Part shown: positions 1-24,064 of the stretch, in pieces
How the letters are laid out: every line of letters begins with the position of its first letter
How positions within the stretch are numbered: the stretch's first letter is position 1
Virus record (IMG/VR): IMGVR_UViG_3300025164_001337
Span: 1 to 24,064 of that record
Source: a virus
Reading direction: 5' to 3' (one strand)
Length of the DNA stretch: 24,064 bases
Program-made: the position numbers and the translations under genes
The notes under the pieces: model-generated
Seen by the model: only the letters and a program-made list of their open reading frames with translations
The model's database searches: none
What the model was told of the DNA's origin: nothing

Positions 1-21
1 GAATCCAGTTCCAGCAGTTGA
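1..21 (+). CDS. C-terminal end of an upstream serine-rich protein (partial)
   Basis: The first seven codons of the window in frame 1 read Glu followed by five serines and a TGA stop. They mix TCC, AGT and AGC codons, as the serine-rich proteins downstream do. This suggests that another serine-rich protein of the same kind ends here. Only six residues are visible, so the call rests on similarity of style to the neighbours. The stop codon overlaps the -35 element of a promoter candidate. Confidence 0.45.
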   Translation, partial: ESSSSS

Positions 22-47
22 CAGAGCCGGGCTAAGCAATCTAGAAT
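18..47 (+). promoter_or_regulatory. Sigma70-type promoter candidate
   Basis: A perfect TTGACA at 18-23 is followed, after 18 bases, by TAGAAT at 42-47, one mismatch from TATAAT. Transcription would start near 53-55, producing a leader of about 115 bases before the serine-rich gene at 170. An intrinsic terminator lies inside that leader. The call is from sequence only, and phage or host sigma preferences are unknown. Confidence 0.5.
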
Positions 48-93
48 GAATGGCAGAGTAGAGGAACGCGGGTAAAAAGGCGATTGTCCCAAT

Positions 94-145
94 AGCCCCG
101 TCTCGAGATGACATATCCATGTCGTCTTTTGAGGCGGGGCTTTTT
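94..145 (+). terminator. Intrinsic terminator or attenuator hairpin
   Basis: Bases 94-104 (AGCCCCGTCTC) pair with 131-141 (GAGGCGGGGCT), with one G-U pair, followed by a run of five T at 141-145. Inside the outer stem, 107-114 pairs with 119-126 around an ATCC loop, giving a long two-part hairpin. The hairpin lies only 24 bases upstream of the ATG at 170. It could end the upstream transcript, attenuate the downstream operon, or define a short RNA running from about 54 to 145. Confidence 0.75.
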
Positions 146-169
146 CGTTGGTGCGGAGCGAAGAATCAT

Positions 170-1252
170 ATGGCGACGCTGATGACTTTCGGCATCAGGC
201 AGGCCCCTGCCGCGACGACGTCCAGAACGATCGCCATCTGGAACAAGACGACTGAGCCATTTGACCTCATCACGTCCCAGGCAATAAGTGTATCTGCGAC
301 TGAATTTGCAATTCGTCTGCCAGACAACATTCCTATCCTCGTGACGCTAACAGATGTTGCTGGGCAGAACCAGTATGTAAGCAGATGCCATACTGACACC
401 ATCGCGCCAGCGATCGACGTCTTCTCCGGCAGGCTCTGTGTGCTCTGGTATGACGAGGAGACGACAAGCTCAACAGCGTCCAGTTCTACATCCTCGTCTT
501 CGACAGCCGCAGCCGAGACATCACAATCTAGCAGCTCGTCGCTTTCATCTTCTTCGTCGAGCAGCCTCTCGAGTTCGTCGTCGACTTCGACATCGTCTAC
601 GTCAGTATCCACACCGTCTTCTTCGTCTTCATCTTCCACGTCTTCGTCTTCCACGAGTAGCAGCGTATCGACAAGTTCCGAGAGCTGCGAAACCGAGCCT
701 TCAGCCAGTTCGCAAAGTTCGTCCTCGAGTACCTCATCATCGTCGACAAGTTCTCTGAGCAGCAGTTCGCAGAGCAGTAAATCGTCTTCTTCCTCATCCT
801 CGACTTCTTCGGTGTCGTCTTCTTCCTCTTCATCGTCTTCAACTTCCTCTTCGAGTACGGTGGCCAGCGTTACTAGCAGCTCGTCGTCGCAGTCTTCATC
901 TTCATCATCTTCGAGCTCCACGTCATCCACGGTGGCAGGAGAAACTAGCAGCTCATCATCGCAGAGTTCTTCATCTTCCTCTTCGACTTCATCTTCGTCC
1001 TCTTCCTCGCAGAGTTCTTCCTCATCGAGTAGCCAGTCTTCGAGTTCGTCGTCGTCTTCCTCGACATCGTCTACTAGCACGGCTGGTATGACGACGAGCA
1101 GTACTGCTGGAGAGACGACTTCGCAATCCCTGAGTTCGTCTAGCTCCTCATCTACTTCATCGACTTCGTCTACCGTTGAATCGCTGACGACATCGAGCAG
1201 CACATCGTCCAGTACGCAGCCCGAGATGACTTCAAGCACTCAGAGCGACTAA
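170..1252 (+). CDS. Serine-rich low-complexity protein with small N-terminal domain
   Basis: This is a 360-residue protein of unknown function. Residues 1 to about 98 form an ordinary, probably beta-rich domain with no family I recognise. Residues about 99-360 are almost wholly Ser and Thr, broken at intervals by short elements such as STVASVTSS, STVAGETSS and STAGMTTSS. The reading frame is also open from an ATG at 119, but that start lies inside the terminator hairpin, so I chose the ATG at 170, preceded by GGAG at 155-158. No signal peptide or membrane segment is evident. The same interrupted poly-serine style recurs in three genes downstream, which suggests a virion surface protein or extended stalk. 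The serines could carry glycans, but nothing in the sequence proves this. It sits immediately before the small gene at 1263. Confidence 0.75.
   Translation: MATLMTFGIRQAPAATTSRTIAIWNKTTEPFDLITSQAISVSATEFAIRLPDNIPILVTLTDVAGQNQYVSRCHTDTIAPAIDVFSGRLCVLWYDEETTSSTASSSTSSSSTAAAETSQSSSSSLSSSSSSSLSSSSSTSTSSTSVSTPSSSSSSSTSSSSTSSSVSTSSESCETEPSASSQSSSSSTSSSSTSSLSSSSQSSKSSSSSSSTSSVSSSSSSSSSTSSSSTVASVTSSSSSQSSSSSSSSSTSSTVAGETSSSSSQSSSSSSSTSSSSSSSQSSSSSSSQSSSSSSSSSTSSTSTAGMTTSSTAGETTSQSLSSSSSSSTSSTSSTVESLTTSSSTSSSTQPEMTSSTQSD
461..1249 (+). repeat. Poly-Ser/Thr coding low-complexity tract
   Basis: About 260 codons are nearly all Ser or Thr. They use a mixture of TCN and AGY serine codons, so the DNA is only a degenerate repeat of TCGTCTTC-like units. 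Codon mixing argues that the amino-acid composition is selected, not simple microsatellite expansion. Short STVA/STAG elements break the tract roughly every 15-40 residues. Confidence 0.85.
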
Positions 1253-1262
1253 GGAACACAAC

Positions 1263-1685
1263 GTGGCAACAGCACAACAGCCAGTCACGAAACTGCCGCA
1301 AAGGCGCAAGCCTAAAGCGCCGAGTGTTGACGGCGGTAAGTCAGTCGTTATCCCCAAGAAGACGCCTGGCAAATCCTATTTCAGCATTGACGTTGAGCAT
1401 GCGCTGCAATGGATAGCGTGGGTTGACAAGCCGGAACATTGCTACAGCTTCGATGGGTATTGGGAACTTGTCAATGCACGGATCAAGCAACTGGGATTCC
1501 GTCCGGACAAGAGTGTACTCAAGGCTCTTCCGGAGGTTGTCGGTTCCCCATCGTTCAACACAGGTGCCTTGGGGGCTTGGATTTCTTCTGCCGACGCCGA
1601 TCAGATCGATGCGTTGCAGAAAGTATACGCAGCTATGCGGTTGCGATACCGACATGCTAATTGGTTGAAACGCAAGAGAGGCTGA
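1263..1685 (+). CDS. Hypothetical protein upstream of prohead protease
   Basis: This is a 140-residue protein that I do not recognise. The GTG start at 1263 has AAGGA at 1251-1255, seven bases away, overlapping the preceding stop codon. The first 30 or so residues are basic and Pro/Lys-rich and probably disordered. The rest looks like a compact alpha-helical domain with several Trp and Tyr residues, ending in a basic tail (KRKRG). It has no cysteine motif, membrane segment or catalytic signature. The gene ends one base before the start of the protease-ATPase gene, so the two are probably translated from the same message. Its position between a serine-rich protein and the protease suggests a head-related role, but this is inference only. 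Confidence 0.7.
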   Translation: MATAQQPVTKLPQRRKPKAPSVDGGKSVVIPKKTPGKSYFSIDVEHALQWIAWVDKPEHCYSFDGYWELVNARIKQLGFRPDKSVLKALPEVVGSPSFNTGALGAWISSADADQIDALQKVYAAMRLRYRHANWLKRKRG

Positions 1686-1686
1686 T

Positions 1687-4600
1687 ATGCCGAAGCCAAA
1701 ACCAGGTCAATCTCAAGACGACTTCGTGGCCATGTGTGTGCCGATGGTGCTTGATGAAGGTACGGCAAAAGACCAGGACCAAGCCGTGGCTATATGCAAT
1801 TCAATGTATGAAGAGCACGGCAAGCAGGCTCATGCGATGGGGCCAGGTGACGACGAATCTGAGTCCGACTGGATGGGGCGATGTGTATCGGAGATGGAGT
1901 CCGAAGGCAAAGACAAGGATGAGGCACAGTCTGCTTGCGAGACGATGTGGCAGCACCATCAGGAACGATCTGCCATGGTTCCAAGCCGGAAAGAAGAATT
2001 GCATGTCAACGAAGGAGAGAGCCAGTCTGAGTTTATCGATCGATGCGTCGCCAAACAGGACGGCATGGACGAAAGCGAAGCTCGGGCTGCTTGCCAGAAG
2101 ATATGGGAGCACCGCAACCAATCGGAGCAAAGGCCTGAAGCTTCAATGCACGAATCATTTGTCGCCAGGATAAAGGGCCGTCGCAATTCCATATCTCGTT
2201 TTGGATACGGTATCACGACGGCAGAGCCATACGTCCGTGCTTTGCTGCAAATGGAAGAGTCTGGTTGCTCGACGGGCCGCACTTGCTCCGTTGAATCACT
2301 TCTCAAGGAGGCTCAATCACGTCTCTGTTGTTCAACGCCCCATATGACCCTAGAGAGTATCGCGACAGCCAAAGACCTTTTTTTAGGGCGGCTGGACGGC
2401 ATCGGCGTCTCTGGCCTTGAGCCTCCCCCCAAGACGCTGATGCTGCTCCGCCACGTAGTCACGACTGACAAGCAGGACCGAGACGGCGACGTACTGGAGA
2501 CTGCTGGGTTCGAGTTGGACCCAGCGGCACCGCTGTTGTGGCAGCACCAGCCGTTTCTGCCGATCGGCAAGGTGCTGCGAGAGGTGGAGCACACGGCACA
2601 CAAGCTGACGGTGATCTCGGCACTACTGGACATGAACGAGTTGACACATGATGCGGCAGTGCTGTTTGAGGCAGACGCACTGCGGTTTAGCCATGGTTTC
2701 CGCGTCCTGGACTACGATGCCATGATGGACGAGAAAGGCGCGGAGACTGGCTCATTCCGGATCAAGAGAGCCGAGGGCCTTGAAGTCTCTGGCGTAAGCG
2801 TGCCGAGCAATACCGATGCTGTGGTGGAGTTGTGGAGCCGCGGCAAGTTCGAGTCAGACGTCGTGCGCTCGTACGCCAAGCATTACGCGAGCAAGCGGCC
2901 TGTGCAGGTGCGAGGTATCGACATCAGGACGAAGCATGTGCAGCCGTTCAACATGAAGAAGATACAGTCGGAGTTTCACCCTGAGCACCAGCGAGCATAT
3001 GCAGCTGTACCAGTGCACGACTGGGCATCGCAATGGTTGGAGTGCGAAGTCAAGGACTTGTACATTACCAGCACGTTCGCGCCATATTTCGCGATGGGAA
3101 ACTTCCTGTCTGCCATGAAGATAGCGATGGACTCGGCCAATCTTCGCGACACGAGGAACCTGGATGACTACGGCCACGATTGGCCGATCAAACGAGAAAC
3201 AGTGCAGTTGAACTCCAAGAAGTCTGACACCTTCATTGTGAATGGCTTTCAATTCTGGACTTGTGACAATCATAAGTGTTGCCTCGACTTGCAGAGATAT
3301 CACGACGGATTGGAAATCAGACGCTACGACGTGGACGACCGCGGCGTTAAGTTCTTTGAGGATTGCTGGGAGTGGGTGCGCGAGAACAATTACCTCAAGG
3401 GCGAGGCATTCCGACTGGGCGGCGGGTTTATTGAACGCAAAGGCCAGTCGCTAGACGAAATCTTTTTGGTTGACGGCAACAAGATCGCACTCAAACGCGC
3501 TGTCAAGTTGGCCAGCAGCGGAACCCAATTCGCCAGCCGAGGCATGATCTTTCTTGGGCCTCCAGGCACTGGCAAGACACTCTCGGCCAGGGCATTGCTT
3601 AACAACACGGATGCTACATTCATCTGGGTCAGTGCTAAGGATATGTATGGCGCCTCGAGCATCAGCATGGCGTTCAAGATTGCAGGTGAGCTCGCGCCGT
3701 CGATTATCTGCTTCGAGGACATTGATTCGTTCTTCAGTGATTATGCTTTCGATCTGCTGAAGACGGAGCTTGATGGACTCGACAAACGCACCGGTGTTTT
3801 GACGCTCCTCACTACGAACTATCCAGCCATGCTTCCCGAGACTTTGATCGACAGGCCAGGCAGGTTCCACGACGTGCTGCAATTCGACTTGCCGGACGAG
3901 CATTGCAGACGGGACATGTTCCGTGTGTGGTCTGCCTCTGCATCCAACAATCTCATTGAGGACATGGTGAAGCGGACAGCTGGGTTCAGCGGCGCCCACA
4001 TCAAGGACCTCTGTTCGTTCGCGGACGTGCTGAGGCGCGACGACGACATGCAGATCGATGAAGCGCTCGAGAAGGCCTACGGAAAAGTCTCTGAGCAGCG
4101 ACGTCTGGTGAGAGGCCTGTCGTCGCAGCAAAGAATGCGGCGAGACTATTCCAAAATGGACATCGCTGTGTCAGTATTGGAGAAGATTTGTCCTGCCTGT
4201 GCCAAGAGGGCCAGGGCCAAAGGGTTCAAGTCTGTCAAGCTCGACAAAGCTGTGAGTGCAGAGATGGTTGCCGGGCTATGTGACGCAGTTGGTAGCGATC
4301 CTGGATTTTTCAGCAACTGCATGGAATTCGACTTCGGCGAGTTCGAGGGGGAGATCGGGAGCAAAGAGGGCTTTTGCAATTGGCTGCATGAGACGTGCGG
4401 TTTCGGATACCCAGGGGAACACGAATCAGCCGTTGTGCGGATCAAAGCCGGCCGCGTGATATCGCAGAAGAACATGGACCTGCTGGGTGAAGTGCGAGCT
4501 GACTTGGAGGAGCTTTCTGGCATGGAAATGGCGAGAGCTGCCAAGGCTTTGTGTGAACGATGCGCGAGCAAAGTGCAGAGCGTAATTGAATCGGCAAAGC

Positions 4601-4866
4601 CGGCGGAAGAGCCGGAAGGCAAGAGCGTCTGTATGGGCCACGTCCACATGACAGTAGACGACATGGAGCCGCTCATTACCGATGTGATCAAGAAAGAGGT
4701 TGCTGCTAAGCAACCCGATCTAACCGATGTGGTCAACTTCGTCCTTGGTGCAAGTCAAGACGATCTGGCCCGCGTTAAACATACGTTGGACTTGGTGGTC
4801 GACCTCACGGCGTACAACGCCGCTGCGGAAGAGTACCGGGCCTTCGAAAGATCGATTGATTTGTAA
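1687..4866 (+). CDS. HK97-type prohead protease fused to AAA+ ATPase
   Basis: This is a 1059-residue multidomain protein. Residues about 8-145 hold three related repeats of the pattern [DE]F/W..RC...(D/E)EA..AC..MW.H. Residues about 245-400 match the prohead (U35/S78-like) protease fold: WQHQP with the likely catalytic His287, RFSHGF with the likely Ser335, and LEVSGVSVPSN near 365-375. Such proteases cut scaffold and capsid N-termini during head maturation. Residues about 505-800 form a AAA+ module with Walker A GPPGTGKT (624-631), Walker B IICFEDID (673-680), sensor-1 TTN (709-711) and DRPGRF (722-727) carrying an arginine-finger candidate. The last 250 residues include CPAC and CERC pairs and a helical end. 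Most phage prohead proteases are about 200-250 residues and lack an ATPase. The frame is continuous across every junction. The gene lies 18 bases upstream of the capsid gene, as expected for a head protease. Confidence 0.88.
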   Translation: MPKPKPGQSQDDFVAMCVPMVLDEGTAKDQDQAVAICNSMYEEHGKQAHAMGPGDDESESDWMGRCVSEMESEGKDKDEAQSACETMWQHHQERSAMVPSRKEELHVNEGESQSEFIDRCVAKQDGMDESEARAACQKIWEHRNQSEQRPEASMHESFVARIKGRRNSISRFGYGITTAEPYVRALLQMEESGCSTGRTCSVESLLKEAQSRLCCSTPHMTLESIATAKDLFLGRLDGIGVSGLEPPPKTLMLLRHVVTTDKQDRDGDVLETAGFELDPAAPLLWQHQPFLPIGKVLREVEHTAHKLTVISALLDMNELTHDAAVLFEADALRFSHGFRVLDYDAMMDEKGAETGSFRIKRAEGLEVSGVSVPSNTDAVVELWSRGKFESDVVRSYAKHYASKRPVQVRGIDIRTKHVQPFNMKKIQSEFHPEHQRAYAAVPVHDWASQWLECEVKDLYITSTFAPYFAMGNFLSAMKIAMDSANLRDTRNLDDYGHDWPIKRETVQLNSKKSDTFIVNGFQFWTCDNHKCCLDLQRYHDGLEIRRYDVDDRGVKFFEDCWEWVRENNYLKGEAFRLGGGFIERKGQSLDEIFLVDGNKIALKRAVKLASSGTQFASRGMIFLGPPGTGKTLSARALLNNTDATFIWVSAKDMYGASSISMAFKIAGELAPSIICFEDIDSFFSDYAFDLLKTELDGLDKRTGVLTLLTTNYPAMLPETLIDRPGRFHDVLQFDLPDEHCRRDMFRVWSASASNNLIEDMVKRTAGFSGAHIKDLCSFADVLRRDDDMQIDEALEKAYGKVSEQRRLVRGLSSQQRMRRDYSKMDIAVSVLEKICPACAKRARAKGFKSVKLDKAVSAEMVAGLCDAVGSDPGFFSNCMEFDFGEFEGEIGSKEGFCNWLHETCGFGYPGEHESAVVRIKAGRVISQKNMDLLGEVRADLEELSGMEMARAAKALCERCASKVQSVIESAKPAEEPEGKSVCMGHVHMTVDDMEPLITDVIKKEVAAKQPDLTDVVNFVLGASQDDLARVKHTLDLVVDLTAYNAAAEEYRAFERSIDL

Positions 4867-4884
4867 CCAATAGGAGTAGTTTAT

Positions 4885-6483
4885 ATGTTGAAACTGACCG
4901 ACAATTTGAAGTCTTGGCTTCGTCAAAACAAGGGCGTAGCTGAGGATGCAGATGATGCTAGTTACACCAAAGCTGTGGCAGAAGGGATTTGCGACGGTAG
5001 CATCACGCCTCAGCAGGTCACTGAGCTAACCAAGGACCCGGACGCCGACAAGGCCAGTGTACTTACCAAGACGTTGACGTCTATGCAGGATGCCATGGCG
5101 GCAATGGCCAACCAAGTTGCGACGCTGTCAAAGCCAGCGGATCAGAAGGCCAGACCGACAAGCAATGTCACGACGAGCATGATCGTGAGTGCGGACCCTG
5201 TCACTGGCGGTGAGCCGAATATCCGCCACATCACGGCGGACAAGCAGTACTCGACGACCAAGACGGCTTTGACGTTTCCGCTCAAGGAAGCCAACGGACG
5301 AAGTCACCCGAAGGCCAACCAGCGAGTCATGGATATTGGCCGATACATTGATGAACCGAGCGAGTTGGATCGTGCCGTGAATGGGGCCTATGGGAAGATG
5401 ATGATCTTCGGACCGCTCATTGCCAGAGGCATCATGCCGAAGTCAATCATTACTGATCACGACAAAGAGTTGATCCAATATGCGGCGAGGAACATGAATT
5501 GGATCGGCTGCATCCGCGAGGTCGGCGATGACGAGCTTTACGGCGGCAAGGATGTCTACAACCGTCGACTCACCGAGTGGGAAGTTAAGCAGGTGCTAGA
5601 CGAGAGCGGCGCCAGCCAAGGTTTGGAGATCGTGCCAATCGTATTCGACGACTCGATCTTAACTCAGCCATTGCTCCACTCAGAACTTTATCCTCGTGTC
5701 GAGGTGGTGAACATTCCTCGGGGACGCCGGATTGAAGGTGGGGTCGTCGCGAATCCTACGATCACTTGGGCGGATACCGAGGCAACGCAGGTTCCACTCG
5801 TGACGACGACTGCGTTCGTGGGAGCGTTCGACACCAACATCCATGTCGTGCAAAGTGCGATCCTGCTTGGATTGGACTTCCTGTCTGACACGCCGATCGC
5901 ATTTGGCGACTTGCTGACACGGAATTACGGAGAAGTGCTGCTGCACGACCTTGACCGCGTGATCGCGGTTGGCAACGGCACGACGGAGCCTGATGGCGTG
6001 TACAACGCCAGCGGCTCGACGAATGTCACTGTCGATGCAGGTTCGTGGACGACAGGCAAGCTGATGGAGCTGATGTTTGGCGTGCCCAAGGAGTACAGGA
6101 CAGGAGACAGAAACCGAATTTGTTATGCCGCCAATGAGACTACTTACCGCCGGATTCGGCAAATTGCCACTGGCGTCACTGGTGACGATCGATTCCTGTT
6201 TGGCAACGACGTCGAGACCTACACGCTTCTTGGCCACCCATTTTTGATCCAGGGTGACTTTGGTAATGCACAGGCAGTGTTCTGCAACTTTGCGCATTAT
6301 CGCATGTACAAGAGGCTTGGGCTGCAGATCAAGTCGACTACCGAGGGCCAGACGCTCGTACGGAACAACCATATGCTCGTGTGTGCACGTGCGAGGTACG
6401 GCGGCCAGTTGGCACAGCCTGCTATTGGTGGAACACCTTCTACTGGCATGTACGTGGCCCATACGGCCAACGGGCAAGTGTAG
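4885..6483 (+). CDS. HK97-fold major capsid protein
   Basis: This 532-residue protein follows the protease gene and has a strong ribosome binding site (AGGAG at 4872-4876) before ATG 4885. Residues 1 to about 110 are helical and charged, as in a scaffold-like delta domain removed by a prohead protease. The remainder has the character of an HK97 capsid protein: an E-loop-like charged stretch, a long spine-helix region, and the typical late segment with RNRICYAANETTYRRIRQI, a GHPF...GDFGNA motif and a C-terminal QIKSTTEGQTLVRNNHM region. The product would form the icosahedral shell. Cleavage by the adjacent protease is inferred from gene order and N-terminal character, and the cleavage site cannot be read with certainty. 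The gene is followed by a very stable hairpin that may limit read-through or protect the message. Confidence 0.88.
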   Translation: MLKLTDNLKSWLRQNKGVAEDADDASYTKAVAEGICDGSITPQQVTELTKDPDADKASVLTKTLTSMQDAMAAMANQVATLSKPADQKARPTSNVTTSMIVSADPVTGGEPNIRHITADKQYSTTKTALTFPLKEANGRSHPKANQRVMDIGRYIDEPSELDRAVNGAYGKMMIFGPLIARGIMPKSIITDHDKELIQYAARNMNWIGCIREVGDDELYGGKDVYNRRLTEWEVKQVLDESGASQGLEIVPIVFDDSILTQPLLHSELYPRVEVVNIPRGRRIEGGVVANPTITWADTEATQVPLVTTTAFVGAFDTNIHVVQSAILLGLDFLSDTPIAFGDLLTRNYGEVLLHDLDRVIAVGNGTTEPDGVYNASGSTNVTVDAGSWTTGKLMELMFGVPKEYRTGDRNRICYAANETTYRRIRQIATGVTGDDRFLFGNDVETYTLLGHPFLIQGDFGNAQAVFCNFAHYRMYKRLGLQIKSTTEGQTLVRNNHMLVCARARYGGQLAQPAIGGTPSTGMYVAHTANGQV

Positions 6484-6505
6484 TTTCTCACCTGTCGTAG
6501 CTTAT

Positions 6506-6535
6506 GCGGCGGGCCCGCTTCGGCCGGCCTGCCGC
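6506..6535 (+). promoter_or_regulatory. Stable UUCG-capped hairpin after the capsid gene
   Basis: GCGGCGGGCC at 6506-6515 pairs with GGCCTGCCGC at 6526-6535. After a single C-C mismatch, GC pairs with GC around a TTCG tetraloop at 6519-6522. No T-tract follows, so it is not a classic intrinsic terminator. A role in RNA stability or partial transcript termination after the most expressed head gene is plausible. The remaining spacer bases up to 6578 hold only the next ribosome binding site. Confidence 0.7.
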
Positions 6536-6578
6536 GAATTTGTCCGAGCAATGAAATCTTTATCGTGGAGACCAGAAG

Positions 6579-7199
6579 ATGTCCGAGCAAACAGCGGTGG
6601 CGGCACCCACCAAGACGAAAGTCAATGTGCCAGAGTTTGAGATTGAGTTCGGCGACGACAGCAGCAATACCATCAGAGTGACAACGCTGGGGTTGAGCTT
6701 CCGCGGAAAGTGGTCCAGATACAAGCTTGACGGCAATGAAGTATCGCTCAGTGGTGTCATGACCATGATGCCGGACGTCCCTGGCTTGCACATGCGAGTC
6801 GTCCAGAAGGAGTCCAAGGTTGTCGTGACTGATCCGCTGGAGAAGAATCCTCAGCTATGCAGGCAGATCAGCCATATCCTTTCGCAAAAGATCGTCGGAT
6901 TCGATCGAGAAATAACACACGTGAATCCAACAACGACGGTCTTGGATGAGGATCGATTCAAGACCCTGCTGTACGAGCTGCGTGGTGCCATGCACTCGCC
7001 GCAGCCAACCTTTGAGGTTGTGTCTGGCCAGTTCCCGAGTGAGGAGCAGATTGATTCTCTTCCGGGGCGGGAACTGAATGACGTCGGCAACGACAGCAAG
7101 CGTAAGGCTAAATACAAAGATGACGCTGAGCCGTGGGTTGCGATTCTGGAGGCTATGCGGCAAAGCGGGGCGCTGCGAATGATGACCGGAGCTAATTAA
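6579..7199 (+). CDS. Hypothetical protein downstream of capsid gene
   Basis: This 206-residue protein belongs to no family I recognise. ATG 6579 has GGAG at 6567-6570. The N-terminal 20 residues are Ala/Thr/Lys-rich and likely flexible. Residues about 20-80 alternate hydrophobic and charged residues, suggesting beta strands. The middle looks alpha/beta, and the C-terminus carries a charged stretch followed by a short helix. There is no enzyme motif. The slot directly after the capsid gene is often used for decoration proteins or head accessory factors, but the sequence alone does not support choosing one. The gene is followed by a spacer of about 117 bases with an intrinsic terminator, so it probably ends a transcription unit begun upstream. 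Confidence 0.72.
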   Translation: MSEQTAVAAPTKTKVNVPEFEIEFGDDSSNTIRVTTLGLSFRGKWSRYKLDGNEVSLSGVMTMMPDVPGLHMRVVQKESKVVVTDPLEKNPQLCRQISHILSQKIVGFDREITHVNPTTTVLDEDRFKTLLYELRGAMHSPQPTFEVVSGQFPSEEQIDSLPGRELNDVGNDSKRKAKYKDDAEPWVAILEAMRQSGALRMMTGAN

Positions 7200-7253
7200 C
7201 GAGTGAGGAACAAGAAGCGGCACGTAGGATAACTGGGCGAAATGCTCGGACGG

Positions 7254-7298
7254 GGGCCGGCGTGCCAGGTTTGTTGTGACCTACACCCGGCCCTTTTT
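7254..7298 (+). terminator. Intrinsic terminator after the head genes
   Basis: GGGCCGG at 7254-7260 pairs perfectly with CCGGCCC at 7287-7293, followed by five T at 7294-7298. Additional inner pairing (GTG 7262-7264 with CAC 7284-7286, AGGT 7267-7270 with ACCT 7279-7282) extends the stem. It lies 18 bases before the next start codon. I found no convincing promoter between 7200 and 7253, so the downstream genes may depend on read-through. Confidence 0.75.
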
Positions 7299-7316
7299 GA
7301 TATAGAGGAGGCAGCA

Positions 7317-7517
7317 ATGCTCAATAGCAGAATCAAGGCACAGAGACCATCCCGAATTGGCGAAGGTGGCGATTGTGTTTACTGCAATGGCGTTGGCCGA
7401 ATACGAATGAAGATTGCCGGGGGAGATCGCGGTAGGAGCAATCGTGCAAAGCAGACAAAAGTGTGTGCTTACTGTCGTGGGACTGGTAAGGCAACGAAAG
7501 GATATTTGACAAAGTGA
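7317..7517 (+). CDS. Small CxxCxGxG zinc-finger-like protein
   Basis: This is a 66-residue basic protein. The frame is open further upstream, but the extension would run through the terminator. ATG 7317 has a strong GAGGAGG just upstream, so this start is preferred. Two motifs, CVYCNGVG (Cys20, Cys23) and CAYCRGTG (Cys50, Cys53), match the CxxCxGxG zinc-binding repeats of the DnaJ cysteine-rich domain. Together they can bind one zinc ion. The surrounding Arg and Lys could contact nucleic acid or a protein partner. It overlaps the connector gene by four bases (GTGA). The function is unknown. A chaperone-like or assembly role is only a guess from the motif. Confidence 0.72.
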   Translation: MLNSRIKAQRPSRIGEGGDCVYCNGVGRIRMKIAGGDRGRSNRAKQTKVCAYCRGTGKATKGYLTK

Positions 7518-8326
7518 TAGCCAACCAGGACGACATCAAGTTGCTACTGGGGTTGTCCTCGTCCATTACGGATGAGGAGCAGGGGTTTCTGTCGTTGGTG
7601 CATCCATTGGCTGAAGGACTCGTCAAGCAATACCTCAAATACGATCCGGAGCAGAAGTCGCACACCGAATACTTTCCGAGGCACCTGCGGAGCGGCGGGC
7701 CAGGATACGATTACGAGGGGCGCTGGACGTCACGTAGTGGCCTGGCGATATGGGAATCGCGAGATAGCGACAACACGCTGCAGCTGACACATCTGCCATT
7801 GCGGCGCATCACTAGTGTGCGAATTGATACGGCAGCCAAGCATGGCGATGCTGCCAATAGCTTCGACTTAGACACAGTGCGCACCCAAGGCATAGATTAT
7901 TGGGGCGATTGGGATCAGACGAACGTGGGCTACAGCGGTGAGCTTTACTCATATGGCTCATGGCCGAGCGAGCCCGGAACAGTCAAGGTCGTGTACCGAG
8001 CGGGCTACTCGCCGGCTGAATTGCTGGGCACGGCGACTGAGGATGCACTGGTAGGCGATGTGATCACGACTGCCGGTGTGGACGGATCGGGAATAACGCG
8101 GGCTGTCCATATCACGGTGATCTCGCAGTTTCTAAAAAATATGGCATTGAAGAAGAAGGATATCGCCGGCTTCACACCTGGAGCACTGCTTGGCGAGCGA
8201 TTGGGCGACTATAGCTATCAGGTTGACAGGGGGACATTTGGGGCAGCAGGTCTTGCCGTCTCGCTGCCGGATGAGGCCAAGGAGCAACTCGAGGCATATA
8301 GACACTGGGGGCTCGCGAGACTATGA
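7514..8326 (+). CDS. Head-tail connector protein (gp6-like)
   Basis: This is a 270-residue protein starting at GTG 7514, which overlaps the preceding stop. The N-terminal half, with DDIKLLLGLSSSITDEEQG and a helix containing LAEGLVKQYLKYDPE, resembles gp6/gp15-type connector proteins that form the ring under the portal. A later LTHLPLRRITSVRID segment and a VVYRAGYSP segment are also typical of longer members. The C-terminal part, about residues 190-270, has the helix ITRAVHITVISQFLKNMALKK that often ends these proteins. It is longer than HK97 gp6 (about 110 residues). The order connector, closure protein and gp10-like protein supports the call. It shares an ATGA overlap with the next gene. 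Confidence 0.75.
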   Translation: MIANQDDIKLLLGLSSSITDEEQGFLSLVHPLAEGLVKQYLKYDPEQKSHTEYFPRHLRSGGPGYDYEGRWTSRSGLAIWESRDSDNTLQLTHLPLRRITSVRIDTAAKHGDAANSFDLDTVRTQGIDYWGDWDQTNVGYSGELYSYGSWPSEPGTVKVVYRAGYSPAELLGTATEDALVGDVITTAGVDGSGITRAVHITVISQFLKNMALKKKDIAGFTPGALLGERLGDYSYQVDRGTFGAAGLAVSLPDEAKEQLEAYRHWGLARL

Positions 8327-8691
8327 GCCTGTTGGAAAAACTTCCGCACACGGTAAGCCACCTGCGCAAGACATACGCGAGGGACCAGTACATCGGCAAC
8401 ACGACGGACACAGAGGAGTTGGCCACGAGCGTGCGTTGCTGGATCCAGACAGTCGGACAGTCGGAGGTGCAGCAGTATGAGAAGGCGGACCAGTTGATCA
8501 CGCACAAGGTGTACTACAAAACGCAGCCGACATTGCGTCCTGGAGACCTGATTCGCGTGACGGCCGGGCCAAGCTATGTCGGAAAAGACTTCAACTTTGA
8601 ATCACTTGCTGATGCATCTGCCGGTTTAGGGAAGTTATTCAAGGTGATGGTGAACGAAGAGAATAACGTACCAGTTACGTTTGCAGGATAA
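8323..8691 (+). CDS. Head closure / head-tail adaptor protein
   Basis: This is a 122-residue protein whose ATG overlaps the preceding stop (ATGA). Size and sequence style fit the small beta-barrel head-closure family: a charged N-terminal stretch, then strands around VRCWIQTVGQSEVQQYEK, THKVYYKTQPTLRPGDLIRV and LGKLFKVMVNEENNVPVTF. The phrase with 'LRPGDLIRV' is characteristic of the strand-turn region of such adaptors. The product would sit beneath the connector ring and close the head after packaging. The call depends strongly on position between connector and gp10-like genes. Confidence 0.68.
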   Translation: MSLLEKLPHTVSHLRKTYARDQYIGNTTDTEELATSVRCWIQTVGQSEVQQYEKADQLITHKVYYKTQPTLRPGDLIRVTAGPSYVGKDFNFESLADASAGLGKLFKVMVNEENNVPVTFAG

Positions 8692-9296
8692 TGGCCATGC
8701 CGCGTTTTACCGTCGGAGGAGCAGTTACCGAGGGGATAGTGAAGGCCGGAGGAGTGCACTCGGCCGAAGCGTTGGGCATCCATTTGGAGCCACGCCTGGT
8801 AGGAGGAGTGACACTCGGAGCAGAGCGAGGAATTTCTAAAGGCACATTCCGAAGCGTGAAATCGGCTGTGTCGCGGATGTCCAAGATACGCACTGGCAAA
8901 ACAGAAGCCACTGTCGTCTGGAACGGCGAGAAGCTCGAGAAAATCCTAGAACTTGAATTCTCTAAGCGGATCAAGCTTGCTACGCAGCTGGTCAAGGACC
9001 AAGTAAAGCTGAATCTCAACAGGTCGGTGTTGAAGTATAAGGGGCCTATAAGCAAGAAGATACGAGTATTGCCAGAAAGCCGCTCGAGACCAGGCGAGTT
9101 TCCGCGAAAAGAGACTGGCGATTTGCAGAAGAATATCTTCGGCGAGACGCCACGTCCCGACTGGGGTGTTGTAGGGACAACGTATGGTTATGGCTTGTTG
9201 CTTGAGACGCAGATGAATAGATCGTACCTACGTCGGACGCTGCTTGAGATGCAGCCGAAGATCAGGCAGATACTGGTGAAGGCAGTTTCACTTTGA
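8691..9296 (+). CDS. HK97 gp10-like neck/tail protein
   Basis: This 201-residue protein starts at ATG 8691, sharing one base with the previous stop (TAATG). Residues about 80-201 carry the signature of gp10-like neck proteins: a long basic amphipathic helix (KLEKILELEFSKRIKLATQL), then SRPGEFPRKETGDLQKNI near residues 130-147, then a GVVGTTYGYGLLLE strand. The N-terminal 75 residues are an extra glycine-rich region not typical of the family, containing hydrophobic GGV/GGA patches. The family acts in the neck or at the head-proximal end of the tail. The downstream tail-completion paralogues fit this placement. Confidence 0.72.
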   Translation: MAMPRFTVGGAVTEGIVKAGGVHSAEALGIHLEPRLVGGVTLGAERGISKGTFRSVKSAVSRMSKIRTGKTEATVVWNGEKLEKILELEFSKRIKLATQLVKDQVKLNLNRSVLKYKGPISKKIRVLPESRSRPGEFPRKETGDLQKNIFGETPRPDWGVVGTTYGYGLLLETQMNRSYLRRTLLEMQPKIRQILVKAVSL

Positions 9297-9297
9297 A

Positions 9298-9477
9298 ATG
9301 ATACACCCAGTTGTCAAAGTATGGCAACATAGTATGGAGCAGGCGAGCAAAGACGAGCAGGAGCAGTCTATGGCCAAAAACACATGTGTTCGGTGTGGCA
9401 GGCCGGTAATCGGCATAGCGAGTACGCAGAACATCTTGTGCCGCGCCTGTGCAAGGGACTTGTTCGGTGATGACTGA
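9298..9477 (+). CDS. Small zinc-ribbon protein
   Basis: This is an open frame of 59 residues filling the gap between two supported genes. The ATG at 9298 lies one base after the preceding stop. A second in-frame ATG at 9370 has a better ribosome binding site (AGGAG at 9359-9363, six bases away) and would give a 35-residue protein. Both versions contain CVRCG and CRAC, a CxxC...CxxC zinc-ribbon pattern 15 residues apart, and both end four bases into a TGATGG junction with the next gene. The packing and motif support a real gene, but its role is unknown. Which start is used cannot be settled from sequence. Confidence 0.6.
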   Translation: MIHPVVKVWQHSMEQASKDEQEQSMAKNTCVRCGRPVIGIASTQNILCRACARDLFGDD

Positions 9478-11681
9478 TGGCTACGGAGGCAGGTACGTGG
9501 CGACTGGACGAGGCGATCGCGGCACACTGGGAATCAAGAGGGCTCGACACCGACTTCCGCGCCGAATGGCTCGATCCGACTGCGATGGAGTACGAGCCGC
9601 TGCACGACGGGATGGCCAGACCGGAGCCGCCAGGTCCGTACTGCGTGTACGAGAAAGACGAGCCGGAGATACTGGCGAGGATGACAGGGATTGACAACAG
9701 CGGAGACGATAGGGAGTTGCAACGGTGGACGTTTCGATTCAAGGTGCACGCACAGGATACGAGCAGCGAGAGCGCGAAGAGCATTGCTCAACGGCTGGCG
9801 AAGAAGATCGCTGCCGCCTTCGACCCCCACAATGCTATCCAATTCGATGGCGTTGCGCATGTCGTGACGGAGCGGGGCCCGGATTGGCACGACCAGGAGG
9901 GGGAACAAGAGGCGTCGTGGACGCTGCAGTTCTCGATTCTGGTGGACGCGACAGTGGGAGCCTTCGGCGGCGAGGCCGAGTTCAGTTCGAGCAGCAGCTC
10001 GTCCGAAACGTTGACCAGCTCAATGTCGTCTTCCTCAAGCTGCTCGAGTGTTACGGAGCCTATTGCTGAGGAGGATGATGTGCTGGACTTCGGCGATATC
10101 GGTGGCGTGTACGACAGCCAGGCAGCAGCCGTAGCCAACCGGGCTGCGCTCATCGCCTATCTCACCACCCGTGTCAACGAGCCTGTCGAGCTGGGGTTCC
10201 GCGGACCTGTGGACTATCTCGACAGTAAACGTCAGCCGGCCAATGTCTACCTGGACCTGTCAGCTGGGGCGATCGCGATCACTGTGGGCGGGTCCGGAAA
10301 TATGTCGCACCTGACGTTCTTCGGTGGCTCGAAGATCTTCGGCGTGAATGCGGCCACGCCGGCAACGCCGATCTTCCAGATCACGCGCGGGTCGGGGCAG
10401 ATGCCTCGTGTTGTGATTCGAGGCCTGGCTTTCGAGTCCGATGGGTCCGTGATCAAGTTCGTCTACGGGGGATCGGGTGTCGTGCTGGAGGATGTCAAGA
10501 TCGATGACTTCACTGGGGCTGGGTCAATCGACCACGAGGACTGGACCGACGTGGAGGCCGAGACCTGCAGCTACGGCGTCTGGCTGGAGGATGCCGACGG
10601 GGCCCGGATCCAGAACCTGCAGATCAAGCAGGGTAGCGGCCACGGGATCGTGGCCACCAGGCTGCATGCCGGGGACGTCGATGCCCGGATTCAGTTGTGT
10701 GAGGGTGCCGGATTCAAACTGCAGCAGTTCAACGGCAATCGTGCTCACCTCTGGGCCGAATCCTGCAATGGCTACGGGCTTCTGGCCCGTGACTGCGGCG
10801 GCGACCGGCGGAGCGGAGGGGTCAAGGTCGCGAACGATGGGGCGCCGAATGACTGGAGGGCATGGTTTGAGGCCAACAACGGGCGAGGCACGAGCCACGG
10901 GGCCAGCGGCTACAGGTTCTCCCAGTTTAAACTGGCCAACTGCACGAGGATCAAGATGGCTGGCCACAGCGGCTGGCGGGACAATCAGGCGAGGCTCGAC
11001 AGAATATCTCGGTTGCGGAATGAGTTCGTCGAGGACTACTACCTAGACCCGAGCGTGGATCCTGACTTGTATTTGGTAGGTGCAGCCGGGGCCGGCGACG
11101 AATACCTAGTCAACGTCGCGAACATCACGCTGCCGCCGGCTGGGTTCGGCAACGCGAGTTGCACGAACTGGGACACGGTTTGGACAGACCCCGGCGACAG
11201 GCCGACAGCGACGATCGTTGGGAGCGGGACGGCGAGCGACCCGGAGCGGATTCGGATCACTTGGCCCGGCGGCTGCTTCGACGCCACGAGTGGGACAGAC
11301 ACAGCCTACTGGAGACCGTTCTGGGCCGTGGCCTTGAGCTCGCCTGGAAGCTATTTTTTCACTGCTCAAATCAAGGCAACGACATCCGTCGCAGGGACAT
11401 ATTGTGCATCTCGGGAAAGCTTATCGGTGGCGAATCGCCAGACGAACTCGCTTGGCAGCTTCTCGATTGCACCAGTGTCTGGGGCCATCACGGGGCTGAC
11501 GCTTTGGGACACGCACAGCCGTTGGCTCAGCGGTTCATTTACGGTGGACGATATCCGGTCTGACATCTCGCCACAATTTGCCGCTTGGGATAACGGCATG
11601 CAAGATCTGGACGGGGACGCCAGTCAAGACACCGAAATTATTGTGGATATTTACCAACTGAGGCTTTACAAGTTTGTGTGA
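9477..11681 (+). CDS. Tail-completion-like domain fused to beta-helix spike
   Basis: This is a 734-residue protein in four parts. Residues 1 to about 165 are paralogous to the whole next gene, sharing GLDT, ARPxPPGPYxVYEK, ESAKSI.xRLAK, AFDP and RGPDxH in order. By position and size this looks like a tail-completion or tail-terminator protein. Residues about 169-191 are a short Ser-rich linker. Residues about 205-505 have repeated short strands with Gly/Asn turns, as in right-handed beta-helices of phage spikes and pectate-lyase-like enzymes. Residues about 545-734 form a separate, probably beta-sandwich, C-terminal domain. A spike fused to a neck or tail-completion component is unusual and suggests a neck-borne depolymerase or adhesin. 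The DNA of the beta-helix part is visibly richer in G and C than its flanks. Catalytic residues cannot be assigned. Confidence 0.72.
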   Translation: MATEAGTWRLDEAIAAHWESRGLDTDFRAEWLDPTAMEYEPLHDGMARPEPPGPYCVYEKDEPEILARMTGIDNSGDDRELQRWTFRFKVHAQDTSSESAKSIAQRLAKKIAAAFDPHNAIQFDGVAHVVTERGPDWHDQEGEQEASWTLQFSILVDATVGAFGGEAEFSSSSSSSETLTSSMSSSSSCSSVTEPIAEEDDVLDFGDIGGVYDSQAAAVANRAALIAYLTTRVNEPVELGFRGPVDYLDSKRQPANVYLDLSAGAIAITVGGSGNMSHLTFFGGSKIFGVNAATPATPIFQITRGSGQMPRVVIRGLAFESDGSVIKFVYGGSGVVLEDVKIDDFTGAGSIDHEDWTDVEAETCSYGVWLEDADGARIQNLQIKQGSGHGIVATRLHAGDVDARIQLCEGAGFKLQQFNGNRAHLWAESCNGYGLLARDCGGDRRSGGVKVANDGAPNDWRAWFEANNGRGTSHGASGYRFSQFKLANCTRIKMAGHSGWRDNQARLDRISRLRNEFVEDYYLDPSVDPDLYLVGAAGAGDEYLVNVANITLPPAGFGNASCTNWDTVWTDPGDRPTATIVGSGTASDPERIRITWPGGCFDATSGTDTAYWRPFWAVALSSPGSYFFTAQIKATTSVAGTYCASRESLSVANRQTNSLGSFSIAPVSGAITGLTLWDTHSRWLSGSFTVDDIRSDISPQFAAWDNGMQDLDGDASQDTEIIVDIYQLRLYKFV

Positions 11682-11683
11682 CC

Positions 11684-12190
11684 ATGGCTATCCCAAACAC
11701 CAGAGGAAGCTGGACGCTTGACGGAGCCATCAACCAGCGGTGGGACGACGCCGGCCTGGACACGACGATCAAGCTGGAGTGGCCTGCAGCGGACAGATTG
11801 ATTGACAAGTACCAGGCGTTGAACGACGGGTTTGCGAGGCCTACACCTCCAGGCCCGTACGTAGTGTACGAAAAGTCGATCCCGGTCGTGATGGCCCACA
11901 TGAGCGGCCACACTGCGGCGCAGCGGGAAGACCAGTTGCAGCAGATACTCGTGGCGTTCCGGATTCACGCCAAAAGTACTGCGGCCGAGTCTGCCAAGTC
12001 GATCTGCATCAGACTTGCGAAAGAGGTAGCCGAGGCATTTGATCCAAATACGGCACCTTGGGAGATGACAGACGACAAGATAGTGATCGTGAAGCGAGGA
12101 CCTGACTTCCACGCGAGAGAAGACGACGATGAATGGGTGTGGGTGCTGCAGTATGACGTACTGATTGACGCGGAGTATCTGCAGGCGTGA
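11684..12190 (+). CDS. Tail-completion-like protein, paralogue of preceding gene
   Basis: This 168-residue protein aligns along its length with the first 165 residues of the preceding gene: SWTLDGAI with TWRLDEAI, GLDT, EW, FARPTPPGPYVVYEK, ESAKSI.IRLAK, AFDPNTAP and RGPDFH. ATG 11684 is preferred because it starts the protein at the same point as its paralogue. A GTG at 11678 overlaps the preceding stop and would add two residues. The size (about 150-170 residues), alpha/beta character and position after the gp10-like gene fit a tail-completion (tail terminator) protein that caps the tail tube and joins it to the head. This unfused copy is the better candidate for the ordinary role. Family assignment rests partly on gene order. 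Confidence 0.62.
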   Translation: MAIPNTRGSWTLDGAINQRWDDAGLDTTIKLEWPAADRLIDKYQALNDGFARPTPPGPYVVYEKSIPVVMAHMSGHTAAQREDQLQQILVAFRIHAKSTAAESAKSICIRLAKEVAEAFDPNTAPWEMTDDKIVIVKRGPDFHAREDDDEWVWVLQYDVLIDAEYLQA

Positions 12191-12193
12191 CAA

Positions 12194-15100
12194 ATGGCCA
12201 ACCGTTCGGCGGAGAGCGATATCCAGCTTCTGGTCAAGTCGACCATGATGCTCACTGTCGACGATGGATGGCGGACGAGCGTAAAGGTGGGCGGCTGGGT
12301 GTTGAAGCAGCATTTGCTGACTGGAGTGGAATCCGATCAGGCGAATCGAGGTTGGGGGTACGAGGGTACGATAGCGAGCGGGAATGTGGTTGACTTAGAC
12401 CTCTACGACATGGCTGGACTGAACACCGGCGGCGGGGCTGGCCGTGATGGGCTCGGCCAGGCTCTGGCCATGGAGGAGATCGTATCTCTGGGGATCGCGA
12501 AGATTTCCGGTAGCGGGCAATTGGAGGTCATGCCTACACAGCCAGCCAACTATCTGACATGGGTACCGCCACTCACGGTCGCGGATGGAAATGCCCTGAA
12601 GACTGACGGCGTGGCGCTCATGCATCAGTCGCACACAGATGCGTTTGATGTCGAGGATGGCTCGAGTCACGTTTTGCGTCTGGGTGCCAACGGCGGCGAC
12701 GTGACATACCGTGTCTACCTAATCGGCCGCCATGACGACCAGTTGTCCTCCAGCAGCACGCTGTCGACATCTTCACTCAGTTCCATGACGACATCTGTCT
12801 CTGGTAGCTCTGTCAGCAGCTCGAGCTCTCTCTCCGTGTCGTCCTCGAGTTCGTCCCTCTCAGTTTCATCATCGTGCTCTTCTCTGTCTATGTCTTCATC
12901 CTCGAGCTCGCTATCCGTTAGTTCCTCGAGCAGCAGTCTATCCGTGTCGTCAAGTTCGTCGAGCTCGCAGTCTATCTCGTCTGTGACGATAACTTCATCC
13001 TCGCAAAGCGTAAGCTCATCCAGCTGGTCCAGTTTCAGTTCGAGCCTGAATTCATCCTGCAGCACGATTGCCAGGACCAGTTCTTCAACATCGAAGAGTT
13101 GTTCGAGCCAAACGATGTCCACATCGAGCTCGATGGAATCCGGTGTTACGTCCTCGTCCAGCAGCACGGCTGGGAGAACTACGTCTAGTACAGTCGGCCA
13201 GTCGACAACGTCTGTCTCGAGCAGCGTGGGGCGGACTACCTCGAGCTCCAGCACGGTAGCCAGCGTGACATCATCGACTGTCGCCAGGACGACGTCGTCG
13301 AGCTCAAGCTCCGAAAGCTCATCCTCAAGTACCGTTGCGAGATCGACATCAAGTACCGTGGCGCGATCTACTTCCAGCACAATCGGCGAAACTACGTCTA
13401 GCACGGCTGCTTCACTGACCTCCTCCAGTTCGTCCACCTCTTCGACAATCGTTGAAACAACGTCCACGAGCTCGTCAATCACAGGATCCATTGAGAATCT
13501 GCAGGCTACCGTGTGGGCCTACAACCAGATCAGCCTCTCGTGGGACGCAACCGGGGTGAACTGGTACGACGTGGAGGTGCAGGACGGTGGCGGGCGGTGG
13601 AACCACGTGCGGAGCGTGTACGACAACGGGGTGGATATGGCCGGCTTCGATGCGGCCACGACATACAGTTTTCGCGTGCGAGGAGTTGAGAATACTTGGC
13701 CGGACTGGAGCTACACCGACTACTCGGCTGTGGTGACGCCTACGACCAGTGCATATCAGGCGGCTCCCACGTTCACCGTCACGGACGACACATCTTGGAA
13801 CACGGCCTATGTCAACGCAGAGGCTGGCGACGTTATAGAGATTCTGCCGGGAACAGTCCTGACAGAGAAGACGGCGCCGCCATGGCGAGTTGGATCCGGT
13901 AAGTTCGTCACAATCCGATCCGCTGCCATGGCATTACTGCCAGGTTTTGACCAGCGGATTGGACCAAGTGATATCGGCAACATGCCGATGTTTCGCACAC
14001 GACAGCAAGTTGCCGGCGCAATGCATGTTGGCCCAGGAAGTCACCATCTCTCTTTTGAGGGTATTCGTTTTGAAGCCGATCAACCGACGCAATACCGCGT
14101 GAATTACATCGTTGTGTTTAACGAAGCTTTCCAAGATGTTAACAACGATCCGTATGACATCGAGTTTCATCGGTGCTGGGTCGAGAGCCCGAGGCCAGGT
14201 ACAGTTTTCGGTGCGACGACATTTACGGAATGCGATTCAGGATTTTACAGTTATGGTGCAGATCGCGTTGTGATCAAAGACACTTATTGCAAGGAGCTGT
14301 CTGCAGAAACGCAAGATGCGCCATCGATTGGTGGGACGCGCGGTAAGGAATGGGCAGTAAACAACTGCCATCTTGAGGGGAGCATGCCAGTGTTCTGGGG
14401 CGGTGCGAGCCATCCAGAAACTGACGTGTTGCCAGACTTGCACAGCTATCGCCGCAATCACATCGTCAGGCCTACATATTGGATTCCGACGGAGGCCGAC
14501 TACGACGGGCGATCCCGCAACCGCAAAAACATGTTTGAAATCAAATATGGCCAGCGGTTCCTGATTGAGGACAACTATTTCCAACGTGGTTATTGCACAG
14601 ATTCTTATGTCGTGATTCTGACGCCACGTGCTGACATTTCCTGGTCTGGCATTTACGACGTGCAGATTCGATACAATCACTTCGACACGATTGACGGAGG
14701 ATTCAGGATTGCAGGAAGCGATGGCTTGTACTCGCCACCGAATGATGGCTTTGCAACAAAGCGACTAACAGTATCGCACAATTTGATCGAGGATTTTGGT
14801 AAACTTTCGCAGCTCGGCAAGCGAGAATACGAGTTTAATACATCCTCGCCAGAATGGGATCGTTTAGAGGACATCTGTTTCCGCCGCAACAGTTGGGTAA
14901 CTGACGAGTTGTCCGGTCTGACGCCTTGGTTTTCACCTACCAATGCTGTTGCGCTTTGGGAAGATGGCTTCGGGCTTGTCGGCCAGTTCATTTACGAAAA
15001 CAACATCACATGTGGACTACTCGGCAGAGACGGTGGTGCGAATGACATAACTGTATTGTCATATGTCATAGGAGATAATCGCTGGACCTTTGAGAATAAC

Positions 15101-15334
15101 GTAATGGTCCTAGCAGATTCGAGCCTCAACAATTCGACAAAATTCCCAAACAACTATAATCTTGCAACCGGTCCTGGCGACTCTGGCTACAACATGGATG
15201 GTGTTGGGTTTGTTGACTGGAGAAACGGCAATTGGCGACTTCATGAAACAAGTGCGCATTACAGCGCACAAGGCTGCGACAACTCAGTTTACGATCGCAC
15301 GGCCCACTGTATTGATGGAGACTGGAGCGCGTAA
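12194..15334 (+). CDS. Modular fibre: repeated domain, poly-Ser, FN3, beta-helix
   Basis: This is a 1046-residue protein. Residues 1 to about 183 are one of three copies of a domain (see 15335 and 17394), recognised by RSAESD at the start, then D(I/L)DLYD, MPT.PANY.TWVP.LTVA.GNALK and a final G.V.Y..YLIGRHDD. Residues about 184-430 are poly-Ser/Thr broken by STVARTTSS-like elements. Residues about 433-518 resemble a fibronectin type III domain (WAYNQISLSWD, YSFRVRGVE). Residues about 525-1046 form a long right-handed beta-helix-like region with repeated N/D-rich strand-turns, like pectate-lyase or chondroitinase-type spikes. The likely role is receptor binding or polysaccharide cleavage at the virion surface. 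No secretion signal is present. Start ATG 12194 lies three bases after the previous stop. The beta-helix DNA looks more AT-rich than the FN3 segment, which is consistent with mosaic origin. Confidence 0.75.
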   Translation: MANRSAESDIQLLVKSTMMLTVDDGWRTSVKVGGWVLKQHLLTGVESDQANRGWGYEGTIASGNVVDLDLYDMAGLNTGGGAGRDGLGQALAMEEIVSLGIAKISGSGQLEVMPTQPANYLTWVPPLTVADGNALKTDGVALMHQSHTDAFDVEDGSSHVLRLGANGGDVTYRVYLIGRHDDQLSSSSTLSTSSLSSMTTSVSGSSVSSSSSLSVSSSSSSLSVSSSCSSLSMSSSSSSLSVSSSSSSLSVSSSSSSSQSISSVTITSSSQSVSSSSWSSFSSSLNSSCSTIARTSSSTSKSCSSQTMSTSSSMESGVTSSSSSTAGRTTSSTVGQSTTSVSSSVGRTTSSSSTVASVTSSTVARTTSSSSSSESSSSSTVARSTSSTVARSTSSTIGETTSSTAASLTSSSSSTSSTIVETTSTSSSITGSIENLQATVWAYNQISLSWDATGVNWYDVEVQDGGGRWNHVRSVYDNGVDMAGFDAATTYSFRVRGVENTWPDWSYTDYSAVVTPTTSAYQAAPTFTVTDDTSWNTAYVNAEAGDVIEILPGTVLTEKTAPPWRVGSGKFVTIRSAAMALLPGFDQRIGPSDIGNMPMFRTRQQVAGAMHVGPGSHHLSFEGIRFEADQPTQYRVNYIVVFNEAFQDVNNDPYDIEFHRCWVESPRPGTVFGATTFTECDSGFYSYGADRVVIKDTYCKELSAETQDAPSIGGTRGKEWAVNNCHLEGSMPVFWGGASHPETDVLPDLHSYRRNHIVRPTYWIPTEADYDGRSRNRKNMFEIKYGQRFLIEDNYFQRGYCTDSYVVILTPRADISWSGIYDVQIRYNHFDTIDGGFRIAGSDGLYSPPNDGFATKRLTVSHNLIEDFGKLSQLGKREYEFNTSSPEWDRLEDICFRRNSWVTDELSGLTPWFSPTNAVALWEDGFGLVGQFIYENNITCGLLGRDGGANDITVLSYVIGDNRWTFENNVMVLADSSLNNSTKFPNNYNLATGPGDSGYNMDGVGFVDWRNGNWRLHETSAHYSAQGCDNSVYDRTAHCIDGDWSA
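12746..13480 (+). repeat. Poly-Ser/Thr coding tract
   Basis: About 245 codons are mainly Ser and Thr with mixed codons, joining the N-terminal repeated domain to the FN3 domain of the fibre protein. The second half has recurrent STVARSTSS, STVGQSTTS and STIGETTSS elements spaced roughly every 10-25 residues. Confidence 0.85.
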
Positions 15335-17380
15335 ATGTCGAATGTGATCAAAACAATCGGTTCTGGTGGAACATTTGCTAGTGTTCAGGCGTGGGCTGAT
15401 GACATAAATACAAATGCGAATGGCTTCTATATCTCTGGTGATATCGCTATCGGCCAGGTATTAAATGACTTGTCGACAGCCAGCGGAAGCCATGTATCAT
15501 TTGCTGCAGCCAATGGCACGAATCCGATCTCCAAGGCGATACTGGAGCCATCATCTGGAAATGCAAATAATGGCATTGTTGCAGGCGGCATAGTTCTAAC
15601 CCAGACTAACGGAGATAACTATGGGATATACCTTGCTGCTGCCGTAGATTATCACGTAGAAATTCGAGATCTGGAGATTTACCGCAATCAGTCGTCTGGC
15701 GGGACAAACGACTTTAGCCTGATACACAATGCGTGCACCAATTCCATTGAGTTAATAGTCAAGCGATGCATTGTCCATACTAATCAATTTGGTGCAGCAA
15801 CAGGAACGCCCATTGGAATCAAGGGTATTTCGGCTGGGGCTACAACACGTGCAGTGCGGTGCCTGGTCTTCGACATCGGAAATCCAACAACCGGATTTGG
15901 GATTGGAATTGCCGATGCGGTGACGATTCACAACTGCTGTGTGTATAATTGCGCTGGCAACGGCATCGGCAGTGACAATATCTTCCACGATGTTCGCAAC
16001 TGCATATCGATGGATAACGGCTCCACGGACTACGCTGGTGCGTGGGCCGCCACAAAAGATCGGAACATGTCATCGGATGCCACAGCGCCGGGCACGACTG
16101 TCTACATTAATAAAGTCAGTACAGCGATCTGGACAGCTCCTGGTAGTGACGATTTTACACTCCAGCTCGGAACTGACGCCATCGGAACCGGCCAGGACTT
16201 GGGCAGCGGCTACGAACAAAACATCGACATCAAACATGACTTGATTGCCGGAGAGGTATGGGACCTTGGGGCATTCCAGTCTGGCGAGATGAGCACGTCC
16301 AGCACGGTGGCTCGCTCTAGTTCCAGCACAGTGGCACGCTCGACATCCAGTACCGTGGCTCGTAGCTCGTCCTCGCAAACTGAGTCTGAGTCGTCTCTCA
16401 GTACCGAAAGCAGCTCGACAACATCGTTCTCATCTTCCAGCACGGCGGCGATGACGACGTCTTCCTCATCCTCGAGCAGCAGTTCCACGAGCTCGTCCTC
16501 GAGTTCAAGCACCGAGGCAAGAACAACATCCTCGTCCTCCTCTACTTCTTCGTCCTCTTCGTCGACTTCTTCGTCTTCGTCATCATCCTCTTCTACCTCT
16601 TCCTCAAGTTCTAGCAGCAGCTCCACGAGCTCGTCCTCGTCGACGGCAGCGCAGATGACTTCGTCGTCGTCTTCCTCGGCCAGTAGCTCGACATCTTCGT
16701 CGACTTCATCCTCATCAACTTCTTCATCCTCCTCGCTTTCGACTTCGTCTTCATCCTCTCTATCAACTTCGTCGTCTTCCTCTTCGACGTCATCTTCGTC
16801 TTGCAGCGGGACAGATCAGGCCATTGGCACTCGGACCTTATCAGCCTCGCTCAAGTTATTTATGTCATCGACGATAACAAACGTGATTGACGATGGGTCA
16901 TCCGCAAGTGTTGCGGCCATGAAGGGCCGGTTGCTGGATCTGGTACTGACGACAGGGATCGCCGACAACAAGGCAACTCGGGCTTGGCGATTGAAAGACG
17001 GATCAATCGGCTCTGGGTCCACCAAGGACATTGACTTGTACGATCTGGTTGGCGAGGACATCGGTGCTGGTGACGGGCGAGATGCACTCGGGCAGCTTAT
17101 GGTCCAGAAACAAATAGTAGCCTTCGTTCTCGAGAAGACTGGCGGCGCGGGTTTGCTCGAACTGATGCCTACCAACCCTGCCAACTACTGCACGTGGGTT
17201 CCAGTCCTTACGGTCGCAGCTGGGAATGCATTGAAGACTGGAGGTCTTGCGTTGTTGGTTCAGCCGGCTGCGTCCGCTCTTCGCGTGACAGATGCTTCGA
17301 GCCACAAGATGCGCTTGGGTGCCAGCGGTGGCGCAGTGACATACGATCTGTGGCTGGTTTCTCGGCATTACGGAACATAA
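15335..17380 (+). CDS. Modular fibre: beta-helix, poly-Ser, repeated domain
   Basis: This is a 681-residue protein whose ATG directly abuts the previous stop. Residues 1 to about 315 look like a beta-helix, with an N-terminal GTFASVQAWADDI segment and repeated short strands such as EIRDLEIYRN and HNCCVYNCAGNGI. Residues about 318-490 are poly-Ser/Thr with STVARSSSS and STAAMTTSS elements. Residues about 495-681 are a second copy of the domain found at the N-terminus of the preceding protein, including DIDLYD, MPTNPANY.TWVPVLTVA and GNALKTGG. The order is therefore reversed relative to that protein. The role is probably a virion surface adhesin or spike. The beta-helix part is visibly more AT-rich than the serine-rich part. 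The enzyme activity, if any, is unknown. Confidence 0.75.
   Translation: MSNVIKTIGSGGTFASVQAWADDINTNANGFYISGDIAIGQVLNDLSTASGSHVSFAAANGTNPISKAILEPSSGNANNGIVAGGIVLTQTNGDNYGIYLAAAVDYHVEIRDLEIYRNQSSGGTNDFSLIHNACTNSIELIVKRCIVHTNQFGAATGTPIGIKGISAGATTRAVRCLVFDIGNPTTGFGIGIADAVTIHNCCVYNCAGNGIGSDNIFHDVRNCISMDNGSTDYAGAWAATKDRNMSSDATAPGTTVYINKVSTAIWTAPGSDDFTLQLGTDAIGTGQDLGSGYEQNIDIKHDLIAGEVWDLGAFQSGEMSTSSTVARSSSSTVARSTSSTVARSSSSQTESESSLSTESSSTTSFSSSSTAAMTTSSSSSSSSSTSSSSSSSTEARTTSSSSSTSSSSSSTSSSSSSSSSTSSSSSSSSSTSSSSSTAAQMTSSSSSSASSSTSSSTSSSSTSSSSSLSTSSSSSLSTSSSSSSTSSSSCSGTDQAIGTRTLSASLKLFMSSTITNVIDDGSSASVAAMKGRLLDLVLTTGIADNKATRAWRLKDGSIGSGSTKDIDLYDLVGEDIGAGDGRDALGQLMVQKQIVAFVLEKTGGAGLLELMPTNPANYCTWVPVLTVAAGNALKTGGLALLVQPAASALRVTDASSHKMRLGASGGAVTYDLWLVSRHYGT
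16291..16803 (+). repeat. Poly-Ser/Thr coding tract
   Basis: About 170 codons are mainly Ser and Thr, connecting the beta-helix to the C-terminal repeated domain. STVARSS elements cluster at the start and STAAMTT, STEARTT and STAAQMT elements follow. Codons are mixed, as in the other tracts. Confidence 0.85.
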
Positions 17381-17393
17381 CAGGAGCAATTAT

Positions 17394-18161
17394 ATGTCGA
17401 CACGCAGTGCCGAGAGCGAAGTCAAGCTGACCTTCTCGGCAACGATCAAAAATACGCTGGACGACGGTCAAGTAGCTCAAGTCCTGCTGAGCGACACAGT
17501 GATCTCAGGCAATCTGGCCAGTGGCGTGGATGCCAATCAGGCGAACCGTGCCTGGGCACGCAAGAGCCATACCTTGGCCTCTGGCAATACAGAGGACATT
17601 GACCTCTATGACTTTGCCGACATCGATATCGGAGCTGGTCTTGGAAACGATGGATTGGGGCTCCCGATGGCACTCGAAGAGGTAGTTACGTTTTGCATCA
17701 AGCAAACATCTGGTGCAGGACGACTCGAATTGATGCCTACCAATCCGTCGAACTATGCGACGTGGGTGCCGCAGTTGACAGTCTCGCTCGGGTCTGCACT
17801 CAAGGCCGGTGGTCTGCTGCTGCTGCATCAGCCAGACGAGGATGCATTCGACATCGAGGATGGCTCATCGCACATGATGCGTGTCGGAGCTAACGGCGGA
17901 GATATCGTTTACGACCTCTATCTGGTTGGGCGACACGATGACGAGGCCTCGAGTTCCTCGAGTTCGTCCACTTCCTCTTCGTCCTCTTCCTCTACATCGA
18001 GTTGCACGACCAGTACGCTTTCGTCGCAGTCCACCTCCTCGAGTTCGTCTTCGTCGAGTTCGACGTCCTCGAGTTCCTCATCATCGTCCTCGTGCACATC
18101 GTCGTCTTCGACAGCGGCCAGGACGACCTCTTCGAGTAGTTCCTGTTCGACCACAACGTAA
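17394..18161 (+). CDS. Repeated-domain protein with C-terminal poly-Ser
   Basis: This is a 255-residue protein. Residues 1 to about 183 are the third copy of the domain also present in the two preceding genes, beginning RSAESE and containing NLASGVDANQANRAW, DIDLYD, MPTNPSNYATWVPQLTV and GDIVYDLYLVGRHDD. The rest is a poly-Ser/Thr tail with a few Cys and one STAARTTSS element, ending the protein without any further domain. It has a good ribosome binding site (AGGAG at 17382-17386, seven bases before ATG 17394). The gene looks like the minimal form of the module. It may be an independent virion decoration protein, or a remnant of a longer fibre whose C-terminal part was lost. It lies 18 bases upstream of the tail tube gene. 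Confidence 0.75.
   Translation: MSTRSAESEVKLTFSATIKNTLDDGQVAQVLLSDTVISGNLASGVDANQANRAWARKSHTLASGNTEDIDLYDFADIDIGAGLGNDGLGLPMALEEVVTFCIKQTSGAGRLELMPTNPSNYATWVPQLTVSLGSALKAGGLLLLHQPDEDAFDIEDGSSHMMRVGANGGDIVYDLYLVGRHDDEASSSSSSSTSSSSSSSTSSCTTSTLSSQSTSSSSSSSSSTSSSSSSSSSCTSSSSTAARTTSSSSSCSTTT
17947..18158 (+). repeat. Poly-Ser/Thr coding tract
   Basis: About 70 codons are mainly Ser, Thr and a few Cys, forming the C-terminal tail of the repeated-domain protein. TCN and AGY codons are mixed. Confidence 0.8.
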
Positions 18162-18179
18162 CAACAATAAGGAGCCCAT

Positions 18180-18713
18180 ATGAGTGGAGCAACAGTTCAG
18201 TCCGGGTCGGGCGGGAAAGTCCTGGCCCATAATGCGGATGAAGGCACCTGGTATTTGATCGCCAGAATCAGCCAATGGAATGCCAGCATCAGCGTACAGG
18301 AGGCGGCTTGGGGCGATTCTGACTCTGGAGGAAAAACTAATCGAGTTGCTGGTCGAGAAGACATCACTGGTACGATCACCGGCAAGCCAGACAAGGAACA
18401 TCCCCAGTACAACGATCTGCTGTGGGATGACACGAGCGAGCCAAACAACAAGAACATCGTTGCCATGATACTCTGGGAGGATGGCAATGAGACAACGCCG
18501 GAAGATTTCTTCTACTTGCCACGGGCGCTGATTAGTGTGTTTAACATCGGGATCGATAATGATACCAAGTTGCCCGTAGATTTCAGCGCCACATTCGGGG
18601 CCGATGGTACGTGGTTCAAGCCTCGCGAGACTGGCGTGGGTCAACTTACCGGCACGGCTGCAAGGGCGGCTCTCACTGCTGGAAACTTGCGTGATATCGA
18701 TCCTGTGCTGTAA
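18180..18713 (+). CDS. Major tail tube protein (probable)
   Basis: This 177-residue protein starts at ATG 18180 with AAGGAG close upstream. Its features fit a siphovirus tail tube protein: small size, a Gly-rich N-terminus, an early strand ending in ISQWNASISV, a loop with DSGGKTNRVAGREDITGTITG, and a C-terminal half of alternating beta strands. It lacks transmembrane or catalytic motifs. Position directly before the frameshifted tail chaperone and the tape measure gene is the normal place for the tube gene, and this is the main support. The product would polymerise into the tail tube around the tape measure protein. An alternative is a minor tail protein of the same fold. Confidence 0.7.
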   Translation: MSGATVQSGSGGKVLAHNADEGTWYLIARISQWNASISVQEAAWGDSDSGGKTNRVAGREDITGTITGKPDKEHPQYNDLLWDDTSEPNNKNIVAMILWEDGNETTPEDFFYLPRALISVFNIGIDNDTKLPVDFSATFGADGTWFKPRETGVGQLTGTAARAALTAGNLRDIDPVL

Positions 18714-18732
18714 CTAACAGGAGTGTTGAGCA

Positions 18733-19413
18733 GTGGACAACGTGAGTCTAGTGACCAGGAAGATGGGTAGCTACCCATTGCCTGATGGCAAGGAAGTTGT
18801 GCTGTACGGATTCAGCGCCTTCGAGTGGGCCGCTGTCCAGGAAGCGGCATTGGCCCATTACAAACGATCCATCATCAAGACTTGGACCGACAACCTGGAC
18901 TTGCTGCCGGAGGATATGCGTGATAGCGAGCTGCGCCGGGTGTATCGCGAGGCAGAGCAGATCACTTTCCGGGATCTGCCCAAGCGCAAGATGAAGTTCC
19001 CCACAATGAAGAATGGCCAACAACTCAAGGACGAGAAAGGAAACTGGCTCGAGCACGATGAGGACGTGGATTATGAGCAGTGGTGGTCAAGCGAGCTGTT
19101 GGAAGGAAAGGTGCATTGCATTTGGCTATCGGCTCGTAAAGCGCCTGGACAGGAGACGTGGACCAAGCAGTACGTTGCAGACTTGATTCGTGAGTCCGCG
19201 GCATATGAGCTGCAGAATGACCAAGATAGTGAGGAGAAAAGGCAAGTAGCTATCGAGGAGATGGCTCAGACAGTTGGCCGATTGAGCCAGCTTTCGCCAG
19301 AACTAAAAAACTCCTCACCCCCGCACGAGGCGGGGAACAACAAGCCGCTGACGGCCAGACAGAAGCGGATTCTAGAGAGGCAGAAGAGAACGCAGGCCCA
19401 AACTGGCCTTTGA
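18733..19413 (+). CDS. Tail assembly chaperone, N-terminal part (gpG-like)
   Basis: This is a 226-residue protein starting at GTG 18733, with AGGAG at 18719-18723. Residues 1 to about 130 are acidic and helical with a Trp-rich middle, and the C-terminal part is a charged, Gln- and Lys-rich helix. The gene lies between the tail tube and tape measure genes, where siphoviruses encode the gpG/gpGT chaperone pair that coats the tape measure protein during tail assembly. The A AAA AAC slippery sequence at 19305-19311, near the end of this gene, allows a -1 shift into the overlapping frame. The frame-shifted product would be about 289 residues, against 226 without slippage. Confidence 0.75.
   Translation: MDNVSLVTRKMGSYPLPDGKEVVLYGFSAFEWAAVQEAALAHYKRSIIKTWTDNLDLLPEDMRDSELRRVYREAEQITFRDLPKRKMKFPTMKNGQQLKDEKGNWLEHDEDVDYEQWWSSELLEGKVHCIWLSARKAPGQETWTKQYVADLIRESAAYELQNDQDSEEKRQVAIEEMAQTVGRLSQLSPELKNSSPPHEAGNNKPLTARQKRILERQKRTQAQTGL
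19305..19335 (+). promoter_or_regulatory. -1 ribosomal frameshift signal: A AAA AAC plus hairpin
   Basis: In the frame of the upstream gene the codons read CTA AAA AAC, giving the slippery heptamer A AAA AAC at 19305-19311. Seven bases later CCCCGC (19319-19324) pairs with GCGGGG (19330-19335) around a five-base loop. The -1 frame has no stop from 19311 to 19599. The heptamer, spacer, stem and open frame together are a textbook programmed frameshift element for a tail assembly chaperone. Confidence 0.85.
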
Positions 19414-19601
19414 TCTTCCGCGAATTGTGCGAGGCCTACCCCGGACTAAATCCCATGATACTTGAGCAAATGTCACAGAACCAGATTGTTTGGCTGCTAT
19501 GCGATAAAGAACGACTCAAGAACGGCGGCAAAATCACGCGCGGCACACCAAGCCAATTGCGAAAAATGGGATTGCTGCCAAGACGAAGATGGGGAGTGTG
19601 A
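19410..19601 (+). CDS. Tail assembly chaperone, frameshift extension (gpT-like)
   Basis: The reading frame in -1 register relative to the upstream chaperone gene continues from the slippery site to a stop at 19601. The 63-residue part after 19410 begins IFRELCEAYPGLNP and contains a conserved-looking hydrophobic Gln/Glu helix with NQIVWLLCDK. A TTG at 19410 could also start translation independently, but the slippery sequence and hairpin make the fusion product the more likely form. The extension plausibly contacts the tail tube, while the N-terminal part binds the tape measure protein, as in the phage lambda model. It ends four bases before the tape measure start. Confidence 0.72.
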   Translation: MIFRELCEAYPGLNPMILEQMSQNQIVWLLCDKERLKNGGKITRGTPSQLRKMGLLPRRRWGV

Positions 19602-19605
19602 TAAG

Positions 19606-21141
19606 ATGGCATTCGAACTTGCGAAGGCATTCGTGACCATCGGCACAGATGATACAAAATTACGTCAAGGATTGTCTCAAGTTAAGACTAGATTTACATC
19701 TGCCATGTCTGATCTTACCAAGGTCGCCGCTGGTTTTGGTATTGGTATAGGATTGCAACAGGCAGTTGGGTTCATGAGACAACTATCGGCAGCAGCCGAG
19801 GCATCTGCCGACGCCGAGATGCGATTAAACGCAGTTTTGAAAGCCACTGGTGAGGCTGCTGGCTTTAGTGCCAAAGAGATCGGTTCATTCATTCAAGAGC
19901 TGTCGAAAGCTACTGCCACGGACGATGAGATGATTTCTGACGCAATTTCCAAACTGCTTACATTCAAAGGCGTCACTGGTGATGTTTTCAAGAAAGCAAC
20001 AGAGCTAGCCATTGATCTGGCTGCAACAGGATTCGGGTCTGTCGAAAGTGCAGCGACAATGCTCGGCAAAGCCTTGGAGAATCCATTAACAGGAATGATG
20101 GCTTTGACTCGAGTTGGCGTGACATTGACAGACACTCAAAAGCAACAAATAAAGAATTATACAGAGACAAATCAACTCCTCAAGGCTCAACAAATTATTC
20201 TTGATGCGATCATGGGTCAAGTAGGTGGTGTCGGTCGCGAAACGGCTACGGCCCTCAAGAGATCTAGAGTTGAGTTAGATAATATAAAGGAAACACTGGG
20301 AGTAAAGGTTATTCCTCTCAGTACAAAATGGAATGAGTTTCTCGTATCCGTTTTGACCAACGTCGAGAAAGTCGTGAATGCGTATGACCGTATCGTTCAG
20401 AACACTGATAAATGGATAGAACACAATATTAGACAGAACGAGCTGATGCGAGATACAGTGCACATGGCGGAACGAATAGCACCGAGTGGTGCAGGTAATC
20501 TTTTGGCTTTGACACAAGAGGGAATTATTTTGCAAGGAATTAGGGCTACGGAACGAGCCGATATGGACGAAACTGTGCGTAAGCATCAATTAGCGATTTT
20601 GCGAAGACAATTAGAGGAATTGAAGTTTCCAGAGAAGCTCGGCGGTGCACCGAAGGAAGTACCTTTTCCTGCGCGAGGATTTTCAACTCTCGCAGAATCC
20701 CGTGCAATATGGGAATGGGAGCGTAGAATAAGAGAAGATGAACAGAGGAAAGCGGAAAAAGATGCGCACGATGCCAGGCAACGTCTTTTACAATTGACAA
20801 ATGCCCGATTCAATCTGCTTGAACTTCGTGGAATTGGTTCTCTCTTTGGCGCAATATCTGGCTTTCTTGGCGGAGCATTAACGCCCAATGTTCGAGAGCG
20901 AGAGACTATGCCCAACATTGGCACAACCAGTTTCCAAGGTATCAACGATGCTTTTCAGCAGGCCATGAACGATCGGCAGAATCCAGTGCATAAGACAAAC
21001 GAGATACTGAATACCGGAATCAAACGGCCGCTCGAGGAGATGGCGAAGGCCGCCAAGACATCGGCACGAGATTTTGGTGCAGCTGCGGCTGGTGCGATCA
21101 AACAGGGACTGACAGGATTATTTGGCGTCGCTAACGAGTAG
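19606..21141 (+). CDS. Tape measure protein
   Basis: This is a 511-residue protein. The frame is open further upstream, but ATG 19606 is preferred: it has GGGGAG at 19591-19596 and begins after the chaperone extension stop. It shows the typical tape measure composition: an N-terminal segment with VTIGTDDTKLRQGLSQV, Ala-rich helices (AAEASADAEMRLNAVLKATG, KATELAIDLAATGFGSVESA), and two glycine-rich hydrophobic stretches, one near residues 43-57 and one near 411-425. The protein sets tail length and helps eject DNA through the host envelope. At about 1.5 angstroms per helical residue, 511 residues would span roughly 75 nm, a short siphovirus tail. No peptidase or lysozyme domain is visible. The gene is visibly AT-richer than its neighbours. 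Confidence 0.85.
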   Translation: MAFELAKAFVTIGTDDTKLRQGLSQVKTRFTSAMSDLTKVAAGFGIGIGLQQAVGFMRQLSAAAEASADAEMRLNAVLKATGEAAGFSAKEIGSFIQELSKATATDDEMISDAISKLLTFKGVTGDVFKKATELAIDLAATGFGSVESAATMLGKALENPLTGMMALTRVGVTLTDTQKQQIKNYTETNQLLKAQQIILDAIMGQVGGVGRETATALKRSRVELDNIKETLGVKVIPLSTKWNEFLVSVLTNVEKVVNAYDRIVQNTDKWIEHNIRQNELMRDTVHMAERIAPSGAGNLLALTQEGIILQGIRATERADMDETVRKHQLAILRRQLEELKFPEKLGGAPKEVPFPARGFSTLAESRAIWEWERRIREDEQRKAEKDAHDARQRLLQLTNARFNLLELRGIGSLFGAISGFLGGALTPNVRERETMPNIGTTSFQGINDAFQQAMNDRQNPVHKTNEILNTGIKRPLEEMAKAAKTSARDFGAAAAGAIKQGLTGLFGVANE

Positions 21142-21148
21142 GTTGACA

Positions 21149-22192
21149 ATGTCCAGCGAATTCACAGCCAACATTGTGATAGACGGGATCCAGCTCAAAT
21201 TGATGGAGGGATACCCAAAGTTCAGCGTTCCGTTTGATGAGACAGAGCGCATCACAGCAAAATATCTCATCCGCTCGTCCGACGTGCTGGCTCTGTGGAA
21301 AAAATGTAGAGTCAGCACGAGATTGATCAACGGTATTCCGGCCACAATCTTTCCGCTGCAATTTCAGAATCTCCCATTCTTCGCGATACAAACCGAGTTC
21401 GATCCATACCCGGACAATCTCCCTGGCGACCCATTTGCATACAACTCCGGAGACTCTCCGACTTCAGGAATCGCGGTGGCCGCATCCACATACACACACC
21501 TCTACACCGCCACGATCACGTACGGCCGTGAGGGAATTGTGCCAGGAGAGCCAGGCACTCCACCAGATGAACAAGACCCAACTGATGTGGCTACGTATGG
21601 TGTTCACACGATGAGCGGGAGTGGTCAAGCTCTCGTTGTAACATCTGACAAAATCCAATACTTTAAAACATCAAGTGCGCCATCACAGGATGAGAACACG
21701 CATGCTTTTCTCGGTGACTTTGGTGACAAAAAAAACGTTGTCAACAAGGACACAAATCTAGCCAAGGCCATCCCTATTGTCGAACATTCGGTAAACATTC
21801 CAAGACTCAAGAATCCGGATTGGGATAATATAGCAGGCTTGCTCGGCACAGTGAATGACAACAACGAAGAGCATGTTCTCTCTCATGTTTGGCCGAGATT
21901 CAAGGATGCACACCAACGACCGAACACGATAATGTACGCCGGATTCACAGCGAAACCAGTGCACGTTATCGATCCAGATACATGGGCGCCAGAGGATGGA
22001 CTTCCAATCTACGAGGTTGACTTCCGATTCAGCGAGCGGCTCGTCTATTACAAGGGTCTTCGCTATAGCTGGAATCACGTGTGGAATAATGATGAGCAGG
22101 AATGGATTCTACCAGTCCTGGGCGGCGCTCAAAATTTGCCGATGTACAACGATTCGGATTTCAGCTTGCTCCCGAAGCAGTTGCCGTTTTAG
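21149..22192 (+). CDS. Hypothetical tail-tip or baseplate protein
   Basis: This is a 347-residue protein. The preferred start is ATG 21149, seven bases after the tape measure stop; a TTG at 21122 in the same frame would overlap the tape measure gene and is less likely. The N-terminal 60 residues contain alternating strands (ANIVIDGIQLKLMEGYPKF). The protein has a long acidic and Pro/Gly-rich loop region near residues 125-145, and a C-terminal half rich in aromatic residues, with repeated Trp and Tyr near VYYKGLRYSWNHVWNND. I do not recognise a family. Its place directly after the tape measure gene is where distal tail and baseplate hub proteins normally lie, so a tail-tip structural role is plausible but not shown by any motif. 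Confidence 0.6.
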   Translation: MSSEFTANIVIDGIQLKLMEGYPKFSVPFDETERITAKYLIRSSDVLALWKKCRVSTRLINGIPATIFPLQFQNLPFFAIQTEFDPYPDNLPGDPFAYNSGDSPTSGIAVAASTYTHLYTATITYGREGIVPGEPGTPPDEQDPTDVATYGVHTMSGSGQALVVTSDKIQYFKTSSAPSQDENTHAFLGDFGDKKNVVNKDTNLAKAIPIVEHSVNIPRLKNPDWDNIAGLLGTVNDNNEEHVLSHVWPRFKDAHQRPNTIMYAGFTAKPVHVIDPDTWAPEDGLPIYEVDFRFSERLVYYKGLRYSWNHVWNNDEQEWILPVLGGAQNLPMYNDSDFSLLPKQLPF

Positions 22193-22207
22193 ATCAAAGG
22201 CGGTGGC

Positions 22208-24064
22208 ATGCGACGAGAATTCAAGGAGCAGTACGATCCTGGTAAAAAGTATCTTGTTGGCGGTGCATTGCTCAACAAGACGGCTCGGGCTATCAACAAC
22301 ATAACTGGCCAGTGGCCAGATGCATTCGAGCACGTCATCCATGGTGGCAATATCGAATCACGCATTCGGCCTCGCCCGGCGCATATCGGCATAGCCACAA
22401 TCATCACCGGCTCACAGAACCCGGAAGATTTCTATTACCAGAATCAGGATTATGATCTCTGTCTCGAGAGCTACGATGGCACGGGTGATGGCTATAAAAT
22501 CGTCACGCCGCCATGCCGAAGGGATAATCGATATCTATGCCACTTTCGAGCCTTCACATGGCAAAGAACAAACGAAGATCCTGTCACAGACAAATGGGAG
22601 GATCGCTTATCCGGCGACCCAGACATTGATCCCGTATATTGGCTCGACGCTTCCGGTTACTGGGAACCATCAGTCACGGATATCAGTGCCAGCTACCGGC
22701 ACGACTTGACTGACTTCTCGGGTGTTGACGAGAAGACTGACAAGAGAGGGCTAGGCCACATCCCGCAGTTCCGTGTCGGCGATACTGTTGTGGCCTACTA
22801 CGATGAGCAGCGAGGAGCTTTCGTGCCCCTCGCCGGCGTCTTTCAGGATCCACCGGTTGCAGACTTCGTGGGCGATGATCCGCAGACTGTTTCCAAGGAG
22901 CTGTCGTCCAGTCAGCCCGGGGCGTTCGTCTACATTGAAGTTCAGGATCCGCTAATCGAGCATGAGGACGAGGACTGGGTGGTGATGGACGGAGTGGCAT
23001 TGGCGATCAACGCGCCGCCATTTCAGACGAACGAAAATGAAGATGTCAGGACTTGGCGCGGTACGGCATCCACATCTGTAGTCTTTCTAGCTAGCAACGA
23101 TGGAGCTTTCGATCAAAAGAAATATCATGTTCGACTTCGCGGGGTGAATGCGACGCAGTTCGATCTCGAAGTATCGCGAGTCAATCTGAGGCTAACTGGA
23201 CTAGGCCGCTATAGCAAGTTCCATGATCTCACGGGAGCGTTCAAAAATGCTGGCGTTGCATCTGGCAGTTTCATTGCCGGCGGCCAGCCGCTTGTTTTGC
23301 CTACTGGAGTCCATCGGACGGAAGGACGTTTCAAGGACTCTCCTCTGTTCAATTTGAATGGGACAGGAGAAGTTCTGATCAGCTACAACGACCCACACGA
23401 CGCATGGTGGGTCAAGGCCGAGCTGATGGTAGAGTACATGGCTCAGATCAAATACTGCGCTGTACCGCTCGTATGCGATATTAAGTGCGGTCAAAGCGTG
23501 TGTGGCGGCTGCGCCAACGAGGTAGCGCCGACGACAATGCTAGTGGAGATCAACGGCTTGCTCGACTACGTACATACACTTGATCCTAATGGTCTGGTGT
23601 ATGGCTGCGAAAACTGCGACGAAATAAACGGACCACATACCCTTGTTTTAGAAACATCGCCTTCGTCGGATGCTTGCATTTGGCGTGAGAATGTTGACGA
23701 GGTTCCTGGTTATGATCTGTACCTGATTATAGGTTCTGATGCGGATCACAATAATTGGGGTGTTGGTTATGTCGGCACCGTACAAGGCACTTTCAAGGAA
23801 GAGGGTGAATGTCCGCTTTGTCCAGATGGCGCACCATATCATGCAACGGTTATCCTTTCTGTACACGCAAGCACAAATGAAATTGATGGTTGCCTTGGTG
23901 CATATAATCCAAACAACCCGGCCAAAGCAGATGCCGTAATCGTTTGGCGATACTGTTCTAGCGAACCATTTGACTGTTTCAATCTCAATAGGACACTTCA
24001 GCTATTTTGCGACAACAACGGGGACAACTATAGCTGTACTGGTGGGACAGCTCGCGTATCGAGT
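22208..24064 (+). CDS. Large cysteine-rich structural protein (partial, open at right edge)
   Basis: From ATG 22208, preceded by AAGGCGG, the frame stays open for 619 codons to the end of the window, so the protein is at least that long. Residues 1 to about 425 are a beta-rich region with no family I recognise, including RVGDTVVAYYDE, a strand-turn pattern with LRLTGLGRYSKF and many aromatic residues. Residues about 425-619 carry repeated Cys pairs: VCGGCANE, CENCDEING, CPLCPDG and a later NYSC. The last part has the order short strand, C..C, then NG and a Cys-Trp segment. I associate this style with proteins from Planctomycetes and their phages, but only from memory. The position after the tail-tip candidate suggests a virion tail or fibre protein. 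The absence of a stop for 1.8 kb makes a real gene nearly certain. Confidence 0.7.
   Translation, partial: MRREFKEQYDPGKKYLVGGALLNKTARAINNITGQWPDAFEHVIHGGNIESRIRPRPAHIGIATIITGSQNPEDFYYQNQDYDLCLESYDGTGDGYKIVTPPCRRDNRYLCHFRAFTWQRTNEDPVTDKWEDRLSGDPDIDPVYWLDASGYWEPSVTDISASYRHDLTDFSGVDEKTDKRGLGHIPQFRVGDTVVAYYDEQRGAFVPLAGVFQDPPVADFVGDDPQTVSKELSSSQPGAFVYIEVQDPLIEHEDEDWVVMDGVALAINAPPFQTNENEDVRTWRGTASTSVVFLASNDGAFDQKKYHVRLRGVNATQFDLEVSRVNLRLTGLGRYSKFHDLTGAFKNAGVASGSFIAGGQPLVLPTGVHRTEGRFKDSPLFNLNGTGEVLISYNDPHDAWWVKAELMVEYMAQIKYCAVPLVCDIKCGQSVCGGCANEVAPTTMLVEINGLLDYVHTLDPNGLVYGCENCDEINGPHTLVLETSPSSDACIWRENVDEVPGYDLYLIIGSDADHNNWGVGYVGTVQGTFKEEGECPLCPDGAPYHATVILSVHASTNEIDGCLGAYNPNNPAKADAVIVWRYCSSEPFDCFNLNRTLQLFCDNNGDNYSCTGGTARVSS

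Follow-up and report, generated by a model that had tools for sequence, protein, structure and literature searches.

Head maturation of the HK97 type follows a textbook order in which assembly is followed by ATP-free proteolysis and expansion, and the HK97-type prohead proteases (Peptidase_S78, TIGR01543, phrog_80) are known to work without ATP. To our knowledge, ATP serves head maturation of this type only in DNA packaging. Fusions between the protease and the major capsid protein (MCP) are known as well (phrog_617), and in phage SPN3US the C-terminus of the protease likely carries a packaging signal that is removed by self-cleavage (PMC7411985).

Phage AAA ATPases have been described as stand-alone proteins, for example in Schitoviridae such as Erwinia phage phiEaP8 and as the BCS1 proteins of jumbo phages. 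The phage BCS1 proteins were proposed to handle folded proteins entering the head (Iyer et al., 2021; PMC7824862), and Bcs1 itself moves its substrates in the folded state (PMC12219900, PMC11143374). MoxR-vWA-peptidase pairs of jumbo phages, also proposed to combine an AAA chaperone with a peptidase for virion assembly (PMC7824862), consist of separate proteins, with an AAA of another clade and a metallopeptidase. Here we analyse a stretch of 24,064 bases from an IMG/VR virus record (the window), in which an AAA+ ATPase and a prohead protease share one gene.

A prohead protease gene with an in-frame AAA+ cassette

The gene at 1687-4866 encodes an HK97-type prohead protease with an in-frame AAA+ cassette between the catalytic domain and the C-terminal tail (Table 1). 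An earlier note on this DNA had read it as one 1059-codon frame joining the two enzymes, and the frame is indeed open and intact, and is found at 100% identity in two further IMG/VR contigs, the longer of which carries a Mu-F-like head protein upstream of the fusion gene. The profile searches proposed in that note recovered both domains: Peptidase_S78 matched residues 281-383 above its cut-off (22.7 bits, cut-off 21), PHROGs matches to a head maturation protease and a major head protein covered residues ~258-407, and Pfam AAA matched residues 620-734 (70.7 bits, E 2e-19). The Walker A, Walker B, sensor-1 and arginine-finger elements named in the note are all present; the acidic pair of Walker B reads ED instead of the usual DE, which the note had not described. 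Three repeats of the C-x-G-x-QA-x-C-x-H type precede the protease domain (1711-2112), of which a relative that lacks the AAA (L008) has one copy only.

Table 1. Coordinates of the fusion gene, its parts and the neighbouring head genes in the window.
Feature	Position	Strand	Basis
Fusion gene, 1059 aa: N-terminal repeats, HK97-type prohead protease, N-domain, AAA+ ATPase, C-terminal tail	1687..4866	+	Open frame of 1059 codons; Pfam/PHROGs
Three Cys-containing helical repeats, residues 9-44, 58-91, 112-142	1711..2112	+	Direct sequence reading; helical in model, pLDDT about 70-89
Prohead protease domain, residues 250-392	2434..2862	+	Peptidase_S78; phrog_80, phrog_617; 67% identity to AAA-less protease of L008
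Catalytic His287 codon	2545..2547	+	H in 58/58 relatives
Catalytic Ser335 codon	2689..2691	+	S in 58/58 relatives
Glu366 codon, candidate third catalytic residue	2782..2784	+	E in 58/58 relatives; putative role
N-domain of AAA module, residues 440-612	3004..3522	+	Model pLDDT 90; N-terminal to AAA domain throughout family; weak Bcs1 fold match
AAA+ domain with C-terminal lid, residues 616-812	3532..4122	+	Pfam AAA; 40-57% identity with the fused AAA of other phages (at least 100 residues aligned)
Walker A GPPGTGKT, residues 624-631	3556..3579	+	G624, G627, G629, K630, T631 in 61/61
Walker B acidic pair E677-D678, order ED	3715..3720	+	61/61
Sensor-1 Asn711	3817..3819	+	61/61
Arginine-finger candidates R723, R726 (DRPGRFH)	3853..3864	+	61/61
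C-terminal tail opening with KAGRVIS motif, residues 920-1059	4444..4863	+	Same tail in AAA-less L008 and L122; candidate prohead-targeting propeptide
HK97-fold MCP with about 237-residue N-terminal extension	4885..6483	+	Pfam Phage_capsid E 4e-21; fold at residues 238-510
Head-tail connector genes, 3' of capsid gene	7514..9296	+	phrog_442 head-tail adaptor, phrog_615 (weak), phrog_5 Neck1

The gene also sits among head genes: in the window the MCP gene starts after a gap of 18 nt, and across the family it lies directly downstream in nearly all members. Since connector genes and then tape-measure genes (PHROGs) follow further on, and a Mu-F-like head protein lies upstream in the longer of the two identical contigs, the position is normal for a prohead protease. 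Thus the protease domain, the catalytic residues, the C-terminal tail and the place directly upstream of the MCP gene are those of the HK97-type family, whereas the roughly 370-residue N-domain plus AAA+ cassette is undescribed for it. The capsid protein of the window had no match among cultured phages. Several proteins encoded in the window (119-1252, 9477-11681, 12194-15334, 15335-17380 and 17394-18161) contain long Ser/Thr-rich low-complexity tracts (SSSSTSSS repeats). They are products of fibre-like or structural genes and of the ORF that precedes the protease; L008, which lacks the AAA, also has such a tract.

Recurrence and arrangements of the pairing in uncultured phages

A scan of IMG/VR with the whole window protein matched only copies of that protein. 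The AAA half as query led to a 59-kb contig (L012) that shares the architecture and is 37% identical, whose AAA part retrieved 31 more loci, and an alignment of the N-domain and AAA finally gave 161 related stretches, all relatives being metagenomic contigs. The best 80 of these 161 were kept and clustered at 90% identity into 61 clusters, and their domains were mapped with purpose-built profiles. The family-finding queries contained no protease catalytic domain; as the family consists of the best 80 of 161 matches, stand-alone AAA forms are possibly under-counted in it.

Among the 61 clusters (best 80 of 161), 53 are protease-N-domain-AAA fusions, three are N-domain-AAA-protease-MCP triple fusions, in three the protease is the adjacent gene (L069, L088, L117), and the remaining two are a frame-broken (L049) and a 5'-truncated (L038) case. 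All 60 evaluable clusters of this sample thus couple the AAA module to a prohead protease; the existence of split genes also means that covalent fusion is not essential. Peptidase_S78 scores 30-56 bits in L008, L072, L088, L112 and L117, and some members stay under the cut-off. A frameshift between the two domains, which the note had raised against itself, and an assembly artefact are ruled out, as many independent contigs carry an unbroken fusion, which recurs in divergent lineages. In L049 (2-2522) the fusion is interrupted in the N-domain and reads as two ORFs, either naturally or through a sequencing error.

The triple fusions (L072, L089, L112, L116) have AAA, Peptidase_S78 and Phage_capsid above Pfam cut-offs in a single frame, and two of the contigs also carry a terminase. 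One of them, L112, matches the protease-MCP fusions of phrog_617 over residues 439-1091 (E 5e-114) and differs from them by about 400 extra N-terminal residues, which are the N-domain and AAA+ module. Strong internal starts, which would bear on MCP stoichiometry, were sought in the triple fusions and no consistent site was found. Altogether, dozens of divergent tailed phages have the pairing, as protease-AAA, as AAA-protease-capsid and as adjacent separate genes; many uncultured tailed phages carry the AAA cassette inside the prohead protease gene and a few inside the capsid-protein gene.

The residues expected of both enzymes are invariant across these relatives. His287 and Ser335, which the note had named as likely catalytic, are kept together with Glu366 in all 58 protease sequences, and the Walker A Lys and Thr, E677-D678, N711 and R723/R726 in all 61 AAA sequences (clusters from the best 80 of 161); both activities are therefore under selection. 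In the same sample the other Walker A positions are less strict (P625 in 49/61, P626 in 59/61, T628 in 58/61). Distances between AAA domains correlate with those between proteases at a Mantel r of 0.47, with 0 of 999 permutations as high, a moderate correlation of the kind expected if the modules were sometimes exchanged.

Several members show further peculiarities. The head protein ORF upstream of the fusion in L012 (522-4142, 1206 aa) contains an apparent intein-like insertion with an endonuclease-like part, which begins CFLDGQVPVYTSKGWKAIGTI and ends FVVHNC. L081 (6672-12779) encodes a protease-AAA protein of 2035 residues followed by a 1484-residue ORF, no capsid gene being recognised on the piece analysed. 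A zinc-ribbon-like segment (CxxCGHK...CPxCGGxMRRxxRPGPG) occurs in the C-terminal regions of L029, L031, L032, L034 and L039, before or after the GRVLS tail. Two successive HK97-fold MCP-like ORFs lie downstream of the fusion in L029, L030, L032, L033, L035, L042, L043, L045, L076 and L098, which suggests a capsid gene duplication in this clade.

The earlier note knew of no established phage example of such a fusion. This stands for described phages: no report of a prohead protease-AAA fusion was found in the literature searched (subscription journals lay outside its coverage), and the fusion is absent from 50,697 deposited cultured-phage records, where any match covered just one of the two enzymes. 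It does not stand for uncultured phages, in which the architecture is common. The AAA-part matches among deposited phages were stand-alone AAA proteins only, of N4-like, jumbo and other phages; that of phiEaP8 is 26% identical over 87% of the N-domain and AAA. These proteins share the AAA similarity but are encoded by a gene of their own, and their chain contains no prohead protease. A scan of bacterial genomes found no provirus host, its sole match (L020) being a host FtsH, and a plasmid scan gave FtsH-type matches.

The AAA module as an optional cassette

Proteases of the same kind also occur without the AAA. The protease of L008 is 67% identical to that of the window and has the same C-terminal tail, and a protease-only scan yielded 43 complete proteases without AAA versus 21 with it (newly fetched loci plus L008). 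Pairs of proteases at 80-90% identity differ in the presence of the cassette; when L122 and L022 are aligned, the difference falls after the catalytic domain and ahead of the tail starting GRVLS. Such AAA-less proteases have an unchanged tail; the AAA thus forms an optional in-frame cassette that was repeatedly gained or lost. The protease tree requires at least 15 changes of AAA presence, against a mean of 32 and a minimum of 24 after shuffling. Given this patchiness, many related heads can do without the function. A KAGRVIS-type motif follows the AAA domain in many family members.

The head genes around the protease are arranged alike in both situations. The spacing to the capsid gene is the same with and without the cassette, and the MCP N-terminal extension has a median of 122 with AAA versus 114 without. 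A role of the AAA as scaffold replacement is ruled out on these grounds, the extension being of the same length in both groups, and with spacing and extension unchanged the cassette adds something instead of substituting for the scaffold.

Two explanations are directly affected by this distribution. The AAA could act as an assembly timer, its oligomerisation and nucleotide state blocking protease activity up to completion of the shell, and ATP turnover then releasing the protease. The placement of the AAA between catalytic domain and tail would suit such a device, which could work with either domain order, but AAA-less relatives with 80-90% identical proteases evidently time their maturation without it, and we regard a timer as very unlikely. 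Alternatively, the AAA could serve some unrelated purpose, such as host takeover or counter-defence, being only co-expressed with the protease and then cut free by it. Its patchy, mobile distribution fits this, as does the location of the stand-alone Schitoviridae homologues away from the prohead protease. A free-floating gene would, however, be expected elsewhere at least sometimes, whereas every evaluable cluster from the best 80 of 161 is protease-coupled, in several arrangements that include fusion to the MCP; mere hitch-hiking is thus highly improbable.

Fold of the AAA module and its possible role in the head

In the AlphaFold model of the full protein, the N-domain and AAA are well predicted (pLDDT about 90) and the protease part poorly. 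Foldseek with the N-domain and AAA model returned YjoB of Bacillus subtilis first (E 2e-17, 420 columns), then Bcs1 (E 1e-14), followed by FtsH and other classical AAA proteins. The N-domain alone, which models at pLDDT 90, gave a weak match to the Bcs1 fold (E 3e-3). No Pfam match to BCS1_N was found in the window protein up to E 0.1, and no membrane-spanning helix is evident in it (hydropathy maximum 1.34 over 19 residues). The predicted module thus resembles YjoB/Bcs1, both chaperone-type AAA proteins, with which it shares the classical AAA motifs and possibly, from the two-domain match, the N-domain plus AAA fold, but it falls short of being called Bcs1, given the weak N-domain match and the missing BCS1_N and membrane anchor; YjoB and Bcs1 are themselves unfused to a protease.

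The note had likened the protein to ClpXP or FtsH, an analogy that fares poorly beyond the presence of protease and AAA+ in one chain. As an ATP-dependent protease of this kind, the AAA ring would unfold scaffold or capsid tails and thread them into the fused protease. By sequence the AAA domain does score best with the Cdc48/PAN/FtsH families. The aromatic-hydrophobic-Gly (Ar-phi-G) pore loop 1 is nevertheless unconserved (7 of 61 clusters from the best 80 of 161), the domains are ordered or linked differently in the three triple-fusion clusters and the three with split genes, close relatives manage without AAA, and the fold matches favour YjoB/Bcs1. HK97-type proteases are, moreover, known to be ATP-independent, and the partner here is an S78 serine protease, neither ClpP nor an M41 zinc protease. 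We therefore consider threading into the protease quite unlikely. Accordingly, of the roles proposed in the note, energising cleavage fares worse and remodelling the head during maturation fares better.

The Bcs1-type fold would also suit a cargo loader, which would translocate or deposit folded phage proteins into the prohead, or would itself be packaged and ejected with the DNA. The same role was proposed by Iyer et al. for stand-alone phage BCS1 (PMC7824862), and fusion to the protease or the MCP would put the AAA inside the prohead. The window protein nevertheless has no evident Bcs1-like membrane segment, and we judge this explanation unlikely.

Our best reading, guided by the fold models, is that the AAA may act as a head-assembly chaperone in cis with the protease, rather than as a ClpXP-like degrader. 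The AAA part would assemble into a ring, as YjoB and Bcs1 do, and bind folded or partly assembled head precursors. Before proteolysis or as it occurs, ATP would be used to chaperone or remodel capsid subunits bearing their delta-type scaffold extension, or cargo on its way into the head. Protease and tail would carry the AAA to the prohead in cis, the tail being, by analogy with SPN3US, a candidate targeting propeptide, and self-cleavage of the protease would free or destroy the AAA during maturation. We hold this chaperoning scheme, with delivery in cis and release or destruction by self-cleavage, to be plausible though just short of probable.

More tentatively still, these phages might represent an unrecognised class of virus heads, in which an ATP-driven AAA+ step takes place inside or on the prohead and is encoded in cis with the maturation protease, sometimes also with the MCP. 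Natural phage pairs with and without the cassette, whose proteases are 80-90% identical, make the question directly testable. A cassette this conserved and widespread, encoded with the protease and in some phages with the MCP, suggests an ATP-dependent protein-remodelling step in many uncultured phages.

Follow-up and report, generated by a model that had tools for sequence, protein, structure and literature searches.

The Vibrio phage XM1 carries six trimers of gp40 on its neck, held through an Ig-like domain and touching both the stopper and the terminator, with a tailspike-like C-terminal region that resembles Det7 gp208 (PMC10457771). In lactococcal phages of the 936 group and in TP901-1, the neck collar protein NPS has an N-terminal ring domain and serves accessory host binding; the 936-group proteins end in a beta-helix or a CBM, one CBM domain binds host cells, and the C-terminal beta-helix of NPS groups D and E is related to pectin and alginate enzymes (PMC6669499). 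The NPS anchor is a BppU-type beta-sandwich around the portal/adaptor (PMC10747895). The 936 phages also make plain and decorated (CBM-extended) forms of one ring protein, MTP-TpeX, by programmed frameshifting in one gene (PMC6669499). As for the terminator itself, phage 812 gp99 and PVC16 join an added domain to a terminator core; in the portions of the accounts considered here, these additions clamp the sheath or duplicate the core rather than act as adhesins, and a plain paralogue is not described there (PMC12886913; PMC11784142). Lambda gpU, T5 p142 and SPP1 gp17 are single-copy terminators without a spike.

The locus considered here lies in IMGVR_UViG_3300025164_001337, a tailed-phage record that was analysed over its whole length of 24,064 bases (the window). 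Two adjoining genes, T1 (9477-11681, 734 aa, no internal stop) and T2 (11684-12190, 168 aa; a GTG at 11678 may be its start), share a domain that matches lambda gpU, T5 p142 and SPP1 gp17 in predicted fold and gene order; unlike those terminators, it is present in two copies, and T1 continues into a probable beta-helix. The T1 architecture would be like that of gp99 and PVC16 in adding a domain to a terminator core, like XM1 gp40 in its tailspike-like C-terminal region (the Dettilon gp208 tailspike is a fold match of T1), and like NPS in the accessory host binding proposed for it at the neck. The anchors differ. The Ig-like domain of gp40 is followed by a coiled coil, with no terminator paralogue, on a contractile tail, whereas T1 has a terminator-fold N-terminal domain and a disordered linker, with no long helix predicted; a BppU-type N-terminal domain was matched in T1 by neither Pfam nor PHROGs. 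The T1/T2 pair also differs from MTP-TpeX, the plain and decorated forms here arising from gene duplication. The preliminary description of this DNA called neck spikes of this kind unusual, which goes too far given that gp40 and the 936-group NPS proteins are neck-mounted and tailspike-like. No terminator-spike fusion was found in the open-access papers searched, nor did the 50 top-ranked PDB fold matches include one; only the anchor of T1, a terminator paralogue, looks new, and its proposed function has precedent.

Gene order and the terminator-like domain

Every recognised gene in the window lies on the plus strand, as do all T1 segments given below, and the order is siphophage-like. A prohead protease fused to an AAA ATPase (1687-4866) and the major capsid protein (4885-6483) are followed by the head-tail adaptor (7514-8326, phrog_442), the head closure or stopper protein (8323-8691, phrog_615) and a tail completion (Neck1) protein (8691-9296, phrog_5, E=2e-6), the upstream neighbour of T1. 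Downstream of T2 come three genes with one common domain, D (starts at 12194, 15335 and 17394), the major tail (tube) protein (18180-18713), named through its homologue in a more distant phage, L010 (phrog_1407, major tail protein, E=3e-5), a probable chaperone (18733-19413) and the tape measure protein (19462-21141). The succession of tail completion protein, T1, T2, three paralogues, major tail protein and tape measure is that of lambda Z-U-V-G-T-H, and T1 and T2 thus occupy the position expected of a siphophage terminator. Between Neck1 and T1 lies a small unannotated plus-strand ORF (9298-9477) for a 59-aa zinc-ribbon-like protein with a CxxC...CxxC pattern, which has a counterpart at the same place in a diverged relative (L009, 3195-3353) and whose stop codon overlaps the T1 start (TGATGG). 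A promoter or RNA element in this gap was considered and rejected, since the small conserved ORF fills it.

Other features of the record and its relatives are noted for completeness. When the protease-ATPase fusion is compared with a relative (L015), the matching regions leave out residues ~417-919, which suggests that the ATPase was inserted between parts of the protease. A protein at 119-1252 joins a conserved head of ~110 aa to a tail of ~270 residues that are mostly Ser and Thr; the repeats also account for the long antisense ORFs that lie over such Ser-rich stretches. A distant relative (L019, 20268-21689) encodes a long protein of repeats in which a WxALPFxDDE-like motif recurs. As to the host, Lacipirellula limnantheis and another genome of the same phylum encode distant relatives of the major capsid protein (32-35% identity), a weak pointer from sequence to Planctomycetota and no further; among 392 genomes of that phylum, the terminator family gave only two weak partial matches (E 0.003-0.007), which we take as chance.

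The earlier claim that the N-terminus of T1 aligns with the whole of T2 holds. With T1 residues 1-174 as query, BLASTP aligned residues 6-158 with nearly all of T2 at 71 identities over 158 positions (45%, E=2e-46), a similarity that is, at the level of sequence, far beyond chance. No third copy of the domain is present in the record. Two bases separate the T1 stop codon from T2; in L009 the corresponding stop and start codons overlap (TGATG), which suggests translational coupling.

The preliminary description also took the shared domain for a tail terminator, and here the evidence divides, fold matches and a lambda-like gene order speaking for it while no sequence profile rose above its cut-off. 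An AF2 monomer prediction for T2, made on a five-sequence alignment, has a pLDDT of 78, a pTM of 0.77 and the element order H-H-E-E-E-H-E-E. The best 50 Foldseek matches of this model in the PDB are nearly all terminators of siphophages, myophages, GTA, T4 and pyocin-type particles; they include the PhiTE, E217 and Bas63 necks, lambda gpU (3fzb, E=5.5e-4, TMt 0.66), T5 p142, Chi, R4C, GTA and T4 gp15. The model has the beta sheet flanked by helices of the gpU/p142-type fold, and the N-terminal domain of T1 (residues 1-160, 9477-9956) receives the same class of matches, tail terminators ranking first for the T1 model. TM-scores on the T2 query are mostly 0.4-0.58, and the terminator call is therefore a fold-family assignment rather than one of close homology.

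Profile comparisons with terminator and completion families converge on one category, neck/tail terminator, but remain below the curated cut-offs of Pfam and PHROGs, a cut-off of this kind being an annotation threshold and not a functional requirement. The matches are PF23961 (best E=0.0025; E=0.05 for the T1 domain), phrog_1232 (E=0.038) and the Tail_completion_gp17 family (E=0.096); hhalign did not detect lambda gpU from the T1/T2 family. Comparisons by hhalign of the D domain and of the terminator domain with the tube protein were also negative. No sequence homologue of T1, T2 or the D domain was found in 50,697 phage records, and the genome scan with the terminator profile confirmed no match. 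Taken with the gene order, the predicted folds support the view that T2 and the N-terminal domain of T1 look like siphophage tail terminators.

Tailspike-like region and history of the fusion

Beyond the terminator-like domain, the serine linker, beta-helix of about 300 residues and second domain described earlier for T1 are a reasonable reading, with the helix running from about residue 200 to about 490 and the C-terminal domain covering ~520-734, the boundary being approximate. In our delineation, the serine-rich linker spans residues ~163-200 (9963-10076; Ser-rich window scan, pLDDT below 50), the predicted right-handed parallel, tailspike-like beta-helix ~201-519 (10077-11033, its C-terminal limit approximate) and the C-terminal domain ~520-734 (11034-11681, pLDDT mostly below 40). 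AF2 models T1 poorly as a whole (pLDDT 52); the result is usable over most of residues 7-120, ~145-160 and ~215-430, the linker being disordered and the model poor beyond ~438. Residues ~215-430 form a ladder of short beta strands in this model, and after the terminators its Foldseek matches are the phiAB6 tailspike (0.025), the Dettilon tailspike (0.038) and a polygalacturonase (0.076). The model, with sub-threshold matches to Pfam Beta_helix (E=0.028 in the window, 0.0049 in L009), supports a tailspike-like beta-helix as the predicted fold. The best BFVD match of T1, a large 892-aa protein of Vibrio phage 1.097.O, is consistent with such a module; we do not count it as an earlier terminator-spike fusion because this phage belongs to the short-tailed Schitoviridae and the match is presumably to its spike. 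Three further long BFVD matches (A0A6G5Y8Z8, A0A2Z3E950, A0A6C0RRM8) may include a precedent fusion.

Both T1 and T2 are present in three sister contigs. L009, a diverged phage from another sample set, has a fused gene of 696 aa that is 51% identical to T1 over 733 columns; identity is 52-54% over the spike part, with 59% in the helix and 46% in the C-terminal domain. Directly 3' of it lies a plain copy (5443-5946) that is 58% identical to T2, and the order of adaptor, closure, Neck1, zinc-ribbon ORF, T1, T2, D and tube is as in the window. The L009 fusion has a short non-serine linker without a serine run, so poly-serine is dispensable to the design. A more distant phage, L010, has a single plain copy between its Neck1 and D genes, nearer to T2 (42-43% identity) than to T1 (34-37%). 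In a tree of the five sequences, the two T1 domains group together with 99/100 support on a long stem branch, and the duplication therefore predates the split between the window phage and L009. The most economical account starts from an ancestral plain terminator, with tandem duplication and spike capture before that split; the deep node of the tree lacks resolution, and loss of T1 from L010 is an alternative. Only these two phage lineages are known to carry the fused form. Among other proteins of the relatives, L010 encodes at 2781-4460, between its capsid and adaptor genes, a protein that by eye has a beta-helix-like region, a poly-Ser stretch and a C-terminal domain, perhaps another neck or head decoration, and the upstream part of one sister contig (L014) encodes a protein that resembles, by eye, BNR/Asp-box sialidase repeats, together with a D-domain protein, the fourth, that ends in a short Ser tail (2277-3428 and 4562-5137).

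The head genes and T2 are 100% identical between the window and its sisters, and T1 differs at 33-35 sites concentrated at 9959-10293, a patch that takes in the linker and the N-terminal part of the beta-helix. Across the four near-identical contigs, 28 of the 33 variable T1 codons are synonymous; the five amino-acid changes fall at residues 175, 179, 181, 230 and 273, three of them in the linker. From these sequences, the variation reads as a recombined allele held in frame under purifying selection, neither decay nor hypervariation. A diversity-generating retroelement was rejected as a source of the patch since the changes are mostly third-position and synonymous. In the comparison with L009, in which synonymous sites are at or close to saturation, the helix and T2 each have a dN of 0.33, the T1 terminator domain has 0.34 and the C-terminal domain 0.53; the higher variability of the C-terminal domain would suit a target-contacting end.

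These data bear on whether the fusion could have arisen as an error of sequencing or assembly, or could belong to a duplicate in decay. Other parts of the record may be chimeric, as identity to the sister contigs falls sharply from 100% at ~16300, within a serine-rich repeat stretch of D2; beyond this point it is 85-87% for the D2/D3 domains, 63% for the tube protein, 60% for the chaperone and ~30% for the tape measure protein, and the switch may be either a tail-module exchange or an assembly chimera. The fusion, however, is in frame in all four near-identical contigs and in the independent L009 contig, and both T1 domains are under purifying selection. L009 rules out an artefact for the T1/T2 region, and we find it very hard to credit artefact or decay as the origin of the fusion.

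Proposed placement of the spike at the neck

We consider it probable that T2 is the tail terminator and that T1 is a duplicated terminator with a tailspike-like beta-helix, an accessory adhesin or depolymerase held at the neck. In this model, a T2 hexamer would close the head-proximal end of the tail tube and bind the head stopper. T1, a terminator duplicate whose C-terminus is joined to the beta-helix and C-terminal domain, would be anchored by its N-terminal domain at the head-tail joint, taking some of the six places of the ring or forming a second ring. From there, the spike would point sideways on its flexible linker and could meet host or environmental glycans ahead of the tail tip, as an accessory adhesin or depolymerase. 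Fold and gene order suggest the neck placement of T1; its presence in the virion, trimer formation and glycan function are likewise inferred. If the beta-helix trimerises as tailspikes do, the flexible linker would bridge the mismatch between three-fold and six-fold symmetry; the need for such flexible linkers wherever trimeric spikes sit on a hexameric ring counts against the model.

Beta-helix tailspikes usually sit at the tail tip, and T1 might accordingly belong to the tail tip or a fibre, having taken up a terminator-like domain solely as an aid to folding or docking. Such borrowing has some basis, terminator, tube and distal tail folds being treated as related building blocks in the relevant part of the T5 account (PMC11784142). 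Against this reading, the T1 N-terminal domain is 45% identical to the adjoining plain terminator and its gene stands in the neck block, not after the tape measure gene; we regard a tail-tip location as improbable.

Returning to placement at the neck, the parts of the structural accounts that deal with terminators in contractile particles put the C-terminal arm outside the ring, against the sheath (PMC12886913; PMC10491603), which favours outward display of the T1 spike. For the T5 terminator, the relevant part of the account locates the C-terminus within a subunit contact and reports that a C-terminal tag led to aberrant polymerisation into fibres (PMC11784142); a plain second copy would therefore be useful. 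T2 might supply a normal ring that accepts some T1 subunits; alternatively T1 might form a separate ring. We tentatively entertain a mixed T1/T2 hexamer in which the number of spikes per particle would be variable and set by the T1:T2 ratio.

In contractile tails, rings of the terminator type are stacked on one another, and it is possible, if less likely than not, that T1 and T2 form two separate stacked rings in the manner of T4 gp3/gp15, T2 capping the tube and T1 making a spike-bearing collar ring. The separate T1 clade on its long stem branch and the conservation of type-specific residues in two phages fit this arrangement, as does the match of the T4 gp15 fold to the T2 model. On the other side, the usual siphophage neck contains a single ring of terminator, placed between stopper and tube, and no sheath gene was recognised in the window. 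A comparison of T1 and T2 at the elements that make lateral and axial contacts in T5 and lambda does not discriminate mixing from stacking. On balance, we favour a shared ring over stacked rings by a small margin.

The same phage appears to apply a 'duplicate and decorate' scheme to a second protein family, that of D (genes at 12194, 15335 and 17394). The D domain, phrog_22694-like, occurs in three copies of 50-52% identity (12194-12748, 16817-17377 and 17394-17948), and the layouts are D, Ser, an fn3-like and a beta-strand-rich region; a beta-strand-rich module, Ser and D; and D with a Ser tail. L009 has only one D before its tube gene.

If T1 and T2 do mix, gene duplication would give the terminator its plain and decorated forms, as programmed frameshifting gives the major tail protein its plain and extended ones, and a spike-bearing terminator paralogue would show that a six-fold ring tolerates decorated subunits. 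Known neck spikes attach via separate collar proteins; a terminator-anchored spike would put the adhesin on the head-tail joint, a different and simple route to accessory adhesins. The T1/T2 pair is thus a directly testable case of adding a receptor-binding device while leaving the tail tip untouched.

Follow-up and report, generated by a model that had tools for sequence, protein, structure and literature searches.

Duplicated PHROG 22694 domain and tail terminator fused to fibre-like proteins, mostly through poly-serine, in an uncultured phage: candidate docking modules for tethered fibres

Gene order and three copies of one domain

The phage is represented by metagenome sequence alone. The window (the whole stretch of DNA that was analysed) is a virus record of 24,064 bases and probably a fragment. 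Its gene order is siphophage-like, running from a protease/ATPase region through the major head protein, head-tail adaptors, neck protein and terminator(s) to three proteins designated here A, B and C, which are followed by a putative tube protein, a putative chaperone (called from position alone) and the tape measure protein. No RNA families or tRNAs were found in the window. The landmarks flanking the region are:

8691..9296, + strand: neck/tail-completion protein, upstream landmark (PHROG 5, E = 2e-6)
18180..18713, + strand: putative major tail (tube) protein, downstream landmark (weak PHROG and NCBIfam matches, and position)
19462..21141, + strand: tape measure protein (PHROG 27166, E = 1.2e-27)

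The tube protein matches the tail tube family NF047353 with an E value of 0.029, and members of its family show weak matches to PHROG 1407, 3884 and 10528 (major tail protein); it was assigned as the putative tube also because of its position before the putative chaperone and the tape measure gene.

Proteins A, B and C are encoded by three ORFs at 12194–15334 (1046 aa), 15335–17380 (681 aa) and 17394–18161 (255 aa), and consist of the following parts:

12194..12742, + strand: domain copy A, N-terminal, PHROG 22694 family (52% identical to copy C, E = 6e-57)
12743..13490, + strand: Ser-rich tract of protein A, 249 aa, 54% Ser
13493..13780, + strand: FN3-like domain of protein A (PF00041, E = 3.9e-5, 24.2 bits against a cut-off of 25)
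13781..15331, + strand: C-terminal region of protein A, not assignable to a known family; a beta-helix is suspected only
15335..16291, + strand: N-terminal region of protein B, not related to its counterpart in A
16292..16828, + strand: Ser-rich tract of protein B, 179 aa, 64% Ser, holding the change-over at ~16420 relative to contigs L045–L047
16829..17377, + strand: domain copy B, C-terminal, running to the stop codon (51% identical to copy C, E = 4e-50)
17394..17948, + strand: domain copy C, N-terminal, placed by the tree as ortholog of a single-copy gene in related phages
17949..18158, + strand: C-terminal Ser-rich tail of protein C, 70 aa, 69% Ser and 20% Thr, without a partner domain

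The original prediction, that one domain of ~180 residues begins the proteins at 12194 and 17394 and ends the protein at 15335, is borne out by these coordinates. The domain (~183 residues) aligns across its full length almost without gaps among the three copies, with pairwise BLAST identities of 52% (C-A), 51% (C-B) and 47% (A-B) and E values of 1e-42 to 1e-59. In a test with 500 shuffles, the pairwise scores were 58–77 standard deviations above those of shuffled sequences, and they were still 34–45 above when the motifs named in the prediction, such as RSAES(D/E) and D(I/L)DLYD, were deleted; the similarity outside these motifs is therefore far above the chance level. The dN/dS ratio was ~0.05 for domain B (against its ortholog in L047) and ~0.07 for domain C, showing that both are under strong purifying selection, with dS being saturated.

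Poly-serine adjoins the domain in every case, as had also been noted, with serine making up 54–69% of the three tracts. Across the family copies, serine accounts for 63–96% of the stretch after the domain (before the domain in B). All six serine codons are used in the tracts of A and B and five of the six in that of C; this mixed usage indicates that the tracts are not DNA microsatellites and have been kept as protein.

The FN3 domain predicted for A is a near-significant match, its score lying just below the gathering score. The remaining part of A matched nothing significantly in Pfam, NCBIfam, PHROGs or PDB sequences, the large part of B had no significant family match, and BLASTP detected no similarity between the two large parts.

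The domain family and its fold

Scans of IMG/VR identified relatives of the domain in about two dozen distinct contigs of uncultured phages. The domain is usually single-copy in them. All contigs containing both flanks carry a gene for the domain plus poly-serine between the terminator and the putative tube; extra genes in this interval are A and B in the window group and a terminator-fusion gene in contig L020. Sixteen of 24 members match the profile of PHROG 22694, a family with no known function, over the whole domain (best E = 1.6e-10), copy C matching with E = 4.2e-8 over residues 5–179 of 185. The poly-serine fusion and the adhesin partners were observed here in the IMG/VR relatives. Five members of the family were used as queries against GenBank phages and gave no match to the domain, and a first scan of bacterial and archaeal genomes yielded nothing. 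A second scan gave a weak stretch in an Oscillospiraceae MAG (L051), which was rejected, as none of its open frames fits the profile of the domain, the terminator or the tube.

Second copies occur in several relatives: 1) In L023, L025 and L026, a second domain copy located after the tape measure gene is followed by a Ser tract of ~460 aa and a Gly_rich_2 domain (PF21722; in L023, E = 2e-11, 44.7 bits against a gathering score of 24.3). 2) In L007 and L015, a second gene for the domain plus serine lies downstream. In the domain tree, one subclade unites A, B and the L007 copies with C and the second copy of L023 belongs to the other clade, indicating that extra copies arose at least twice.

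The arrangement of the copies had been attributed to duplication and permutation. Duplication and fusion are supported by i) the domain tree, ii) the tandem arrangement, iii) the unrelated partner parts of A and B, and iv) the independent second fusions elsewhere. The permutation, however, is better read as tandem duplication, since domain A directly follows the terminator, starting three bases past the end of the terminator ORF where relatives have the single gene, and the end of domain B is only 16 bases from domain C. Judging from these positions, gene C would have been duplicated in tandem and fibre sequence inserted between the copies; the first copy would have retained its own start (A), and the upstream tandem copy would have been captured at the end of the preceding fibre ORF (B). 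A true circular permutation would then be unnecessary.

The AF2 model of domain C is an all-beta, jelly-roll-like sandwich (pLDDT 83 in the best run). Since the five runs disagree (mean pLDDT 53–83), details of the model were not used. Its fold matches in PDB are generic jelly rolls, including plant virus coat proteins and Ena pili, with a best Z score of 7.9, below the level considered telling; no solved relative was significant by sequence. In BFVD, the best matches were to uncharacterised phage proteins (best E = 1.2e-5). That the domain is a paralog of the tail tube was considered and rejected, as hhalign gave a probability of 0.2% for the domain profile against the tube profile.

Since jelly rolls are common among carbohydrate-binding proteins, the domain may be a lectin-like host-binding adhesin copied for avidity, with poly-serine as a mere spacer and the anchors elsewhere. 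The C-terminal location of the domain in B, which is a common place for an adhesin, is consistent with this, as is the carbohydrate-binding module among the many unrelated sandwich proteins listed by Foldseek. However, protein C consists of the domain and a Ser tail and thus has no other folded part for anchoring, and in L023 the domain is N-terminal with the recognised Gly-rich adhesin at the far end. In addition, the domain is fixed beside the terminator and is better conserved than it: mean pairwise identities over 21 contigs were 38% for the terminator, 48% for the domain and 56% for the tube, with domain identity exceeding terminator identity in 198 of 210 pairs. This level of conservation is as would be expected of a virion structural component, and we consider a lectin-like role unlikely.

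The duplicated tail terminator and the mosaic junctions

The protein encoded at 9477–11681, which was missed in the first reading of the sequence, has the same layout with another duplicated module, the tail terminator:

9477..9971, + strand: duplicated tail-terminator module TT1, N-terminus of the fibre protein (homology and fold)
9981..10052, + strand: short Ser-rich linker of the TT1 fibre, 67% Ser, inside the mosaic patch 9959–10293 relative to L047
10053..11678, + strand: probable right-handed beta-helix at the C-terminal side of the TT1 fibre (weak PF13229)
11678..12190, + strand: stand-alone tail terminator TT2 (weak PHROG 1232 match, position, and homology to the single terminator of relatives)

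TT1, the N-terminal 165 residues, is 45% identical to the protein encoded at 11678–12190 (E = 1e-40). Its AF2 model (pLDDT 86.7) matches the terminators of GTA (Z = 14.2), T5 p142 (Z = 13.4) and lambda gpU (Z = 11.2), and nearly all of the 50 structures listed are terminator, neck or cap proteins. By its model, the module thus has a tail-terminator fold, and it shares this predicted fold and its genome position with these three proteins. The sequence profiles are weaker: PF23961 scores below its curated cut-off (E = 0.0025, 18.0 bits against 27), and the PHROG terminator families match the terminator alignment weakly (best E = 2.8e-4). PF13229 likewise remains below its cut-off of 25.9 bits, both for 10053–11678 (E = 0.028, 14.5 bits) and for the corresponding part of the ortholog in contig L006 (E = 0.0048, 17.0 bits). 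This ortholog retains the fusion and lacks the Ser tract, and L006 has no proteins A and B between the terminator and C. As the terminators form two ortholog pairs in the tree, the TT1/TT2 duplication is older than the split between the window and L006. No GenBank phage yielded a relative for the large part of the TT1 fibre or for those of A and B.

A different arrangement was found in L020, where a Gly_rich_2 domain (PF21722, E = 7e-17, 62.6 bits against 24.3) stands in front of a second terminator; this paralog (hhalign probability 96.6%, E = 6e-10) carries a Ser insert within a loop. To judge from these sequences, adhesin-like fusions have occurred with both anchors and in both orientations. 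The original prediction had regarded the partner parts as swappable and receptor-binding; receptor binding is suggested by the Gly_rich_2 family in relatives only, not for A and B of the window.

Compared with L047, the window is near-identical from 1678 to ~16,419 and 20–35% divergent from there up to the tape measure gene, which is not alignable. The change-over relative to L045, L046 and L047, which agree with one another, falls within the Ser tract of B, so that domains B and C go together with the tail side. Another mismatch patch relative to L047, at 9959–10293, covers the Ser tract of the TT1 fibre and the start of its helix part. Since Ser tracts make up ~9% of the compared region, a single crossover in one of them is suggestive, not significant. 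Domain A is almost unchanged between the window and L047 and the tube proteins differ strongly, which does not indicate a tight interface between the domain and the tube.

Misassembly is a possible alternative to recombination for the change-over, as it lies in a low-complexity tract where assemblers may misjoin. That the junctions of the window, A or B are partly such artefacts is nevertheless very improbable: L046 and L047 carry all of A, B and C intact, as the window does, and L045 has A and B intact (C being cut by the contig end); the window and L045–L047 come from different IMG records; and the B ortholog of L045–L047 is laid out alike, its domain being 86% identical.

It may also be asked whether the Ser/Thr tail itself is the functional part, forming mucin-like, possibly glycosylated strings that coat the neck or tail and alter its surface, with the adhesin fusions being secondary. 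All domain copies adjoin a Ser tract, most with nothing beyond it, and serine has been retained with mixed codons. Moreover, many relatives conserve, upstream of the head genes, an unrelated family of small Ser-tailed proteins, and the protein at 119–1252 of the window contains a Ser tract of 262 aa; this protein did not match the profile of that family. A coat of this kind would, however, leave unexplained the duplication of the terminator and its fusion to beta-helix or Gly-rich parts, once without a Ser linker (L006), and we regard it as quite improbable.

A possible fibre-docking system and its relation to known ones

Taken together, the domain is probably a small virion protein of the neck or tail module whose duplicated copies dock poly-Ser-tethered fibres, the terminator being used likewise. 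That it docks fibres on the virion, as originally proposed, is the most likely reading from its position, its conservation and the parallel with the terminator; we infer its presence in the virion, its binding partner and receptor binding along with it. An anchoring role is favoured by the fixed place beside the terminator and the conservation between terminator and tube, by protein C being only the domain and a Ser tail, and by the like use of the terminator fold next door. Displayed on poly-serine, the domain could equally be a ligand-binding end.

The basic form of the docking system would be protein C, a jelly-roll-like domain with a presumably disordered Ser/Thr-rich tail. Such a tail-module gene would be duplicated in tandem, one copy becoming the docking end of a poly-Ser-tethered adhesin; A and B would be two large fibre-like proteins anchored N-terminally and C-terminally, respectively, and the terminator would have taken the same route, giving the TT1 fibre and the stand-alone TT2. 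The paralogous copies would occupy, or adjoin, the ring or site of the parent protein, and the adhesin could extend from either end of the anchor, with long flexible poly-serine bringing an adhesin of the beta-helix, FN3 or Gly-rich type within reach of polymers on the host surface. More tentatively, and with somewhat less confidence than an even chance, this may be a general system of an uncultured phage group for hanging fibres, in which two unrelated neck/tail proteins, the terminator and the jelly roll of PHROG 22694, undergo repeated duplication and become joined at either end, for the most part via poly-serine, to interchangeable adhesins, the terminator ring bearing fibres and the Ser tracts doubling as recombination joints.

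Similar designs are known from lactococcal phages. The neck passage structures (NPS) of 936 and TP901-1 phages, as here, combine a conserved N-terminal part with variable C-terminal modules: the former, of ~130–180 residues, includes a beta-sandwich and is proposed to form a collar, and the latter are carbohydrate-binding or beta-helix modules (PMC6669499, PMC4493119). However, their base is BppU-like and bears a coiled-coil stalk, where the present proteins have a PHROG 22694 domain and poly-serine, the NPS gene of TP901-1 (orf51) ends the structural module instead of lying between terminator and tube, and NPS have no tail-terminator fusion like that of TT1. BppU was not among the fold matches listed for the domain, and in place of the trimeric coiled-coil stalk of NPS there is a linker of 54–69% Ser. 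Since the stalk is absent and the BppU fold was not found, the proteins were not assigned to those families. In tail protein extensions (TpeX) and "evolved" Dit, also of lactococcal phages, a core tail protein bears a host-binding module as well (PMC6669499, PMC10688798), but there the core protein itself is extended (TpeX being a frameshift product), whereas here the gene is duplicated and one copy is free. The terminators described in PMC11784142 have no fibre, the larger ones carrying sheath-binding or duplicated terminator domains, in contrast to TT1 here, and the neck fibres of T4 and XM1 use other proteins (PMC10491603). The present system may work like NPS, TpeX and evolved Dit, a likeness of design and not of demonstrated kinship. 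Among the papers searched, none dealt with phage proteins bearing poly-serine or with a terminator fused to a fibre, though such work may exist.

These data give PHROG 22694, a family of no known function, a testable role, and suggest that the tail terminator, normally a plain capping ring, has been reused as an anchor of adhesin-like proteins in at least two layouts. If this is true, accessory fibres would evolve via tandem duplication of a core virion gene together with a flexible low-complexity linker. This would account for how these phages acquire arms for host binding in the absence of a dedicated baseplate, and for how the arms can be exchanged by recombination in the linkers.

Mosaicism and the head side

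The head sides of the window and the related IMG/VR contig L047 are nearly identical, but from window position 19453 on, the tape measure and the genes downstream could not be aligned between the two; the pair is therefore strongly mosaic. A single window ORF at 1687–4866 (1059 aa) matches PHROG 80 (head maturation protease) and, beyond this match, the ATPase-like families PHROG 30773 and 10401. It is a protease-ATPase fusion, which is out of the ordinary.

Ser-tailed proteins upstream of the head genes

The protein encoded at window 119–1252, with head genes downstream, has a 262-aa Ser tract after a small N-terminal domain. Many relatives encode a Ser-tailed family (KNVTFYLGP...LSMEDLSSSS) at the equivalent place, to the profile of which the window protein showed no match. 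Besides the ~183-residue PHROG 22694-family domain, relatives have a second conserved family that is unrelated to it: its members consist of about 105 aa and a Ser tail (L014:3659–4345, L010:1447–2157 and others), and their genes lie upstream of those for the protease and head proteins.

Modular poly-Ser proteins in relatives

A further modular poly-Ser protein is encoded by one ORF in L007 (11–2149), with Ser tracts between two related non-Ser domains ending in TYFCVYVG and SFFCVYVG. The single-copy PHROG 22694-family domain gene of L010 (8001–9230) contains an added domain of ~100 aa flanked by two Ser tracts; thus, the basic single-copy gene, too, is able to acquire a module.
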